From positions 496,001 to 560,000 of the forward strand of contig NZ_CP133217.1 of NCBI RefSeq assembly GCF_030930995.1: 64,000 bases of DNA, read 5' to 3'. Position 1 is the stretch's first letter; every line of letters starts with the position of its first letter. The DNA comes from Thiothrix subterranea (GTDB taxonomy: Bacteria > Pseudomonadota > Gammaproteobacteria > Thiotrichales > Thiotrichaceae). The translations under genes were made by a program, and so were the position numbers. The notes under the pieces are model-generated. The model was not told the origin of the DNA and made no database searches. It saw nothing but the letters and a program-made list of their open reading frames with translations. Positions 1 to 64,000 of this stretch are shown here, in pieces.

Positions 1-2549
1 CGGTGACGGGGGAAGACATCCTCCACGACATCCGCCCCTTATTCCTCCGGCAAGTCGCCTCTTGGCTGGATCAAGGCATGGCGGCTTGGCACAACGGCAC
101 TGCGGGCAGCAGCTTTTTCACGGCATGGCGCAATACCAGTGAAGACGACCTTACCAGCACCTTGGAAGGGTTAACCGATTGGAGCGAACACCTCAATTCC
201 CTCCCTGATAGCGCTGAAGCCGCCATTATTGCCGAATTGCAACGCATCGGTATTCCCAAAGAACACTGGGAAAGCTACCTAGAACGCCTTGCCTTGGAAT
301 TGCCCGGTTGGTCGGGCATGTTCCTGTGGCGCGATCAGCACCCCGGTTACGCGGGCATCACCACGCCACACGTCCACATGCTCGACTATTTGGCGGTGCG
401 TTTGAGCATGGAACACCTGTTTGCGCGGCGCTTGTGCCGTCAAATTTGGTGGATGGAAGCCAGCCTTAGCGATATTCGCGGGCGATTTCGGCGACATCCC
501 ACCGAATTTTGGGTGCGTTACTACACCTTTAACCACCGCCTGCCCGAATATTTGCTCACCCCGGCACAACAATTGATTCGTCACAGCCGCCCGCGTATCA
601 ACGAAGAAGCGCAGTGGCAACAACTGGCGCACCAAATCTGGACGTGGGCGCACAGCCCCGCGAATGCCACCCTGCAAGGTTGGAACGCTTACGCGCACGG
701 CTGGCGCTTATTCCGCTTGGCACAACATCTGGCGTTGGATGCGGCAACGCTACACCAACTGAACCACACGCAACTGGAAACTATTTTCACCTGTCTCGAT
801 GCGCTGGATGCCGAACACAGCGGTTTTCTGTGGCTGCAAGCCTACGAACGCCATTACCGCGAGCAAATCTTCAACGCTATCATCAACAACCACGGACGCG
901 GCACTTGGCAGCAACGCCACCAACGCCCGCAAGCGCAATTGGTGTTTTGCATGGATGAGCGCGAAGAAGGCATTCGCCGCCATCTGGAAGAACTCAACCC
1001 GCACATCGAAACGCTGGGCGCGGCGGCATTTTTCAACCTGCCCATGAACTGGCAAGGGCTGGACGACAAAACCGTCACCAAACTCTGCCCTGTACCCGTT
1101 ACCCCGGTGCATTTGGTGCGCGAAGTGCCAGCGGATGCAGCAGCAGAACTGCAACGCCAACACGCGCGACGGGTCGGGTGGCGTAAACGGCTGTTTGCGC
1201 ATTTGCAACACGTTACCCGGCATAACTTGCTGCTTGGCACCGTGAGTCAAATGGCACTCGCCCCCGCCTCGTTGGGTGTCATGCTAGGCAAATCTTACCT
1301 GCCGCTGGGGTTTGGGCAATGGGTAAAAAGTTTGCGCCGCAAAGCCGATCTGCCGATTCCGACCAAGCTAGAGTTTATTGCTTTGCAGCCGGAGCTGACC
1401 CGTTCCAGCCAGCAAAACCAGATGGGCTTCACCGACGCGGAACAAACCGAAAAAGTCGGCGGGTTCTTGCGCATGATCGGGCTAACCGATGGCTTTGCAC
1501 CGCTGGTGGTGATTATGGGACACGGCTCTACCAGCCAAAACAATCCCCATGCGGCGGCATATGAATGCGGCGCGTGCAGTGGTCGCCACAGCGGGCCGAA
1601 TGCGCGGGTGTTTGCGGCAATGGCGAATCGCGCTGAAATCCGCACGCTATTGGCAGCGCAAGGCATTCACATCCCCGCCGATACTTGGTTTGTGGGCGCG
1701 GAACACGATACCTGCGACGAACACATTCCTTGGTTTGATACCGACAAAGTGCCCGCCGCGTTGCAGGATGCGTTGCACACCTTGCAAGCCAGTTTGACCG
1801 AAGCGGCACGGCATTCGGCGCACGAACGTTGCCGCAAACTGGCCTCTGCCCCGCGCAAACCAACACTGGCACAAGCAGCAGCACACATTGCCAGCCGTGC
1901 CGTCGATTACAGCCAAGCCCGCCCGGAATTGGGTCATGCCACCAATGCTTGCGCCTTGATCGGGCGACGCGCCGTGACGCGGGGCAGTTTTCTGGATCGG
2001 CGCTGTTTCCTGATTTCGTATGACTGCACCCGCGACCCCGACGGCAAGATTCTGGAAAATATTTTACTGAATGCCGGGCCGGTCGGCGCGGGCATTAACC
2101 TCGAATACTATTTTTCCACCGTGAATAACGACCGCTACGGCGCTGGCACGAAAGTGACGCACAACCTCACTGGGCTGTTTGGGGTCATGGAAGGCGTATT
2201 CAGCGATTTGCGTACCGGTTTGCCGCAGCAAATGATTGAAATCCACGAGGCGATGCGCTTGCTGGTAATCGTGGAAGCGAAAGCCGCGCTGGTCGGTGAG
2301 ATTTACGCTCGGCAAGCGCCGTTACAGGAATTGATTGGCGGCGGGTGGCTGATTGTCGCGGTGAAAGACCCGGATAGCGCAGTGATTGATTTGTTTGTGC
2401 CGGGAACGGGGTTTGTGCGTTGGGAGGGGGCTGGGAGTGAATTGCCAGTGGTGAATAAATCTGCGGAATGGTACAGCGGACATTATGGGCATTTGTCGCC
2501 TGCGTTAGTGACGGCTAACGCCGTTTCACCGGAGGCCGCTCATGCCTAA
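1..2549 (+). CDS. dabA: DabA-type inorganic carbon transporter subunit (DUF2309), 5' end cut by window
   Basis: Cytoplasmic, carbonic-anhydrase-like subunit of the DAB/DUF2309 energy-coupled CO2/bicarbonate uptake system; it pairs with a membrane DabB. The reading frame is open from the window edge (first full codon at 3), so this is the C-terminal ~848 residues. Aligned by eye with the complete paralogue at 4112-7369, about 235 N-terminal residues are missing. The beta-CA-like zinc ligands of the family are visible: Cys and Asp in FCMDEREE (codons near 948-960), His in MGHGSTSQNNP (near 1517) and Cys in CGACSG (near 1567). Its last codons overlap the next gene by 8 nt, a sign of translational coupling. 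Family assignment is firm; the exact substrate (CO2 or bicarbonate) is inferred from characterised DAB systems. Confidence 0.9.
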   Translation, partial: VTGEDILHDIRPLFLRQVASWLDQGMAAWHNGTAGSSFFTAWRNTSEDDLTSTLEGLTDWSEHLNSLPDSAEAAIIAELQRIGIPKEHWESYLERLALELPGWSGMFLWRDQHPGYAGITTPHVHMLDYLAVRLSMEHLFARRLCRQIWWMEASLSDIRGRFRRHPTEFWVRYYTFNHRLPEYLLTPAQQLIRHSRPRINEEAQWQQLAHQIWTWAHSPANATLQGWNAYAHGWRLFRLAQHLALDAATLHQLNHTQLETIFTCLDALDAEHSGFLWLQAYERHYREQIFNAIINNHGRGTWQQRHQRPQAQLVFCMDEREEGIRRHLEELNPHIETLGAAAFFNLPMNWQGLDDKTVTKLCPVPVTPVHLVREVPADAAAELQRQHARRVGWRKRLFAHLQHVTRHNLLLGTVSQMALAPASLGVMLGKSYLPLGFGQWVKSLRRKADLPIPTKLEFIALQPELTRSSQQNQMGFTDAEQTEKVGGFLRMIGLTDGFAPLVVIMGHGSTSQNNPHAAAYECGACSGRHSGPNARVFAAMANRAEIRTLLAAQGIHIPADTWFVGAEHDTCDEHIPWFDTDKVPAALQDALHTLQASLTEAARHSAHERCRKLASAPRKPTLAQAAAHIASRAVDYSQARPELGHATNACALIGRRAVTRGSFLDRRCFLISYDCTRDPDGKILENILLNAGPVGAGINLEYYFSTVNNDRYGAGTKVTHNLTGLFGVMEGVFSDLRTGLPQQMIEIHEAMRLLVIVEAKAALVGEIYARQAPLQELIGGGWLIVAVKDPDSAVIDLFVPGTGFVRWEGAGSELPVVNKSAEWYSGHYGHLSPALVTANAVSPEAAHA

Positions 2550-4098
2550 CAGCTTACTTCTTCTCATCCCCGGTCTCCCCTTCCTCGCCGCCCTGTGGAT
2601 TGTCCTCGGCTTTATCTTCGGCTGGAATCGCGGTGAAAAAGGCGAACGCGAAACCGCACTGGTCGCCGTCACCGCCAACACCCTCAGCTTGCTGGCCATG
2701 GTCGCACTGGCGATCTACGATTTTACCCACGGCGCACCCGGTCATGTGATGTTGTTTCCCTGGCTGCAAAGCGGCGATTACCAAGCCTCGGTCAGCTTGA
2801 TGTTGGATACGCTCAGCTTAAGCTTTGGGGTGGTGATGGCGACGATTACGCTGGTGGTCACGCGCTTTTCGGTCAACTATTTGCACCGTGAACCCGGTTT
2901 TCAGCGTTTTTTCATTGTGATGTCGCTGTTTTCCTGCGCCATGTTGCTGATTGTGCTATCGGGCAGTGCCTTGCTGGGCTTTATTGGCTGGGAAATGGCA
3001 GGAATCAGTTCCTACATGCTGATTGCATACGCTTGGCAGCGCGAAACGGCGGCGGAAGGCGCTACCCGTGCGTTTGTCACCAACCGTTTCGGCGATACCG
3101 GCTACTTGTTCGGCATGTTCATTGGCTTTAGCTGGCTGGGCAATGTTGAGTGGAATGTATTGTTTGGCGAAAAACCCGATATGTCCGGCATGGTGGTGGG
3201 CTTGATGACCATGGGTTTCATGCTGGCAGCGCTGGTGAAATCGGCACAATTTCCATTCAGTGCGTGGATTACCCGTGCGTTGGAAGGCCCCACCCCATCC
3301 AGCGCGGTATTTTACGGCTCTATCATGGTACACGCGGGGATTTACCTGCTGTTACGTCTCGAACCCTTGCTGGAAGAATCGCCCCTATTGGGCAACGTGC
3401 TGATTCTATTAGGCATACTCACGGTGCTGTACGGCTGGCTCGGTGTGCAAGTGCAAACTGACATAAAAAGCTCGCTGATCTTTTCCACCCAACAGCAAAC
3501 CGGACTAATGCTGATTGAAATCGGGTTCGGATTTTACACCCTCGCCGCATTCCACATGGGGCTACACGCGATTTGGCGGGCTTATCAATTCCTGCATTCG
3601 CCCTCGTTTTTGCAACAAACCGAATGGGAACCCGCCAAACCCGCCCCCGCTTGGCTGCGCAAACGACGCTGGCTGTATACTGCCGCCCTGCAACGTTTCT
3701 GGCTCGTACCGCTGGAAAACTGGTTGCTGGTACGCCCCACCCAAGCGTTGGCTCACGAAGTGCAAACCCTGGATAGCCGCGTGATTGACCGCCTGACCGG
3801 TACACCCTCGCACAGCAATATGCTCTCCACCTTGGCAGAAATGCAGGACTTCCAACAAGGCAAATTGCGGCTGGAAAGCGGCATCGGCACGGGGTCGGGC
3901 TTGCTAGGCAAGCTGATGCAATGGGTGGCAGAACGCTTTGAATGGCTGGAAGACCGGCTATTATTACAAAAAGGTGGCGGCAAACTGGGGCGCTATTTGC
4001 AGCAATTGGGCGAATACCTCGACTTGGTTGAAGAGCTGCTCACCCAACCGCGCTACCTGATTTTATTGATAGCGGCTACCCTCGCCGTTATTTTGTAG
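2542..4098 (+). CDS. dabB: DabB-type proton-conducting membrane subunit (NuoL/MrpA-like)
   Basis: Membrane partner of DabA, from the antiporter-like family of complex I NuoL/M/N. 518 residues and many hydrophobic helices. Family motifs include the GWEMAGISSYMLIAY helix with its conserved Glu and the KSAQFPFSAWI segment with the lumen-facing Lys used in proton conduction. A charged cytoplasmic segment (about residues 410-490, rich in Leu, Glu, Gln and Arg) precedes one final membrane helix, so the protein is longer at the C terminus than the core fold requires. The ATG at 2542 has GGAGG at 2531 and overlaps dabA by 8 nt. Inferred role: couple ion flow to directional CO2 hydration by DabA. A complex I subunit is unlikely because no other nuo genes are nearby. 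Confidence 0.88.
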   Translation: MPNSLLLLIPGLPFLAALWIVLGFIFGWNRGEKGERETALVAVTANTLSLLAMVALAIYDFTHGAPGHVMLFPWLQSGDYQASVSLMLDTLSLSFGVVMATITLVVTRFSVNYLHREPGFQRFFIVMSLFSCAMLLIVLSGSALLGFIGWEMAGISSYMLIAYAWQRETAAEGATRAFVTNRFGDTGYLFGMFIGFSWLGNVEWNVLFGEKPDMSGMVVGLMTMGFMLAALVKSAQFPFSAWITRALEGPTPSSAVFYGSIMVHAGIYLLLRLEPLLEESPLLGNVLILLGILTVLYGWLGVQVQTDIKSSLIFSTQQQTGLMLIEIGFGFYTLAAFHMGLHAIWRAYQFLHSPSFLQQTEWEPAKPAPAWLRKRRWLYTAALQRFWLVPLENWLLVRPTQALAHEVQTLDSRVIDRLTGTPSHSNMLSTLAEMQDFQQGKLRLESGIGTGSGLLGKLMQWVAERFEWLEDRLLLQKGGGKLGRYLQQLGEYLDLVEELLTQPRYLILLIAATLAVIL

Positions 4099-4111
4099 GA
4101 AACAATAACAC

Positions 4112-7100
4112 ATGACGAATCACAGTCAGTCACACGACGCACAACGTGACTATTTGCGTGAAGCCATTGCCGGTCTGAATGCGGTGCTGCCGATTCAAGC
4201 GCCGCTGCAAGATTTTGTGCATTTTAATCCGCTGGAAAATTACGAATATCTGCCATTCGCCGAGGCGCTACGCACCGCTCACGCCCACAGTGGCTCACTG
4301 GGCTATTTACCGAATGGCGAATACCGGCGGTTTTTCCGCGAAGGGCGCATCAATCGCCACGATATTTTCAGCGTACTCGCTACCGAGCCAGATAAAGTGG
4401 CTGACCGCGACATTTACCTCACCGCGCTGGCAAATAATATTAAGCCAATTACCTTCCAGCAAATGCGTTGGCAGGTGGAAGAAAACCACGCGCTGGAACG
4501 TTTTCAAGCCGATGTTGCTTTTGAACAGCGCGAAAAATTACTCGAAGTCGCCGGTCAAGACGAAGCCGTCGCCATCCGTGCCTTGTGGGAAACTTGCCTG
4601 CAAAAGCTGGAACTGCACTACGATTTGCCGCACCCCGAAGCCTTGCTCAACCTGCGCCTCAGCGACATTAACGGCATCTGGGATCAAATCAAGCAACAAG
4701 GGCAAATCGGCGCCAGCATCCCCGATGCAGAAAGCTTCATCCACGCTGAAAGCCGCCACCTGCTACACGATTTGCTGGATCAAGTCGGCGAAACCCTCAC
4801 CCTGCGCGGCTTGCTGAGCAAACTGACCGCTGTTGACGTAATGGATTCACTCCTGCCGTTGCTGGATCGCCATCTGGCAAGCTGGCTCGACCAAGGCATT
4901 GCCGCTTTCCGCTCCCGTTCCCTGAGCGAAGCCGAAGGGCAAACTGGCTTCTACCGTTATTGGCGCGAAGCCACCCTCAACGACCCTACCCTCACCCTCG
5001 CTGGTATGGACGATTGGGACGATTACCTGCGTTCCCTGCATCACGACCCGCTGGAAACCATCCACCAAGAAATGATGCGCCTTGGCATCGACAAAGCCCA
5101 TTGGGGCGGCTACTTGCGGGTATTAGCGCTGGAATTGCCGGGCTGGTCAGGCATGTTCAACTGGCGGGCGAAAAATCCCGGCTATTACGGCTTAACCACA
5201 CCGGTGAGCATGGAAGATTACCTCGCGGTGCGTTTGGTGATGGAGCATATATACTGCCGTCACGTTGCCCGCGACAACTGGCAAATCGACGCCAGCACCA
5301 CCGGCATTCGTGGTTATTTCCACCAACATCAGGATGAGTTCTTTGTTCGCTACCACGCCTACAACACCACCTTGCCGGAATTCCTGCAACAACTCGCCCA
5401 GCAATTTCTAGGCAGTCAGGAAGACATCCAGCCTGCTGATTGGCATCAACTCGCGCACCAAATCCTAACCTGGAACCTTGCGCCGGAAACCGTGATCCCC
5501 GTCGGCACGGATATTTACCGCAAGGCTTGGCGCTTATTCCACCTTGCCCAACACTTGGGCATGGCAGCACCGCAAGTGGCGCAATTGGAAACCCAGCGCA
5601 TCAAACGCCTGCTGGCGATTCTGGAAGGACTCGACGACCCCAACACCAGTGGCTACTTATGGCTGCGAGCGTATGAACACCATTATCAGGAAGAAATTTT
5701 CAGCGCACTGCTGAACAAACACGAAGAAACCCCTCCTAACCTCTCTTCCCCGCCCAATGCGCAATTGATTTTCTGCATGGATGACCGCGAAGAAAGCGTG
5801 CGCCGCCATCTGGAAGAACTCGCCCCCGACCTCGAAACCTTCGGTGCGGCGGGCGTATTCGGCTTACCCAATAACTGGCGCGGGCTGGATGCACCCCGCC
5901 CGTTAAAATTGGCACAACCCGTGGTCACAGCGGTTCACGAACTCCGCGAAGTTCCCGCCACGAATGCCCGACAGCGTTTACCCGCTCACCAACGCCGCCG
6001 ACGCTGGCTCAATTGGCTGCACAAGCTGAAAAACCACCGGATGCGCCACAGCCTCATCGGCACGACCTTGGCATTACCGCTACTCGCGCCGTTTGCTTTG
6101 CTGGAAATGGTGGGGCGCAGCGTCATGCCCGCCAGCTACCAACGTTTCATCAGCAGGGTACAACACCAAACCAGTGTGCCACTCAAAACCCGCGTGGCTT
6201 ACACTGCGCAAGACGCATTGGAATGCCCCAGCAAAGACCACAACCAACAAGGCTTCAGCGCGGCAGAAAAAGTCACCAAAGTCGCCACTTTCCTCAAACT
6301 CACCGGCTTTACCAGCGGCTTTGCGTCCTTGGTGGTGCTCATGGCACACCGTTCGCGCCATTTGAATAACCCGCACATTCTCGGCTACGGTTGCGGCGCG
6401 TGCAGCGGGCGCTTCGGCGGTCCGAATGCGCGTGCTTTTACCAGCATGTGCAATGAACCGGAAGTGCGGGCGCAATTGGTCGCGCAACACGGCATTCACA
6501 TTCCTGACGGTTGCTGGTTCATCGCCAGTGAACACGATACCACCAGCGATGCCATCGACTGGTTTGACACCGATTTGATTCCCGCCAACCATCGCAGCGT
6601 GTTTGCGCACGTGCAGCAAGCCACCGAGCAAGCGGTGCGCTTATCCGCGCAGGAACGTTGCCGCAAATTTGCCTCCGCCAGCCCGCACCTGACCCCGCGT
6701 CAAGCCAAGCGGCACGTAGAAGGCCGAGCCGCTTCCCCCGATCAAGTGCGGGCAGAATTAGGGCATCAAGGCTGTGCGGTCGCCTTCATTGGGCGGCGGG
6801 AATTGAGCAAAGGGATTTTCTGGGATCGACGCGCCTTCCTGATTTCGTATGACCCACACAATGACCCCGATGGCAAAATGTTAGAAGCGCAATTACAAGG
6901 CAATGGCGTGGTCGGGGTCGGGATTCAGATGGACTACTACTTTTCGCGGATGCAAAACGGCTACTTCGGTTCCGGCAGCAAAGCCACTCACAACCTCACC
7001 GGCTTGTTTGGGGTCATGGAAGGCGGCGCGAGTGATTTACGTACCGGGCTGGCACAACAGATGGTGGAATTGCACGAACCGATGCGCTTACTCGCGATTG

Positions 7101-7369
7101 CCGAAGCGGAGATTGATACTTTAGTGACGATTTACCAGCGCCATGATTATTTGCGGCGCTTGCTGGATAACGGCTGGGTGTTGCTGGCAGCAAAACCGCC
7201 GGAGCGTAACGAAATTCATGTGTTTCAACCCGGCAAGGGCTTTGTGCAATGGCAGGGCGAAATTCATCAATTGCCAAGGGTACAGCATTCTCAAGAATGG
7301 TACGCAGGGCAACGCGGGTATTTGCCGCCCGCTGCGGTGCGCAATACAGCGGAGGTGACACATGGCTAA
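4112..7369 (+). CDS. dabA: DabA-type inorganic carbon transporter subunit, complete second copy (DUF2309)
   Basis: Complete 1,085-residue DabA-family protein and paralogue of the gene at the window start. Putative zinc ligands are retained: Cys and Asp of FCMDDREES (about residue 554), His of MAHRSRHLNNP (about 745) and Cys of CGACSG (about 761). The loop around the His differs from the first copy, which has GHGSTSQNNP, so the two copies may differ in activity or partner. The ATG at 4112 follows dabB by 13 nt with a weak AGGA upstream (near 4098). The end overlaps the second dabB by 8 nt, the same overlap as in the first pair, which suggests that a whole dabA-dabB module was duplicated. Soluble and cytoplasmic by composition. 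Confidence 0.92.
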   Translation: MTNHSQSHDAQRDYLREAIAGLNAVLPIQAPLQDFVHFNPLENYEYLPFAEALRTAHAHSGSLGYLPNGEYRRFFREGRINRHDIFSVLATEPDKVADRDIYLTALANNIKPITFQQMRWQVEENHALERFQADVAFEQREKLLEVAGQDEAVAIRALWETCLQKLELHYDLPHPEALLNLRLSDINGIWDQIKQQGQIGASIPDAESFIHAESRHLLHDLLDQVGETLTLRGLLSKLTAVDVMDSLLPLLDRHLASWLDQGIAAFRSRSLSEAEGQTGFYRYWREATLNDPTLTLAGMDDWDDYLRSLHHDPLETIHQEMMRLGIDKAHWGGYLRVLALELPGWSGMFNWRAKNPGYYGLTTPVSMEDYLAVRLVMEHIYCRHVARDNWQIDASTTGIRGYFHQHQDEFFVRYHAYNTTLPEFLQQLAQQFLGSQEDIQPADWHQLAHQILTWNLAPETVIPVGTDIYRKAWRLFHLAQHLGMAAPQVAQLETQRIKRLLAILEGLDDPNTSGYLWLRAYEHHYQEEIFSALLNKHEETPPNLSSPPNAQLIFCMDDREESVRRHLEELAPDLETFGAAGVFGLPNNWRGLDAPRPLKLAQPVVTAVHELREVPATNARQRLPAHQRRRRWLNWLHKLKNHRMRHSLIGTTLALPLLAPFALLEMVGRSVMPASYQRFISRVQHQTSVPLKTRVAYTAQDALECPSKDHNQQGFSAAEKVTKVATFLKLTGFTSGFASLVVLMAHRSRHLNNPHILGYGCGACSGRFGGPNARAFTSMCNEPEVRAQLVAQHGIHIPDGCWFIASEHDTTSDAIDWFDTDLIPANHRSVFAHVQQATEQAVRLSAQERCRKFASASPHLTPRQAKRHVEGRAASPDQVRAELGHQGCAVAFIGRRELSKGIFWDRRAFLISYDPHNDPDGKMLEAQLQGNGVVGVGIQMDYYFSRMQNGYFGSGSKATHNLTGLFGVMEGGASDLRTGLAQQMVELHEPMRLLAIAEAEIDTLVTIYQRHDYLRRLLDNGWVLLAAKPPERNEIHVFQPGKGFVQWQGEIHQLPRVQHSQEWYAGQRGYLPPAAVRNTAEVTHG

Positions 7370-8921
7370 TGGCTGGTTATTACTGATTCCCGGTTTGCCC
7401 TTATTAGCCGCTGTATTGGTGGCGCTGAATCGGGTATTGCGTTGGAATCGCTGCGAAGCGAGCGAACGCCTCAGTTCACAGTTGGTGCTGGGGGCGGGCT
7501 TGCTGAGTCTGGTCTTGGTGTTGTGGGCGGATGTGCAGTATTTATTGCACGGTAGCCAGCACGTCATGGTATTGCCTTGGTTACACAGCGGTGTCTACAA
7601 CGCCAGCATCAGTTTCATGCTGGATGGTTTGAGTTTGAGCATGTCGACCTTGGTAGCGGTAATTACGCTATTGGTGACACGCTTTTCGGTGAATTATTTG
7701 CACCGTGATTGCGGGTTTCAGCGCTTTTTTATGGTGCTGGCACTGTTCACCGCTGCGATGCAATTGATTGCCCTGTCGGGCAGCGCGGTGCTGGCGTTTG
7801 TGGGCTGGGAATTGGCGGGTGCGAGTTCTTACCTGTTGATTGCGTATAACTGGCAAAGCAAAACCGCAACCATCAATGCGACGCGGGCATTTGTCACCAA
7901 TCGGCTGGGGGATGCGGGCTTTTTGCTGGGCATGTTTATGGCGTTTTTGCTGTTCCGCAGCACCGAATGGAACGTGATGTTAGTGCCGCAAGCGGATCAG
8001 TCGAGTTTGCTGATTGGCGTCGCGGCGTTTGGCTTGATGGGCGCGGCCTTGGTGAAATCGGCACAATTTCCGTTTTCGGCGTGGATTACCCGTGCGCTGG
8101 AAGGGCCTACGCCATCCAGTACGGTGTTTTACGGGTCATTGATGGTTCATGCGGGCGTGTTTTTATTACTGCGGATTCACCCGCTGCTGGAACAAGCCCC
8201 AGCCTTGCAATATTTGCTGCTGGGGATAGGTGTTCTCACGGTGTTGTATGGCTGGCTGGGTGGCTTGGCGCAAACCGATATTAAAACCTCGCTGTTGTTT
8301 TCCACCTTGGCACAAACCGGCTTGATGTTGATCGCGATTGCGCTGAGCTGGTATACCTTGGCGCTGGTGCATCTGGTGTTGCACGCGGTGTGGCGGGCGT
8401 ATCAATTTCTGCATTCGCCCTCGTTTGCATTGCATACCCAATGGCAAGCGGCTCCCGCTGTTCCGGCATGGCTGGGGAAGCGGCGTTGGTTGCACAATGC
8501 GGCCTTGCAACGTTTCTGGCTCGACCCGCTGGCGGATTGGTTGCTGGTAAAACCCACTGTTGCCCTGTCGCAGGAAGCACAAATCTTTGACGGGCAAATC
8601 CTCGATAAACTCAGCGGCACACCGGGGCATCACAGCGGCATTGCGACCCTTGCGGATATGCAAGCCATGCAGCAAGGGCGCTTGCGGGTAGAAAGCAGTA
8701 TCGGCACTGGCTCTGGGCTGTTCGGCAAGCTCATGCAATGGATCGCCGAACGGCTGGAATGGTTTGAGCAACGCTTATTGCTGCAACAAGGCGGCGGCAA
8801 AGCCAAATCCATTCGGGATACCTTAGGGCGTTATTTGGATAAGATTGAACGCCTGCTCACTCAACCGCGTTATCTGGTGTTGCTGATTTTGGCAACGCTG
8901 GTCGTTATTTTTCAGGGGTAA
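7362..8921 (+). CDS. dabB: DabB-type proton-conducting membrane subunit, second copy
   Basis: 519-residue NuoL/MrpA-like membrane protein, closely similar to the one at 2542-4098: shared GWELAGASSYLLIAY, KSAQFPFSAWITRALEGPTP and near-identical C-terminal LFGKLMQW. It ends in a charged cytoplasmic stretch and a last hydrophobic helix. GGAGG at 7351 lies 6 nt before the ATG, and the gene overlaps the preceding dabA by 8 nt. With that dabA it forms the second complete module. Ion coupling (H+ or Na+) cannot be read from the sequence. Confidence 0.88.
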   Translation: MANGWLLLIPGLPLLAAVLVALNRVLRWNRCEASERLSSQLVLGAGLLSLVLVLWADVQYLLHGSQHVMVLPWLHSGVYNASISFMLDGLSLSMSTLVAVITLLVTRFSVNYLHRDCGFQRFFMVLALFTAAMQLIALSGSAVLAFVGWELAGASSYLLIAYNWQSKTATINATRAFVTNRLGDAGFLLGMFMAFLLFRSTEWNVMLVPQADQSSLLIGVAAFGLMGAALVKSAQFPFSAWITRALEGPTPSSTVFYGSLMVHAGVFLLLRIHPLLEQAPALQYLLLGIGVLTVLYGWLGGLAQTDIKTSLLFSTLAQTGLMLIAIALSWYTLALVHLVLHAVWRAYQFLHSPSFALHTQWQAAPAVPAWLGKRRWLHNAALQRFWLDPLADWLLVKPTVALSQEAQIFDGQILDKLSGTPGHHSGIATLADMQAMQQGRLRVESSIGTGSGLFGKLMQWIAERLEWFEQRLLLQQGGGKAKSIRDTLGRYLDKIERLLTQPRYLVLLILATLVVIFQG

Positions 8922-8926
8922 TGCCA

Positions 8927-10462
8927 ATGACATTTTCGGAAATTCCGGCAGCATCACCGTTGTTGACCATGTTGCAACTGTTCCCGCTGTTGACCGGGCT
9001 GGTGTTAATTAAGATACGCGGCAATGCGGCAGTGGCCTTAGCAGGCATTATGGCGCTGGCGCAAATGTTGCTGGCAGTAAGCTTGTATACCAAGTTTGAT
9101 ATACACCAAGCGGCGGGGGTGATGCAGTTTGCGGAACGTTTCCAGATACTCGGTGCGTTTCATTACCACGCGGCGGTGGATGGCATTGGGGTCATGTTTG
9201 TGTTGCTGACCAGCTTGATCAGCTTGCTGAGTGTGGCGTTTGTTCTGGTGCGGCGTTTGCACGAAAGTTCGATACTGGCGGTGATGATGATGATTCAGTC
9301 CGTCATTACCAGTCAGTTTGTGACGGTGGATTTGCTGTGGTTTACCTGTATGTCCTTCCTCGAAGTGGTCATGGTGGCGTATTTGACCAAACGCTGGCCG
9401 ACGTTCCACGACATTCAACCGACCTTGGCGCGTTACCTGCAATTCATGGTGGTAGGGCTGCTGTTGTTGGTGTTTGGCACGCTGGTGTTGGGCTGGAATT
9501 ACGCGGATGCGAATGCCGGACGCTGGAGTTTCAGCCTGTATGAGCTGGCAACCCTCGGCTTTGGGGCGCACGATATGGTGGGAACCTTGGTGTTTTTCGC
9601 CCTGTTTTATGCAATGGCAGTACGGATTCCGTTATTCCCGTTTCACGGCTGGCTGCCTGCCTTTATGCTGCACGGCAATGTGGCGGTCGCACCGATTTAC
9701 TTGCTGGGCTTGAAAGTGGGGGTCTACGGGCTGTTGCGCTTTGTGTTCCCGATTGTGCCTCATGCGGTGTGGGAATGGCACATGGTCGCCACCGTGTTCG
9801 CCGCTACCGGGGTGTTTTACGCCGCATTCTTGGCAATGCGCCAGCAAACCTTGCGTGAATTATTGGCGTTTGCGGTCATTAGCCATACCGGGATTTTGAC
9901 GATTGGTTTATTCAGTTTGCACCGCATGGCGTTTGAAGGCGCGGTATTGCTGGCGATGAATTTTGGATTGGCGATCACTGGCTTGTTACTGATGACCGGC
10001 ATGGTATGGCAACGTACCCGTACCACGCGCTTGAGCAAGCTCGGCGGCATGATGGATTACATCCCCATAGTGGGCTTGGCATTTCTGGTGGCAGGCTTGG
10101 CGATTGTGGGAATGCCGGGAACACCGGGGTTTGATGCGGTGCATTTCGTGCTGGAAGGCTCGATTAAACGCTTCGGGGCGTTGATAACAGTCGCTGCGGC
10201 TTTGGGCAACTTGGTGGCGGCGGGCTTTTTGTTACGCGCTTTCCAACAGGCGTTTTTAGCCAATCCGGGGGTGGATACCAAGCGTTGGGATACCAACCCC
10301 ACTTACCCGGCAGAAATGCTGATGGCAAGTATTGTGATTGTGGTAACGGTAACGGCGGGGTTCTATTCCGCGCCGTGGATTGCATTGATTGATCAGCCCA
10401 TCCAAGGTTTGGCGGGGCTGTTTGCAGACTACACGGGCGACGTTCAAGGGGGAGAACATTGA
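8927..10462 (+). CDS. NuoM/NuoL-like antiporter-type membrane subunit of the dab cluster
   Basis: About 511 residues, almost entirely hydrophobic helices, of the complex I/Mrp antiporter-subunit family. Conserved features: a FLEVVMVAYL helix with its acidic residue, RIPLFPFHGWLPAFMLHG (the second conduction motif, in which the usual Lys before the Pro is replaced by Arg-Ile), GLKVGVYGLLRF, and AFAVISHTG. I chose ATG 8927 because AGGGG at 8914-8918 is correctly spaced for it; ATG 8921, overlapping the dabB stop, is the alternative. It is the third antiporter-like gene in a row and is not accompanied by complex I hydrophilic subunits, so it is assigned to the carbon pump by context only. Confidence 0.75.
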   Translation: MTFSEIPAASPLLTMLQLFPLLTGLVLIKIRGNAAVALAGIMALAQMLLAVSLYTKFDIHQAAGVMQFAERFQILGAFHYHAAVDGIGVMFVLLTSLISLLSVAFVLVRRLHESSILAVMMMIQSVITSQFVTVDLLWFTCMSFLEVVMVAYLTKRWPTFHDIQPTLARYLQFMVVGLLLLVFGTLVLGWNYADANAGRWSFSLYELATLGFGAHDMVGTLVFFALFYAMAVRIPLFPFHGWLPAFMLHGNVAVAPIYLLGLKVGVYGLLRFVFPIVPHAVWEWHMVATVFAATGVFYAAFLAMRQQTLRELLAFAVISHTGILTIGLFSLHRMAFEGAVLLAMNFGLAITGLLLMTGMVWQRTRTTRLSKLGGMMDYIPIVGLAFLVAGLAIVGMPGTPGFDAVHFVLEGSIKRFGALITVAAALGNLVAAGFLLRAFQQAFLANPGVDTKRWDTNPTYPAEMLMASIVIVVTVTAGFYSAPWIALIDQPIQGLAGLFADYTGDVQGGEH

Positions 10463-11955
10463 TGGATAGCTTAACAAGCATGAATTTTCCTTGGCTCAGC
10501 CTGTTACTGCTGATGTTACCGTTGGGCGCAATCTTGACCGCATTCATGCCGGGGAAAGAAGCGCGGTTGGCTGCCTTGACAACGGCGGTGCTGACCTTGG
10601 TGGTGGCGCTCATTATCGTGGCGGGATTTGATTCGCAGCAGGCGGGGTTCCAATTTGTGGAAAAAACTCCCTGGATGCCGAGTTTGGGGATTCATTACCT
10701 CTTGGGGGTGGATGGGTTATCGGTCTTGTTCCTGCCGTTCACCGCGCTGTTGTTCATTGGGGTGATATTGGCGTCTTGGAACGCGATTCGCACCATGACA
10801 CGCCTGTATTTCGCGCTATTGCTGGTGTTGGAATGCACCATGATGGGCATTTTCACCTCGCTGGATACGATTTTGTTTTTCCTGTTCTGGGAAATGACTT
10901 TGCTGCCGCTGTTTTTCCTGATCAGCTTGTGGGGCAGTGGTGCGAACCGGCGTTACGCGGGGGTGAAATACAGCTTGTTTATGCTGGCGGGTGGCTTGCC
11001 AATTCTGCTGGGGTTTGTGGTGCTGGCGATGAATAATTCCACGGGGATGAGTTTTGCCTACACCGATTTATTGCAAGGTAGCCGTGAATACGGGGTGCAG
11101 GTGACGGTGTTTTTCCTGTTGCTGGTGGGGTTTGGGGTGAAAATTCCGCTGTTCCCGCTGCACACGTGGTTGCCAGTGGTCGCGCAAGAAGGGCCTGCTA
11201 CCACAGTGGCCTTGCTGACGGGTTTGAAAGTCGGGGCGTATGGGTTATTGCGCTTTGGCTTGCCGCTGGTGCCGGATGCCGCGTTGGAATTCCGCTGGAT
11301 TCTGGTGGGATTGGGGATGATTGGGGTGTTGTATGGCGCGGTGGCAGCGTTGAGCCAAACCAGTTTGCGGCGCATGTTGGCGTTTTCATCCTTAAGCCAC
11401 GTCGGGCTAGTGGTATTGGGAATTGCTGCGTTTAGCCCGCAAGGGATGCAGGGCGCAATCTTCCAGTTGCTGAACTTTACGCTGATTGCAGGTGGCTTGT
11501 TTTTGATTACCGGCTTTTTGCATCAACGCACCGGCTCGACGGAATTGTTGAGTTTGGGCGGAGTGGCGAAATCCATGCCCTTGCTGGCATCGCTGTTCTT
11601 CTTCCTCGGTTTAGCGGGGATCGGAATGCCCGCCACCAGCGGCTTTCCTGCGGAATTTTTGCTGATTGTGAGTATTTTGGAAGTACACACCGGGGCAGGT
11701 TTGGTGGTGTTGTTTGTGGTGATTTTGGGGGCGGCGTATTTCCTGAACTTCTACCGCAAAGCCTTTTTGGGTGAAGCGCGTCACGACATTATCCGTGACG
11801 CACCTGACTTGAAGCCGCGAGAACTGGGTGTTCTGCTGCTGATCGTGATACTGGTGCTGGTATTCGGCTTCTACCCACAGGGGATGTTGGATATAACCGA
11901 AACCAGCAGCCAGTATTGGGTGAGCTTGATGCTGCCAACGGATACGTCACCGTAA
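10462..11955 (+). CDS. NuoM-like antiporter-type membrane subunit of the dab cluster
   Basis: About 497 residues, a typical NuoM-type protein: FLFWEMTLLPLFFLISLWG with the membrane Glu, GFGVKIPLFPLHTWLPVVAQ with the conduction Lys, GLKVGAYGLLRF, and FSSLSHVGLVVLG. The start is the ATG at 10462, whose first base is also the last base of the preceding TGA; AAGGGGGAGA lies 8 nt upstream. It is the last gene of the six-gene run; a convergent gene begins 2 nt after its stop. Inferred role: extra ion-conducting module for the DAB complex. A stand-alone Mrp- or Hyf-like role cannot be excluded. Confidence 0.78.
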   Translation: MDSLTSMNFPWLSLLLLMLPLGAILTAFMPGKEARLAALTTAVLTLVVALIIVAGFDSQQAGFQFVEKTPWMPSLGIHYLLGVDGLSVLFLPFTALLFIGVILASWNAIRTMTRLYFALLLVLECTMMGIFTSLDTILFFLFWEMTLLPLFFLISLWGSGANRRYAGVKYSLFMLAGGLPILLGFVVLAMNNSTGMSFAYTDLLQGSREYGVQVTVFFLLLVGFGVKIPLFPLHTWLPVVAQEGPATTVALLTGLKVGAYGLLRFGLPLVPDAALEFRWILVGLGMIGVLYGAVAALSQTSLRRMLAFSSLSHVGLVVLGIAAFSPQGMQGAIFQLLNFTLIAGGLFLITGFLHQRTGSTELLSLGGVAKSMPLLASLFFFLGLAGIGMPATSGFPAEFLLIVSILEVHTGAGLVVLFVVILGAAYFLNFYRKAFLGEARHDIIRDAPDLKPRELGVLLLIVILVLVFGFYPQGMLDITETSSQYWVSLMLPTDTSP

Positions 11956-11957
11956 CG

Positions 11958-12476
11958 TTAGCGTAAATTACGCACCAAGCGAATGTACATACCCGCGCCT
12001 TTGAGATTTTCATAGGCGCGGCCTTTAGCGAAATCCATGCTCCACGCAAGTGGGTCGACCTGATTCATCGACCACAGCCCAACGGCGGGCATGCGTGGAA
12101 ATACGTCCAAATTAGCAGCGGGTTCGACGCAACGCTGTTCCACAATGCTGTTGAGTTCATCCAGCGTCGGTAAACGCCAGCCCGCGTAACCGGCGAAATT
12201 ATCACTGCCGACCAATTGCGCGAGATTAGCGGCTCTGTCCCATTCCATGCGTAACGCCGACCCGACGCAACGCTCTCCGGTTTGCCCTTCTAAGCATTTT
12301 TTCCACATCAAGCCGGTGTTAGTGTCAATTAAAGTGCCATTGCCTTGATCATTGAAGCGTTGCACCGGGGTAGAAGCGGGAATATTTCCCTGACAATTTT
12401 GCTGAGCCATCGCCCAATTAGCACAAGAAAGCAGCAAACTGCTGCCCAACACAAGGGTGAGCCTTTTTATCGTCAT
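11958..12476 (-). CDS. Exported DUF1566 (Lcl C-terminal domain) protein
   Basis: 172 residues. The N terminus is a signal sequence (MTIKRLTLVLGSSLLLS...), with either a lipobox-like LLSC or a signal peptidase I site after AMA. The mature part is a DUF1566 domain: GTLIDTNTGLMWKKC, then a WRLPTLDELNSIV core and a final RLVRNLR. Such domains occur in surface and pilus-associated proteins of bacteria; no specific activity is known. I prefer the start at 12476, directly before the signal peptide; an in-frame ATG at 12500 is possible and neither has a clear Shine-Dalgarno. A CRP/FNR-type palindrome lies 37-50 nt upstream. The stop is 2 nt from that of the convergent NuoM-like gene. Confidence 0.75.
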   Translation of the reverse strand: MTIKRLTLVLGSSLLLSCANWAMAQQNCQGNIPASTPVQRFNDQGNGTLIDTNTGLMWKKCLEGQTGERCVGSALRMEWDRAANLAQLVGSDNFAGYAGWRLPTLDELNSIVEQRCVEPAANLDVFPRMPAVGLWSMNQVDPLAWSMDFAKGRAYENLKGAGMYIRLVRNLR

Positions 12477-12512
12477 ATTATTATTTACCAAGCAAGTCAT
12501 TTGTAAAATTTA

Positions 12513-12526
12513 TTGATATACGTCAA
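12513..12526 (-). promoter_or_regulatory. CRP/FNR-family operator (FNR-like box)
   Basis: On the minus strand the site reads TTGAC-GTAT-ATCAA, one base from the FNR/ANR consensus TTGAT-N4-ATCAA. It lies 37-50 nt upstream of the DUF1566 start, in an AT-rich intergenic region, which is a plausible position for control of that gene. Confidence 0.5.
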
Positions 12527-12713
12527 AACAGTTTAATAAACAAACTAATAGTCGTGTATTTGATCAAAATGGTTCAACTTTAATAAACTAAAATTATCAC
12601 TTTTTTAATTACCGACATAAGTATCATCTGTTGGATACTGCCTAGTATTGCCCCTTAGTCAGGGAAACATTAGTCTAGGCTTAACTTTCAGCAAGAAAAC
12701 AACCGGCATCACC

Positions 12714-12744
12714 CTCAAGGTATCATTTGAAATGATACCTTGAG
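12714..12744. promoter_or_regulatory. 31-bp perfect palindrome upstream of bioD-like gene
   Basis: CTCAAGGTATCATTT, one central G, then its exact reverse complement: 15-bp arms with a 1-nt centre. It ends 6 nt before the AAGGA ribosome-binding site (12751) of the ATG at 12762. There is no T-run and no loop, so it fits a DNA operator better than a terminator; if transcribed it would form a hairpin next to the ribosome site. It is not a BioR- or BirA-type site that I recognise. Confidence 0.6.
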
Positions 12745-12761
12745 CCAACAAAGGAAACCGC

Positions 12762-13421
12762 ATGGGGATAATTATTCCAACATTCGCACAATGGCTGACG
12801 GCATCTGGCGTGAATACGGCTAGGGGTATTTTCATGACCGGCACGGATACCGGCGTGGGTAAAACCTGGGTCGGCATCCAACTGATTACGTGCTTGCGGG
12901 CTTTAGGGCGTGACGTGATAGTGCGCAAACCCGTGGAATCGGGTTGGGCTGACGACATCCAGCAAACGGATGCCTGGCAATTGGCTCAGGCAGCGGGGCA
13001 AGCTTTTGACCAACGCATTTGCCCCTACCACTTTAGCGCCGCGCTTGCCCCGCCACGCGCCGCACAACTTGCCGGAGAAAGCGTGTCACTGCAACAACTG
13101 GTAGCCGCTTGCCCCACGCATTGGGAATCCCACCAGTTTTTGCATGTGGAAGGCGCGGGCGGCTTTTATTCACCGATTGCCGACGATGGCCTCAATGCCG
13201 ATCTTGCCCAAAAGCTGGGCTTACCCGTGATTATCGTTGCCGAAGACCGTTTGGGTTGCATCAACCATGTGTTACTCACGGCCGCAGCGGTGCAACAACG
13301 CGGCCTCACCTTGGCAGGCGTTATTCTCAATGCCCGCACGCCCCGTGTGAACGGCATGGATAATGCTCAAGATATGTGCCAGTATTTGGACGTACCAATC
13401 GTCGCCTTCCCGTGTGCTTAA
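12762..13421 (+). CDS. bioD: Dethiobiotin synthetase
   Basis: ATP-dependent carboxylation of 7,8-diaminopelargonate to dethiobiotin in biotin synthesis, cytoplasmic. Evidence: P-loop MTGTDTGVGKT (about residues 25-35), KPVESG segment with the substrate Lys, and EGAGGFYSPIADDG. 219 residues from ATG 12762, which has AAGGA at a good distance. An internal ATG at 12834, behind TAGGGG, would start directly at the P-loop as most BioD proteins do, leaving 24 unusual N-terminal residues unexplained. No other bio gene is adjacent. The end overlaps the convergent pilU-like gene by 4 nt. Confidence 0.85.
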   Translation: MGIIIPTFAQWLTASGVNTARGIFMTGTDTGVGKTWVGIQLITCLRALGRDVIVRKPVESGWADDIQQTDAWQLAQAAGQAFDQRICPYHFSAALAPPRAAQLAGESVSLQQLVAACPTHWESHQFLHVEGAGGFYSPIADDGLNADLAQKLGLPVIIVAEDRLGCINHVLLTAAAVQQRGLTLAGVILNARTPRVNGMDNAQDMCQYLDVPIVAFPCA

Positions 13422-14548
13422 GCCATTTCCGGCAAATCGTAATGCGCGGCGTTGTCTTCGGCGTGACCCGCGCCGAAATTGATTTGCCACTCCAAATCAT
13501 TGCGGGAACCGGCGTACTCCAAGGCCAGGGTTTTGCTGATATGGCTGCCGGTGTAAAGCTGGTACAAGGCTTGATCAAAGGTTTGCATCCCATCCACCGA
13601 CCCTTTGGCAATAATGTCTTTCAACTCGCCAAATTGTCCGGTACGAATCAGCTCAGCGACATACGGGGTATTCACCAACACCTCTGCCGCCAGATGCAAG
13701 CCATCTTTTTCATCAGGAATCAGCCGTTGCGCCACAATCCCGCGCAAATTCAAGGATAAATCCATCAACACCCGGCCTTTATTTTCACTGGGAAACAAAT
13801 ACAGCATCCGCTCCAACGCCTGAATCACGTTAGTCGCGTGCAAGGTCGACAACACCAAATGCCCGGTATCGGCAAAACCCAACACCGCATCCATGGTTTC
13901 GGTATCGCGCACCTCGCCCACCATGATCATATCCGGGGCTTCTCGCATGGCTTCGCGCATCGCATTGGCGTAACTCAAGGTGTCAAAACCGACTTCACGC
14001 TGCCCAATAATGGATTTGCCGTGGCGGAAGGTGTATTCGATCGGGTCTTCAATCGTCAAAATATGCCCACAATGGTGCTCATTGCGGTGCTGAATCAAGG
14101 ATGCCATCGACGTCGACTTCCCCGACCCCGTAGACCCCACGAACAGCAACATCCCCTCTTTTTGCATCACCAGTTTTTTCAGCACTTCCGGCAATTTCAA
14201 CTCATCCGGCGAGCGAATGTCGGAACGAATATGGCGAATCACCATCGACACTTCCCCGCGCTGAAAATAAAAATTCATGCGGAAGCGCCCAATGCCTTTC
14301 AGCGAAAATCCCTTATTTAATTCACGATCCGCAAAGAAAGCTTCAATTTCGGTTGCCGTCAGGATCTCTTCGGCTAATTGGCGAATATTTCCCGGCTTCA
14401 TCGACTCCCGGCTAATGCGCTTGAGCTGCCCGCGCACCTTAATCGTGGCGTGCGCCCCCGTGGTCAAATACAAATCCGACGCGCTTTGTTTCACCATCAC
14501 ATTCAATAATGGCGTGATGCGCATCTCAGCTTCACTTAAAATGGTCAT
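13418..14548 (-). CDS. Type IV pilus retraction ATPase, second PilU-like paralogue
   Basis: 376-residue PilT/PilU-family hexameric ATPase of the inner-membrane pilus motor. Walker A GSTGSGKST (about 138-146), Asp box ILTIEDPIEYTF, Walker B DMIMVGEVRD, His box LVLSTLHATN. The N-terminal PAS-like domain carries SASDLYLTTGAH. By motif wording it is nearer to PilU than PilT and differs widely from the neighbouring pilU. It overlaps the upstream pilU by 4 nt, so the three ATPase genes are cotranscribed. A specific role, such as adjusting retraction force or acting on another pilus, is unknown. Confidence 0.85.
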   Translation of the reverse strand: MTILSEAEMRITPLLNVMVKQSASDLYLTTGAHATIKVRGQLKRISRESMKPGNIRQLAEEILTATEIEAFFADRELNKGFSLKGIGRFRMNFYFQRGEVSMVIRHIRSDIRSPDELKLPEVLKKLVMQKEGMLLFVGSTGSGKSTSMASLIQHRNEHHCGHILTIEDPIEYTFRHGKSIIGQREVGFDTLSYANAMREAMREAPDMIMVGEVRDTETMDAVLGFADTGHLVLSTLHATNVIQALERMLYLFPSENKGRVLMDLSLNLRGIVAQRLIPDEKDGLHLAAEVLVNTPYVAELIRTGQFGELKDIIAKGSVDGMQTFDQALYQLYTGSHISKTLALEYAGSRNDLEWQINFGAGHAEDNAAHYDLPEMA

Positions 14549-15702
14549 CGTGTGGCATTCTCCAGCGGCTCAATCGCCAACTCATCCAAGCCCTTAAAGA
14601 AGTCATTATCTTGCGCAAACCGGCTTTCCAATTTGAGGCGTAAGCGCAAGTCATTCTGCGAATCGGCATGACGCAACGCTTCATGCACGGTGATTTGCCG
14701 CGCTTCAATCAAGTCAAACAAGGCTTGGTCGAAGGTGCGCATCCCGTGTTCGCGCGATTTTGAGGTCAGCACTTTCATGCCCGGCACATCGCCCTTGAGG
14801 ATCAAATCCGCCATTAATGGGGTATTAATCACCACCTCCACTGCTGGCAAACGCCCTTCCCCTTTGGCTTTGCGTACCAAGCGCTGCGATACCACCGCCT
14901 TCAAATTGAGGGACAAATCCATCAATAACTGGTTGCGGCGTTCTTCCGGGAAAAAGTTGATAATACGGTCAATCGCTTGGTTGGAACTGTTGGCGTGCAA
15001 GGTCGACAAGCACAAATGCCCGGTTTCAGCGTAAGCAATCGCGTAATCCATCGCCTCGCGATCCCGAATTTCCCCCAGCAAAATCACATCAGGGGCTTGG
15101 CGCAAGGTATTTTTCATCGCAATTTCATAACTGCTGGTATCGACCCCCACTTCGCGCTGCGTAATCAAGCACCCTTTGTGCTGATGCACAAACTCAATCG
15201 GGTCTTCAATCGTGACAATATGCCCTTTGGAATTGGTATTGCGGAAATCGACCATCGACGCCAATGTAGTCGATTTACCCGAACCGGTCGCTCCCACCAT
15301 AATCACCAAACCGCGCTTGGTCATGGCAATATCGCGCAATACCGGCGGCAAACCCAAATCCTTCAAACCCGGAATATGGTTAGGAATATGGCGCAAGACC
15401 ATCCCCGCACAACCGCGTTGCGTGAAAGCGTTTACCCGGAATCGCGCTTTGCCAGGTAGACTAATGGAAAAGTTGCATTCCATGTCCTCCTCGAACTGTT
15501 TGAGCTGGCGGTCATTCATAATCGCCCGCACCAACATCCGCGCCGTTTGCTCATTCAATGGCTGATTGGTTAACGGCACCATTTCGCTGGCAATCTTGGC
15601 AGAAGGCGCTGCCTCCGCTGTAACGTACAAGTCGGAAGCCTTTTTTTCCAACATAGTCGCCAATAACTTATGCACGTAGCTAACAGCAGCATCGCGATCC
15701 AT
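14545..15702 (-). CDS. pilU: Type IV pilus retraction ATPase PilU
   Basis: 385-residue member of the pilus retraction ATPases; PilU works with PilT to strengthen retraction. Walker A GATGSGKST, Asp box IVTIEDPIEFVHQH, Walker B DVILLGEIRD, His box LCLSTLHANSS, and the C-terminal extension ending LAIEPLENATR typical of PilU. Located 13 nt after pilT and overlapping the next PilU-like gene by 4 nt. The pilT-pilU order matches Pseudomonas and most gammaproteobacteria. Confidence 0.9.
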   Translation of the reverse strand: MDRDAAVSYVHKLLATMLEKKASDLYVTAEAAPSAKIASEMVPLTNQPLNEQTARMLVRAIMNDRQLKQFEEDMECNFSISLPGKARFRVNAFTQRGCAGMVLRHIPNHIPGLKDLGLPPVLRDIAMTKRGLVIMVGATGSGKSTTLASMVDFRNTNSKGHIVTIEDPIEFVHQHKGCLITQREVGVDTSSYEIAMKNTLRQAPDVILLGEIRDREAMDYAIAYAETGHLCLSTLHANSSNQAIDRIINFFPEERRNQLLMDLSLNLKAVVSQRLVRKAKGEGRLPAVEVVINTPLMADLILKGDVPGMKVLTSKSREHGMRTFDQALFDLIEARQITVHEALRHADSQNDLRLRLKLESRFAQDNDFFKGLDELAIEPLENATR

Positions 15703-15715
15703 AGTTCAGCCCTCG

Positions 15716-16750
15716 TTAAATAGAATCCGGGTTATCCGCTTTCCGCCGCGCCGCTTCACGATCCACCAACCCTTTCATCACCAAATTTTTCAATGATTGA
15801 TCAAGGGTTTGCATTCCGTCATTTTGCCCGGTTTGCATCGCGGAACGCATTTGCGCAATCTTATTTTCGCGGATTAAATTGCGTACCGCTCGCGTGCCAA
15901 TCAGAATTTCGTGTGCAGCCACACGCCCGCCGCCTTTTTTCTTCAGCAGGGTCTGTGAAATCACCGCCTGCAAGGATTCGGAAAGCATGGAACGCACCAT
16001 CTCTTTTTCGGCAGCGGGGAACACATCCACAATACGGTCAATGGTTTTGGGTGCGGATGTCGTATGCAATGTACCAAACACCAAATGCCCGGTTTCTGCC
16101 GCCGTCAATGCCAAGCGAATCGTTTCCAAGTCACGCATTTCCCCGACCAGAATGGTATCCGGGTCTTCACGTAACGCGGAACGTAACGCGGCTTCAAAAC
16201 CCTTGGTATCGCGGTGCACTTCACGTTGGTTGACCAAGCTTTTTTTGCTTTCGTGCACGAATTCGATCGGGTCTTCGATGGTTAGAATATGCCCGTAATC
16301 GGTATCATTTTTGTAATCGACCATTGCCGCAAGCGTGGTGGATTTGCCCGAACCGGTCGGCCCTGTTACCAACACCAAGCCGCGTGGGTTTTCCGAAATT
16401 TTCCGAAAAATACCGGGCGCACCCAACTGATCGAGTGTTAATACTTTGCTAGGGATAGTACGGAACACCGCACCCGCACCACGGTTTTGGTTAAAGGCAT
16501 TCACACGAAACCGCGCCACACCAGGGATTTCAAACGAGAAATCGCATTCCCAATGCTCTTCGTAGTTTTTACGTTGGTGATCATTCATGATGTCGTACAC
16601 CAGCGCGTGTACCTGTTTATGGTCGAGTACCGGCAAGTTGATCTTGCGCATTTCGCCATCGACACGGATCATGGGGGGCATCCCGCCCGACAAGTGTAAG
16701 TCGGAGGCATTGTTTTTGACGCTAAACGCCAGCAGTTGGGTAATGTCCAT
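15716..16750 (-). CDS. pilT: Type IV pilus retraction ATPase PilT
   Basis: 344-residue PilT, which depolymerises type IV pili for twitching motility. N-terminal NNASDLHLSGGMPP, Walker A GPTGSGKST (about 131-139), Asp box ILTIEDPIEFVHES, Walker B DTILVGEMRD, His box LVFGTLHTTS, all standard. It is the first gene of the pilT-pilU-pilU2 operon and is divergent from yggS, the usual pilT neighbour, with about 60 nt between the two starts. Confidence 0.95.
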   Translation of the reverse strand: MDITQLLAFSVKNNASDLHLSGGMPPMIRVDGEMRKINLPVLDHKQVHALVYDIMNDHQRKNYEEHWECDFSFEIPGVARFRVNAFNQNRGAGAVFRTIPSKVLTLDQLGAPGIFRKISENPRGLVLVTGPTGSGKSTTLAAMVDYKNDTDYGHILTIEDPIEFVHESKKSLVNQREVHRDTKGFEAALRSALREDPDTILVGEMRDLETIRLALTAAETGHLVFGTLHTTSAPKTIDRIVDVFPAAEKEMVRSMLSESLQAVISQTLLKKKGGGRVAAHEILIGTRAVRNLIRENKIAQMRSAMQTGQNDGMQTLDQSLKNLVMKGLVDREAARRKADNPDSI

Positions 16751-16811
16751 TGTTGTTATAATTCGCGTTATGGGTTTAGTTCAGTGATTAATGAGGAAAG
16801 TAACACATACC

Positions 16812-17498
16812 ATGACAATCCGTGACAATATCCAGACAATCGGCGAACGCATCCGCGCTGCCGAACAACGCTTTGGGCGCAAACCGGGCAGTGTGCAATT
16901 ATTGGCAGTGAGCAAGAAACATCCCAGCGCCAGTATTCGTGAAGCCATCGACGCGGGGCAAACCTGTTTCGGTGAAAATTACGTGCAAGAAATGGTCGAA
17001 AAAGCCGCCGAACTTGCCAATGGCAACCGCAATATCGACTGGCATTTCATCGGGCCGATTCAATCCAACAAAACCCGTTTGATCGCCAGCACTGCCCGCT
17101 GGGTGCATTCGGTCGACAGTCTCAAAGTCGCTCAGCGCTTAAGCGACCAAAAACCAGCGGACGTGCCTGAGATTAATATTTGCTTGCAAGTGAATATCAG
17201 CAATGAAATCAGCAAATCGGGGGTACAACCGGAGGAATTGGCAGCATTAGCAAGTCAGATCGCTGCTTTACCGGGGATTCGCTGGCGGGGTTTGATGGCA
17301 ATTCCTGCGCCAGAACAGGATTTCGCTCAGCAACGCGCCGTGTTTGCGCAAGTACGGGCGTTGCAAGAAGATTTGGTGGCGCAAGGTTTCGCGTTCGATA
17401 CGCTGTCAATGGGCATGACCGATGACATGGAAGCCGCGATTGCCGAGGGTGCTACCATCGTGCGCATTGGCACAGCGATTTTCGGCTCGCGGGCTTAA
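16812..17498 (+). CDS. yggS: YggS-family pyridoxal phosphate homeostasis protein
   Basis: 228-residue COG0325/PLPBP-family PLP-binding protein that buffers PLP and affects amino acid homeostasis; no catalytic reaction established. Signatures: LAVSKKHP with the PLP-lysine, CFGENYVQE, WHFIGPIQSNK, and C-terminal MGMTDDMEAAI followed by VRIGTAIFG. I start at the ATG at 16812 (MTIRDN), which matches family length; GAGGAAA at 16793 serves it at a long spacing. The ATG at 16791 would add seven residues. Divergent from pilT. Confidence 0.93.
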   Translation: MTIRDNIQTIGERIRAAEQRFGRKPGSVQLLAVSKKHPSASIREAIDAGQTCFGENYVQEMVEKAAELANGNRNIDWHFIGPIQSNKTRLIASTARWVHSVDSLKVAQRLSDQKPADVPEINICLQVNISNEISKSGVQPEELAALASQIAALPGIRWRGLMAIPAPEQDFAQQRAVFAQVRALQEDLVAQGFAFDTLSMGMTDDMEAAIAEGATIVRIGTAIFGSRA

Positions 17499-17504
17499 CG
17501 ATTG

Positions 17505-18026
17505 CTATTGCAGGGCTGAATGCCGCAAAACGCTGAATTTTACCGACTCGGTATTTTGGATAATGTCGCCTGCCGCATTGCTTAATACGGCAAATACGCT
17601 GTGTTCGCCGCGCTCGACTTCGGTCAGCGCGAAAGACAGCGATGTGCCGGAACCGACTTGCTTTGAGTCCAAATAGAGCGCCACCCCATCGCCGGGTTTC
17701 AATGCCGGTTTCAGGGATACGCTCACCGTCACATTTCCCTCGTTAGCACGGATGGCTTCATCGGCAGTAGGCGAGGTAATCGCGAAATCGGTATACGCCT
17801 CTTCCTCTGCTGCGGGCGCTGCTTCGGGCTTGGCAGCGGGCGCAGGTGCGGGGCTATCCGCCACGGTTAACATCGGCAAATCAACGGGTTTGGCAGCACT
17901 TTGTTTCGGTGGATTATCGCCATACACCGTGTTACCGGCAGCATCCACCCAACGGTAAATTTCCGCCTGCACCGACACGCTCACAAGACCGAATATTAAC
18001 AATAGCGATAGTAACCTGACACGCAT
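17505..18026 (-). CDS. Exported DUF4124-domain protein
   Basis: 173 residues: cleavable signal peptide ending at VQA, a DUF4124 motif (IYRWVDAAGNTVYGDNPP, about 23-40), an Ala/Pro-rich linker (about 58-75), then a beta-rich domain resembling an Ig-like carbohydrate or adhesion fold (residues 85-165). DUF4124 proteins are common in gammaproteobacterial envelopes and have no defined function. The stop is 7 nt from the convergent yggS stop. Confidence 0.8.
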   Translation of the reverse strand: MRVRLLSLLLIFGLVSVSVQAEIYRWVDAAGNTVYGDNPPKQSAAKPVDLPMLTVADSPAPAPAAKPEAAPAAEEEAYTDFAITSPTADEAIRANEGNVTVSVSLKPALKPGDGVALYLDSKQVGSGTSLSFALTEVERGEHSVFAVLSNAAGDIIQNTESVKFSVLRHSALQ

Positions 18027-18137
18027 ACATAGCCACGATAGTTGGTTGATACGCTCATGATTCTACTGAAATTAATCAGCAACAGGGTAAGTAGGAAGAT
18101 GAACGGTGGCGATTCGCAGCGGGCGGGTTAGGCGGTA

Positions 18138-18165
18138 GTAGAGACGCAAGATTTTGCGCCTCTGC
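18138..18165. repeat. Short dispersed palindrome, GAGACGCAA type
   Basis: GTAGAGACGCAAGA followed by TTTTGCGCCTCTGC: near-perfect inverted halves. The same motif family is common between genes in filamentous sulfur bacteria and cyanobacteria (from general knowledge). It is the only recognisable element in the 306-nt gap between the DUF4124 gene and rnfB apart from the possible FNR half-palindrome at 18258. Confidence 0.5.
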
Positions 18166-18257
18166 AATGGTGGATATAGCGCTCCTAATTCAATCCATCT
18201 ATCCCTTTTAGCCAGCTCGCCCTATCTCTTCCGTCTTGTGCAATGCAATGTAAAACC

Positions 18258-18271
18258 TTGATCTAGGTCAT
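18258..18271 (+). promoter_or_regulatory. Possible FNR-like site upstream of rnfB
   Basis: TTGAT-CTAG-GTCAT, which matches the left half of the FNR consensus exactly and the right half in three of five positions. It is 63-76 nt upstream of the rnfB GTG. Weak, listed because an anaerobic regulator would suit a ferredoxin-based operon. Confidence 0.25.
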
Positions 18272-18333
18272 TATTGCGACGCACAATTTTGGGTAATTTA
18301 AATGTCATATTTCCCCAAAAAAGGACATTTATC

Positions 18334-19227
18334 GTGATTGACGCCAGCATTCTCTCCGCAGACACCGTAGTTGCCCTAGGTTACATGCTGGCCTTGGGAG
18401 TTTCTCTCGCCGTTATCTTGGCAATTGCCAACCGTTTCCTGTTTGTGTACGAAGATCCGCGCATCGACGAAGTGGATTCTGCCCTGCCCCATGCCAATTG
18501 TGGTGCATGTGGTGAAGCCGGTTGCCGCATTTTCGCCGAAAAGCTGATTGCGGGCGAAGTCCAGCCGGGTCAATGCACCGTTAACGCGCCTGCCAACAAC
18601 CTTGCGATTGCCAACTTCCTCGGCGTGGATCTGGGTAATCAGGAAAAGCGCGTAGCTCGATTGGCTTGCGCGGGTGGCAATCACGTTGCCTACAACCGCG
18701 CCAAATACGCCGGATTGCATTCCTGCCGGGGCGCAGCAATGGTCGGCGGCGGCGGTAAAACCTGTACGTGGGGCTGCCTCGGCATGGCGGATTGCGCCGA
18801 TGTGTGCGAATTCGGCGCGATTTCAATGGACAAAAACGGCTTGCCCGTCGTCGATGCCGACAAATGCACCGCCTGCGGCGATTGCGTCGATGTCTGCCCG
18901 AAAAAGCTGTTTGAACTGCACCCCGTCAGCCACCAGTTGTGGGTGGCTTGCAAAAATCTCCACCACGGCGCAGAGGCTGAAGCCGAATGCGAAGTGGCTT
19001 GCAATGCCTGTGAGCGTTGTGTGAACGATTCCCCAGAGGGATTAATAACGATCAGGGACAACCTGGCAACCATTGATTACAGCAAGAATTCCCTGGCTTC
19101 CCGCGTCAGCATCCAGCGTTGCCCCACCGGGGCGATCGTGTGGCTGAACCGCAAAGGGGAGACCGAAAAAGGGTCGAAAGCCAAACCTGTCATTAGAAAA
19201 CAGGCACTCCCAGTTAGTCACGCATAA
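18334..19227 (+). CDS. rnfB: Electron transport complex subunit RnfB
   Basis: Ferredoxin-facing iron-sulfur subunit of the Rnf complex, which exchanges electrons between ferredoxin and NAD(H) and moves Na+ or H+. About 297 residues from the GTG at 18334, chosen because AAGGA lies 8 nt before it and the protein then opens with the usual single membrane helix (LGYMLALGVSLAVILAIA). Cysteine motifs follow: CGACGEAGC for the first cluster, CTWGC...DCADVC, CTACGDCVDVC and CNACERC: a long, multi-cluster RnfB. It heads the operon, which is unusual in that a PFOR-like gene lies between rnfB and rnfC, 34 nt downstream. Confidence 0.92.
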   Translation: MIDASILSADTVVALGYMLALGVSLAVILAIANRFLFVYEDPRIDEVDSALPHANCGACGEAGCRIFAEKLIAGEVQPGQCTVNAPANNLAIANFLGVDLGNQEKRVARLACAGGNHVAYNRAKYAGLHSCRGAAMVGGGGKTCTWGCLGMADCADVCEFGAISMDKNGLPVVDADKCTACGDCVDVCPKKLFELHPVSHQLWVACKNLHHGAEAEAECEVACNACERCVNDSPEGLITIRDNLATIDYSKNSLASRVSIQRCPTGAIVWLNRKGETEKGSKAKPVIRKQALPVSHA

Positions 19228-19261
19228 TCCTTTGAATCTCACTCGTAGAGGCAGTCAAACC

Positions 19262-22200
19262 ATGTTCGGAATCAAGAAACCTGTTACCCCTACCGTCAAG
19301 TACCCCGGTACGCGCATGGCAATGGACGGCAACGCCGCTGTCATTATGTGTGAACGCGAGGCATCGGATGCTGCGGGTGCGTACCCGATTACCCCTTCCA
19401 CCCAAATGGGCGAATACTGGGCGGAAGAAGTCGCCAAAGGTCACGTCAATAACGCCGGGCAACCGCTGATTTTCGTTGAACCGGAATCCGAACATGCCGC
19501 CGCCGCCGTGACTGCGGGGATGTCGATGACCGGCTTGCGTGCCACCAACTTCTCCTCCGCACAAGGCGTGGCATTCATGCACGAATCCTTGTATGCCGCT
19601 GTCGGTAAACGTCTGCCTTACGTGCTGAACATCGGTTGCCGCGCCATTACCAAGGCCAGCCTCAACGTACATTGCGGTCACGATGACTACCACTGCATTG
19701 ACGACACCGGTTTCTTCCAAATTTTCGCTAAGAATGCCCAGGAAGCGGCTGACCTTAACCTGATCGGACGCAAGATTGCCGAAATGTCCCTGACCCCTGC
19801 GGCAGTGGCGCAAGACGGCTTCCTCACCACCCATTTGATCGAACCGCTGCAAGTGCCGGAACGCGAACTGATTGCGGAATTCCTCGGCAACCCCGCCGAC
19901 ATGATCGACTGCCCCACCCCGGCGCAGGAAATGATTTACGGCCCGAAACGCCGCCGCGTCCCTGAAGTGTGGAGCGTGGATAACCCAATGGTGGCCGGTA
20001 CGGTGCAAAACCAAGACGCTTACATGCAAGCGACTGCCGCACAACGCCCGTATTTCTTCGACCACATCCGCGACCTTTCCGAAAAAGCGATGGCGGAATA
20101 CGCCAGCCTCACCGGGCGTTACTACGGGCGCATTGCCGAATACCGTTGCGATGACGCTGACTACGTAATCCTCGGTCAAGGCAGCATGATCGTGCAGGCG
20201 GAAGCGGTTGCCGATTACCTGCGTGATACCCGCAAGCTCAAAGTGGGCGTGATTAACCTCACCATGTACCGCCCCTTCCCCGGCGATCTGATCAGCAAGG
20301 CACTCAAAGGCAAAAAAGGCTGCGTGGTGCTGGAACGTACCGACCAGCCGCTGGCAGAAGATTTACCCGTGATGCGTGAAGTCCGCGCCTCCCTCACCAA
20401 GAGCATGGAAAACGGTTTCGCTACCCGTGGCGAACTGCCTTACCCGCTGTATGCCAGCTACAAAAGCGGCGAAGCCCCAGCCCTGTACTCCGGCTGCTAC
20501 GGCTTGGGTAGCCGCGACTTGCAACCGGAAGGCATTATCGGTGCTATCGAAAACATGCTGCCCAACGGCAAGAACCAGCGTTTCTTCTATCTGGGCATCG
20601 ACTTTTACCGCAATGCCGCCTCCCCGCGTCAGGAAGTCTATTTCAACGACCTACTGAGCCGTTACCCGCAAATCAAGGATTTGTCGGTGTATGGCAGCGA
20701 AAATCCCAACCTGATGCCGAAAGGTTCCATCACCGTGCGGATGCACTCGGTCGGCGGCTGGGGCGCGATCACCACGGGTAAAAACCTAGCGATGACGCTG
20801 TACGACCTGCTCGGTTTCGACATCAAAGCCAACCCCAAATACGGCTCGGAAAAGAAAGGTCAGCCGACCACCTACTACCTGTCCGCCGCGCCTGAACCCA
20901 TCCGTTTATCGTGCGAATACCATTTCGTCGATGTGGTGCTCTCCCCAGACCCGAATGTATTCCTGCACTCCAACCCATTGCACGGGCTGGACAAGGATGG
21001 CGTATTCATTATCCAGAGCAGCCTCGGTTCGTCCGCCGAAGTGTGGGCGCAAATTCCGCGTCAGGCACAGAAATACATCGTTGACCACGGCATCCGCATT
21101 TACTACATCGACGGTTTCAAGATTGCGCGGGAAGAAGCTTCCAACGCTGAACTGCAATTCCGTATGCAGGGTAACGCCTTCCAGGGCGCGTTCTTCGCCG
21201 CTTCCCCGTTGATGGCACGCAACAATATGACCCGCGATACCCTGTTCGACGCGATTGAAAAACAATTACGCGACAAGTTCGGCAGCAAAGGCGCACGGGT
21301 CGTTGAAGACAACCTCAAAGTGGTACGTCGTGGTTTCGATGAAATCATTGAAATCACCGAAAAAACCGTCGGTTTGACCCCCGAAGCGGTGCGCAAGCAA
21401 GCCAGTTCCTTGCCGATCATGCTGAAACAGTTGCCGGAAGGCGACGGACGCTTGTCCGACATCCACCGTTTCTGGGAACAGACCGGCAGCTTCTACCTCG
21501 AAGGCAAAGGCAGCGGCAACCTCGCCGACCCGTACATGGCAACCGGCTTGATGCCCGTCGCCACCGGCTTCTACCGCGACATGACCCAGATCCGTTTTGA
21601 ATACCCTGAGTTCAAGCCGGAAAATTGTACCGCTTGCGGCAACTGCTACAGCGTGTGCCCGGACAGCGCGATTCCCGGTCTGGTCAATTCCATTAGCGAC
21701 GTATTCAACTCCGCCATCATGACGATTGAGCGCGGCGGCAACCCGACCCGTTTCCTGCGTCGTGAAGTGCGTACCGTTGAGAAAAAGCTGCGCGGCCTGA
21801 TCGACCAAAACGGTGAAGCCGCCAACGTCAACCAGCTCATCGACCACGCAGTACTGGAAACACTGGCAGAATCCCCGCTGGAAGGCACAGAAAAGCAAAG
21901 TTTGGAACGCGAATTCAGCCGCCTGCTCGCCACCATCGGCGACTTCCGTTTCGCCATTACCAAGCCTTACTACAGCACCCGCGAGAAAAAGCAGGCAGGC
22001 AGCGGCGGTTTGTTCTCCATCACCATCAACCCTTACACCTGTAAAGGCTGTATGGAATGCATCAAGGTCTGTGACGACCAAGCCTTGGTTGCCGTGCCGC
22101 AAACCGAATCAGCGGTCGAGCGGATGCGCAAGGAATGGAAATTCTGGCTGGAATTGCCCACCACCGCCCCCGAATTCAGCCGCATTGACGATCTGGATGA

Positions 22201-24187
22201 AAAGGTTGGTGCACTTGAAACCCTGCTGCTCGACAAGCACAACTACCATTCCATGATGTCCGGCGACGGCGCGTGTCTGGGTTGCGGCGAAAAGACCAGT
22301 ATCCACCTGTTCACCGCCACAGTGACTGCGTTGCTGCAACCGCGTGTCAAATCGCATCTGGAAAAGATCGACAACCTGATCAACCAGCTCGAGACCAAGG
22401 TGCGCATGACCTTGGCGAACAATATCAACCTTGGCGATACCGCTGCCTTCCGTGCTGCTATCGACGGCAACAAGGAACACGACCTGACACTGGGCATCCT
22501 CTCGCATTCACTGGAAGCCGACGGCCCGACCCAGCCACTCAACCAGCAATGGCTGAAAGACATTACCAAGCTGCTGGACGCGCTGCGCAACCTGAAATGG
22601 CGTTACACCGAAGGCCAGACCAAGCAAGGCCGTGCCGAAATGGGCATTATCAACGCCACAGGCTGTACCTCGGTGTGGGCATCCACCTTCCCGTTCAACC
22701 CGTATCCGTTCCCGTGGGCAAACCATTTGTTCCAGGATGCGCCGTCGATGGCGATGGGTATTTTTGAAGGTCACATGGCGAAAATGGCGGACGGTTTCAA
22801 AGCCATTCGCAAAGCCGAGTTGATCATTGCCGACAAGTACGATCCGGCGGAACACGATTCCATCCTGACCTACTTCAACTGGAAAGCCTTCAGCGATGAA
22901 GAATGGCGTTTGTGCCCGCCAGTTGTTGCCGTCGGTGGTGATGGCGCGATGTACGACATCGGCTTCCAGAACCTGTCGCGTGCGCTGATGTCCGGGATGC
23001 CGATCAAGGTGCTGGTACTGGATACGCAGGTGTATTCCAACACTGGCGGGCAGGCGTGTACCTCCGGCTTTATCGGGCAGGTTTCCGACATGGCTCCGTA
23101 TGGCAAGGCGTGGAAAGGCAAGACCGAAATCCGCAAGGAAATGAGCCTGATCGGAATGGCGCATCGCACTTCATTTGTGCTGCAAAGCTCCATTTCCAAT
23201 ATGACCCACATGATTGAAGGTTTCATTGACGGTTTGAACAGCCGCCGTCCAGCCCTGTTCAATATCTACGCGGTGTGCCAACCCGAACACGGTGTGGCGG
23301 ATGACGCAGCCGAACAGCAAAGCAAGCTGGCGGTCGAATCCCGCGCTTACCCCTTGTTCCGCTTCGACCCGGATGCAGGCGAAACCCTCAAAGACTGCGC
23401 CAGCATCGAAGGCAACCCGTCCATAGACACTGACTGGCCGACTTACACGCTGGAATACACCGACGAAAAAGGCAAAACTGCCAGCATGAAAGTGCCGATG
23501 ACCTTTGCCGATTTCGCCCTGACCGAAGGCCGTTTCCGCAAGAGCTTCCGCAAAGCCCCGCCGGAAACCTGGAACGACAATATGGTGCAGTTGCACGACT
23601 TTATCGAACTGGATGAAGACGCACGCGACGGCCTGTTCCCGTACATCTGGGCAGTCGATGGCAAAAACCGCCTGATGCGGGTGTTGGTTGCGCAGGAACT
23701 GGTGGCTTCCACCGAAGAACGCCGTGGTTTCTGGCATCAACTCAAGTCGCTGACCGGGGTTGATCAGGTCGTCGATCTGGATGCGATCAAACTGCAAGCC
23801 AAAGCCGAAGTCGCGCAACAACTCACTGCTACCCTGATGGGCATGGCAGCGGGCAGCGTTCCTGCGGGTTTGCTGGCAAGCGGTGGTAATGGCGCATTGT
23901 CTCCGGCTACTGGCGCACCAGCGGCTAACGCGGGCAGTTTCGAGCCAGTGTGGGTCGATTCCCCGGAATGTACCGCCTGTGACGAATGCATCAATATCAA
24001 CCCGGCTATCTTTGCTTACAACGACCAGAAAAAGGCGATTGTGATTAACCCACAAGGCGGCCCGTTCAAGGACATCGTGAAAGCAGCAGAGAAATGCACG
24101 GCAGGTTGCCTACACCCTGGGACTCCGCACAACCCGAACGAAGCTGGCTTGGACAAGCTGGTGGCGCGGGCGGCGAAATACCAATGA
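19262..24187 (+). CDS. Pyruvate:ferredoxin oxidoreductase-like (NifJ family) fusion protein with extra C-terminal ferredoxin domain
   Basis: Thiamine-diphosphate, iron-sulfur 2-oxoacid:ferredoxin oxidoreductase family. 1,641 residues, against about 1,180 for ordinary NifJ. Order: PFOR domain I with catalytic YPITPST (residues 41-47); domain II; gamma domain with HSVGGWGAITTGK; EKR-like region; clusters CTACGNC (about 789) and CKGCMEC (about 926), about 130 residues apart, farther than usual; TPP domain with GACLGCGEK, VGGDGAMYDIGF (about 1224) and YSNTGGQ; then an extra region, an Ala/Gly linker and a terminal one-cluster ferredoxin (CTACDEC about 1569, last Cys near 1615). ATG 19262 follows GAGG. 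The domain I substrate pocket is far from canonical pyruvate enzymes, so the 2-oxoacid is uncertain. Embedded between rnfB and rnfC. Confidence 0.85.
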   Translation: MFGIKKPVTPTVKYPGTRMAMDGNAAVIMCEREASDAAGAYPITPSTQMGEYWAEEVAKGHVNNAGQPLIFVEPESEHAAAAVTAGMSMTGLRATNFSSAQGVAFMHESLYAAVGKRLPYVLNIGCRAITKASLNVHCGHDDYHCIDDTGFFQIFAKNAQEAADLNLIGRKIAEMSLTPAAVAQDGFLTTHLIEPLQVPERELIAEFLGNPADMIDCPTPAQEMIYGPKRRRVPEVWSVDNPMVAGTVQNQDAYMQATAAQRPYFFDHIRDLSEKAMAEYASLTGRYYGRIAEYRCDDADYVILGQGSMIVQAEAVADYLRDTRKLKVGVINLTMYRPFPGDLISKALKGKKGCVVLERTDQPLAEDLPVMREVRASLTKSMENGFATRGELPYPLYASYKSGEAPALYSGCYGLGSRDLQPEGIIGAIENMLPNGKNQRFFYLGIDFYRNAASPRQEVYFNDLLSRYPQIKDLSVYGSENPNLMPKGSITVRMHSVGGWGAITTGKNLAMTLYDLLGFDIKANPKYGSEKKGQPTTYYLSAAPEPIRLSCEYHFVDVVLSPDPNVFLHSNPLHGLDKDGVFIIQSSLGSSAEVWAQIPRQAQKYIVDHGIRIYYIDGFKIAREEASNAELQFRMQGNAFQGAFFAASPLMARNNMTRDTLFDAIEKQLRDKFGSKGARVVEDNLKVVRRGFDEIIEITEKTVGLTPEAVRKQASSLPIMLKQLPEGDGRLSDIHRFWEQTGSFYLEGKGSGNLADPYMATGLMPVATGFYRDMTQIRFEYPEFKPENCTACGNCYSVCPDSAIPGLVNSISDVFNSAIMTIERGGNPTRFLRREVRTVEKKLRGLIDQNGEAANVNQLIDHAVLETLAESPLEGTEKQSLEREFSRLLATIGDFRFAITKPYYSTREKKQAGSGGLFSITINPYTCKGCMECIKVCDDQALVAVPQTESAVERMRKEWKFWLELPTTAPEFSRIDDLDEKVGALETLLLDKHNYHSMMSGDGACLGCGEKTSIHLFTATVTALLQPRVKSHLEKIDNLINQLETKVRMTLANNINLGDTAAFRAAIDGNKEHDLTLGILSHSLEADGPTQPLNQQWLKDITKLLDALRNLKWRYTEGQTKQGRAEMGIINATGCTSVWASTFPFNPYPFPWANHLFQDAPSMAMGIFEGHMAKMADGFKAIRKAELIIADKYDPAEHDSILTYFNWKAFSDEEWRLCPPVVAVGGDGAMYDIGFQNLSRALMSGMPIKVLVLDTQVYSNTGGQACTSGFIGQVSDMAPYGKAWKGKTEIRKEMSLIGMAHRTSFVLQSSISNMTHMIEGFIDGLNSRRPALFNIYAVCQPEHGVADDAAEQQSKLAVESRAYPLFRFDPDAGETLKDCASIEGNPSIDTDWPTYTLEYTDEKGKTASMKVPMTFADFALTEGRFRKSFRKAPPETWNDNMVQLHDFIELDEDARDGLFPYIWAVDGKNRLMRVLVAQELVASTEERRGFWHQLKSLTGVDQVVDLDAIKLQAKAEVAQQLTATLMGMAAGSVPAGLLASGGNGALSPATGAPAANAGSFEPVWVDSPECTACDECININPAIFAYNDQKKAIVINPQGGPFKDIVKAAEKCTAGCLHPGTPHNPNEAGLDKLVARAAKYQ

Positions 24188-24205
24188 TGTGATGTCGTGG
24201 TCATG

Positions 24206-24270
24206 TGTAGGGGCAGCCCCCCGTGTCTGCCCTCTTCCAAGAAGGGCAATCACGGGGGATTGCCCCTACA
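24206..24270. repeat. 65-bp dispersed inverted repeat (GGGGCA type)
   Basis: TGTAGGGGCA at 24206-24215 pairs with TGCCCCTACA at 24261-24270, with inner CCCCCGTG/CACGGGGG and GCCC/GGGC pairings. It fills the gap between the PFOR-like gene and rnfC. It shares the outer GTAGGGGC/GCCCCTAC ends with the repeats at 27985, 29903 and 33534 but has a different core. Confidence 0.75.
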
Positions 24271-24301
24271 TCGACCTACCGTAACGTAACAGGTGACAAC
24301 C

Positions 24302-25657
24302 ATGCTTGCTCTGTTTGAAAAATTCCGCAAAGGCCGCTTCTCGCACGGCATTCACCCGCGTTACCACAAGGACGCAACGCGGGGGAAAGCCATCCAGCGG
24401 CTGGCGTTCCCGCCGCGCCTGATTGTGCCGGTGGCACAACACATCGGTGCACCTGCCAAGCCCGTGGTCAACGTGGGGCAGGAAGTGCTGCGCGGGCAAA
24501 TCATTGCCGAGGCGGATGGTTTCATGTCCGTCCCGGTACACGCGCCTGCCACGGGCGTGGTCAGCAGCATTGGGTTGATGCCGAGTGCGGCTGGCCCCAA
24601 AGTGCTGTCGATTGTGATTGAGGTGTACAAAGCCTCTTCCCAGTACGTGCTGTACGGCAATCCGGTCGAGCCGGAAACGCTGGATCACGACGAACTGATC
24701 CAGCGGGTGCAAGCCACCGGCATGGCAGGTCTGGGCGGGGCTGCGTTCCCCTCGCACGTGAAATTGCGTATTCCGCACGGCAAAACCGCGCACACGCTGG
24801 TGGTGAACGGCTGCGAATGCGAACCCTACCTCACCTGCGACCATCGGGTAATGCTGGAACAGCCGCAGGATTTGCTGCAAGGCATCCGTTACGCGCTGCA
24901 CATTACCGGAGCCAAACGCGCCATCGTCGGCATTGAAGACAACAAAGCCGACGCAGCCACCGCGATAAAAGCCGCCTTGAAACCCGACGACCCGATTACG
25001 GTGGAACTGGTAGAAACTAAATACCCACAGGGCGCGGAAAAGATGCTGCTGAAATCGCTACTGGGTGTGGAAGTCCCCGCTGGCGGCTTGCCCATCGACA
25101 TCGGCATTGTGGTCAACAATGTCGGCACGCTGGCGCAATTGGGTAAATTATTACCCAAGGGCGAAGGGCTGATTGAGCGCGTCGTCACCGTCACGGGTAC
25201 GAATGTCGCCAAAGCAGGCAATTACCTGATGCCGATTGGCACACCCGTGCGCTTCATCCTTGAGCAACTGGGCATTACTGCCGACCACGAAAAAGTGATC
25301 CTCGGTGGACCGATGATGGGGATGTCGCTGCCGTCGCTGGATGTGCCGATCACCAAAGGCACGTCCGGTTTGCTGGTATTTCAGGAACGCACGTTTCTGG
25401 AAGGCGAAAACGATACCGCAGTGTTTCCCTGCATCAAGTGTTCACGCTGTGTGGATGCCTGCCCGATGCACCTCAACCCGGCGCAAATGGGCTGGTTGGC
25501 GGGCAAACGCCACTACGCCGAGATGGAAAGCGATTTCCACCTCAACAGTTGCTTTGAATGCGGCTGTTGCAGCTTTGTGTGCCCATCGAACATTCCGCTG
25601 GTGCAATATTTCCGCATTGCCAAAGCCGTTAACCGTGAACAAAAGGGGAAAGCATGA
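24302..25657 (+). CDS. rnfC: Electron transport complex subunit RnfC
   Basis: NADH- and FMN-binding peripheral subunit of Rnf with two [4Fe-4S] clusters. About 451 residues, near the short end for RnfC since it lacks the long Ala/Lys-rich tail of the enterobacterial protein. N-terminal GIHPRYHKDAT, NADH/FMN region with GMAGLGGAAFPSHVK and VVNGCECEPYLTCD, cluster motifs CIKCSRCVDACP and CFECGCCSFVCP. ATG 24302 is preceded by AGGTG at 24291. The end overlaps rnfD by 4 nt. Confidence 0.95.
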   Translation: MLALFEKFRKGRFSHGIHPRYHKDATRGKAIQRLAFPPRLIVPVAQHIGAPAKPVVNVGQEVLRGQIIAEADGFMSVPVHAPATGVVSSIGLMPSAAGPKVLSIVIEVYKASSQYVLYGNPVEPETLDHDELIQRVQATGMAGLGGAAFPSHVKLRIPHGKTAHTLVVNGCECEPYLTCDHRVMLEQPQDLLQGIRYALHITGAKRAIVGIEDNKADAATAIKAALKPDDPITVELVETKYPQGAEKMLLKSLLGVEVPAGGLPIDIGIVVNNVGTLAQLGKLLPKGEGLIERVVTVTGTNVAKAGNYLMPIGTPVRFILEQLGITADHEKVILGGPMMGMSLPSLDVPITKGTSGLLVFQERTFLEGENDTAVFPCIKCSRCVDACPMHLNPAQMGWLAGKRHYAEMESDFHLNSCFECGCCSFVCPSNIPLVQYFRIAKAVNREQKGKA

Positions 25658-26697
25658 GCAAGAAACACATTGTTCTGCACACCGCGCCGCACGTCAAAAA
25701 GCCGCAGGATGTGCCAACCATCATGCGCCATGTGGTGTACGCGCTGCTGCCGATTGTGGCCTTCGCGGTATACCAGTTCGGCATTAGCGTACTGGCACTG
25801 GTGATTGTCACCACGCTGGCTTGCCTTGGCACGGAACGCTTTTTCAACTGGATGGGCAACAAGCCCAGCAGCTTGAGCGACTGGTCGTCCACCATCAGCG
25901 GTATTTTGCTGGCGTTGACCTTACCACCCGGTTTCCCGTTGTGGATGGCGGCGGTGGCGGGGATTGCCGGGATTGCGATTGGCAAGGCAGTGTTTGGCGG
26001 GATTGGTTACAACGTGTTCAATCCGGCATTAGTGGGGCGGGCGTTTGTGCAAGCCGCGTTTCCGGTGGCGATTACCACTTGGACTCCAGCGTTTTTCACC
26101 GGGCGTTTTACCGAGTTTGTACCTTCCAGCCTGACTGCGCCGTTCATGATGCCGCCGGAAACCGCTGAGTGGGTGAAACAGGTGGCGGTGGATGGTTTTA
26201 GCGGGGCTACGCCGCTGAGTTTGCACAAGTTCCAGCACATTGCTACCAGCCCGATGGATTTGTTTACGGGTACGGTAGCGGGTTCGGCGGGGGAAACGTC
26301 CGCGCTGCTGATTCTGGTGTGCGGGCTGTATCTGGTGATCCGCAAGATGATGAACTGGCAGATTCCAGCGTGGATTTTCGTCGGTGTGGTTGCCACCTCC
26401 GGCGTGTTGTACCTGATTAACCCGGAGAAATTTGCTGATCCAATGTTCATGCTGTTTTCCGGCGGGCTGATGTTGGGGGCGATGTTCATGGCGTCCGACA
26501 TGGTGGGTTCGCCGCTCACCCCGAAAGGGGTAATGATTTACGGCTTGCTGATCGGTTTCCTCACCGTACTCATTCGCCAGTTCGGGAGTTTGTCGGAAGG
26601 CATTATGTACGCGATTTTGCTGGGCAATGCGGCGACACCGCTGATTGATACCTGGACACAACCACGGCTGTTTGGCGCACGGAGGAAATCCGCATGA
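25654..26697 (+). CDS. rnfD: Electron transport complex subunit RnfD
   Basis: Integral membrane subunit, 347 residues with roughly ten hydrophobic helices. Covalent-FMN motif FSGATPL (about residue 185), the Thr being the flavin attachment site in the RnfD/NqrB family. GGIGYNVFNPALVGRAF and FMASDMVGSPLTPKG are also family-specific. ATGA overlaps join it to rnfC upstream and rnfG downstream. RnfD with RnfG forms the flavin pathway that drives ion translocation. Confidence 0.95.
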   Translation: MSKKHIVLHTAPHVKKPQDVPTIMRHVVYALLPIVAFAVYQFGISVLALVIVTTLACLGTERFFNWMGNKPSSLSDWSSTISGILLALTLPPGFPLWMAAVAGIAGIAIGKAVFGGIGYNVFNPALVGRAFVQAAFPVAITTWTPAFFTGRFTEFVPSSLTAPFMMPPETAEWVKQVAVDGFSGATPLSLHKFQHIATSPMDLFTGTVAGSAGETSALLILVCGLYLVIRKMMNWQIPAWIFVGVVATSGVLYLINPEKFADPMFMLFSGGLMLGAMFMASDMVGSPLTPKGVMIYGLLIGFLTVLIRQFGSLSEGIMYAILLGNAATPLIDTWTQPRLFGARRKSA

Positions 26698-27353
26698 GTG
26701 GCAAAAATAGCACGGCGATGATCGCCACGCTGGGGTTTGTAACCGCGCTGTCGGGTTTCCTGATTGTGACGGTGTTCCAAGCCACCAAACCAGCGATTGA
26801 GGAAAACAAACGCCTGAGCATCCAGAAAACGGTGCTGGAAGTGATCAAAGGTGCAACCGCTGATAAGCATTTCATCATCAATGAAAAAGGTGAATTGCTG
26901 GAAGCTGTCCCCGGCATGAAAGGCACGAATGTGTACGCGGGTTACGATGCCCAAGGCAAACTGGTGGGCGTGGCGGCTGAAGGCAGTGCGCAGGGCTATT
27001 CCGGCTCGGTGGATACGATTTACGCCTACACCCCGGCTTGCGAGTGCATTACCGGCATCAAGGTCATTAAACAAACCGAAACGCCGGGGCTGGGTGACAA
27101 GGTGATTACTGACAAGCACTTCGTTGCCAATTTCGACAAGCTGGAAGCCAAGGTGAATGCGGCGGGCGATGCGCTGGCAAACGCGATTGTCGCGGTCAAG
27201 CACGGCGCGAAACAGAATCCGTGGGAAATCGACGCGATTAGCGGCGCGACCATTTCCTCCAAAGCCATTGCCAAGGGTTTGAACAACAGTGCGCAAGAGG
27301 TGCTGCCCAAGGTCGTACCGTTGTTGCCGCAAATCGAAGGAGCGAAACCATGA
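26694..27353 (+). CDS. rnfG: Electron transport complex subunit RnfG
   Basis: Membrane-anchored periplasmic flavoprotein, 219 residues: one N-terminal helix (MIATLGFVTALSGFLIVTVF), then an FMN-binding domain with ISGATISSKAI near the C terminus, where the Thr of SGAT carries covalent FMN. KQTETPGLGDKV is the typical RnfG/NqrC segment. Overlaps rnfD and rnfE by 4 nt each. Its FMN would be attached by an ApbE-type transferase; no apbE is seen in this window. Confidence 0.94.
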   Translation: MSGKNSTAMIATLGFVTALSGFLIVTVFQATKPAIEENKRLSIQKTVLEVIKGATADKHFIINEKGELLEAVPGMKGTNVYAGYDAQGKLVGVAAEGSAQGYSGSVDTIYAYTPACECITGIKVIKQTETPGLGDKVITDKHFVANFDKLEAKVNAAGDALANAIVAVKHGAKQNPWEIDAISGATISSKAIAKGLNNSAQEVLPKVVPLLPQIEGAKP

Positions 27354-27973
27354 GCCTGATCAAACAGGATGACCGGATTACGGTCGATACCTTCCTCGAA
27401 GGCATTTGGCGCGAAAACCCGGTATTCGTGATGATGCTGGGAATGTGTCCGGTGCTGGCTGTCACCAACTCGGCGATCAATGCGCTGGCAATGGGCTTGG
27501 CAACCGCGTTCGTGCTGGTGGCGTCGAGTTTGCTGGTGTCGTTGTTCCGCAACCTGATCCCATCGGAAGTGCGCATTGCCACGTACATTGTGATCATTTC
27601 GACCTTTGTGACCATTGTGGATTACACCATGCAGGCGTTGAGTCAGGAAGTTTACAACGCGCTGGGGGCGTTCATCCAGTTGATTGTGGTGAACTGCATT
27701 ATTCTGGGGCGGGCGGAAGCCTGTGCGTCACGCAACAAACCGCTGAAGTCGATGGTGAACGCGGCGGGCATGGGGTTGGGTTTCACGCTGGCTTTGCTGT
27801 GCTTGGGCGTAGTGCGCGAAATCTTGGGCAGTGGTTCGTTGTTTGGCTTGCCGCTGTTTAGTGAGCAGTTCCAGCCGTGGGTGGTAATGGTATTGCCACC
27901 GGGCGGATTCTTGGTGCTGGGCGGCTGGTTGCTGTTCTTTGAATGGCTGAAAACACGCAAACAATATGCGTAA
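27350..27973 (+). CDS. rnfE: Electron transport complex subunit RnfE
   Basis: 207-residue integral membrane subunit with about six helices, homologous to NqrD. NPVFVMMLGMCPVLAVTNSAINAL carries the conserved Cys that helps hold the membrane iron site shared with RnfA, and NCIILGRAEACAS the second. Overlaps rnfG by 4 nt. A 59-bp palindromic repeat lies between it and rnfA. Confidence 0.94.
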   Translation: MSLIKQDDRITVDTFLEGIWRENPVFVMMLGMCPVLAVTNSAINALAMGLATAFVLVASSLLVSLFRNLIPSEVRIATYIVIISTFVTIVDYTMQALSQEVYNALGAFIQLIVVNCIILGRAEACASRNKPLKSMVNAAGMGLGFTLALLCLGVVREILGSGSLFGLPLFSEQFQPWVVMVLPPGGFLVLGGWLLFFEWLKTRKQYA

Positions 27974-27984
27974 AAAACGTGAAG

Positions 27985-28043
27985 AGGGCGACCGCCGGTC
28001 GCCCCTACCAAGATTACCCGTAGGGGCGACCGGCGGTCGCCCT
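27985..28043. repeat. 59-bp perfect dispersed inverted repeat (GGGCGACCGCCGG type)
   Basis: Two 24-bp arms (27985-28008 and 28020-28043) are exact reverse complements around an 11-nt centre. Each arm is itself palindromic around ACCGCCGGT. It interrupts the otherwise tightly packed rnf operon between rnfE and rnfA and would form a strong hairpin in the mRNA, possibly protecting or limiting transcript segments. Related copies: 29903-29966 and 33534-33600. Confidence 0.85.
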
Positions 28044-28065
28044 GTTCTGGCAGGAGACGCTATTG

Positions 28066-28650
28066 ATGGCAACTGATTCTCTGACGTTTATTTTTTTCAA
28101 CGCTTTTTTGGCGAACAACTTTGTGCTGGCGATGTTTTTGGGGCTTTGCCCGTTTCTGGGTGTGTCCGGCAAGCTGAATACGGCAGTGCCGATGGGCTTG
28201 GCAACGTCGTTCGTGATGCTGGTGAGTTCGGTGTGTGCGTATTTCCTCAATGAAGTGCTGGTGGCGTTCAATATCGAATATTTGCGCCTGATCAGTTACA
28301 TCGTGGTGATTGCATCCGCCGTGCAATTGGTGGAAATGACCCTGAAAAAACTCAGCCCGGCACTGTTTCGCTCGCTGGGGATTTATTTGCCGCTGATTAC
28401 TACCAACTGCGCGATTCTGGGGCTGGCGTTGTTCCAGACCTTTAAGGAATACAACTTCATGCAATCGCTGGCGTATGCGTTGGGCGCAGGCGCGGGTTTC
28501 ATCCTCGCGATTGTGTTGATGGCGGGGCTGCGTGAGCGGCTGGATTTGGCGAAGTTGCCGAGCGTGACCCAAGGGGCGGCATTGAGCCTGATTCTGGGTG
28601 GCTTGTTGTCGCTGGCGTTTATGGGATTTGCAGGACTGGGAGCGGAATGA
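28066..28650 (+). CDS. rnfA: Electron transport complex subunit RnfA
   Basis: 194-residue membrane protein, six helices, homologous to NqrE and RnfE. FLGLCPFLGVSGKLNTAV and TTNCAILGLALFQ hold the two conserved Cys of the RnfA half of the inner-membrane iron centre. Start at ATG 28066 with AGGAGA at 28051. It directly precedes and overlaps the NqrM-like gene. Confidence 0.95.
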   Translation: MATDSLTFIFFNAFLANNFVLAMFLGLCPFLGVSGKLNTAVPMGLATSFVMLVSSVCAYFLNEVLVAFNIEYLRLISYIVVIASAVQLVEMTLKKLSPALFRSLGIYLPLITTNCAILGLALFQTFKEYNFMQSLAYALGAGAGFILAIVLMAGLRERLDLAKLPSVTQGAALSLILGGLLSLAFMGFAGLGAE

Positions 28651-28847
28651 TGCGGGATTATCTGATTGCAATGCTGGTGATTCCGGTGTTGTTCGGTGCG
28701 TGGATTGTGGTGCAACGCATCGTGAAAGAATTTGCCTTGCGCCACCCGGAATTTGGCCCGCCACGCGAGGAGGGCGGCGGCTGTGGGTCGTCGTGCGGGT
28801 GTAGTGGCAAAAAGGCGTGCAAGAACCGCGACAAACACGAACATTGA
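28650..28847 (+). CDS. NqrM-like (DUF539) cysteine-rich small membrane protein
   Basis: 65 residues: an N-terminal membrane helix (LIAMLVIPVLFGAWIVVQRI) followed by a Cys-rich tail, CGSSCGCSGKKAC. This is the plan of NqrM, the factor needed to mature Na+-NQR, probably by supplying iron to the NqrD/NqrE site. RnfA and RnfE are homologues of NqrE and NqrD, and this gene overlaps rnfA, so the likely role is assembly of the Rnf iron centre (inference). ATG 28650 has GGGAG 7 nt upstream; ATG 28647 is also possible. Confidence 0.8.
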   Translation: MRDYLIAMLVIPVLFGAWIVVQRIVKEFALRHPEFGPPREEGGGCGSSCGCSGKKACKNRDKHEH

Positions 28848-28861
28848 AGAGAGAGGATTTT

Positions 28862-29716
28862 ATGACTGATACCAACGAACAGACTTACAGCAATACCTGC
28901 GACGCGATCGTTCGCTCCAGCAAGCGCATTACCGATACCAAAACGGATGAGGTGCGTGAGATGGTGTTGACCATCCATGACCCTGCGTTCCGGGCGATGC
29001 CGGGGCAGAATATTGGCGTGCTGGTGGAAGGCAAACATCCGTTTGGCAACCGCTTCCATCACCGCTATTACAGCGTGTTAGCGGCACAGCCGCATGGCGA
29101 AGGCTCCGACATCGAGATTCTGGTGCGGCGTTGTTCCTATATCGACGAGGTGTCGGGCGAGGAATACCCCGGCATTGCTTCGCACTACCTGTGTGATGCC
29201 GCACCGGGCAAGCAGATTACCCTGACCGGGCCTTACAAGGCAGCGTTCAAAGTGCCTGCGGATAACACCAGCAATTTGTTGATGATTGGGACAGGGACTG
29301 GGATTGCGCCTTTCCGTACTTTGATCAAGTCAGTATACGCGCAGGAACAGGGCTGGCGTGGGCAAGTGCGCTTGTTCTACGGCGCGAAAAGCGGGCTGGA
29401 TGCGCTGTATATGAACGACCAGAACAATGACATTACCAACTATTACGATCAGGCGACCTTTGAGGCGTATCAGGCGATTGACCCGCAGGCGTGGCGCGAT
29501 GCCTCCGGCAATCTGGGCAAGAGTCTGGCGGAAAACGGCGCGAAAACCTGGGTGATGATGCAGATGCCGAACACTTACGTTTACCTTGCCGGGCTGAAGA
29601 AACAGGTAGCGGTGCTGGATAAGGTGATGGGCGAACTGGCGGGTTCGGCGGCGAACTGGCAGGCGTTGAAGAACCGGCTGGTGGCGGATGGGCGTTGGGC
29701 TGAATTAGTCTATTGA
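28862..29716 (+). CDS. Plant-type ferredoxin:NADP+ oxidoreductase-like flavoprotein
   Basis: 284-residue FAD enzyme predicted to exchange electrons between NADP(H) and ferredoxin. FAD motif RYYSVLAA, pyrophosphate and adenine region GIASHYLCDAAPG, NADP motif GTGTGIAPFRTL, FYGAKSG, and a C terminus RWAELVY with a terminal aromatic residue as in plant/cyanobacterial FNR. Start ATG 28862 behind GAGAGGA, 14 nt after the NqrM-like gene. As the last gene of the rnf operon it suggests NADPH is tied to the same ferredoxin pool. Which pyridine nucleotide it prefers is not certain. Confidence 0.85.
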   Translation: MTDTNEQTYSNTCDAIVRSSKRITDTKTDEVREMVLTIHDPAFRAMPGQNIGVLVEGKHPFGNRFHHRYYSVLAAQPHGEGSDIEILVRRCSYIDEVSGEEYPGIASHYLCDAAPGKQITLTGPYKAAFKVPADNTSNLLMIGTGTGIAPFRTLIKSVYAQEQGWRGQVRLFYGAKSGLDALYMNDQNNDITNYYDQATFEAYQAIDPQAWRDASGNLGKSLAENGAKTWVMMQMPNTYVYLAGLKKQVAVLDKVMGELAGSAANWQALKNRLVADGRWAELVY

Positions 29717-29725
29717 TGTGATTGC

Positions 29726-29814
29726 GTAGGGTGGGTGGAGCGTAGCGATACCCACCGGATACCGTATCGTCGTCTCGAAAATGGTGGGTATCGCATTCGC
29801 TCCACCCACCCTAC
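29726..29814. repeat. 89-bp dispersed inverted repeat (GTAGGGTGGGTGGAGCG type)
   Basis: GTAGGGTGGGTGGAGCG at the left pairs with CGCTCCACCCACCCTAC at the right; inner CGATACCCACC pairs with GGTGGGTATCG. The right end overlaps the last codons and stop of the SEFIR gene, so the repeat supplies that gene's terminal residues. It may also act as terminator hairpin for both convergent transcripts. Confidence 0.8.
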
Positions 29815-32624
29815 CGATGAGCCTGCAACTCGGCGAGTTCTGCGTCGCGGCGGTGGTAGCCGGTTTCGGTGATTAGGCGGGCGGCTTCGGCGATATGGTA
29901 TTGAAGAGGGCGACCGCCGGTCGCCCCTACGTCTGCCTGTAGGGGCAACCGGCGGTTGCCCTCTTTTTCCTCCGCCACCAACAACCGCGCCATCTCCAAA
30001 TGATAATCCGTCAAATGCAGCCGCATTCCGCTGCCGTCGGCGATGTCGAAGACTTCCTGCAAGTCCTGCCGGGCGCGGGCGAAGTCGTGGGTGTGGCGGT
30101 GCAGCGTAGCGCGGGCGAGTAGACCGAATGGTAAATACTGCTGTTGTCCTGCTGCACGCAAACCAGCGACAGCCTGATCCAGCCAGTGAAGACCCTCACC
30201 CCCAGCCCCTCTCCCGGAGGTAGAGGGGTGTAAGAGTTGTTGCAGATGGGCGCGTCCGAGGGTGAGTTGATCCAGTGCAATGCTCAGCAATTGCCCATTA
30301 TCTTTTGCGATTTTCAAAGCATATTCCGCCCGCTCCAGCACCTCCGCCGTGCTGCCCTCCGCCAGCAACAGGTCGCAGTATTGGAAACCTTGCACCGAAT
30401 ACAGGCGCGGGTAAGCAGACTGGTGTTCCTGCTGGAGTTGCTCCGCTTCCCGGAACAGGGCAAGGGCGACGGCGGTCTCCCCTGCCTGATGCAGGGCATC
30501 GGCGTGGGTGGTGCGTTTACCCATGCGCTGTACCCAATCCCCGGACTGGTCGGCGTAGCGGCTGCTGCGTGCGCCGATCGTAACCGCTTGCGCCACATCG
30601 CCGAGGGTGAATTGCAGTTCGCTGAGGGAGGACGCAGCACTAGCCGCACTCACCCAGTTTTCTTGATGCACGAACATTTCAACGTTTGCCTGCATCGGCT
30701 CCAGTGCCTCACGCAGCCGCCCCAAGGCGCGTAAGCCGAAGCCTGCCCAGTTCAGCAAAACGGCTTTATCGCCTTCCGTCAAACCCGCTGCGGGGGTGTG
30801 CCACGGGGTCGTGAAGAAATGCGCTACAGTAGCGAGGTCATCGCTGAAAGCACCGAGTTTCTTTTCAAGGAATGACTCACTCTCACGATTGATACGAGGC
30901 CAGTAAACCTCATCCAACGCCTGCTGATGCAACCCCGCCGCACACCCATGCGCCACCGCACTAAACAGCGGCTGCATGTCTGACAGCGTATCGGGCAATT
31001 CCTTCTCCGGTAGGGCTTTGTAGTATTCGTACAGCCGTTCATGCGCCTGCTGCCACGCTTGCGGCTGCTGGGTTTGCAGTTGCCCGCCGAAGTATTCGCG
31101 GATCAGCGGGTGGCAGTCGAGGTCGCCGCCGCTGTCATGCTGCGACAACAGGTGGTGTTCTTCGCGCAAACTGGCGATGGCTTCCAGCCATTCATCTTCA
31201 TCAATGCCTGCGGTCAGGTGCGGAATCTGCGCATCCCACAGCATTTGCAGCACGTCTTGCCCGATGGGGTGATCGAACAGCCCCAACAAGTGCAGCAACG
31301 CCAGTTCCGGCTCGCCCGCAAACCATTCAGCATAAGCCTGCATCACCTTGAAGGCGTGGCGGCTGTCGCGGTTGCCCGTCGCTTTGACTAGTGCCGTGAG
31401 CGTATCGCGCTTGCGCACATCGCCGTGATGCCGCAGCCGCAACACATTCCCCAGCAAACTCAACGCCAACGCATGACCGCCGTATTCACCCACCGCCTTG
31501 CCCAGTTCCGCCGCGCTGCCCGTCACCCCCAGCGATTGCAGCAACTGGATGCCATCCGCCGCCGTCAGGTTTTGCAGATCGTGGCGGATGACGGTGGGCG
31601 CGTCGCGGTCACTGAGTTCATGCAGCGCAATCCGCGTGGTGATAATGCACAAGCCGCACGGATGGCGGGCAAGCTGGCGCAGCAATTGGCGAATGGCTTT
31701 GTCCTTGAGTTCGCCGCGCATCGCCGCGCCGCCGTGTTGCAGCGGCTCCAGACCATCCAGCACCAGCACGTAGCGTTTGCCGCGCAGCAATTCGGCGAGG
31801 TGGTCGCCCTTGTCCTCCTCCGACGCAAACCGCTCGCGGCTCGACCCCAGCTTGGCAAACGCATGGCTGAAAAATGGTGTGGCGGAAGTCTGCTTGTCTT
31901 CGCTTGCGCCTTGCGAATAGAACGACCAGGCAATCAGCACCGGAATGTCGGCGGTGTGGTCGAGCCAGTGGCGCAGCAGTTTGGTTTTGCCTGTGCCGCC
32001 GGGAGCGATGAATTGGATGATGCGGGTGGTGGTGTTTGCCCATGCGTTGGTGAGGCGTTGCAGTTCGGCGGAGCGTCCGAAGAAACCGCCTTTGACGGTG
32101 GGGAGGCGGTCGGAGTGGATGGTGGTTGGCGTGTGTCCATTCGCCGCTGACATAGAACGGATTTCCCCCAACGGCGGCGCAATGTATTCAGCCTGCCCCG
32201 TCAACACACGGTACAACTTGTCGTAATCACTGGGTAGGCAATACGTCGAATAAGGTTTTAGCGTTAGCGGTACATGCTCCAGACTGCCATGAGCTGGAAT
32301 TAGCGGGATGAACTTGGTGTTGCGGTAATAGTGGTCGTACAGCGTTTGTGAAATAACCACGCCTTCAAATGTCACGCCGCGCCCGCCATCGGTTTCCTGC
32401 CCACGGTAACGCCGCAAATAAGTTTCGGTGCAAACCAGCAACACAAAATCAGCCGCTTCGATTTGGTTTTCCATCCAGCGTTGCCAGCCTTCGGGTGGAA
32501 AGCCATTCACATACAGGTCAATCAGACAATCCAGCCCTTCCTTACGCAAACGGTCGGATATGCCGCGCACAAACTCGCGGTGTGCGTCAGAATCATGGCT
32601 GTAACTGATGAAAACCTTGGTCAT
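29811..32624 (-). CDS. SEFIR-domain STAND NTPase with TPR repeats
   Basis: 937 residues, no relative named with certainty. Residues 1-140 form a SEFIR (TIR-like) domain: VFISYSHDSDAHREFV, WMENQIEAADFVLLVCT. About 175-470 is a STAND-type NTPase: GGFFGRSAELQ, Walker A APGGTGKTKLL, Walker B YVLVLDGLEPL, and IITTRIAL as sensor. The rest is helical TPR-like repeats. SEFIR/TIR-STAND proteins are immune sensors, several with NADase effectors, so a phage-defence role is plausible but unproven. Two dispersed palindromic repeats are read through in frame (codons at 30189-30231 and 29903-29966), giving proline/glycine-rich inserts between TPR units. The gene's 3' end lies in a third repeat. No good Shine-Dalgarno before ATG 32624. 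Confidence 0.8.
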   Translation of the reverse strand: MTKVFISYSHDSDAHREFVRGISDRLRKEGLDCLIDLYVNGFPPEGWQRWMENQIEAADFVLLVCTETYLRRYRGQETDGGRGVTFEGVVISQTLYDHYYRNTKFIPLIPAHGSLEHVPLTLKPYSTYCLPSDYDKLYRVLTGQAEYIAPPLGEIRSMSAANGHTPTTIHSDRLPTVKGGFFGRSAELQRLTNAWANTTTRIIQFIAPGGTGKTKLLRHWLDHTADIPVLIAWSFYSQGASEDKQTSATPFFSHAFAKLGSSRERFASEEDKGDHLAELLRGKRYVLVLDGLEPLQHGGAAMRGELKDKAIRQLLRQLARHPCGLCIITTRIALHELSDRDAPTVIRHDLQNLTAADGIQLLQSLGVTGSAAELGKAVGEYGGHALALSLLGNVLRLRHHGDVRKRDTLTALVKATGNRDSRHAFKVMQAYAEWFAGEPELALLHLLGLFDHPIGQDVLQMLWDAQIPHLTAGIDEDEWLEAIASLREEHHLLSQHDSGGDLDCHPLIREYFGGQLQTQQPQAWQQAHERLYEYYKALPEKELPDTLSDMQPLFSAVAHGCAAGLHQQALDEVYWPRINRESESFLEKKLGAFSDDLATVAHFFTTPWHTPAAGLTEGDKAVLLNWAGFGLRALGRLREALEPMQANVEMFVHQENWVSAASAASSLSELQFTLGDVAQAVTIGARSSRYADQSGDWVQRMGKRTTHADALHQAGETAVALALFREAEQLQQEHQSAYPRLYSVQGFQYCDLLLAEGSTAEVLERAEYALKIAKDNGQLLSIALDQLTLGRAHLQQLLHPSTSGRGAGGEGLHWLDQAVAGLRAAGQQQYLPFGLLARATLHRHTHDFARARQDLQEVFDIADGSGMRLHLTDYHLEMARLLVAEEKEGNRRLPLQADVGATGGRPLQYHIAEAARLITETGYHRRDAELAELQAHR
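29903..29966. repeat. Dispersed inverted repeat inside the SEFIR coding sequence
   Basis: Same family as 27985-28043 and 33534-33600: GAAGAGGGCGACCGCC... on the left, ...GGCGGTTGCCCTCTT on the right. It is translated in frame on the minus strand (EGNRRLPLQADVGATGG) near the C terminus and contains no stop. Confidence 0.85.
30189..30231. repeat. Half-copy of CCCTCACCCC-type repeat inside the SEFIR coding sequence
   Basis: AAGACCCTCACCCCCAGCCCCTCTCCCGGAGGTAGAGGGG-like segment closely matching the left arm of the repeat at 50894-50990. It is translated in frame on the minus strand as HPSTSGRGAGGEGL in the TPR region. Confidence 0.75.
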
Positions 32625-32785
32625 GTGAGCAAGCCCTGTTCACTTTGCAATGGGCTTGATAATACCGTTTATCCGCCATTTTGTCCGGCTTTATGAACAT
32701 TTGAGCACAGCATCAATGTGGCGATATTGACAATAATGAGTCAACGTTCAAGACTCTAGGTATCGGCAAATGGGAGAGTCAAATC

Positions 32786-33091
32786 ATGACCACGCTAAAC
32801 ATTTCTTTACCAGACAATATGAAAACATGGATCAGCCAACGAGTAACAGGTGGTGATTACAGCAATATTAGCGATTACATCCGCAGCCTCATCCGCCGTG
32901 ACCAAGAGCAGCTACAAGCAAACCGTGAACAAGATACCCGCAAGTGGCAACTGATACAGGACATCGCCCGCAAAAACCTGCAACAGCGTTTAGCGGAATC
33001 ACCACCCGAAGAATTTGCCGACATGAGCGAAGCAGAGGTGATGCAGATGGTGCGTGAAGAAATCCACGCTTCCCGCAAAGGCAAAGCATGA
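32786..33091 (+). CDS. ParD-like ribbon-helix-helix antitoxin
   Basis: 101 residues. The N terminus LNISLPDNMKTWISQRV...YSNISDYIRSLIRRD is the RHH DNA-binding fold of ParD/CopG antitoxins; the C-terminal half is helical and highly charged and would wrap the toxin. GGGAGA lies 9 nt before the ATG. The end overlaps the PIN toxin by 4 nt. It should bind its own promoter; a weak GACTCT...AGAGTC pair (32752-32780) is a candidate site. Confidence 0.85.
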   Translation: MTTLNISLPDNMKTWISQRVTGGDYSNISDYIRSLIRRDQEQLQANREQDTRKWQLIQDIARKNLQQRLAESPPEEFADMSEAEVMQMVREEIHASRKGKA

Positions 33092-33504
33092 GGGTTGTCA
33101 TTGATTGCAACGTCCTGATTTCGGCAGGGCTGACAGCGGGAACATGCCGCGCCGTAATCCAAACGTCATTGGCACATTGCCAGATTGTGATGTCGCCGGA
33201 TATTTTGGCTGAATATCAGGACGTAGTATCCCGCCCCAAATTTGCCCGTGTTCGCGACAAACTGGAAGGTTTCATGCTGGACATTGCACGGGTAGCCGAA
33301 TTCGTTTACCCAGAGCCGGTTGCTTATCCACTACCAGACCCAAAGGATGTGCCTTATCTGTTAGCAGCACTGGCAAGTGGTGCGAAATATTTGGTAACGG
33401 GCAATGGCAACGACTTTCCAGCAGATGTCTGCGTGGGTGTTGATGTAGTGACACCAGCGGCATTTCTCCAGCTTGATTTACCGGATGAACCGATTTTACG
33501 TTGA
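33088..33504 (+). CDS. PIN-domain toxin (VapC/PIN-family TA toxin)
   Basis: 138-residue PIN ribonuclease domain: acidic residues in VVIDCNVLIS, SPDILAEYQDVV, LPDPKDVPYLLAA and TGNGNDFP. It matches the 'putative toxin-antitoxin system toxin component, PIN family' group, which pairs with RHH antitoxins. Translationally coupled to the antitoxin. RNA target unknown. Confidence 0.87.
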   Translation: MRVVIDCNVLISAGLTAGTCRAVIQTSLAHCQIVMSPDILAEYQDVVSRPKFARVRDKLEGFMLDIARVAEFVYPEPVAYPLPDPKDVPYLLAALASGAKYLVTGNGNDFPADVCVGVDVVTPAAFLQLDLPDEPILR

Positions 33505-33533
33505 GCAGTTTAGCGGCTTAATGAACCACTCTT

Positions 33534-33600
33534 GAAGAGGGCGACCGCCGGTCGCCCCTACGTCGCCTCCCTGTGGGGGCAACCGGCGGTTGCCCTCTTT
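33534..33600. repeat. 67-bp dispersed inverted repeat (GGGCGACCGCCGG type)
   Basis: GAAGAGGGCGACCGCCGG... on the left and ...CCGGCGGTTGCCCTCTT on the right, a close copy of the repeats at 27985 and 29903. It lies in the 225-nt gap between the PIN toxin and the AAA_14 gene; the remaining part of that gap is AT-rich with no recognised element. Confidence 0.8.
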
Positions 33601-33729
33601 GCCGATCTAGCAAGGGAAGATTTCAATGATCACCACCCCGTATAATCTGAAAGTGATAATTTTCGATTTCTGCTATAAACTAGACTTTAGACAAAAGCGA
33701 CATTTTCACTAAAATAGGTTTCACAGACG

Positions 33730-34920
33730 ATGATCTCCCCCATCCTCCGTCAGACATCCGCCTTAATCCTTGCCCGACGGCAACCCGAATACCGCCGTTT
33801 CCTGCACAGTCGCATCGACTTTGGCGAACAACTGATCGGCATCAAGGGCGCACGCGGTTGTGGCAAGACCACCGTGCTGTTGCAACACGCGCAAAGCTGC
33901 GGTTTGGAAGCCTCCCGCATCCTGTATATTGCCTGCGACCACCCGGCGATGGTGGATGTGGATTTGTATGCCCTAGCGCAAACCTTTTACCAGGAAGGCG
34001 GACAACTGCTGCTGATTGACGAAATCCACAAGAGCAAGGGCTTTGCCGTTCACCTCAAGGCGATCCGCGATACCTTTGATTTGCAGGTGATCTTTTCCGG
34101 TTCATCGGCGTTGCGGCTGGAACACGAACTGGCGGATTTGTCGCGGCGGGCGGTGGTACATGAGTTACCGGTACTGTCATTGCGCGAATTCATGGAAATC
34201 GAAACCGGGCAACAGTTCGCGGCCTATGCCCTACCCGACATCCTCGCCAATCACGCCAACCTTGCAGCAAACGTCATGCAAACGCTGCGCCCGATTGAAC
34301 AGTTCAAGAAATACCTGCGTTACGGTGCTTACCCGTTCTACCGCGAATCGTTCGATAATTACACCAGCAAGCTGCTGGAAGTGATCAACCTGACGATTGA
34401 TTCCGACCTTGCCAGCCTCTACAGCATCGCCCCCGACAAACTGGATAAGCTGAAAAAGCTGCTGTATATGCTGTGCAGCACTGATCCGGTGGAATTGAAC
34501 ATTTCCAAACTGAGCGCGGGGGTGGGTACGTCCTGGCCGACGCTTTCGCGCTATCTCGACAGCATGAGCGCGGGCAGTCTGGTGCATATCGTGCGCGGCG
34601 GCAGCGGAATGCGTACCGTCAACAAGCCGGACAAGCTGCTGCTGGATAACACCAACCTGTTTTACGCGCTGTGTGCCAGCCCCAATGTCGGCTCGCTACG
34701 CGAAAGTTTTTTTGTCTCACAACTGAGTTACCAGCATCAGGTGCATTACCACGACAAGGGCGATTTTGTGGTGGATGAACGTTGGGTGTTTGAAATCGGA
34801 GGTGCTGGCAAGACCTTCAAACAGCTTGCCCAGCACCCGGATGGCTATGCGGTGGTCGATGATGTGGTCATCGGGGATGGCAGGCGGATTCCGTTGTGGT
34901 TGTTTGGGATGTTGTATTAA
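33730..34920 (+). CDS. AAA_14/DUF4143 family ATPase
   Basis: 396 residues: N-terminal AAA_14 P-loop domain (Walker A GARGCGKTTVLL about 39-50, Walker B LLLIDEIHKSKG, sensor VIFSGSSALRLE) and a C-terminal DUF4143-type domain with winged-helix character and a restriction-endonuclease-like end (GDFVVDERWVFEIGG...). The family is widespread in variable regions of prokaryotic genomes and has no settled function. Next to a TA module and a SEFIR protein, it fits an accessory island. Its TAA stop overlaps the TAA of the convergent glnE. Confidence 0.8.
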   Translation: MISPILRQTSALILARRQPEYRRFLHSRIDFGEQLIGIKGARGCGKTTVLLQHAQSCGLEASRILYIACDHPAMVDVDLYALAQTFYQEGGQLLLIDEIHKSKGFAVHLKAIRDTFDLQVIFSGSSALRLEHELADLSRRAVVHELPVLSLREFMEIETGQQFAAYALPDILANHANLAANVMQTLRPIEQFKKYLRYGAYPFYRESFDNYTSKLLEVINLTIDSDLASLYSIAPDKLDKLKKLLYMLCSTDPVELNISKLSAGVGTSWPTLSRYLDSMSAGSLVHIVRGGSGMRTVNKPDKLLLDNTNLFYALCASPNVGSLRESFFVSQLSYQHQVHYHDKGDFVVDERWVFEIGGAGKTFKQLAQHPDGYAVVDDVVIGDGRRIPLWLFGMLY

Positions 34921-37571
34921 GCTTCCACCAACGCCACCCAAGCCGCCCGCACCGCCTCGCGCTCGCGCACAAATTGCCCCGCGTCCACCACCGCTTTCTG
35001 CTCCTGCAACGCCAATTCGTGGATACGATCGCGCAACGTCCGGTAAGCATCCGCCAACATCCCCGCCGTATCCGCAGGCAAAATCTCCGCCACCTGCAAC
35101 GATTCCAATTGGCGGATATTGTCGCTCCAGCGCACCAATTCCGGGTATTCGTGCGCATGAGCCAGAATCAGAAACTGCACAATAAATTCAATATCCGTCA
35201 CCCCGCCGGGATCTTTTTTCAGGTTAAACACGCTGGCATCTTTACTCGCCATGCTTTCCCACATTTTCTGGCGCATCGCAATCACCTGCTTACGCAACTC
35301 TGCCCTATCACGCGGCTGACACAAAATTTCATGACGTACTTGCTCAAACTGCGCCCGCAAACTATCCGTTCCCGTAATCACCCGCGCCCGCAACAACGCC
35401 TGATGTTCCCACACCCACGCCTTTTCCTGCTGGTAAGTGCGAAACGCATTCAAACTGCTAACCAACAACCCCGAAGCCCCACTAGGGCGCAAGCGCGTAT
35501 CGGTTTCGTACAAACGTCCCGCTGGCGTAAATGTCGTCAGGGTATGAATAATTTTTTGCGCAAATCGCGCATAAAACACCGCATTTTCCAGCGTCTTTTT
35601 GCCGTTGGTTTGCTGCGCCGTACCGTGACTGTCGTGCAAGAAAATAATGTCGAGATCAGACCCATAACCGAGTTCCAGCCCACCGAGTTTGCCGTAAGCA
35701 ATAATCGCAAACCCCGCTTGCTGCGTTTCCCCAACCTCATCCTTGTAACACGGCACGCCCGTCTGCGCCGTCATCGTCGCCCACACATGCCGCTGGGTTT
35801 CTTCCAGCACCGACTCGGCAATCCAGGTCAACTGATCCGACACCTTCATCAGCGGCAATACGCCGGTAATGTCGGCAGCCGCTACCCGCAACACTTGCGC
35901 TTGTTTGAATTGGCGCAAACGTTCCATCACCTGTTCGGTGTCGCCCTGATCAATGCGCTCCAATTCCAAGCGCAACGCCGCGCCCAATTGCTCACGATCC
36001 AGCGGCGTATACAACTGGCGCGAATCCAGCAATTGATCCAGCAAAATCGGGTGATCGGTCAACTGGCTGGTAATCCACAAACTGTCACTGACCAGCCGCA
36101 CGAATTGCTCCAACGCATTCGGGTGATCCGCCAGCATCGCAATGTAGCCGGAACGCGGCGCAATCTTTTGCACAATCCGCAAACAACGTTCCAACGCCTG
36201 TTCAGGGTCAGCCAAGGCATTACACGCATCCAGCAACGCAGGCAGCAAGCGGTTCAAACGGCTGCGCCCCGTATCGGTCAAGGTGTTGTACAAACGGCTG
36301 TGCAACAGTGCCTGAATCGCAGGATGTTCCGGCATCGGCTGACTCTCTTGGGTTTCGAGTGCAAATACCCTCTGGAAAATCTGCGAAACCGCACGCTGAT
36401 GACGATTGAGTTCCGCCTCAAAACTCACCCAATCCGCAAAGCCCATTGAGCTGGCGAGGCAGACTTGGCGTTCCGGCGTGGTTGGCAGCGAATGCGTCTG
36501 TTCGTCATTCCACATTTGCAGGCGGTTTTCCGTGCGCCGCAAAAAATGGTACGCCAGTTGCAACACCCCGAATTCTTCCGCCGTCAGCAATTGTTGCGCC
36601 TGCAAGGCATCCAGCGTCGGCAATAAACTACGCCCCCGCAATTCGGGAATCCGCCCGCCGCGCATGAGTTGGAACACTTGCGCGGTAAATTCGATTTCGC
36701 GGATACCGCCCGTGCCGAGCTTCACATCGAGGTATTTGCCACGGCGTTCGGCTTCGCGGTTGATCATGGCTTTCATATCGCGTAATTGCTCAATCGCACC
36801 GTAATCGAGGTAGCGGCGGAACACAAACGGGCGCAAGCGTGCCATCAATTCCGCGCCGTTGGTTTTGTCGCCTGCCATCACCCGTGCTTTAATCAGGGCG
36901 TAACGCTCCCATTCGCGCCCATGAGTTTCGTAATAATGCTCCATCGCATCGAACGATAGCGCGAGTGCGCCGACTTCACCGAACGGGCGTAAGCGCATAT
37001 CGACGCGGTAGGCAATGCCCTCCGCCGTGGTTTGCCCCAACACACCAATCAGGCGTTGCCCGACACGGGTGAAAAAGGTTTGGTTATCGAGATCGCGCTT
37101 GCCATCGGTTGCGCCTGCTTCGGGAAAGGCGAAAATCATGTCAATGTCAGAGGAAAAGTTGAGTTCCTGCCCGCCGAGTTTGCCCATGCCGATAATCACC
37201 ATTTGCTGGGGTTCACCGCTGCGGCTGCGCGGGATGCCGTGTTTGGCGGTGAGTTCGGCGTAACACCAGCGATAAGCGGCATCCACCAAACCATCGGCGA
37301 GGTCGGAAGTGGTTTGCAAGGTTTCGGTGAGTTCTGCTTTGCCCAACAAATCGCGGTAGGCGATGCGCACCATTTCGCGGTTACGGATGATGCGCACCGT
37401 GCGCAATACGCTGTCGTAATCGGGGAGTGCAACCACTTCCGCCGCGATGTTTTGCACCAGTTCACCCTCGGCATACGGCTGACTCGTTTCCAGGTAGGCT
37501 TGCCATTCAGGGTGGCGTGTCAATTGGTGTTGCAGATAAGGGCTGTGGGTGAAAATAGCGTCAGTCGTCAT
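34917..37571 (-). CDS. glnE: Glutamine synthetase adenylyltransferase/adenylyl-removing enzyme
   Basis: 884 residues (E. coli 946). Bifunctional regulator that adenylylates and deadenylylates glutamine synthetase under PII control. Two nucleotidyltransferase domains: GMGKLGGQELNFSSDIDMIF (N-terminal removase, near residue 130) and AYGKLGGLELGYGSDLDIIF (C-terminal transferase, near residue 620), each with the G-G-x-D-x-D pattern; LRPFGEVG and LRPSGASG follow. The N terminus is shorter than E. coli's by about 60 residues, as in several other gammaproteobacteria. No glnA or glnB is in the window. Confidence 0.94.
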   Translation of the reverse strand: MTTDAIFTHSPYLQHQLTRHPEWQAYLETSQPYAEGELVQNIAAEVVALPDYDSVLRTVRIIRNREMVRIAYRDLLGKAELTETLQTTSDLADGLVDAAYRWCYAELTAKHGIPRSRSGEPQQMVIIGMGKLGGQELNFSSDIDMIFAFPEAGATDGKRDLDNQTFFTRVGQRLIGVLGQTTAEGIAYRVDMRLRPFGEVGALALSFDAMEHYYETHGREWERYALIKARVMAGDKTNGAELMARLRPFVFRRYLDYGAIEQLRDMKAMINREAERRGKYLDVKLGTGGIREIEFTAQVFQLMRGGRIPELRGRSLLPTLDALQAQQLLTAEEFGVLQLAYHFLRRTENRLQMWNDEQTHSLPTTPERQVCLASSMGFADWVSFEAELNRHQRAVSQIFQRVFALETQESQPMPEHPAIQALLHSRLYNTLTDTGRSRLNRLLPALLDACNALADPEQALERCLRIVQKIAPRSGYIAMLADHPNALEQFVRLVSDSLWITSQLTDHPILLDQLLDSRQLYTPLDREQLGAALRLELERIDQGDTEQVMERLRQFKQAQVLRVAAADITGVLPLMKVSDQLTWIAESVLEETQRHVWATMTAQTGVPCYKDEVGETQQAGFAIIAYGKLGGLELGYGSDLDIIFLHDSHGTAQQTNGKKTLENAVFYARFAQKIIHTLTTFTPAGRLYETDTRLRPSGASGLLVSSLNAFRTYQQEKAWVWEHQALLRARVITGTDSLRAQFEQVRHEILCQPRDRAELRKQVIAMRQKMWESMASKDASVFNLKKDPGGVTDIEFIVQFLILAHAHEYPELVRWSDNIRQLESLQVAEILPADTAGMLADAYRTLRDRIHELALQEQKAVVDAGQFVREREAVRAAWVALVEA

Positions 37572-37647
37572 GGGTATGTCCGCGTGCGAATCAAGCGATG
37601 AAACCCCTGATTATAGGCGGGTTGCGCATTCCAGCACAGCCAGTAAC

Positions 37648-37656
37648 ACCGGCAAC
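37648..37656. repeat. 9-bp target-site duplication, left copy
   Basis: ACCGGCAAC directly outside the left terminal repeat of the IS composite; repeated at 39976-39984 outside the right end. Confidence 0.9.
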
Positions 37657-38511
37657 CAGCAATTCTCATTTTGCCCCTCACCCAATAAAATGGCGTAAAC
37701 TAGACCTATCCCATTGAGATCTGTTCCGGGAGGTGAAGTCAATGAGCTACCCAACCGTTACTGCTGCTGCGCTAACCGCACCGCTCACGTTTGCGGGTAT
37801 CGTGGAGCAATTGCGCGATACATTCCGCGCCTTCCCCGACTGCCGCAAACCCGGCAATAATACCCGCTATACCTTGGAGGATGCGGGTTTGAGTGCCTTT
37901 TCGGTGTTTTTCATGCAGTGTGCGTCCTTTCTGGAATACCAGCGGCGCATGGTGGAGAACCAAGAGCGGAGTAATGCACAGACGTTGTTCGGTGTTCATG
38001 CCATTCCCTGCGACAATCAAATTCGCCATTTGCTGGATAGCGTGCCGCCGGCAGCCGTTGCGCCTGCTTACCGTTATCTTTTCAATGGGTTGCAACAGAA
38101 TGGTTATTTGGATACGTGGCGGGTGCATGACTACGGTTATTTGTTGGCACTGGATGGGACACAGCATTTTTCGTCATCCCACATCCATTGTGAGCAGTGT
38201 TTGACGAAGACGCATCACAACGGGACAGTCACCTACTCACACCAAGTGCTGACCCCGGTTTTAACCGCACCCGATAAACCGCAGGTGATCCCGTTACCGC
38301 CAGAGTTCATCAGCCGCCAAGATGGGCAAACCAAGCAAGATTGTGAAATCAACGCCGCTAAACGCTGGCTGGCTCAGTGGGGCGCGGATTACATCCCGCT
38401 GGGCATCACGTTTCTGGGGGATGATTTGTATTGTCACCAGCCCTTTTGCCAAGCCGTCCTGGACGCTGGCGCACAGTTCATTTTCAACTGCAAACCCACT
38501 TCCCACACGAC
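37657..38511 (+). mobile_element. IS4-like insertion sequence, copy A (3'-truncated)
   Basis: Begins with terminal repeat CAGCAATTCTCATTTTGCCC and carries the first 855 bp of the element, nearly identical to copy B read in reverse (37657-38511 against 39975-39122). It lacks the last ~610 bp, including its own 3' terminal repeat; copy B's 3' terminal repeat starts at the next base. Confidence 0.88.
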
Positions 38512-38557
38512 CAGCAATTCTCATTTTACCACCCACTGCTCAATCTCATCCGCATGA
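37742..38557 (+). pseudogene. Truncated DDE transposase of IS copy A
   Basis: Start ATG at 37742 behind GGGAGGTGA. The frame contains the first two catalytic acids (ALDGTQHF and FLGDDLYCHQ) but runs into copy B's terminal repeat after TSHTT, so the third catalytic region (RWKIENENNNTLK in copy B) is absent. Five Gs at 38416-38420 keep this copy in frame where copy B has four. Should be inactive. Confidence 0.85.
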
Positions 38558-39975
38558 TGCCGCCGCTCTAAGCCGACGAGCATAAAATCCAGCAGAGCCG
38601 TCCAACTTTTGAAGCACAAAAAGGTCGTGAGCGTATTGATGTCATCGAACAAACGTTCGCGTGACCCCACTTTCTGAAGTAAAGTTCGGAAACGCTCATC
38701 CATCAAGTCAATCACGGTATGGACGAGATAAGCCAATAACACTAATGCGGCCAACAAGTTGGCGAGGTGTTGCTGCCCATGCCCGAAGTTGTGTTCAAAG
38801 TGGTAGCCTTTGGTTTTCAGGGTATTGTTGTTTTCGTTCTCAATCTTCCAGCGACACCTCCCAGCCTTCACAAGATCGACGACCTTGCCGGTGGTGATAG
38901 GGTGAGAGGTGGCGAAATCGTTATGGTATAAGCAATTACCATCATCACGCACACTCGTGAGGCTGAACCAGTTGACACGCAGGGCATCGTCCCCATCACG
39001 TAAGGGCATCTGCGTCGCAAAACGGTAGGTATCCGTGACAGAATGCTTTCCCATCCGCCGCTGTACAAGATGGGTACGTATCGCGCCGATTTTCTCTAGC
39101 CCTTCCAACTCTTCATATAAGGTCGTGTGGGAAGTGGGTTTGCAGTTGAAAATGAACTGTGCGCCAGCGTCCAGGACGGCTTGGCAAAAGGGCTGGTGAC
39201 AATACAAATCATCCCCAGAAACGTGATGCCCAGCGGGATGTAATCCGCGCCCCACTGAGCCAGCCAGCGTTTAGCGGCGTTGATTTCACAATCTTGCTTG
39301 GTTTGCCCATCTTGGCGGCTGATGAACTCTGGCGGTAACGGGATCACCTGCGGTTTATCGGGTGCGGTTAAAACCGGGGTCAGCACTTGGTGTGAGTAGG
39401 TGACTGTCCCGTTGTGATGCGTCTTCGTCAAACACTGCTCACAATGGATGTGGGATGACGAAAAATGCTGTGTCCCATCCAGTGCCAACAAATAACCGTA
39501 GTCATGCACCCGCCACGTATCCAAATAACCATTCTGTTGCAACCCATTGAAAAGATAACGGTAAGCAGGCGCAACGGCTGCCGGCGGCACGCTATCCAGC
39601 AAATGGCGAATTTGATTGTCGCAGGGAATGGCATGAACACCGAACAACGTCTGTGCATTACTCCGCTCTTGGTTCTCCACCATGCGCCGCTGGTATTCCA
39701 GAAAGGACGCACACTGCATGAAAAACACCGAAAAGGCACTCAAACCCGCATCCTCCAAGGTATAGCGGGTATTATTGCCGGGTTTGCGGCAGTCGGGGAA
39801 GGCGCGGAATGTATCGCGCAATTGCTCCACGATACCCGCAAACGTGAGCGGTGCGGTTAGCGCAGCAGCAGTAACGGTTGGGTAGCTCATTGACTTCACC
39901 TCCCGGAACAGATCTCAATGGGATAGGTCTAGTTTACGCCATTTTATTGGGTGAGGGGCAAAATGAGAATTGCTG
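38512..39975 (-). mobile_element. IS4-like insertion sequence, copy B (full length, 1,464 bp)
   Basis: Terminal repeats: CAGCAATTCTCATTTTACC at 38512 (3' end of the transposase side) and the complement of CAGCAATTCTCATTTTGCCC ending at 39975. Family inferred from the transposase DDE layout and the E-region; the precise IS family was not determined. Confidence 0.88.
38521..39890 (-). pseudogene. Frameshifted DDE transposase of IS copy B
   Basis: Would be about 459 residues with D (ALDGTQHF), D (GDDLYCHQ) and E (RWKIENENNNTLK). One G is missing in the run at 39213-39216 (four, against five in copy A), shifting the frame just before the second Asp. The two frames are 39890-39096 and about 39255-38521. 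Either an inactivating deletion or, less likely, a programmed slippage site. Confidence 0.82.
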
Positions 39976-41561
39976 ACCGGCAACTCGAAAGGTTTACTGA
40001 GGAAATCATCCATACCGGCTTGCAAGCAACGTTCGCGGTCGCTCGCCAGCACATTCGCCGTCAGCGCAATAATCGGCGTGTGCGTGCCGGTCATTTGCTC
40101 ATGAGCACGAATCAGCAGTGTGGCTTCCACGCCATCCATCACCGGCATTTGCATATCCATGAGAATCACATCCGGGCGCTGCTGTTGCCAGCTTTCCAGC
40201 GCTTCACGCCCGTTTACCACTACCGTCACCTGATGCCCGACTTTATTGAGCAATAAGCGCGTAAACATGCCATTGATTTCATTGTCTTCCGCCAACAAAA
40301 TCGTCAGCGGGCGTGGCACCATGCCCAAGGCATTGGTGACAGGCGCTGCCGGTGTTTGCGTGACTTCGGTTGGCAGCAATAAGGTGAAATGAAAGGTACT
40401 GCCCTGTGCAAGCTGGCTCTCAACCTGCAATTGCCCGCCCATCATCGCGACCAATTGTGCGGAAATGGTCAGCCCTAAGCCCGTGCCGCCATAACACCGT
40501 GAAATCCGGCTATCCGCTTGCTGGAATGGCTGGAAAATAAGCTCAAGCTGTTCCGCCGCAATCCCAATACCGGTATCGCGCACGCTAAACCTTACCCGCG
40601 CATAGCCCGCTTGAGGGTTTGGTTCAGCGCTGATTGCAATCGCGATCTTGCCGTCACTGTTGGTAAATTTAAGCGCATTGCCGACCAAATTAATCAGCAC
40701 TTGCCGTAAGCGCCCAGCATCGCCTTGCAAAGTTTCCGGCACATCCGCCGCAATGCGCCAATCGAAAGCGATAGCCTTATGACGCGCCGCCATTGCCAGT
40801 GGCACTAATGCCGTTTCCAGCAACGCCCGCACATTGAATGGCGAATTGTTTAAACGGGTCGCCCCGGATTCGATCCGCGAAAAATCCAGAATCTCATTGA
40901 TAATATCCAGCAACGCACCAGAAGATGCCCGAATCAAATCCACGTATTCGCGTTGTGCAGACGCAAGTTCGCTGTACCCCAGCAAATCGGTCAGCCCCAT
41001 CACACTGTTCATCGGGGTACGGATTTCATGGCTGATCATCGCCAAAAATTCGTTTTTCGCCTGATTCGCGCGTTCGGCTTCCTGACGCGCTGCCTCCAAA
41101 TTGGCGTATTGCACACACGCCAAACACGCAGTTTCCAAACGCATTAACACCGGAGTCAGTGCCTGTAACTGAGCCGTCGACAGTGGCGCGTCACGCTGTA
41201 ACACCAGCATCCCGGATTGACCAATAGGCAGCAGATGGCGGTAACTACCATCGGTTTCCACAATATCCAGCGGCTGCGCCAGCAACCAAACGTTATCCGC
41301 AATCGGTTGAATCGCCGCCGCGAGGTTCGCGGACTTATCCGCCAGTGGAATTTTCAGCTTAGGGTAACTGAAACAAGGCTCAATGCCGGGAATTGTGTCA
41401 AATGGCTCACAGCGGCGTAGCCATAGATAACCACTGCGGCAATTCAACAGTTTCAAGGCAGGCGGCAAAAACTGGTGCAACATCGTGCGCAAATCCAAGC
41501 TTTGCCCCACGAGTAAAGCCAGGGCGTATTGCACCGATACCAGTTCTAATGTCGTACTCAT
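39915..41561 (-). CDS. Hybrid sensor histidine kinase, C terminus replaced by IS insertion
   Basis: 548 residues, no membrane helix. N-terminal ~150 residues look like a GAF-type sensory domain; coiled linker EAARQEAERANQAKNEF; HisKA with phosphoacceptor His in SHEIRTPMN (about 185); HATPase with GNALKFTN, DTGIGI and GGTGLGL; receiver domain with Asp in VILMDMQMP and Lys in DDFLSKPF. The IS composite interrupts codon 529 at the Val of FELPV; the ORF now ends with 19 residues read from the IS end (39915-39975). Without the insert the frame continues at 37647 through LLAVLECATRL to a stop at 37611, giving 540 residues, so only the final 11 residues are changed and the kinase may still work. Overlaps the FIST gene by 4 nt. 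Confidence 0.9.
   Translation of the reverse strand: MSTTLELVSVQYALALLVGQSLDLRTMLHQFLPPALKLLNCRSGYLWLRRCEPFDTIPGIEPCFSYPKLKIPLADKSANLAAAIQPIADNVWLLAQPLDIVETDGSYRHLLPIGQSGMLVLQRDAPLSTAQLQALTPVLMRLETACLACVQYANLEAARQEAERANQAKNEFLAMISHEIRTPMNSVMGLTDLLGYSELASAQREYVDLIRASSGALLDIINEILDFSRIESGATRLNNSPFNVRALLETALVPLAMAARHKAIAFDWRIAADVPETLQGDAGRLRQVLINLVGNALKFTNSDGKIAIAISAEPNPQAGYARVRFSVRDTGIGIAAEQLELIFQPFQQADSRISRCYGGTGLGLTISAQLVAMMGGQLQVESQLAQGSTFHFTLLLPTEVTQTPAAPVTNALGMVPRPLTILLAEDNEINGMFTRLLLNKVGHQVTVVVNGREALESWQQQRPDVILMDMQMPVMDGVEATLLIRAHEQMTGTHTPIIALTANVLASDRERCLQAGMDDFLSKPFELPVSNSHFAPHPIKWRKLDLSH
39976..39984. repeat. 9-bp target-site duplication, right copy
   Basis: ACCGGCAAC immediately outside the right IS end; identical to 37648-37656. 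It is part of the kinase coding sequence (minus strand GTTGCCGGT). Confidence 0.9.
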
Positions 41562-42697
41562 GCGTCAGCAACAACCCCCAATACCGTGGTTTTATTAAAA
41601 AATTCCAGACAAGCATTGCCTGCATCCGCAATTTCACCCAGCGACAAGACGCCCAACAGCGGCAAATCGGCGGGTAAGTGGGCGCGAATGGTGTCAAGCT
41701 CTTCCTGAAAACGGTCGTCGAGAAACAAGGCGCGGCTCACGCAATCAAACAGCAACGCCATGCACGGCGCAGGCTGGGCGCGTAACGCCGTTAAGGTGCA
41801 ATCACGAGCCGCCAGCAATAAATGTTCCGCATCGCCCTTGAGGATGTACAACATGTGATGCGCAGGCACTTCGCCAATGCACATAATCGCATTATCGCGG
41901 CAAAATAACGGATCACGCACCACCACATCCTTGGTCAAACGCACCAACCCGAACGGGTAAGCCTTGCTCAATTCAAAAAACGGCGTATCCGCAAACGAAC
42001 GCCCACTATCCGCTTCCACCACGCGGCGATAAACCTCAAACGCGGGTTGATAATCCAACGATGACAGGGTGTTATGGTGTGAGCCGGTCACGAAAAAAGG
42101 CCCGGCAAAGCTATGCCAGCCGTGTTCAATGCCGATTCCAACGGGAAGATCCAAGGCGATCAGTTGGGCGCAATCGCCGACCAAACCATGATTACTGAAT
42201 AAACACGCTTGCTGCTGAAAACTGAGTGAACCCGCACCACCACCGATATACGTGCATTCATCGCCGAATTCACCGTAGAGGCTTTCCAGCAAGGCTGAAA
42301 TCCGCGTGCTCAAGCCATCGACCAGCACCACTAATGTTTGCGGCGGGTTGATGGTGGCAGCGAAGGCGGCAAGATCGGAGCGGTAATCAGCGCCAGGGTC
42401 GGAGAGTTTAGCGACGTATTCGACCGTCACGGCGAACGGCAAGCCACACACCACATAACCCTGTTCCAAACGGCGCGAACCGACCACAATCTGCGGGAAA
42501 ATGCCACCGAATACTGGCACGGGCAAGGCTTGCAAGCCAGCATCCACCAGCGCCGGAGTTAAACCATTACGTTCACACGCCAGCAATAACAAGCTTTGCG
42601 CACCTGCTGCAATTGCGGCTTGTGCCTGGTGAAATAAATGTTCGCTTTCACGTGCCTCATCTACCAATAGAATAAGCGCAGTGTGTTCTTGCCGCAT
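41558..42697 (-). CDS. FIST-domain sensory protein
   Basis: 379 residues with the FIST N and FIST C domains: N-terminal LLVDEARESEHLFHQA, glycine-rich CTYIGGGAGSLSF near 155, GIGIEHGWHSF, and C-terminal LLFDCVSRALFL and GVLSLGEIADAGN. FIST domains are thought to bind small ligands such as amino acids and often precede signalling proteins. Here it is encoded separately, upstream of and overlapping the hybrid kinase by 4 nt, so it probably feeds that kinase. No export signal. Confidence 0.87.
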   Translation of the reverse strand: MRQEHTALILLVDEARESEHLFHQAQAAIAAGAQSLLLLACERNGLTPALVDAGLQALPVPVFGGIFPQIVVGSRRLEQGYVVCGLPFAVTVEYVAKLSDPGADYRSDLAAFAATINPPQTLVVLVDGLSTRISALLESLYGEFGDECTYIGGGAGSLSFQQQACLFSNHGLVGDCAQLIALDLPVGIGIEHGWHSFAGPFFVTGSHHNTLSSLDYQPAFEVYRRVVEADSGRSFADTPFFELSKAYPFGLVRLTKDVVVRDPLFCRDNAIMCIGEVPAHHMLYILKGDAEHLLLAARDCTLTALRAQPAPCMALLFDCVSRALFLDDRFQEELDTIRAHLPADLPLLGVLSLGEIADAGNACLEFFNKTTVLGVVADA

Positions 42698-42831
42698 TCA
42701 ACCAAGATTCCGTACAAAATTAATAGATCGTAAAAAGCCCTTGCTATTGAGCATAGCGCAATCACCGGCATAGCAATACGATAATGCACAAAAATAGGGA
42801 AAGAATAGGGAAAGATTGAGCAGACAAAACA

Positions 42832-42852
42832 CTGCCCGCATAAGGCGGGCAG
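42832..42852 (-). terminator. Intrinsic terminator of the 40-aa peptide gene
   Basis: CTGCCCGC and GCGGGCAG separated by 5 nt; on the minus strand it is followed by TGTTTTGT. It is 50 nt past the stop of the small gene at 42902-43024. Confidence 0.55.
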
Positions 42853-42901
42853 GTTTAATAATCAGGTGGTGGATTTTTAAAAATCTAAGTCAGAAAAGGA
42901 C

Positions 42902-43024
42902 TTACAACATCTTTTCAATTTCACGAGGCAAATTTTCACGCCGCGCACCCTGCTGTAAACAACGAGTCGTATAACAAGCAGCCATGACAATAGCGGCGAA
43001 GATGATTAAACCAATAATACTCAT
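42902..43024 (-). CDS. 40-residue single-helix membrane peptide
   Basis: ATG (complement of 43022-43024) preceded by an excellent ribosome site, AAGGAGG, 6 nt upstream; stop TAA at 42902-42904. The peptide starts with a hydrophobic helix (SIIGLIIFAAIVMAACY), then a Cys, a short positively charged segment (QQGARRENLPREIEKML) that should lie in the cytoplasm. It is flanked downstream by a terminator-like hairpin. No family recognised. The strong Shine-Dalgarno, the helix-plus-charged-tail plan and the terminator argue that it is a real gene. Its own promoter would be in the AT-rich 43025-43200 stretch. Confidence 0.7.
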   Translation of the reverse strand: MSIIGLIIFAAIVMAACYTTRCLQQGARRENLPREIEKML

Positions 43025-43200
43025 GATGCACCTCCTTAAGGCCCAAAGAGTAAAAAACCAATGTGGTATCAAAACAACAATGTAGCAATAATAACTAATT
43101 GAAGTTTAAAGGAAAAATACCGCAAGTCAGCCCGCATAATACATGCTTTTCGCCCGTTTCTTAAACAATATTTTTTTATCACAATGCGGGTTCGCCCTAG

Positions 43201-43229
43201 CCCTTGAAATTTACCTCAAACACCCACAC
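43201..43229 (+). promoter_or_regulatory. Sigma32 (RpoH)-type heat-shock promoter of hslVU
   Basis: CCCTTGAAA, 13 nt, then CCCACAC, close to the RpoH consensus CTTGAAA-N11-15-CCCCATNT. It is 35 nt upstream of the hslV start codon; hslVU is a classic heat-shock operon. Confidence 0.6.
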
Positions 43230-43263
43230 GCTATAGCCTACACAAAAGCATCTGGAGCGCATT

Positions 43264-43797
43264 TTGGAACAATACCGAGGAACCACCATCCTAAGCGTGC
43301 GTCGCGACGGCAAAGTCGTTGTCGGCGGCGATGGTCAAGTCACGCTGGGCAATACCGTCATGAAAGGCAATGCCCGCAAGGTACGCCGCTTGTACAACGA
43401 TAAGGTCATTGCAGGCTTTGCCGGTGGAACAGCCGATGCCTTCACCTTGTTTGAACGCTTTGAAAGCAAGCTGCAAGCACACAATGGCAACCTCACCCGT
43501 GCAGCGGTAGAACTCGCCAAAGACTGGCGCACTGACCGCATGTTACGCCGCCTTGAAGCGCTGCTCATTGTTGCCGATGCCACCGCATCCTTGCTGATTA
43601 CCGGCAACGGCGATGTGGTAGAGCAAGAAAATGATTTAATCGCCATTGGTTCCGGTGGTGCATTTGCGCAATCCGCTGCCCGCGCCTTGCTGGAAAACAC
43701 CGAGCTTTCCGCCCGCGAAATCGTCGAAAAAGGCTTGCACATTGCCGCCGACATTTGCATTTACAGCAACCACAACCTGACCATTGAGGAACTCTAA
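43264..43797 (+). CDS. hslV: ATP-dependent protease subunit HslV
   Basis: 177 residues, proteasome-like threonine peptidase of HslUV. N terminus [16 protein letters not shown]: Thr after Gly is the catalytic Thr1 after propeptide removal. [40 protein letters not shown] and [16 protein letters not shown] are diagnostic. Start is TTG 43264 with GGAG 7 nt before it. The stop overlaps the hslU ATG by 1 nt. Confidence 0.96.
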
Positions 43798-45164
43798 TGA
43801 GCGTCGGCACCATGACCCCCCGCGAAATTGTTCAAGAACTCGACAAGCACGTCATTGGTCAGGACAAGGCCAAGCGTTCCGTCGCCATTGCTTTGCGTAA
43901 TCGCTGGCGCAGGCAGCAGCTTGATGATGCGCTGCGCCCGGAAGTGACCCCGAAAAACATCCTGATGATTGGTCCCACGGGGGTCGGTAAAACCGAAATT
44001 GCCCGCCGTCTTGCCAAACTCGCCAATGCGCCCTTCATCAAGGTCGAAGCCACCAAATTCACCGAAGTCGGTTACGTGGGCAAGGAAGTCGATTCCATCA
44101 TCCGCGACCTTGCTGACATGGCGATGAAAATGATGCGCGAGCAAGAAGTTGCCAAGGTCAACTACCGCGCTCAGGAAGCCGCCGAAGAACGCATTCTCGA
44201 CATTCTCTTACCTGCACCGCGTAAAGAAACGCCAGTCAACGAATGGCTTTCCAGCGGCGATGACGAACCCGCCAAACCCGTGCGCGAAGATTCCGTCACC
44301 CGTCAAAAATTCCGCAAAAAATTGCGCGAAGGCGAACTCGACGACAAAGAAATCGAGCTGGATGTATCCGTCGGTGGTGCAAGCGTGGAAATCATGACCC
44401 CACCCGGCATGGAAGAAATGGCAAGCCAGTTACAAGGCATGTTCCAAAACCTCAACCAGAGCAAAAAGCGCAAACGCAAGATGAAAATCAAGGACGCGCT
44501 CAAAGTCCTGACCGAAGAAGAAGCCCATAAAATGGTCAATGAGGAAGAGCTAAAGCAACGTGCGTTGTTTGCGGTTGAACAAACCGGCATTGTGTTCCTT
44601 GATGAAATCGACAAAGTAGCGCGTAGCGGGCAAACCAGCGGCGCAGATGTTTCCCGCGAAGGGGTGCAACGCGATTTGCTGCCATTGATCGAAGGTTGCA
44701 CCGTTAACACCAAATACGGCATGGTCAAAACCGACCACATCCTGTTCATTGCCTCCGGCGCATTTCACGTCGCTAAACCCTCCGACTTAATACCGGAATT
44801 ACAGGGTCGGCTACCAATTCGTGTAGAAATGGATGCCTTGAGCGCGAATGACTTTGAACGCATCCTCACCGAACCGAACGCATCCCTCACTGAACAGTAC
44901 CAAGGGTTGCTGGCAACCGAAGGCGTAAAGTTGACCTTTGCCCCCGATGCGATTCGCCGGATTGCGGAAATTGCCTTTGAAGTCAACGAACGCACCGAAA
45001 ACATCGGCGCACGCCGCCTACACACCGTGGTCGAGCGTTTGCTGGAAAATGTGCTGTTTGAAGCGCCCGATTGCGACGACCAAATGACGGTAGACGCAGC
45101 TTACGTTAACCAGATTTTGGGCGAATTGGTCAAAGACGAAGACCTTAGCCGTTATATTTTGTAA
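43797..45164 (+). CDS. hslU: ATP-dependent protease ATPase subunit HslU
   Basis: 455-residue AAA+ unfoldase that feeds HslV. Walker [14 protein letters not shown] (about 62-74), Walker [12 protein letters not shown], an intermediate I-domain, sensor 2 [11 protein letters not shown], and the C-terminal DLSRYIL tail that docks into HslV. It begins [16 protein letters not shown] as in gammaproteobacteria. Cotranscribed with hslV. Confidence 0.97.
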
Positions 45165-45176
45165 AGAGAACCGAAC

Positions 45177-45542
45177 ATGACACCACTGGATATTACCTTA
45201 AACCAGAAAACCCGCGAATTGTTGATTACCTGGCCGGGCGATGAAGTCCACGCACTGAGTTGCGAATACTTGCGGGTGAATTCGCCTTCCGCAGAAGTGC
45301 GCGGACACGGGCCAGGGCAGGAAAAGCTGCAAATCGGCAAGGAAAACGTGAATATCAAAGGCATTGAGCCAGTGGGACATTACGCTATTCAGTTGACCTT
45401 TGATGACAACCACGACAGCGGTATTTACGACTGGAACTTGCTGTACGAGCTTGGCAAGAACATGGAGCAAAACTGGGCAGAATATTTGGCAAAGCTGGAT
45501 GCTGCGGGGTATACGCGCAAATTGCCGGGTCAGGTGATTTAA
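45177..45542 (+). CDS. DUF971 (gamma-butyrobetaine hydroxylase-like N-terminal) protein
   Basis: 121 residues with the DUF971 fold: LTWPG-like LLITWPGDEVHALSCEYLRVNSPSAEVRGHG, later HYAIQLTFDDNHDSGIYDWNLLYELG. The family is commonly encoded just after hslVU in gammaproteobacteria; some members have an iron-sulfur assembly link in plants, function otherwise unknown. 12 nt after hslU, directly abutting pyrC. Confidence 0.9.
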   Translation: MTPLDITLNQKTRELLITWPGDEVHALSCEYLRVNSPSAEVRGHGPGQEKLQIGKENVNIKGIEPVGHYAIQLTFDDNHDSGIYDWNLLYELGKNMEQNWAEYLAKLDAAGYTRKLPGQVI

Positions 45543-46571
45543 TTGCAATTGACCATAACACGCCCTGATGATTGGCATGTACACCTGCGTGATGGCGAAA
45601 TGCTGGCGACGGTGCTACCGGATACTGCCCAGCGTTTTGCCCGCGCTATTGTCATGCCCAACCTAAAACCGCCCGTGCGCACGGTGGCAGAAGCAAGTGC
45701 TTACCGCGAGCGTATTTTGGCTGCCTTGCCTGCTGAGATGCGCTTTGAGCCACTGATGACCTTGTACCTGACCGACAAGACTTCGCCGGAAGACATCCGT
45801 CAGGCTAAGTCTAGCGGCTTCATCCACGCGGTGAAGTATTACCCAGCGGGAGCAACCACCCATTCCGATTCCGGTGTCACCGATATTCATCGGGTAGCAG
45901 CGGTTCTGGAAACCATGCAGGAAGTGGGTTTACCGCTACTCGTACACGGCGAAGTCACCGATGCCGACATCGACATTTTTGACCGTGAAGCAGTTTTCAT
46001 CGAGCGCATTCTCGTGCCGTTGTTGGAACGTCTGCCGCGCCTGCGGGTGGTGCTAGAACACATTACCACCGCGCAAGCAGCAGCGTTTGTGACGGCGGCA
46101 GCGGCTAACGTCGCTGCCACCATTACAGTTCATCACCTGCTGTATAATCGCAATGCCATGTTCCAAGGTGGTATCCGCCCTCACGCGTATTGCCTGCCAG
46201 TACTCAAGCGTGAAAGCCACCGTCAGGCACTGGTGGCAGCCGCTACCAGTGGCAATCCGAAGTTTTTCCTTGGAACAGACAGTGCCCCGCATCTGCGTCA
46301 TGACAAGGAATCGTCTTGCGGCTGTGCGGGTATTTACAGCGCACACGCGGCACTTGAGCTATATGCGGAGGTGTTTGAACAAGCCGGAGCGCTGGATAAA
46401 CTGGAGGCATTCGCCAGCTTCCACGGCCCCGACTTTTATGGGCTACCCCGTAATCAGGCGCAAGTGACGCTGGTGAAACAGCCTTGGACAGTTCCCACAG
46501 CACTCAACGCTGGCGACCATGCGCTCATTCCCCTGCGAGCAGGTGAGACAGTCGGCTGGCATTTGGCGTAA
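45543..46571 (+). CDS. pyrC: Dihydroorotase
   Basis: 342 residues, homodimeric type (class II) dihydroorotase of pyrimidine synthesis, cytosolic, zinc-dependent. HVHLRD for zinc binding, carboxylated Lys in [16 protein letters not shown], His in LLVHGEV and LEHITT, Asp in FLGTDSAPH. Starts at TTG 45543 immediately after the DUF971 stop, which gives (M)[17 protein letters not shown] and matches the family; AGGTGA at 45533 is the ribosome site. Confidence 0.95.
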
Positions 46572-46574
46572 CGG

Positions 46575-47243
46575 CTAGGCATCCATCATGCTGCGACAAG
46601 CTGCGTACCAGCGCCCAAACGTAGGGTTGCTGGTGGCAGCGGCTTCCAAAATCCCCATGCCTTGCGCGGAACGCAACACCCCAAACACACTGGTATCCAC
46701 CAAGCCCGGTTGTTCACCCGCGTAAAAATCTTTGCCAGCCAAACCCTTATCGACCCAATGCGCTAACGCCGTTTGAAATTCGGCGGTTGGATTTTGAATG
46801 TTGTGTTTCAGCTTCATTTTATTGGCGACACGCGGCATCACCATCGCACCGACCAGCCGCACCAAGAAACGCTTAACCGCGCCATCCTTACTTCCGGTCA
46901 TGACTAGCCCCAGATTGTGGAACGATTTACCGATATTGGGGTGAATCAACGGCGGCAGGTAATGCACCAGCGTATTATCCACCCACGCTTGCCACTCGTC
47001 ATCCTGTGGGGCAGGCAGCAAATCCGCGTATTTGTCGTTCAGGTAACGCACAATCGCGCTGGATTCGACCAGGATTTCGGCATCATCTTTCAGCACAGGG
47101 ACTTTTTTGTGGTCGGTGAAATCCAGCTCTTTCATCCCAAACGGAGTAACTTCCACTACGTTGTAAGGGATTTTGGTGTAGTTGAGGAAGGCTTTTACTT
47201 TCCAGCAAAACGGGCAGGAATTGAATTGGTACAGGGTTATCAT
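46575..47243 (-). CDS. Glutathione S-transferase family protein (glutaredoxin-like N terminus)
   Basis: 222 residues. The N-terminal thioredoxin-fold carries SCPFCWKVKAFL (CxxC) as in glutaredoxin 2 and prostaglandin E synthase 2, followed by KVPVL with the cis-Pro and ESSAIVRYL, then an all-helical GST C domain. The substrate is unknown. Convergent with pyrC. Confidence 0.82.
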   Translation of the reverse strand: MITLYQFNSCPFCWKVKAFLNYTKIPYNVVEVTPFGMKELDFTDHKKVPVLKDDAEILVESSAIVRYLNDKYADLLPAPQDDEWQAWVDNTLVHYLPPLIHPNIGKSFHNLGLVMTGSKDGAVKRFLVRLVGAMVMPRVANKMKLKHNIQNPTAEFQTALAHWVDKGLAGKDFYAGEQPGLVDTSVFGVLRSAQGMGILEAAATSNPTFGRWYAACRSMMDA

Positions 47244-47338
47244 AAGTGGTTTGTTTCATCTCAATCAGGAATGGGTCACATCCTACAACAGGCTGGTATA
47301 CTCGCACCACTAACCGACTGCTGATACAGGAATTCCCC

Positions 47339-47725
47339 ATGACCTTGACTGAAACCCTCGATACCCTCAAATACAACAGCGACGGACTGATTCCCGCGAT
47401 TGCCCAGCAATTCGACACGCACGAAGTGCTAATGATGGCGTGGATGAACCGTGCCAGCATCGAGGAAACGCTGGAAACGGGGCGCGTTTGCTATTGGTCA
47501 CGGTCGCGCAACCGCTTTTGGCGCAAGGGTGAATCATCGGGGCAAATGCAGGTGCTGAAGGAGTTCCGTATTGATTGCGATGCCGATACGATTTTGCTGC
47601 TGGTCGATCAGACTGGGCCTGCGTGCCATACCGGACGGCGTTCGTGCTTTTACAACAAGGTGGAAGGCAATCAGGTGATTATTGACCGTGAAGTGTTAAT
47701 TGACCCTAAAACGCTGTACGCCTGA
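47339..47725 (+). CDS. hisI: Phosphoribosyl-AMP cyclohydrolase
   Basis: 128 residues; opens the adenine ring of PR-AMP in histidine synthesis. FDTHEVLMMAWMN, RNRFWRKGESSG, the Mg2+ motif DCDADTILL and zinc Cys in CHTGRRSCF. I use ATG 47339, behind ACAGGA; the frame is open 31 codons further upstream with no support. No hisE fusion and no other his gene nearby. Overlaps the TSUP gene by 1 nt. Confidence 0.94.
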   Translation: MTLTETLDTLKYNSDGLIPAIAQQFDTHEVLMMAWMNRASIEETLETGRVCYWSRSRNRFWRKGESSGQMQVLKEFRIDCDADTILLLVDQTGPACHTGRRSCFYNKVEGNQVIIDREVLIDPKTLYA

Positions 47726-48459
47726 TGGAGGTCTGGCAGTATGCCGCTGCGACGGCGATTGTGGTGCTGGCGTATTTTATTCGCGGCATTGCGGGATTTG
47801 GTTCGGGCTTGATTGCGGTGCCGTTGCTGGCGTTGTTTTTGCCGCTGACCTTTGTGGTTCCGCTGATTTTGCTGCTGGATTTCACCGCGTCATTGGTAAT
47901 GGGCGGGCTGGATTTGCAGCGGGTGCAATGGCGTGAAGTCGGCATGTTGATTCCGTTTAGCCTGATCGGCGTGATTGTGGGGACGCAATTGCTGGTGAAT
48001 TTACCGCTTACCCCGATGTTGCTGATCTTGGCGGCGTTTATCTTCGTGTTTGCGGTGCGCAGCTTGTTGAATTTGAAGGGTGAAAAGCCGGTATCGGCTT
48101 GGTGGGCAATTCCGGCTTCGTTTACAGGCGGCACGGTCGGCGGGCTGTTTGGCACGGGCGGACCGCCGTATGTGATTTATTTGAATCACCGCATTCAGGA
48201 TAAAACGCTGTTGCGGGCAACATTTTCTGCGCTGTTTTTCATCGAAGGGGCTGTGCGCATTGCGACGTTTTTTATTGCCGGATTGTTGATGGCGCAAACG
48301 GTGTGGTGGAATGCGTTGTTTGCCTTGCCCTTGATGTTGGGGGCATTGTGGTTAGGCGGTCATGTGCACACGGGGTTAACGCAAGCGCACATGACGCGCC
48401 TGATTGGGGTGTTGTTGTTGCTGGCGAGTGTGTCGCTGACGCTCAAGGCGTTGAGCTAA
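47725..48459 (+). CDS. TSUP/TauE-SafE family membrane transporter
   Basis: 244 residues, eight or so helices in two halves; each half has the family glycine-rich motif: IRGIAGFGSGLIAVPLL and FTGGTVGGLFGTGGPPYVIYL. The TSUP family exports sulfite, sulfoacetate and other organosulfur anions; in a sulfur oxidiser such a substrate is reasonable but not shown. Coupled to hisI by a 1-nt overlap, probably cotranscribed by chance. Confidence 0.85.
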   Translation: MEVWQYAAATAIVVLAYFIRGIAGFGSGLIAVPLLALFLPLTFVVPLILLLDFTASLVMGGLDLQRVQWREVGMLIPFSLIGVIVGTQLLVNLPLTPMLLILAAFIFVFAVRSLLNLKGEKPVSAWWAIPASFTGGTVGGLFGTGGPPYVIYLNHRIQDKTLLRATFSALFFIEGAVRIATFFIAGLLMAQTVWWNALFALPLMLGALWLGGHVHTGLTQAHMTRLIGVLLLLASVSLTLKALS

Positions 48460-48927
48460 TCATTCCAACATGCTGCGCAACATCCACGCATTCTTTTCGT
48501 GGATTTGCATCCGCTGGGTTAACAGATCCGCCGTGGGTTCGTCACTGGCGGCATCGACCAGAGGGAAAATGCTGCGGGCAGTGCGCACCACTGCTTCCTG
48601 ACCTTCCACCAAATTACGAATCATGTCATGCGCTTTGGGTACACCTTCTTCTTCCTTGATCGACGAGAGTTTGCTGTAAGCCGCATACGTGCCGGGTGCG
48701 GGGTAGCCAAGGGCGCGAATGCGTTCCGCCACCAAATCCACCGCGAGCGCGAGTTCGGTGTATTGCGTCTCGAACATGAGGTGCAGGGTGTTGAACATTG
48801 GCCCCGTCACATTCCAGTGGTAGTTATGGGTTTTCAGGTAAAGCGTGTAAGTGTCAGCGAGCAAGCGCGAAAGCCCGTCAGCAATCGCTTGGCGCTGGTC
48901 GTTGGGAATGCCGATATTGATGTCCAT
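48460..48927 (-). CDS. dps: Dps/ferritin-like DNA-protecting protein
   Basis: 155 residues, one four-helix bundle. Ferroxidase residues in [13 protein letters not shown] and the later LHLMFETQY (His, Asp/Glu ligands) are conserved. Forms a 12-mer storing iron and guarding DNA from peroxide. The N terminus is too short to say whether it binds DNA. Stop is convergent with the TSUP gene stop, with no gap. Confidence 0.93.
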
Positions 48928-49043
48928 AAGAAGTCTCCCTGTCTGTATGGCTGTTTTGATCAGATGAAATGAGTATAGTACACCCTAATTGTTTTAATAA
49001 ATTGAATGTTTATCTTATAACGTTCACAAAAACAGAATAAATG

Positions 49044-49697
49044 CTATAAGCACTTGCGCCCCATAATATCCAGAATCAAGTGCAACAACTCATCGGGGCG
49101 GTTAGTGATACCAAATGCCCCCGCAGGCACGCCGTCTTGCGCATTGAAATTTCCCACATAGAAAATCGCGGGCAAGCTGGGGTAATGATCGTGCAAGGTT
49201 TGCAAGGTAGCGATGCCATTCGACTGCCCTTCGGGGCGGGCAATATCCGACACCAACAGTTCGCAACTGGTCTGTTTCAAATGCCCCAAGGCTTCGCCCA
49301 CCGAAGTGACGGTGATGACGTCCAAGCCCAAATATTGCAACAGACGGATCTCATTCACTAACGTATCGGGGCGATCATCCAACCATAACACGCGGCAACC
49401 GCTCAACATCTCACCATTGCTTTGTAGCCGCCGTAACACCTGCGCCTTATCTGCTGCACTCACCTCGATATGCCAATGCGGATTTCGCGCCGCCACCGTG
49501 AGTACATCATCCAAAGCACGTTCGACCTGTGACAAATCCGCCAACCCATTCTGTTGTTGTTTGGCATAAGTACTGAGCAATAATTGCCGTGAATACAGAT
49601 CGTATGCCAACAAAAACGCGCTGAATGCCCCTATCACCCATAAATACGCCGGTATAACCTTAATGATTTCCAGCCAAAAGTCCTGATGTTCCAACAT
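49044..49697 (-). CDS. Membrane-anchored degenerate receiver-domain protein
   Basis: 217 residues from ATG 49697 (preceded by AGGGG), giving MLEHQDFWL... The N terminus holds one helix, VIPAYLWVIGAFSAFLLAYDLY. After a helical linker comes a receiver-like domain: acidic pair WLDDRPD, candidate phospho-Asp in LLVSDIARPEG. The later switch Thr/Ser and Lys are missing (AIFYVGN, GITNRPD instead of K-P), so phosphorylation-driven switching is doubtful. No output domain. Divergent from nadM with ~165 nt between starts. Confidence 0.72.
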   Translation of the reverse strand: MLEHQDFWLEIIKVIPAYLWVIGAFSAFLLAYDLYSRQLLLSTYAKQQQNGLADLSQVERALDDVLTVAARNPHWHIEVSAADKAQVLRRLQSNGEMLSGCRVLWLDDRPDTLVNEIRLLQYLGLDVITVTSVGEALGHLKQTSCELLVSDIARPEGQSNGIATLQTLHDHYPSLPAIFYVGNFNAQDGVPAGAFGITNRPDELLHLILDIMGRKCL

Positions 49698-49843
49698 GCG
49701 TAGCCCCTGAGAAATGTTTTTGCCCTTTATGTTGAAAATTCTAACACTTAAGCGGTAGCAAGTGGCAGATATTTGGCATTGACGCAACGAACTAATCAGC
49801 GTTTAATCATAAATAGCTTGGATAGACCAAGCTCAACCATTCT

Positions 49844-49860
49844 CAGTAAGGAGCTTACTG
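49844..49860 (+). promoter_or_regulatory. Hairpin enclosing the nadM ribosome-binding site
   Basis: CAGTAAG-GAG-CTTACTG: perfect 7-bp arms around GAG; AAGGAG, the Shine-Dalgarno for ATG 49863, sits in the stem and loop, so folding would mask it. Alternatively a DNA operator. Confidence 0.5.
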
Positions 49861-49862
49861 AC

Positions 49863-50894
49863 ATGTTCAAACCTGATTTTGATTTTCTGGTCTTCATTGG
49901 TCGTTTCCAGCCGTTTCATACGGGTCATCAAGCCGTGGTGGAAACCGCGTTGCAACGTGCCGAGCGCGTGATTGTGCTGGTCGGTTCGAGTTGCCAACCG
50001 CGTACCTTGCGCAATCCTTGGACATTTGCCGAGCGTGAAACGTTTATCCGTGCCACGTTTCCTGAGGCGGGCGAACGTTTGATTCTTGCGCCATTGCTGG
50101 ATGATACCTACAACGAACAAGGCTGGATTACCCGTGTGCAACAAACCGTGCATGGCATTACGTGCCGTTTTCCGCCCAAAGTCGGCAGTGCTGCGCCGCG
50201 CATTGGCTTGATTGGGCATAGCAAAGATCACAGTTCTTATTACCTGTCGATGTTTCCGCAATGGCAATCGGTCGCGGTGGAAAACGTGCGTGGGGTATCG
50301 TCCACCCCGTTGCGCGAACAGTATTTCCAACGGGGTGCTGCGAATGGCGAGATGCCACCAGCGGTGCAAACTTGGCTGGAAACCTTCCGCGCATCTGACA
50401 CCTTTGCGCACATTGCCAGCGAGTGGGAGTTCGTCAATCAATACCGCAAAGGTTGGGAAGCCGCGCCCTACGCACCAACGTTTGTGACGGTGGATGCGGT
50501 GGTGGTGCAAGCCGGACATATCTTGCTGATCGAACGCAAAGCCCGCCCCGGCAAAGGGCAATGGGCATTACCCGGTGGTTTCCTTGACCCGCACGAAAAG
50601 CTGCGTGATGCCGTAATCCGCGAATTGCGTGAAGAAACCCGCATCAAAGTACCTGCGCCCGTGTTGGCTGGGTCAATTGTGAAAGAGCAAGTGTTCGACG
50701 ATCCGTACCGTTCGGCACGTGGGCGCACCATTACCCATGCGTTTCTGATCGAACTGAAACCGGATGCGCACGGCTTGCCGAAAGTAAAAGGTGGCGATGA
50801 TGCGCAGCACGCTTTCTGGGTTCCGTTGGGCGACCTTGATCCCGAACGGCTGTTTGAAGACCATTTTCAGATCATCAAAACGATGATTGGGTGA
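49863..50894 (+). CDS. nadM: Bifunctional NMN adenylyltransferase / Nudix hydrolase
   Basis: 343 residues: NadM-type nucleotidyltransferase (IGRFQPFHTGHQ with HxGH; GVSSTPLREQY near 152) joined to a Nudix domain (GGFLDPHEKL...RELREETRI near 240, ADP-ribose pyrophosphatase type). Makes NAD from NMN and ATP. Start at ATG 49863; AAGGAG lies in a hairpin upstream. Next gene is nadV, which makes NMN, so the two form a nicotinamide salvage unit. Confidence 0.93.
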   Translation: MFKPDFDFLVFIGRFQPFHTGHQAVVETALQRAERVIVLVGSSCQPRTLRNPWTFAERETFIRATFPEAGERLILAPLLDDTYNEQGWITRVQQTVHGITCRFPPKVGSAAPRIGLIGHSKDHSSYYLSMFPQWQSVAVENVRGVSSTPLREQYFQRGAANGEMPPAVQTWLETFRASDTFAHIASEWEFVNQYRKGWEAAPYAPTFVTVDAVVVQAGHILLIERKARPGKGQWALPGGFLDPHEKLRDAVIRELREETRIKVPAPVLAGSIVKEQVFDDPYRSARGRTITHAFLIELKPDAHGLPKVKGGDDAQHAFWVPLGDLDPERLFEDHFQIIKTMIG

Positions 50895-50990
50895 AGACCC
50901 TCACCCCCTAGCCCCCTCTCCCAGAGGTAGAGGGGGAACAAAACCCTTTCTTTAGCCCCTCTACCTCTGGGAGAGGGGTTGGGGTGAGGG
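50894..50990. repeat. 97-bp dispersed inverted repeat (CCCTCACCCC type)
   Basis: GAAGACCCTCACCCCCTAGCC... at left pairs with ...GGTTGGGGTGAGGG at right, inner CCCTCTCCCAGAGGTAGAGGG pairs with its complement across a central AT-rich spacer. It separates nadM and nadV and, as RNA, would fold tightly. A half-copy is in the SEFIR gene at 30189-30231. Confidence 0.8.
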
Positions 50991-50996
50991 CAAACG

Positions 50997-51015
50997 GTGG
51001 CAGATAGACTGCCAC
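50997..51015. promoter_or_regulatory. Small inverted repeat upstream of nadV
   Basis: GTGGCAG-ATAGA-CTGCCAC, 7-bp arms, 28 nt before the nadV ATG. Could be an operator or leader hairpin. Confidence 0.4.
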
Positions 51016-51042
51016 TCATACCACTACACAGGAGGATTTCCT

Positions 51043-52425
51043 ATGTTCACTAACTTGATTCTCAACACTGACAGCTACAAAGCCAGCCACTTTTTGCAAT
51101 ACCCTGCGGGGACGCAAGTGGTGTCATCCTACATCGAATCGCGTGGCGGGCAGTTTCCGCAAACGCTGTTCTTTGGTTTGCAGGCGTTCATCAAGGAATA
51201 CCTGCTCAAGCCTGTCACTACGGCGGATATTGATGAGGCGGAGGCATTGTTTACTGCGCACGGTGTGCCATTTTTCCGCCAAGGCTGGGAACAGATTGTG
51301 CAGCAACACGGCGGTTTTTTGCCGATTGAAATCCAAGCGTTACCCGAAGGCATGGTTGTTCCTACCGGCAATGCGTTGGTGCAAATCCGCAATACTGACC
51401 CGCAAGCGTTTTGGCTAACCTCGTATCTGGAAACGGCGTTGCTGCGGGCGGTGTGGTATCCCACCACGGTTGCTACGTTGTCATGGCAGGTGAAGCAAAG
51501 CATTCGCCAAGCACTTGACGCAACTTGCGACAATCCGGCGAATGAATTGCCCTTCAAGCTGCATGACTTCGGCGCACGCGGGGTGTCTTCGCACGAATCC
51601 GCAGCTCTCGGCGGCATGGCGCACTTGGTCAATTTCATGGGTGGCGATACGGTCGTGGCATTGCTGGCGGCGCGTAAATACTACGGCGCGGATATGGCTG
51701 GCTTCTCGATCCCGGCGGCAGAACATTCCACCATTACCGCGTGGGGACGTGAAGGCGAAGCGGATGCTTACGCCAATATGCTGCAACAATTCGGGCAGGC
51801 GGGGAAGTTGCTCGCGGTCGTCTCGGATTCCTACGACATTTACCACGCCGTTTCCGAGATTTGGGGCAAGCAATTGCGGGCGCAAGTCGAAAGCAGCGGT
51901 GCAACCGTGGTGATTCGCCCCGATTCCGGCGTGCCGGAAGAGATCGTGCCGGAAGTGCTGGAGCGTTTGTATGCCGAATTCGGTGGTCGCGTAAACAGCA
52001 AGGGCTACAAAGTGTTGAGCGATTGCGTGCGCGTGATTCAGGGCGATGGGGTGGATGTGGATTCCATCGGCGTGATTTTGCAACGCATTCAACAGGCTGG
52101 CTTTTCGACCGAAAATGTCGCGTTTGGCATGGGTGGCGGGCTGTTGCAGAAGGTTAATCGCGATACCTTGCGCTTTGCGATGAAGGCTTCCGCGATGCAA
52201 ATCAATGGCGCATGGCGCGATGTGTATAAGCAGCCGGTCACAGATTCCGGCAAGCATTCCAAGCGTGGGCGGCTGGCGGTGATTAGGGATGCGGGCGTGA
52301 TCAAAACCATCCGCGAGGATGCACTGTCGTGGGAAAGCAATTTGCTGCGCCCCGTGTTCCGTAATGGCGAGTTGTTGGTGGATGATAGTTTTGATTCCAT
52401 CAGAGCCAGAAGCAACCAACACTAA
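51043..52425 (+). CDS. nadV: Nicotinamide phosphoribosyltransferase
   Basis: 460 residues; transfers phosphoribose from PRPP to nicotinamide giving NMN. Family segments: LILNTDSYKASHFLQYP, FGARGVSSHESAALGGMAHL, PAAEHSTITAWGREGEADA with the His phosphorylated in NAMPT, SDSYDIYHAV and VIRPDSG. AGGAGG 9 nt before the ATG. With nadM it gives the two-step NAD salvage that bypasses nicotinate, as found in some bacteria and phages. Confidence 0.95.
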   Translation: MFTNLILNTDSYKASHFLQYPAGTQVVSSYIESRGGQFPQTLFFGLQAFIKEYLLKPVTTADIDEAEALFTAHGVPFFRQGWEQIVQQHGGFLPIEIQALPEGMVVPTGNALVQIRNTDPQAFWLTSYLETALLRAVWYPTTVATLSWQVKQSIRQALDATCDNPANELPFKLHDFGARGVSSHESAALGGMAHLVNFMGGDTVVALLAARKYYGADMAGFSIPAAEHSTITAWGREGEADAYANMLQQFGQAGKLLAVVSDSYDIYHAVSEIWGKQLRAQVESSGATVVIRPDSGVPEEIVPEVLERLYAEFGGRVNSKGYKVLSDCVRVIQGDGVDVDSIGVILQRIQQAGFSTENVAFGMGGGLLQKVNRDTLRFAMKASAMQINGAWRDVYKQPVTDSGKHSKRGRLAVIRDAGVIKTIREDALSWESNLLRPVFRNGELLVDDSFDSIRARSNQH

Positions 52426-52496
52426 GCACCTGATTACCGACACTGAACCATTTCTGCTACAGTAGCGGAAATGGTTCTACCGATGGAGCAACGACA

Positions 52497-53426
52497 ATGC
52501 TGGATTTAACCCACTTACGATTAGACGACGTGCAAGGTGTTGGCACAATCACGCTTGACCTCGAACCGGGCAAGCAGGCATACGTCTTCATTGGCGCAAA
52601 CGGCGTTGGCAAAACTAAATTGCTGGAAGCATTATTTAATAAAATAAAAATACAACATGTAAAAAGTCTTAAAGATATTTTTGATTTAGATCAAATTCAA
52701 ACCACATTTCCACGTTATGAACTAATAACCACCAATGATCGCGGTCATTTCACTAGAAGCTCTAAAAAACAAGATGAATTAAGAACTTGGATTATAGAGA
52801 GTGCCAGTCTATCCAGCGTGTTCCAAAGATCGAAAAACAATCGTGAACGCCAATTAAAAACACTTCTAAAGTGTTTAAATGATATTGACCCAAGCTATGA
52901 TAAAAACTTCCTTGAAGTAGATGAAAAAGGAAACATATTCCTTCTGATCAATCAGAAAGAGAAAGAACTATCTGAACTTAGTACAGGGTTTGTATCTATC
53001 TTCAAAATTTTGACAGAAATAATTTCAAGATATGGACAAGAATCTAACGATATTGAAATACAGAATGTTGAAGGTATTTTCTTAATCGACGAAATCGAGA
53101 GCCACCTCCATTTGGAATGGCAGGTTAAAATCATTCCAACGCTCAAAAAACTGTTCCCCAACACCACCTTCTTCATTGCCACGCATTCCCCGTTGGTATT
53201 GAGCCAACTTGAAGATGGCGAAGCCTATGAGCTACGGCGCGATGCCGATGACATCGTGCGTACCTACAAAATCAAAAATCCGGGTAACACCGCCATGATT
53301 GACTTGCTGAAGCAAGCTTTCCACATAGACTTAAATCGTTTAGCACTTGATCGCCCTGTTAGCAATGCACAAAAAGAAGCCAAGAAAAAGCTACTGAAAT
53401 ACTTGCGTGAAAGGAAAGCATCATAA
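52497..53426 (+). CDS. AAA/ABC-type ATPase (OLD-like), partner of PIN nuclease
   Basis: 309 residues. Walker A GANGVGKTKLL (about 34-44), signature LSTGFVSIFK, Walker B GIFLIDEIESHLHLE, His switch FFIATHSP, so an ABC/SMC-like AAA_15/AAA_21 ATPase. There is no nuclease domain of its own, but a PIN gene follows with a 1-nt overlap. Codon use between about 52620 and 53090 is markedly AT-richer than the flanks, which suggests transfer or mosaic origin. Might be a two-gene defence or toxin-like unit; not a known system by name. Confidence 0.78.
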   Translation: MLDLTHLRLDDVQGVGTITLDLEPGKQAYVFIGANGVGKTKLLEALFNKIKIQHVKSLKDIFDLDQIQTTFPRYELITTNDRGHFTRSSKKQDELRTWIIESASLSSVFQRSKNNRERQLKTLLKCLNDIDPSYDKNFLEVDEKGNIFLLINQKEKELSELSTGFVSIFKILTEIISRYGQESNDIEIQNVEGIFLIDEIESHLHLEWQVKIIPTLKKLFPNTTFFIATHSPLVLSQLEDGEAYELRRDADDIVRTYKIKNPGNTAMIDLLKQAFHIDLNRLALDRPVSNAQKEAKKKLLKYLRERKAS

Positions 53427-53851
53427 TGCGAAATGTATTACTGGATGCCAACCTATTGATTGGCGTGTTCGATACACACGATTCAAAAGCCGAAGCTCAC
53501 TTTGAACGTTTGCTAGAAGAGGAAGCTAATTTGGCAGTGACACCACTCATTCGTTACGAGGTCTTATGTGGAATAAAGTGGCACAAACAAGATGACTATC
53601 AATTTATTAATGAACAATTAGCAACATTCGGACTTTTTCAAATAACGTCCGAAGTTGCTGAATTGGCAGAAAATCTATTTCGCTTTTCACAGTACAAAAA
53701 CATCAAAGTACCGGATAAGAAAAAATACAAATTTGATATTTTTCACTTCGCGGCTGCCAAATACTATGTCCTTGAAATCGAGACGTTCGATGGTGACTTT
53801 GAGCAGTTAGAGCGTTTATATGCGGATTATCAGCAGGAAGTTGCGGCATGA
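53426..53851 (+). CDS. PIN-domain nuclease paired with the ATPase
   Basis: 141 residues: acidic PIN residues in [34 protein letters not shown] and TFDGDFEQL. It looks like a VapC-type RNase, yet no antitoxin is next to it; the ATPase upstream (overlapping ATG) replaces that position. AT-rich like the middle of its partner. Overlaps yidD by 4 nt. Confidence 0.82.
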
Positions 53852-54102
53852 AACACCTCCTCATCGCCATCATCCGCTTCTACCAATTGTTCCTCAGCCC
53901 GCTGCTGGGGAACAGTTGCCGTTTCTACCCCACCTGTTCGCATTACGCCAAAGAAGCGATTGAAACCCACGGCGCACTCAAGGGCAGTTGGTTGGCGATT
54001 CGGCGTATCGGACGTTGCAACCCTTGGCACGAAGGCGGTCTTGACCCCGTTCCCGATGCGTGTGACTGCGGCAAACCGCACCGCAAATCGTCTGATCAAT
54101 AG
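53848..54102 (+). CDS. yidD: Membrane protein insertion efficiency factor YidD
   Basis: 84 residues. Family-diagnostic [20 protein letters not shown] and [11 protein letters not shown], then [15 protein letters not shown]. It normally sits with rnpA-yidC near the replication origin; here it is detached, behind the ATPase-PIN pair, with which it overlaps by 4 nt. Confidence 0.94.
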
Positions 54103-54204
54103 CACGTTTATCTGCTCACTGTTTACATCCTGTCTGGCTGCTTATACCCTTTGCTCAAGATTGCCTTGCGTAGGCACACAATAAAAAACACAGGACAAAA
54201 CGCC

Positions 54205-54927
54205 ATGTCAGAATCACAAGCCATTGAAATTCAGGAACTGTTCGATCTAGTCGTCACCGGACACCGTTCTGAAAAGTCAGTCGAAGCCTTGGTACGCGAT
54301 GTGCTGGATTTGCTGGACGATCACAGCCCTTACCTCGAATTCAAATTATCCGATGCACTGCTGTTCAACAACGGCATGGTGTCAATTCGTGAAAACATCA
54401 CCGAAGCCGACGCACAAGCGCTCAGCGAACAACTCAAAACGCTGGCAATTCACTGCGCCATTCGCCCTACCCTGCAACTCGTCCCTAAAGACGACGAAGT
54501 GAGCCAGCCCACCGCCGCGTTGTATAAGTGCCCTGCCTGCAAACACACCCAAGTGCAAACCAAGGAAATCAATGAAAAATGTGAAGCCTGTGGCGTAATT
54601 GGCGATCACTTTCTACGCTCTCAACGCATGAAGGAAGCCGTCGAGATGGAACGCCAAAAATACGACAACGAATTGGCGAAAAGCATTAAAGAAGCGCACC
54701 AACGCGCCCAACAAGAAGAATCCGACGCCCTTTACCGCGAAGCTCGGCGTCAATTAGGCACAGACGAGGCCAGCAACAGTGACCCCAAACTGAAAATCGC
54801 CGCTGTGATTGCTGCCATCGGTATCGGCATTGCCGCGCTGTATATGTTCAATAAGCCCGCAACTGAAACCCCCGAAACCCCCGACCCGTCAGCGATTGCC
54901 GCCACCGAAGCAGCAGCGGACAAATAA
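54205..54927 (+). CDS. Zinc-ribbon membrane protein of unknown function
   Basis: About 240 residues. A helical N domain (1-100), a zinc ribbon with CPACKHT...CEACG (about 110-130), a charged coiled region (ERQKYDNELAKSIKEAHQRA), then one helix (KIAAVIAAIGIGIAALYMF) and a Pro/Thr/Ala tail. Start ATG 54205 with CAGGA 10 nt upstream. Not recognised. The topology suggests a cytoplasmic zinc ribbon tethered to the membrane. Confidence 0.7.
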   Translation: MSESQAIEIQELFDLVVTGHRSEKSVEALVRDVLDLLDDHSPYLEFKLSDALLFNNGMVSIRENITEADAQALSEQLKTLAIHCAIRPTLQLVPKDDEVSQPTAALYKCPACKHTQVQTKEINEKCEACGVIGDHFLRSQRMKEAVEMERQKYDNELAKSIKEAHQRAQQEESDALYREARRQLGTDEASNSDPKLKIAAVIAAIGIGIAALYMFNKPATETPETPDPSAIAATEAAADK

Positions 54928-54929
54928 GC

Positions 54930-55586
54930 TTAACGCGGGGTCAATACATACACTTTTTCATCCAGCCGGGTCAGCCCGCGCTGGCGGAAACCGGGTTCAT
55001 CCGCTAACACATCCAGCGCCTGCAAACGCTCCACCGCGTAGCGCTCCTCATAAAAACCGCGCACTTCCGCCTCGTGCACCGAAAACGGCGGGCCTTTCAT
55101 TTCGCGCTGATCGTATTCCATGGTAATCAATAGTATCTGTACCGCAGGCGGCAAAATATTCATCAAATGTTGCGCATAGCGGGTACGCATAGCGGGTGGC
55201 AGTGCGATCAACGAAGCGCGATCAAACACACCGGCACAATCCGCCACATCCGCCGCACTCAGGTCGAAGAAATCGCCCTGCAAAATCACCAGCCCGTCAC
55301 ATTCCCAGCGCTCAAATGCGCCCTGTTGCGTGACGATCGGCTCTAAACCGTTTTCAGCAAAAAAATCATGCACCGCAATCGGGCTGATTTCCACGCCCGT
55401 TACCAACAAGTTTTGCGAACGCAACCACAGCATATCGCGGCTTTTGCCACACAATGGCACGAAAATACGGCTATCGGCGGGTACGCGCATTTGCCCCCAG
55501 AATGCCTGTAAGTGGCTATTAATTTCCGCTTGGTGAAATCCGATTTGCTGGTGTTCCCAACGTTCGTGCCAAAAATCCGCCTGCAT
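54930..55586 (-). CDS. tpm: Thiopurine S-methyltransferase family enzyme
   Basis: 218 residues, SAM-dependent. Signature FWHERWEHQQIGFHQAEINSHL at the start and FVPLCGKSRDMLWL, then GVEISPIAV and FFDLSAADV. Bacterial members methylate selenium and tellurium oxyanions. ATG 55586 follows GGAG and matches family length; it starts within the 3' end of the XRE gene (68-nt overlap). Confidence 0.9.
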   Translation of the reverse strand: MQADFWHERWEHQQIGFHQAEINSHLQAFWGQMRVPADSRIFVPLCGKSRDMLWLRSQNLLVTGVEISPIAVHDFFAENGLEPIVTQQGAFERWECDGLVILQGDFFDLSAADVADCAGVFDRASLIALPPAMRTRYAQHLMNILPPAVQILLITMEYDQREMKGPPFSVHEAEVRGFYEERYAVERLQALDVLADEPGFRQRGLTRLDEKVYVLTPR

Positions 55587-55839
55587 CGTTGCTTGCTCCG
55601 TTAAGTGGTGTGGTTGTCTGCCCCTCACCCAAATACAAACGCAATAAGTGCAAGGGGGGAGTTTCCAGCGCTTCTGCCAAGCGCATGATAGTGGACAGTT
55701 TGGCATCCGTCAGATCAGCGCTCAAGAGCCGATACCAGGTTTGCCGCGATATATCGGCGCGACGCGCCACTTCCGAGCGCGAAATACCCAACATTGCCAC
55801 GCGCTGTTCCAAATAATCAGCCAAATCTCTGCTTGACAT
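55519..55839 (-). CDS. XRE-family (Cro/C1) transcriptional regulator
   Basis: 106 residues with a lambda-repressor-type HTH near the N terminus (LGISRSEVARRADISRQTWYRLL). The C-terminal 40 residues are poorly structured and overlap the start of tpm. Probably cotranscribed with tpm; whether it regulates it cannot be told. Confidence 0.75.
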   Translation of the reverse strand: MSSRDLADYLEQRVAMLGISRSEVARRADISRQTWYRLLSADLTDAKLSTIMRLAEALETPPLHLLRLYLGEGQTTTPLNGASNDAGGFLARTLGTPANRISPSGN

Positions 55840-55951
55840 AAGAGCCCCTCCAGTTGTTTTTCGCTATAAACTTTAGAGGTGGGTCGCATTATCCGCAGCA
55901 AATGTTCATTTGAATTATAGCAAAAATAGATTTTTCTGATCATTTTAAGAT

Positions 55952-57136
55952 TTACTGTAATACCACCGTGTATGCCAATAGGTCTGTTGAACCAGCACGT
56001 TCCACGGTCATTTTCACCGCATTGCCCACTTGGTGTTGCAATAACGCCAATTTCAGATCACTCATGTTTTTCAGCGCCACGCCTTCCAAGGTCGCAAGAC
56101 GGTCGCCTTTTTGCAGCCCCGCTTTAGCCGCCGCACTGTTTTTATCCAAGGCGGAAATGCTCAAACCCTTGCCTTGCGTATCCAACAATACACCCAATTT
56201 GCCAGTCGGCGGTAAATCCACCGCTGCGGTAAGCAGGGTATAATCCACCGCCGGAGCCGCGTCTTGGCTGTCACTGCTGGCAACGGTCGCCACTTTACTG
56301 CCCGGTAATTGCCGCGCCAAATCCGCCGGAATGCCCACGCCATCGCTGATATGCCCCACGCCTGCCAATACCACCAGTTGATGTTCGGGGTTAGCGTTCA
56401 AATACTTTGCCGCATTATACGCCATGGTTTCATCCCAAATCCGCTGCACCAGCATAAAGCGCTCGAATTGCTGGGGGTCTTGCGAATGCGCCTCGAATAC
56501 CTTACGCAAGCGTGCTTGGTAATCTGCATCCGCCGGGTGAATCGTCGGTGGCAATTGCGCCCGCTCGTCTTTGCTCAACGCTTCCAAACCGCCTTCTGAC
56601 ACTTTGCGGGTCAACTCAACGGGTGCATTCAACGCCAGCACCGGCAAGCCGTTGGCTTTGGCGTATGCCAGAATCGGGCGTAATTGACGGTAATCGTAGC
56701 CCCAACGCTCGAAATATTCGCTGCGGCGCAAAAACTCCACCTCGGTCAGTTTGCCCGCCAAATAATCATTCAACACCGGCTGAAACGATTGCTGAAACCA
56801 TTCCACCCCGATAGCAAGCTTCGGGTTACGCTGATGCAAGCCTTGCAATACCGCCAATTGATGCAGGTGATGATCATAACGGTCGTGAATTTCACCCACA
56901 AACACCACACGGTTTTGTGCCAAGCTCGCCATTAAGGTAGAAAATGGCAACGCTTTACCTTGCATCACGCCGGTGGGCGCATGTTCACCAATGTGCGCCA
57001 ATGCCTCATCCAACGTCGCGTGTTCCACCGTTGCCGCGATGCTGCTGATGGGTAACACGCCAATGACCACCACGCACGCTGCCAATAACGTGCGCCGCAT
57101 CAAATCAGGAAATAGTGTATGTCGATTGTGAAACAT
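55952..57136 (-). CDS. ChaN-like haem-associated protein fused to a PDZ domain
   Basis: 394 residues. N-terminal signal (LAACVVVIGVLPISSIAA), a ChaN/DUF399 domain (VVFVGEIHDRYDHHLHQLAV, GVEWFQQSFQP, LVVLAGVGHISDG; the His residues bind haem in ChaN of Campylobacter), then a C-terminal PDZ domain (KGLSISALDKNSAAAKAGLQKGDRL). Probably periplasmic. ATG 57136 has AGGATC upstream; internal ATG 57100 would begin directly at the signal peptide. Its 5' end overlaps the divergent peptidase by 18 nt. Confidence 0.85.
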   Translation of the reverse strand: MFHNRHTLFPDLMRRTLLAACVVVIGVLPISSIAATVEHATLDEALAHIGEHAPTGVMQGKALPFSTLMASLAQNRVVFVGEIHDRYDHHLHQLAVLQGLHQRNPKLAIGVEWFQQSFQPVLNDYLAGKLTEVEFLRRSEYFERWGYDYRQLRPILAYAKANGLPVLALNAPVELTRKVSEGGLEALSKDERAQLPPTIHPADADYQARLRKVFEAHSQDPQQFERFMLVQRIWDETMAYNAAKYLNANPEHQLVVLAGVGHISDGVGIPADLARQLPGSKVATVASSDSQDAAPAVDYTLLTAAVDLPPTGKLGVLLDTQGKGLSISALDKNSAAAKAGLQKGDRLATLEGVALKNMSDLKLALLQHQVGNAVKMTVERAGSTDLLAYTVVLQ

Positions 57137-59110
57137 GTTGTGATCCTATTGCTGTTATGGCTGCCAAGCGTGAGTGCTGCCGCCGCGTTGCCGGTGTTAC
57201 ACCACATTTTGCGGGTAACGCCTGATATTAAAACCGGCGAATTGCAGGTGGAAGATACCCTGCGCATCCCCGCCGAATTGCGGCAAAATGGGCAATTTAG
57301 CTTCATGCTCAATCCACAATTCACGCTTAACGTCGACGGTTCGCCGCAGCCCACGCAAGCGGCTGGTGTTTACAGTATTCCACTTAGCGCCGCGCAAGGG
57401 GAAATCACCCTCAAATACCGTGGTAAGCTGACCTCTACGCCGGATTGCGCATGGTTGACCGAAGCCTGCATTTTATTGAATGAACGCGGTATTTATTTGG
57501 ACGCCAACAGCCAATGGTATCCGCAAACCGCTAACGCACAACACACCTTTAGCCTGCAAGTCAGCTTGCCGGACGGCTGGGTGAGCCTAAGCCAAGGCAA
57601 GCAAACCAGCGCTGGCTGGGCAGAAACCCAACCACAAGACAGCCTTTACCTGCTGGCGGGACGCTTCCACGTCTACCAACAAGCAGGCAAACACGCGAAT
57701 GCGATGGTCTATTTGCAAGCACCGGATGAAGCCTTGGCAAAACGCTACTTGCAAGCCACCGAACAGTATTTGACCGAATATTCCGAACTCCTCGGTGATT
57801 ACCCCTACGCCAAATTTGCCACGGTGGAAAGCTTTTGGGAAACCGGCTGGGGAATGCCGTCGTTCACGCTGCTGGGGTCACGGGTGATCCGCTTGCCATT
57901 CATTTTGCACTCGTCGTTTCCGCACGAAATTTTGCACAACTGGTGGGGCAATAGCGTGTACGTGGATGCCCGCGAGGGCAATTGGTCGGAAGGTTTGACC
58001 GCCTACCTAGCCGACCAGCGCATCAAACAGCAGATGGGCGAAGGCGCGGAATACCGGCGCAGCAGCTTGCAAAAATACGCCACCTTTGTTGGGCAGCAAG
58101 ACGATTTTCCGCTGATGAATTTCCGTAGCCGTCACGATGAAGCCACCCAAGCCATCGGCTATGGCAAGTCGCTAATGCTGTTTCACATGCTGCGCCAACA
58201 GGTCGGGGATCAGGCGTTTTTTGACGGGTTAAAGCGTTTTTACCAGCAATACCGCTTTCAAGCCGCTACTTTTGGGCAATTGCTGGATAGCTGGCAAACG
58301 GACAAAGCCTTTCGCCAAGCGTGGTTGGCTGGCACGGGCGCACCAAAGTTGAGTATTACCGAACATGCCGTGACTCCAACAGACAAGGGCTATCGCTTGC
58401 AACTGACCCTGAAGCAACAGGCGCAAGCAGACAAGGTTTACCCGCTGGCATTGCCACTGCGAATTCGTTTTGCCGAGGGGCAAGCGGAACAGGTCGACAC
58501 CTTGCAGATGACGCAAGCAATCCAAACGTTCACGCTATCCTTGCCTGCCAAACCGTTGCAAATCGCGCTTGACCCGGAATTTGATGTGTTTCGCTTGCCG
58601 GATGCGGCGGAAATGCCTGCATCAATTGGCGTGCTGAACGGCAAAGGTGACAAGACTTACGTGCTGTCGCGCAAGACCGATGCGGCGATGCAGGTTGCAT
58701 GGGAAAGCTGGTTGGATACGCTGAAAGCGCGTGATCCGCAATTGCGGGTACAATACGACGATGCGCCCTTGCCGGATACCGGCACGGTGATTTTGCTGGG
58801 CGGGGATAATGCGGCGCTGCAAGGCTTATTGGAACGCGCCAAAGAGCCGTTTCGCATGACCGAAGCGGCGTATACACTGAATAGCGTCAATTACACCTGC
58901 GGTTTGCACACCTTGGCATTGGGGCTGCGGGCGGGTGAACAGGCCATTGTGTTGCTGGATGCGTCCAGCCCCGACGGTTTGGATGCGATGCTGGCAAAAT
59001 TGCCACATTACGGTAAATACAGCTATTTGGTGTTCAACAGTGTGAATGGCGAAAACGTGGCGAAGGGGCAGTGGGAGGTGACGGATTCGCCATTGGTAAT
59101 AAATTTTTAG
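57119..59110 (+). CDS. Exported M1-like (gluzincin) metallopeptidase
   Basis: 663 residues: signal peptide ending VSAAAA, a beta-rich N domain with VEDTLRIPAELR-type M1 fold, and a zinc peptidase core with HEILHNWWGNSV, then ENWSEGLTAYLAD-like EGLTAYLAD (HEXXH-18-E). No GAMEN motif: WGMPSFTLLG stands there instead. A C-terminal ~200-residue unknown region follows. AGGAAA lies 7 nt before the ATG. Ends before a strong terminator. Substrate unknown. Confidence 0.85.
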   Translation: MSIVKHVVILLLLWLPSVSAAAALPVLHHILRVTPDIKTGELQVEDTLRIPAELRQNGQFSFMLNPQFTLNVDGSPQPTQAAGVYSIPLSAAQGEITLKYRGKLTSTPDCAWLTEACILLNERGIYLDANSQWYPQTANAQHTFSLQVSLPDGWVSLSQGKQTSAGWAETQPQDSLYLLAGRFHVYQQAGKHANAMVYLQAPDEALAKRYLQATEQYLTEYSELLGDYPYAKFATVESFWETGWGMPSFTLLGSRVIRLPFILHSSFPHEILHNWWGNSVYVDAREGNWSEGLTAYLADQRIKQQMGEGAEYRRSSLQKYATFVGQQDDFPLMNFRSRHDEATQAIGYGKSLMLFHMLRQQVGDQAFFDGLKRFYQQYRFQAATFGQLLDSWQTDKAFRQAWLAGTGAPKLSITEHAVTPTDKGYRLQLTLKQQAQADKVYPLALPLRIRFAEGQAEQVDTLQMTQAIQTFTLSLPAKPLQIALDPEFDVFRLPDAAEMPASIGVLNGKGDKTYVLSRKTDAAMQVAWESWLDTLKARDPQLRVQYDDAPLPDTGTVILLGGDNAALQGLLERAKEPFRMTEAAYTLNSVNYTCGLHTLALGLRAGEQAIVLLDASSPDGLDAMLAKLPHYGKYSYLVFNSVNGENVAKGQWEVTDSPLVINF

Positions 59111-59233
59111 GGGATGCTTCCACTCATCGCCCATAACCTTACGCATGTCGTTAGCACGCTAAATCATTCAATCAGCTTATGAGAGGATGCCTGCATACAG
59201 TCTTTCTCTCGACTCTCTTGTAGATGAATATTG

Positions 59234-59256
59234 GCCGGGCTTGCCCGGCTTTTTTT
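59234..59256 (+). terminator. Rho-independent terminator of the M1-like peptidase gene
   Basis: GCCGGGC-TT-GCCCGGC followed by seven Ts on the plus strand, 123 nt after the stop codon. It is the main feature of the 193-nt gap; the rest contains nothing recognised. Confidence 0.85.
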
Positions 59257-59303
59257 GGGTTCAAATCACTTATCACGTTGAGTTTAAAGCTCCAAACCAG
59301 CCA

Positions 59304-60467
59304 CTAACCCATCAACGGATTGGTAACACCCCATGCCCGCTCCAGAATCCATAATACTGCCGCGATCAGTGAGAACCACGCTCCCAACAAACGCACGTAA
59401 CGATAGAACGACTCACGCTGCGCCATCAGGATCAACCACGGCATCACTAGCCCAATCAACAGTAATTGCATCGCCTCGATACCCAGATTAAACGCCAGCA
59501 ATGCCAACACCGTATCGCCTACATCCAGCCCCAGTCCCGTTAACACGCTGGCGAATGCCAAGCCATGCACCAAACCAAAAGCAATCGCAATACGTGCCGC
59601 ATGATTTCCAAACAGCGGACGCAACGCATGTAAAGCGGCTATCACAATCGACGCAGCCACCAAAATTTCCACCAAATCCGCTGGCACAGGCACAATGCCC
59701 AGCGTTGCCAATGCCAAGGTCAACGAATGCCCAACGGTAAAGGCTGTGACAATTTTCACTATGCTAAACACACTCTCCCGCTGACTGGCTTGCCCAGCCC
59801 AACGTTGCCCCTGTATCAACAACGGCGCAGGTAACAATAAACACAGTAAAAACAGCAAGTGATCCGTGCCTTCTAAAATGTGTTGCACACCATGCACCGC
59901 CATTGCGCCAAACTGTTGCCACCAACCGATAGCAACCCGCTCAACCTGCACCGTAGAATGTTGATAGCGAATAATATCAACAGTTTGCGGTTGCTCAGGG
60001 AAAATACCGGCTTTAAAATCCGTGCTCACCATCACGTACACCTTATGGCTAACCACTTGATGCAAGATGGCATCGTACTCCAATTGAAACGCCCCAACGG
60101 TCGTTGCCGCTGGCGGTTGTGCCTTAATAGATACCAGCAAATTAGGTGCATTATCCACCATACCATACGCCAGTGATGCGATTTGCCAAGTAAACGCCTG
60201 CTGTTGCGGTGTTCTTAATGCCAGATGACGCGACAAATATTGCCGAAAAACGTCACGCAATTCGCGCCGAATCGGCTGTTGGTTATCAAAGATTACGTCG
60301 GGCAAAGCCATCTGCAACTGATCCAGCGGCATCTGAATATCCAACGCCACCGACGTATCGTTTAAACGCAGAGAAATCGCGCTGGCGGAAGCAGGATGCG
60401 CCTCCGCCAGCGACATGAACCCCAGCAACAAAGCACACATCCACAGGAAAGTTTTCACTACCTGCAT
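59304..60467 (-). CDS. HupE/UreJ-family membrane protein
   Basis: 387 residues. Signal peptide ending AEA, an extracytoplasmic N-terminal domain (25-190), then HupE/UreJ_2 helices containing HGVQHILEGTDHLLFLL, FTVGHSLTLALATLG and GLVHGLAFASVL with the conserved His/Asp that may bind nickel or another metal. Seven or so C-terminal helices. Cotranscribed with the DUF3500 gene, 12 nt upstream. Substrate metal unproven. Confidence 0.85.
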   Translation of the reverse strand: MQVVKTFLWMCALLLGFMSLAEAHPASASAISLRLNDTSVALDIQMPLDQLQMALPDVIFDNQQPIRRELRDVFRQYLSRHLALRTPQQQAFTWQIASLAYGMVDNAPNLLVSIKAQPPAATTVGAFQLEYDAILHQVVSHKVYVMVSTDFKAGIFPEQPQTVDIIRYQHSTVQVERVAIGWWQQFGAMAVHGVQHILEGTDHLLFLLCLLLPAPLLIQGQRWAGQASQRESVFSIVKIVTAFTVGHSLTLALATLGIVPVPADLVEILVAASIVIAALHALRPLFGNHAARIAIAFGLVHGLAFASVLTGLGLDVGDTVLALLAFNLGIEAMQLLLIGLVMPWLILMAQRESFYRYVRLLGAWFSLIAAVLWILERAWGVTNPLMG

Positions 60468-60479
60468 CGCGTTATCTCC

Positions 60480-61658
60480 TTACAAACTATTGCCGTAATC
60501 CATGGTTTTATCGCGGTACATGGTGTGGTAGTGGGTCGTATTTCGTATCACGAAACCATTCTGACAGATCAATTCAATCCACAAACGCGGTCCATCAATA
60601 CGCATGTAAGTGCCTTTGACATCCACATTCACTCCAGAAGTTTGATTACCTGCCCAAGCAATGTAAGTGTCGGCAAGCGCCGCATCCGAGGTATACACAC
60701 TGAGCAAACCATTCGAGACATCAGTTGGATAATCACTCACCCATTGCTGCATAGCCGCCGTTACCAGCGCTTTCTGTGTCGTATTTAGGCTGGATACCAA
60801 TACCCCCCGACGATTTGCGCCAACAGGGTAATCCATGGGCAAAACAGCACTGCCGTTATCAGGGCCAACTAAAACATCCGCGTAAGATTCACCACTCAAA
60901 TACGCGCTGCTTAACTGCGTAGCGTCCAAGCCCTTAAACATGGCAACCAAGGCATTGCCTTCATCGGCTAAAGGCGCATAGGTAGCTGAATTTATTTCAA
61001 AACTGGCTTTCGGCTCAGAACCAATGTGGTTAGGTGTGGGATACCCTATACCTGCTCTATAGGTCACGTTATAGGCAAGGTGATGCCCACCGATTTGCAC
61101 CATCCAATCCCCTGTCGTTGACGGTGTACCGATAAAGGCAATGTGGTAATTATCAGCAGAATACCCGCTACCACCGCCCTGTGTCCCCAGATAATTATCG
61201 GCTGCCAAAATTCCCACGAAATCGGTATAACCCGCATCGCTTAAGACGGCTTTGGCAACTGCCATTGCCGCAGCACGTGAATCGGTATCCAACGCGCCCA
61301 ACCGCAAACCGTTGCGCGTGACATTCGGCAAATTCGACCAAGTGGTTTTTGCCGTTGCATTGCTCCAATCCACGACCACGGTACTTTGTTCGCTAGTCGT
61401 CAAGGTGGCAAGGAAGGCATTAGCGGCACACACCACAGTGGCAATATTCGTGCTGGCAGTGCAAGGTGTGGTGGTTGCAGTAGTCGTGCTGGTGGTGGAC
61501 GTGCTTGAAGTGGAAGTGGACGTTGAACTGGATGTTCCCGTTGTGGTATCGGCTGCCGTCGTTACCATGGTACTACTAGATGAACCATTGCAACCAGACA
61601 ACAGCAGACATGCCGTCATCACCCATGATGACAGTGGTAAATACGTAAATTGTTTCAT
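60480..61658 (-). CDS. DUF3500 lipoprotein
   Basis: 392 residues: lipobox LLLSGC near 18-23, a Thr/Ser-rich low-complexity linker (about 28-65, mostly Ser and Thr), then a DUF3500 domain of about 300 residues (QSTVVVDWSNATAKTTWSNLP, GDWMVQIGGHHLAYNVTY, DGPRLWIELICQNG, near the C terminus HYHTMYRDKTMDYG). DUF3500 proteins are often found next to HupE/UreJ genes, as here; function unknown, anchored to the outer membrane presumably. Confidence 0.85.
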   Translation of the reverse strand: MKQFTYLPLSSWVMTACLLLSGCNGSSSSTMVTTAADTTTGTSSSTSTSTSSTSTTSTTTATTTPCTASTNIATVVCAANAFLATLTTSEQSTVVVDWSNATAKTTWSNLPNVTRNGLRLGALDTDSRAAAMAVAKAVLSDAGYTDFVGILAADNYLGTQGGGSGYSADNYHIAFIGTPSTTGDWMVQIGGHHLAYNVTYRAGIGYPTPNHIGSEPKASFEINSATYAPLADEGNALVAMFKGLDATQLSSAYLSGESYADVLVGPDNGSAVLPMDYPVGANRRGVLVSSLNTTQKALVTAAMQQWVSDYPTDVSNGLLSVYTSDAALADTYIAWAGNQTSGVNVDVKGTYMRIDGPRLWIELICQNGFVIRNTTHYHTMYRDKTMDYGNSL

Positions 61659-61696
61659 AGCAACCCCAAAGACATGGATAAAAAATCATTCAGAAC

Positions 61697-61738
61697 AAAC
61701 AGGCTCGATCGACTCCTTCGAGTAAATCGAACCTGTTT
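61697..61738 (-). terminator. Hairpin downstream of the EF-hand gene
   Basis: AAACAGGCTCGAT and ATCGAACCTGTTT pair with one mismatch (13-bp arms) around a 16-nt loop, followed by T-rich sequence on both strands (TTTTT on plus). It lies between the EF-hand stop (61766) and the DUF3500 start (61658), so it probably ends the EF-hand transcript. Confidence 0.5.
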
Positions 61739-61765
61739 TTAAATGATTACGGTGAAATCAGTAGC

Positions 61766-62326
61766 TTAACGCTTGCCGCCCTTCCCACCTTTAGCACCCC
61801 CCATGCCCGCATGAGCCGTAGCGGTTGCCACTACGGTGAACTCCGCCAACGACACCAGCTTGTTGGCATCGGTATCCAAACGTGCAAATTCCCACATACC
61901 GCTATTGCTGCCCTTGCTTTGCAACTCGGTGAATTCTGCTACACTCAGTACAGCATTAGCATCTTTGTCTGCCAGATTGAATACATTGGTCAAGTAAGTG
62001 GCTGCTGTGCCGGTCGCAGTGGCAGTAAACTCTGCTAAGGTAATGTCGTTGCTGGTATCCGTGTTAACTTTGGTAAACGCGGCGTTGACACGACGGGTTT
62101 GGATGATATTTTCCAAACCTGCAAATTCAGCCAGTGTCAGGTCATCGTTAGTGTTGGTATTGGCTGCATTGAAATCAGCCGTTTTACCGGCAAGAACTTC
62201 TTCAGCCGTGACCGTGCTATTAGCGTCGGTGTCGTATTCAGACATACCCGCACGAGCCAGCACCAAAGAAGAGGCAGACAACAGTACGCCAGCGACCAGT
62301 AAAGACAGCGTTGTATTCGTTTTCAT
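61766..62326 (-). CDS. Exported EF-hand calcium-binding protein
   Basis: About 186 residues with a signal peptide (to VLARA). Five EF-hand-like loops, about 30 residues apart: DTDANSTVTAEE, NTNTNDDLTLAE, NTDTSNDITLAE, DKDANAVLSVAE and DTDANKLVSLAE; the middle ones are weak. C-terminal GGAKGGKGGKR tail. Start at ATG 62326, behind GGAGC; the frame is open up to an ATG at 62344 without a Shine-Dalgarno. Confidence 0.85.
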   Translation of the reverse strand: MKTNTTLSLLVAGVLLSASSLVLARAGMSEYDTDANSTVTAEEVLAGKTADFNAANTNTNDDLTLAEFAGLENIIQTRRVNAAFTKVNTDTSNDITLAEFTATATGTAATYLTNVFNLADKDANAVLSVAEFTELQSKGSNSGMWEFARLDTDANKLVSLAEFTVVATATAHAGMGGAKGGKGGKR

Positions 62327-62355
62327 CGTTATTGCTCCAAACATTTTTCAAAAGC

Positions 62356-62374
62356 CTTACCCCATACGGGTAAG
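62356..62374. promoter_or_regulatory. Small hairpin in EF-hand leader
   Basis: CTTACCC-CATAC-GGGTAAG, 7-bp arms, 30 nt upstream of the EF-hand start codon on the minus strand. Confidence 0.3.
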
Positions 62375-62384
62375 TGTTGGTTGA

Positions 62385-62411
62385 CCCGGTGCTACAACAC
62401 CGGGTTTTTTT
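62385..62411 (+). terminator. Plus-strand terminator-like hairpin with no plus-strand gene upstream
   Basis: CCCGGTG-CTACAA-CACCGGG followed by seven Ts on the plus strand. All nearby genes are on the minus strand, where the hairpin is preceded by A-run and not followed by Ts. It lies between the DUF5666 gene and the EF-hand gene. Confidence 0.5.
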
Positions 62412-62438
62412 ACGCCCCAGACGCGCTGGGGAATTCGG

Positions 62439-63692
62439 TTAGCGCCCTGACTCCCAATCATCAGGGGACGGTAAACGGGCGCGTTGCAAACGCAATACCT
62501 TGAACGTGCCATCGGCTTGTAACAAGGCATCAACTTCCACGGCATCCCCCACATTCAGCAAAGCAAACGCGGTGCTGGTCTGACGGTTGATCGCATCCCG
62601 CTCGCCCAGCAACATGCTCGCTTGATCGACCACAAACGTGCTACCTAATAACACGAAGCGTTGCCGAGCAGCGTCAATCGCAGTCAACGTGCCTTGCCAA
62701 CGGATGTCCGCCGGAGCAGATTTAGCATGGCGTAATGCCACACGGCTGGCTTGTAATGTACCGTTAGTATCAATCACGCCTTCGACTTCCACCGCCAAAT
62801 TCAATGCCAGTTCAGCGGCTTGCAAACCGTCAAAACGGGTATTGTTTTGCAGCATAACGGCTTGCCCATTCACACTAAAACGGCTGGCGGATTCGACGAC
62901 GGTGATAATTCCTTCCACTTCCAAGCGGGTATTTTGTGGAAATTCTTTGCGCGTGGGCTTCCAGCGCACTTTACTGGCCAATACCGTTTGGCCTTGCAAG
63001 GCGCTACGGGTTTCAACCTCCACCCATTGGGCGTTTTGCAACATTGCGCCGGGGGCAAAGCCCTCCAGTTGCGCCGTAGAATAATCCACCACCAGCTCCC
63101 CCAAGCGGAAGGCAGCAATATCGGTTTGCAACGCAGTAACACTACCCGACAGTTTGAGTAACGAGCCGTCCTGCGGGTAACGTTGCTGGCGCAAGCTCAG
63201 GCTGGATGCGGTAATACTACCCGCCGCATCACGAACCCCGGAAACTTCCACCACATTCCCCACCCGCAATTCACTGAGTTGCGTTAAGCCGTGCAATACC
63301 GTCAAGTTATCGACATTAACCACTTGCCCCATGACGGTGACACTCACAGTGTCGCGGGAGGGCGCGGTCACTTCCCCGACCAACAGACTGTCAAAGCTGA
63401 CTTGGGTCGCGGTACTGCTGCTGCCGTCAGCGGCTGGCACACCCGTTACAGTCACGAACTCGCCGACACTAAACGCCGCTTGCCCGCTGACTATTTCACC
63501 ATCACGGAAAAACGTGGCTTGGTCGACGTCATAACGCACCCCGTTCACATAAATGCTGCCAAACCCGGTGATACGCCCGCTGGAAATGCCCGTGCCACTC
63601 ATGCCACCTTCTACCAGCAGCAGCGCTTCTTCCACACAACTGCTGAGAAATAGGGCAGTGAATAACGTTACCAGCACCTGCTTAATCTTCAT
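62439..63692 (-). CDS. DUF5666 lipoprotein
   Basis: 417 residues: lipobox LFLSSC near 15-20, then several repeated beta-barrel-like DUF5666 units of ~60 residues (GRITGFGSIYVNGVRYDVD, then repeated VGNVVEVSGVRDAAGSITAS / VEVEGVIDTNGTLQASRV / VGDAVEVDALLQADGTFKV). Domain pattern seen as OB-like repeats. Function unknown; frequently next to DUF6502 genes. Its start overlaps the upstream DUF6502 gene by 11 nt. Confidence 0.82.
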   Translation of the reverse strand: MKIKQVLVTLFTALFLSSCVEEALLLVEGGMSGTGISSGRITGFGSIYVNGVRYDVDQATFFRDGEIVSGQAAFSVGEFVTVTGVPAADGSSSTATQVSFDSLLVGEVTAPSRDTVSVTVMGQVVNVDNLTVLHGLTQLSELRVGNVVEVSGVRDAAGSITASSLSLRQQRYPQDGSLLKLSGSVTALQTDIAAFRLGELVVDYSTAQLEGFAPGAMLQNAQWVEVETRSALQGQTVLASKVRWKPTRKEFPQNTRLEVEGIITVVESASRFSVNGQAVMLQNNTRFDGLQAAELALNLAVEVEGVIDTNGTLQASRVALRHAKSAPADIRWQGTLTAIDAARQRFVLLGSTFVVDQASMLLGERDAINRQTSTAFALLNVGDAVEVDALLQADGTFKVLRLQRARLPSPDDWESGR

Positions 63693-64000
63693 GTTTTACA
63701 TCCTTGTTGGTGTTAACGGGCTGCTCAAAATAATAGATGCCAACACCCGCCTGCATTCGTCCTGTGCCACCTATTTCTGGATTACTGTCGCGGTCATGCT
63801 GGTAAAGCCAAGCATTGAAGCGCAGCAGCAATTGTTGTGCATCGCGTTGCACAAAGGCTCTGAATTCCGGTAACACCTCTTGGGGCAGGTTGTCGTAACT
63901 CACCTTACGTTGGTAACGCACATTCTCAGGGTTATCCGTGGTTAAGTTATGGTCGATCGTGTTAATCAGTAACGGCACATCCAGCCCTAACAACGCTACT
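63682..64000 (-). CDS. DUF6502 family protein, 5' end beyond the window
   Basis: C-terminal ~106 residues, open to the window edge: NVRYQRKVSYDNLPQE, LPEFRAFVQRDAQQLLLRFN, GTGRMQAGVGIYYFEQPV. It resembles the C-terminal part of DUF6502 proteins, the usual upstream neighbour of DUF5666 genes; function unknown. Overlaps the DUF5666 start by 11 nt. Confidence 0.7.
   Translation of the reverse strand, partial: VALLGLDVPLLINTIDHNLTTDNPENVRYQRKVSYDNLPQEVLPEFRAFVQRDAQQLLLRFNAWLYQHDRDSNPEIGGTGRMQAGVGIYYFEQPVNTNKDVKHED

Follow-up and report, generated by a model that had tools for sequence, protein, structure and literature searches.

Why should a gene for a 2-oxoacid oxidoreductase lie between rnfB and rnfC? 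The question is raised by a cluster of nine genes, all on the + strand, in a 64,000-nucleotide stretch of the Thiothrix subterranea genome (contig NZ_CP133217.1, positions 496,001 to 560,000; hereafter the window, with positions counted from its first letter). An earlier note on this DNA had claimed the one-strand order rnfB-PFOR-like gene-rnfCDGEA-NqrM-like gene-ferredoxin:NADP reductase (FNR). All nine genes were found in that order at 18334 to 29716, joined by 4-base overlaps or gaps of at most 105 bases (successively, from rnfB to FNR, +34, +105, -4, -4, -4, +92, -4, and +14 bases). These overlaps and short gaps bear out an operon-like unit linking the 2-oxoacid enzyme, Rnf, and FNR; among related loci, FNR, which the note had counted as part of a single operon, is optional.

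Table 1. Features of the rnf cluster and its PFOR-like gene (PFORL) in the window
Feature	Positions	Strand	Description
rnfB	18334..19227	+	GTG start, 297 aa, PRK07118-like long form; TIGR01944, 69.7 bits (cut-off 68.7)
PFORL	19262..24187	+	1641-aa PFOR-like 2-oxoacid oxidoreductase; inserts and extra C-terminal [4Fe-4S] domain
Dispersed palindromic repeat copy	24206..24270	.	PFORL-rnfC gap
rnfC	24293..25657	+	TIGR01945, 509.7 bits (cut-off 245.95)
rnfD	25654..26697	+	TIGR01946, 299.9 bits (cut-off 207.05)
rnfG	26694..27353	+	TIGR01947, 103.7 bits (cut-off 102); SGAT motif
rnfE	27350..27973	+	TIGR01948, 236 bits (cut-off 213.4)
Dispersed palindromic repeat copy	27981..28047	.	rnfE-rnfA gap
rnfA	28066..28650	+	TIGR01943, 239.9 bits (cut-off 229.3); ATG at 28066
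66-aa protein	28647..28847	+	Hydrophobic N terminus, Cys-rich tail; NqrM analogue by position only
FNR	28862..29716	+	Ferredoxin:NADP reductase-like flavoprotein; optional last gene; NAD_binding_1 domain

Each of the six Rnf subunits (A, B, C, D, E, and G) scores above its NCBIfam subfamily cut-off, by a small margin in the case of RnfB and RnfG. The same six make up the Rnf complexes of Acetobacterium woodii and Azotobacter vinelandii (Rnf1), whereas the order in the window is B-PFORL-CDGEA. The SGAT motif of RnfG is presumably of the flavinylation type, and the alignment of RnfB comprised 25 sequences. The rnfA frame is also opened by a TTG codon three bases 5' of the ATG. The label "NqrM-like" agrees with the size, hydrophobic N terminus, Cys-rich tail, and position of the 66-residue protein, but no NqrM (DUF539) model was matched by this protein in Pfam or NCBIfam, nor by three relatives in Pfam; comparable small proteins occupy the same position in 27 of 37 loci, the window included.

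The PFORL protein contains the POR_N, POR, PFOR_II, and TPP_enzyme_C domains, all above the Pfam cut-offs. Against the PFOR/NifJ equivalog TIGR02176, it scores 412 bits and does not reach the cut-off of 911.35, and for this reason "PFOR-like" is an apt name, whereas the NifJ-type identity that had also been proposed gives way to a distinct, long subfamily. PFORL shares its domain order and active-site motifs with the single-chain PFOR/NifJ enzymes 6cin (Moorella type) and 1b0p (Desulfovibrio), and its sequence matches to 6cin span residues 19 to 808 and 1221 to 1377. With a mass of ∼180 kDa, it is ∼450 residues longer than these enzymes, the additions being inserts at ∼830 to 900 and ∼1020 to 1115, a linker, and a C-terminal single-cluster ferredoxin domain.

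Residues were surveyed in 78 PFORL proteins of this kind (type I; 77 distinct), with roles taken from the Desulfovibrio africanus PFOR: the substrate Thr and Arg, a catalytic Glu, the GDG and NTGG thiamine motifs, four proximal-cluster cysteines, and eight ferredoxin cysteines. The Thr and Glu are present in 68/68 informative proteins and the Arg in 72/72; the thiamine motifs and both cysteine sets are present in all 78. The C-terminal cysteine set is found in 77, the remaining protein being truncated. Judged by these residues, type I PFORL would qualify as a catalytically competent PFOR.

The association between PFORL and Rnf extends far beyond Thiothrix. Among 80 RnfB-centred loci, PFORL belongs to the same cluster in 73 of the 74 that are informative, in records titled from eight phyla, which refutes the possibility, raised in the earlier note, that the order is conserved nowhere outside this genome. 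Because it recurs in records of other phyla, the gene order is more than chance. PFORL lies directly 3' of rnfB in 61 of the 80 loci (one of which, L157, belongs to the second class described below), and in 12 others the order is PFORL-rnfCDGEA-fnr-rnfB; of the rest, 6 are truncated by the end of a contig, and PFORL is absent from 1. Locus L146 carries rnfBCDGEA without PFORL despite an RnfB of the same kind. In the class sample, an rnf gene adjoins PFORL in 21/21 type I genomes, the window's included. By record title, the hosts include the genera Thiocapsa, Allochromatium, Marichromatium, Sedimenticola, Ectothiorhodospira, and Flavivirga and the species Shewanella atlantica.

The far end of the cluster is more variable. 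In 37 loci, the neighbor at this end is FNR (18 loci), phosphoenolpyruvate (PEP) synthase (8), or neither (11). A PpsR-like gene accompanies PEP synthase in 6 of those 8 loci, the DNA ending in the other two, and in the copy tested (L041) both proteins score above the cut-offs. FNR is closest to the PetH and BoxA reductases, although it stays under both equivalog cut-offs; its NAD_binding_1 domain is above cut-off.

A second class, which the earlier note does not mention, comprises 11 loci. Here, PFORL still adjoins rnfB, but it fails the residue set of a catalytically competent PFOR: all four proximal-cluster cysteines are lost (0/10 informative), as is the substrate Thr (0/10), and the eight ferredoxin-domain cysteines are kept (10/10). 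The stripping is incomplete, the aligned Arg persisting in 5 and the aligned Asp of GDG in 4 loci of a subset of 7. Beside the altered PFORL lies a separate two-subunit 2-oxoacid:ferredoxin oxidoreductase (TIGR03710 alpha), whereas type I PFORL provides the catalytic body on its own; an 824-residue half-protein also belongs to the second class. The alpha subunit in locus L073 scores 485 bits (TIGR03710 cut-off, 482.75), and the beta subunit scores 225.6 bits, under the TIGR02177 cut-off of 261.9. Retention of a dead PFOR body in this slot suggests that PFORL is a fixed, electron-carrying part of Rnf. With slightly less than even confidence, we propose a family of energy-converting 2-oxoacid synthase complexes, in which the PFOR-derived protein could be a structural and electron-carrying Rnf subunit that in type I doubles as the catalyst, acting on pyruvate; in the second class, its body, having lost the catalytic cluster, could be a wired scaffold between Rnf and a separate synthase, whose 2-oxoacid is probably 2-oxoglutarate.

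For the cluster in the window, the reading that we prefer, with a probability of roughly 0.55, is that of an Rnf ion pump into which a dedicated 2-oxoacid:ferredoxin oxidoreductase is integrated as a peripheral subunit, coupling pyruvate, NAD(H), and the ion gradient. Its basis is gene content, order, conservation, the intact active-site residues, and the body without catalytic ligands that is kept in sister operons. Counting against it are locus L146, the type I genome G036 described below, and the incomplete stripping of second-class PFORL. PFORL would, on thiamine diphosphate, interconvert pyruvate plus CoA and acetyl-CoA plus CO2; two low-potential electrons would move through its Fe-S clusters, including the extra C-terminal one, to or from RnfB, with which PFORL probably makes physical contact. 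Beyond RnfB, the electrons would travel via the membrane subunits to RnfC and NAD(H) while ions are moved across the membrane, and FNR, where present, would tie the same electrons to NADP(H). Pyruvate is the likely substrate, with good odds, although, as PFORL scores far under the PFOR equivalog, another 2-oxoacid may take its place.

As to direction, we lean toward net synthesis of pyruvate. The PEP synthase genes downstream in 8 of 37 loci count in favor of a pyruvate synthase, an activity reportedly described in Chromatium extracts in an early study. Pyruvate dehydrogenase (PDH) E1 is above cut-off in 18/21 type I genomes, and the three in which it is not are 79 to 86% complete; PFORL is therefore not the sole pyruvate-oxidizing route. 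RuBisCO is found in 18/21 type I genomes versus 157/348 others (Fisher p 0.0004, uncorrected for kinship). Several PFORL hosts are titled as marine Bacteroidota, in which a pyruvate synthase role is not obvious. Substitution for the glyoxylate shunt was also considered and rejected: isocitrate lyase (E < 1e-40; 93/369 genomes, a total counted by eye from the results table) is as common with PFORL (6/21) as without it (87/348).

The same complex could also run in reverse: PFORL would oxidize pyruvate at low oxygen, and Rnf would use the reduced ferredoxin to generate NADH and an ion gradient, with NADPH coming from FNR, a route that would save energy relative to PDH. The PFOR reaction is reversible, FNR is a frequent neighbor, and an FNR-type box is located upstream of the cluster in the window. 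Rnf, too, operates both ways, the reverse mode being employed in Azotobacter (PMC12174285), and PMC11636981 describes a PFOR isoform of the Riftia symbiont, not established as PFORL, that is up together with PPDK under O2 limitation. Against this stand the genes for PEP synthase and PpsR that follow the cluster in some loci and the box itself, which is not clearly conserved. Among 85 upstream stretches (100 before duplicates and stretches from loci with the Bacteroidota-type order were removed), 8 contain it with ≤1 mismatch, compared to 3.1 expected in first-order random sequence and 1 match of a control motif, and two of these matches are artefacts of coordinates where a contig ends; the case for a conserved anaerobic promoter box is at best weak. 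Overall, the oxidative direction has about one chance in three.

Somewhat less probable still, and on balance unlikely, is a loose metabolic operon in which PFORL and Rnf are separate and share a diffusible ferredoxin, the gene order reflecting only co-regulation and joint transfer. FNR and PEP synthase are neighbors as well and need not bind Rnf, and the type I genome G036 has rnfB-PFORL with no rnfC within the next 18 kb. Evolutionary distances do not discriminate: the correlation with rnfC is 0.85 for PFORL and 0.94 for FNR, and because the optional FNR correlates too, these values show joint inheritance only, as whole-operon co-inheritance would explain, and cannot serve as proof of a complex. 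The loose arrangement is, however, at odds with the near-fixed position of PFORL beside rnfB across phyla, with the lack of a free ferredoxin gene among the cluster's nine genes (Pfam and NCBIfam models), and with the second class, which keeps a PFORL devoid of catalytic cluster ligands in the same slot.

Supply of ferredoxin to nitrogenase by PFORL and Rnf is very improbable and is rejected as a general role: nifH is above cut-off in only 9/21 type I genomes, including that of the window (which also contains RuBisCO), and not in the other 12. In the window's genome, ∼0.9 Mb separates nifH from the cluster, and another rnfABCDGE set, at 1.376 to 1.381 Mb, is close to it.

The two repeats within the cluster, placed by the earlier note at 24206 and 27985, are real inverted repeats (at 24206 and 27981), but they are copies of a palindrome dispersed genome-wide, the core of which has 70 matches versus 5 for the backward control; a reading as operon-specific terminators was rejected on that account. 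No sigma-70-like site on the + strand follows either repeat within its gap, in a weak scan that found 2 sites in the region versus 6.6 in shuffles.

The suggestion that a PFOR gene between rnfB and rnfC is undescribed agrees with our search, limited mostly to open main texts, which found no description. The Rnf1 complex of A. vinelandii includes one additional cytoplasmic subunit, RnfH, which carries no redox cofactor; the passages on it make no mention of a PFOR-derived Rnf subunit, and the main text does not contain the word PFOR (PMC12174285). Rnf likewise lies beside ferredoxin-dependent carbon fixation genes in the reductive tricarboxylic acid (TCA) cycle clusters of tubeworm symbionts and Thioflavicoccus, for which the relevant passages describe a dimeric korAB near TCA genes, as well as rnfABCDGE together with Hdr-Flx and korABCD, but mention no PFOR body in the rnfB-rnfC interval (PMC6315080, PMC11636981).

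The PFORL-Rnf cluster looks like a widespread bacterial device that couples carbon chemistry to the ion gradient in many unrelated bacteria, and it bears on how ferredoxin-dependent carboxylations are paid for in respiring, Calvin-Benson-Bassham-type, and photosynthetic bacteria. If PFOR and Rnf do form a fixed unit, the ion gradient would pay; if PFORL is an Rnf subunit in both classes, the two reductive TCA cycle carboxylations that depend on ferredoxin would both be powered by the gradient in bacteria that respire, with type I spread over some eight phyla. PFORL would then be a new peripheral subunit of Rnf and an example of an enzyme that evolved into an electron wire, and both ideas can be examined in the hosts named above.

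The earlier note had described an operon of the order rnfB-PFOR-like-rnfCDGEA-NqrM-like-FNR, and all nine genes were recovered on one strand with short gaps or 4-base overlaps; from rnfB to the ferredoxin:NADP reductase-like flavoprotein (FNR), the intergenic distances are +34, +105, -4, -4, -4, +92, -4, and +14 bases. All six Rnf subunits exceed the curated family cutoffs. The PFOR-like protein (PFORL) has the domain content of the pyruvate oxidoreductase type in family searches and does not reach the PFOR equivalog level (412 bits versus a cutoff of 911). The 66-residue, Cys-tailed protein is present as described, with no match to the NqrM models in family searches. The 4.41-Mb host genome contains three more pairs of Rnf-Nqr membrane genes, two within rnfABCDGE-looking sets and the third in a set, taken for nqr, in which neither rnfB nor rnfC was matched.

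Coordinates of the features in the window
Feature	Position	Strand	Basis
rnfB, PFORL (1641 codons), rnfC, rnfD, rnfG, rnfE, rnfA, 66-residue Cys-tailed protein, FNR-like flavoprotein	18334-29716	+	
Dispersed palindrome copies, core GTAGGGGCGACC	24206-24270, 27981-28047, 29902-29965		Inverted repeat and genome-wide pattern count
FNR/DNR-type box TTGATCTAGGTCAT	18258-18271		
Three consecutive genes (376, 385, and 344 aa)	13418-16750	-	
937-aa protein	29811-32624	-	

The three consecutive genes on the minus strand group together by sequence and are presumably PilT/PilU ATPases. The 937-aa protein appears to begin with a TIR/SEFIR domain, with an NTPase and then repeats behind it, an architecture frequently found in signaling or defense proteins.

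The inverted repeats previously placed at 24206 and 27985 are real but turned out to be copies of a genome-wide palindrome, the core of which has 70 matches in the host genome versus 5 for a backward control pattern. These copies are often paired on opposite strands, and several are close to the nif region and to a different rnf set. Because the corresponding gaps are short in relatives (estimated from match ends, medians near 27 bases for PFORL-rnfC in 77 loci and near 35 bases for rnfE-rnfA in 80 loci), the repeats in the window may have been inserted later into an operon that was more compact. The FNR/DNR-type box precedes the rnfB start by 76 bases and shows no clear conservation among relatives.

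The gene order sought outside the window genome recurs in other genomes of the same class and in records of other phyla. A long PFORL is encoded in 21 of the 369 class genomes, the window's own included, and the 20 others are 56 to 71% identical to it; at an E value of ≤0.001, 142 of the 369 genomes gave some PFORL match, and the two other genomes of the window's family gave none. Judged by length and identity, many of the 142 matches are to ordinary PFOR or KorA. In all 21 genomes, as far as the contigs extend, an rnf gene of the same set adjoins PFORL; the order is PFORL-rnfCDGEA-fnr-rnfB in one (G249), and, as an exception, another (G036; loci L059 and L200) has rnfB before PFORL and no rnfC within ∼18 kb after it. 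A scan of named genomes with an RnfB alignment matched at least 593 stretches, at least 510 of them confirmed relatives. Among the best 80 of these, rnfB is directly followed by PFORL in 61 loci, and 12, all with Bacteroidota titles, show PFORL-rnfCDGEA-fnr-rnfB; contig ends interrupt 6 loci (L097, L125, L132, L145, L153, and L156), and a single locus, titled Nitrospiraceae (L146), has rnfBCDGEA and no PFORL. Since the query was built from PFORL-linked RnfBs, these counts indicate that this kind of RnfB, rather than all RnfB, goes with PFORL. By record title alone, metagenome-assembled genomes included, the phyla are Pseudomonadota, Acidobacteria, Verrucomicrobia, Spirochaetes, Bacteroidota, Calditrichota, Myxococcota, and Hydrogenedentota. 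Between PFORL and the Rnf subunits, distance matrices correlate at 0.61 to 0.85 (64 loci); the optional FNR correlates with rnfC at 0.94 (27 loci) as well, so these values reflect joint inheritance, not contact.

We aligned 78 proteins of this type I (77 distinct) with 7 of a second class and 3 ordinary PFOR-like proteins, the residue roles presumably being those of Desulfovibrio africanus PFOR. The substrate-site threonine and the glutamate are kept in 68/68 informative type I proteins and the arginine in 72/72; the GDG and NTGG thiamine motifs, the four proximal-cluster cysteines, and the eight ferredoxin-domain cysteines are each present in all 78. The nearest solved structures are the PFOR chains 6cin, 7plm, and 1b0p. 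Compared to ordinary PFOR, PFORL has extra inserts at roughly 830 to 900 and 1020 to 1115 and an extra C-terminal stretch, recognized in a family search as a single-cluster ferredoxin domain, with a CxxCxxC...C set that is missing from only one type I protein, which is truncated (77/78).

The second class, 24 to 32% identical, occurs in 11 class genomes (L064 to L066 and L072 to L075, then L196 to L199); a locus of this class, L157, is also among the 61 noted above. In all 11 loci, rnfB directly adjoins PFORL, and across rnfB lies a 750- to 870-residue protein resembling the back half of type I PFORL, with the C-terminal cysteine set in 4/4 copies checked and a Fer4_13 domain in L073. None of the 10 informative proteins (L197 is cut by the contig) retains the proximal-cluster cysteines or the substrate threonine, and all 10 keep the eight ferredoxin cysteines. 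Among the first seven, loss is only partial for the aligned arginine (kept in 5) and the GDG aspartate (kept in 4), alignment error being possible at such distance; two of these proteins are shorter (L074 and L075; 1258 and 1286 residues). All 10 loci that reach far enough encode the beta subunit of a separate 2-oxoacid oxidoreductase, with the alpha subunit in one frame in eight (L064, L072 to L075, L196, L198, and L199); the alpha gene is incomplete in L065 and L197 and spread across two frames in L066. The simplest reading of these sequences is that the PFOR body would be an electron-carrying scaffold kept in Rnf even where catalysis has moved to another enzyme. In PMC11636981, expression of a possible "PFOR-like" gene shifts together with that of a dimeric korAB; this would fit the second class if the genes are the same.

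Downstream of second-class PFORL, rnfC follows in 8 of the 9 loci with DNA there, with succinyl-CoA synthetase genes in between in four (L066 and L073 to L075); neither was found in the 3.9 kb after PFORL in L199. L073 to L075, L198, and L199 have NuoF-like and TfrA-like genes upstream. Both classes coexist in at least four genomes (G350, G218, G167, and G343). Five genomes (L067 to L071) encode PFORL relatives split into a beta part and a part of ∼655 to 677 aa (40 to 43% identical); the stretches retrieved there gave no rnf match.

Among 40 loci examined, 37 include rnfA (L043, L044, and L048 stop short of it), and 27 of the 37 have the small protein in its place after rnfA. Next comes FNR in 18 and phosphoenolpyruvate (PEP) synthase in 8; the remaining 11 have neither, and there the next frames are diverse and often on the opposite strand. 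FNR and PEP synthase never occur together (Fisher P = 0.003, without correction for kinship); two PEP synthase loci, L178 and L180, share 97.6% identity, and in L041 both PEP synthase and its regulator PpsR exceed the cutoffs. Among the best 80 of at least 510 RnfB relatives, FNR is next in 18 of 21 loci that extend at least 700 bases past rnfA, mostly Bacteroidota and from genomes partly shared with the 37-locus set.

A pyruvate dehydrogenase E1 exceeds the cutoff in 18 of the 21 type I genomes (aceE in 10, the two-subunit type in 8); the others (G286, G318, and G033) are 79 to 86% complete, and the G033 match is cut by the contig. Ordinary PFOR exceeds the cutoff in 5/21, and RuBisCO is found in 18/21 versus 157/348 of the other genomes. 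Thus, PFORL supplements the normal route of pyruvate oxidation, in within-class hosts that mostly possess RuBisCO. The oxidative direction of PFORL-Rnf is possible, and the Bacteroidota hosts are left unexplained. The additional role of PFORL, the prevalence of RuBisCO, and the adjoining PEP synthase favor the carboxylation of acetyl-CoA to pyruvate, the cost of which NADH and the ion gradient would cover via Rnf.
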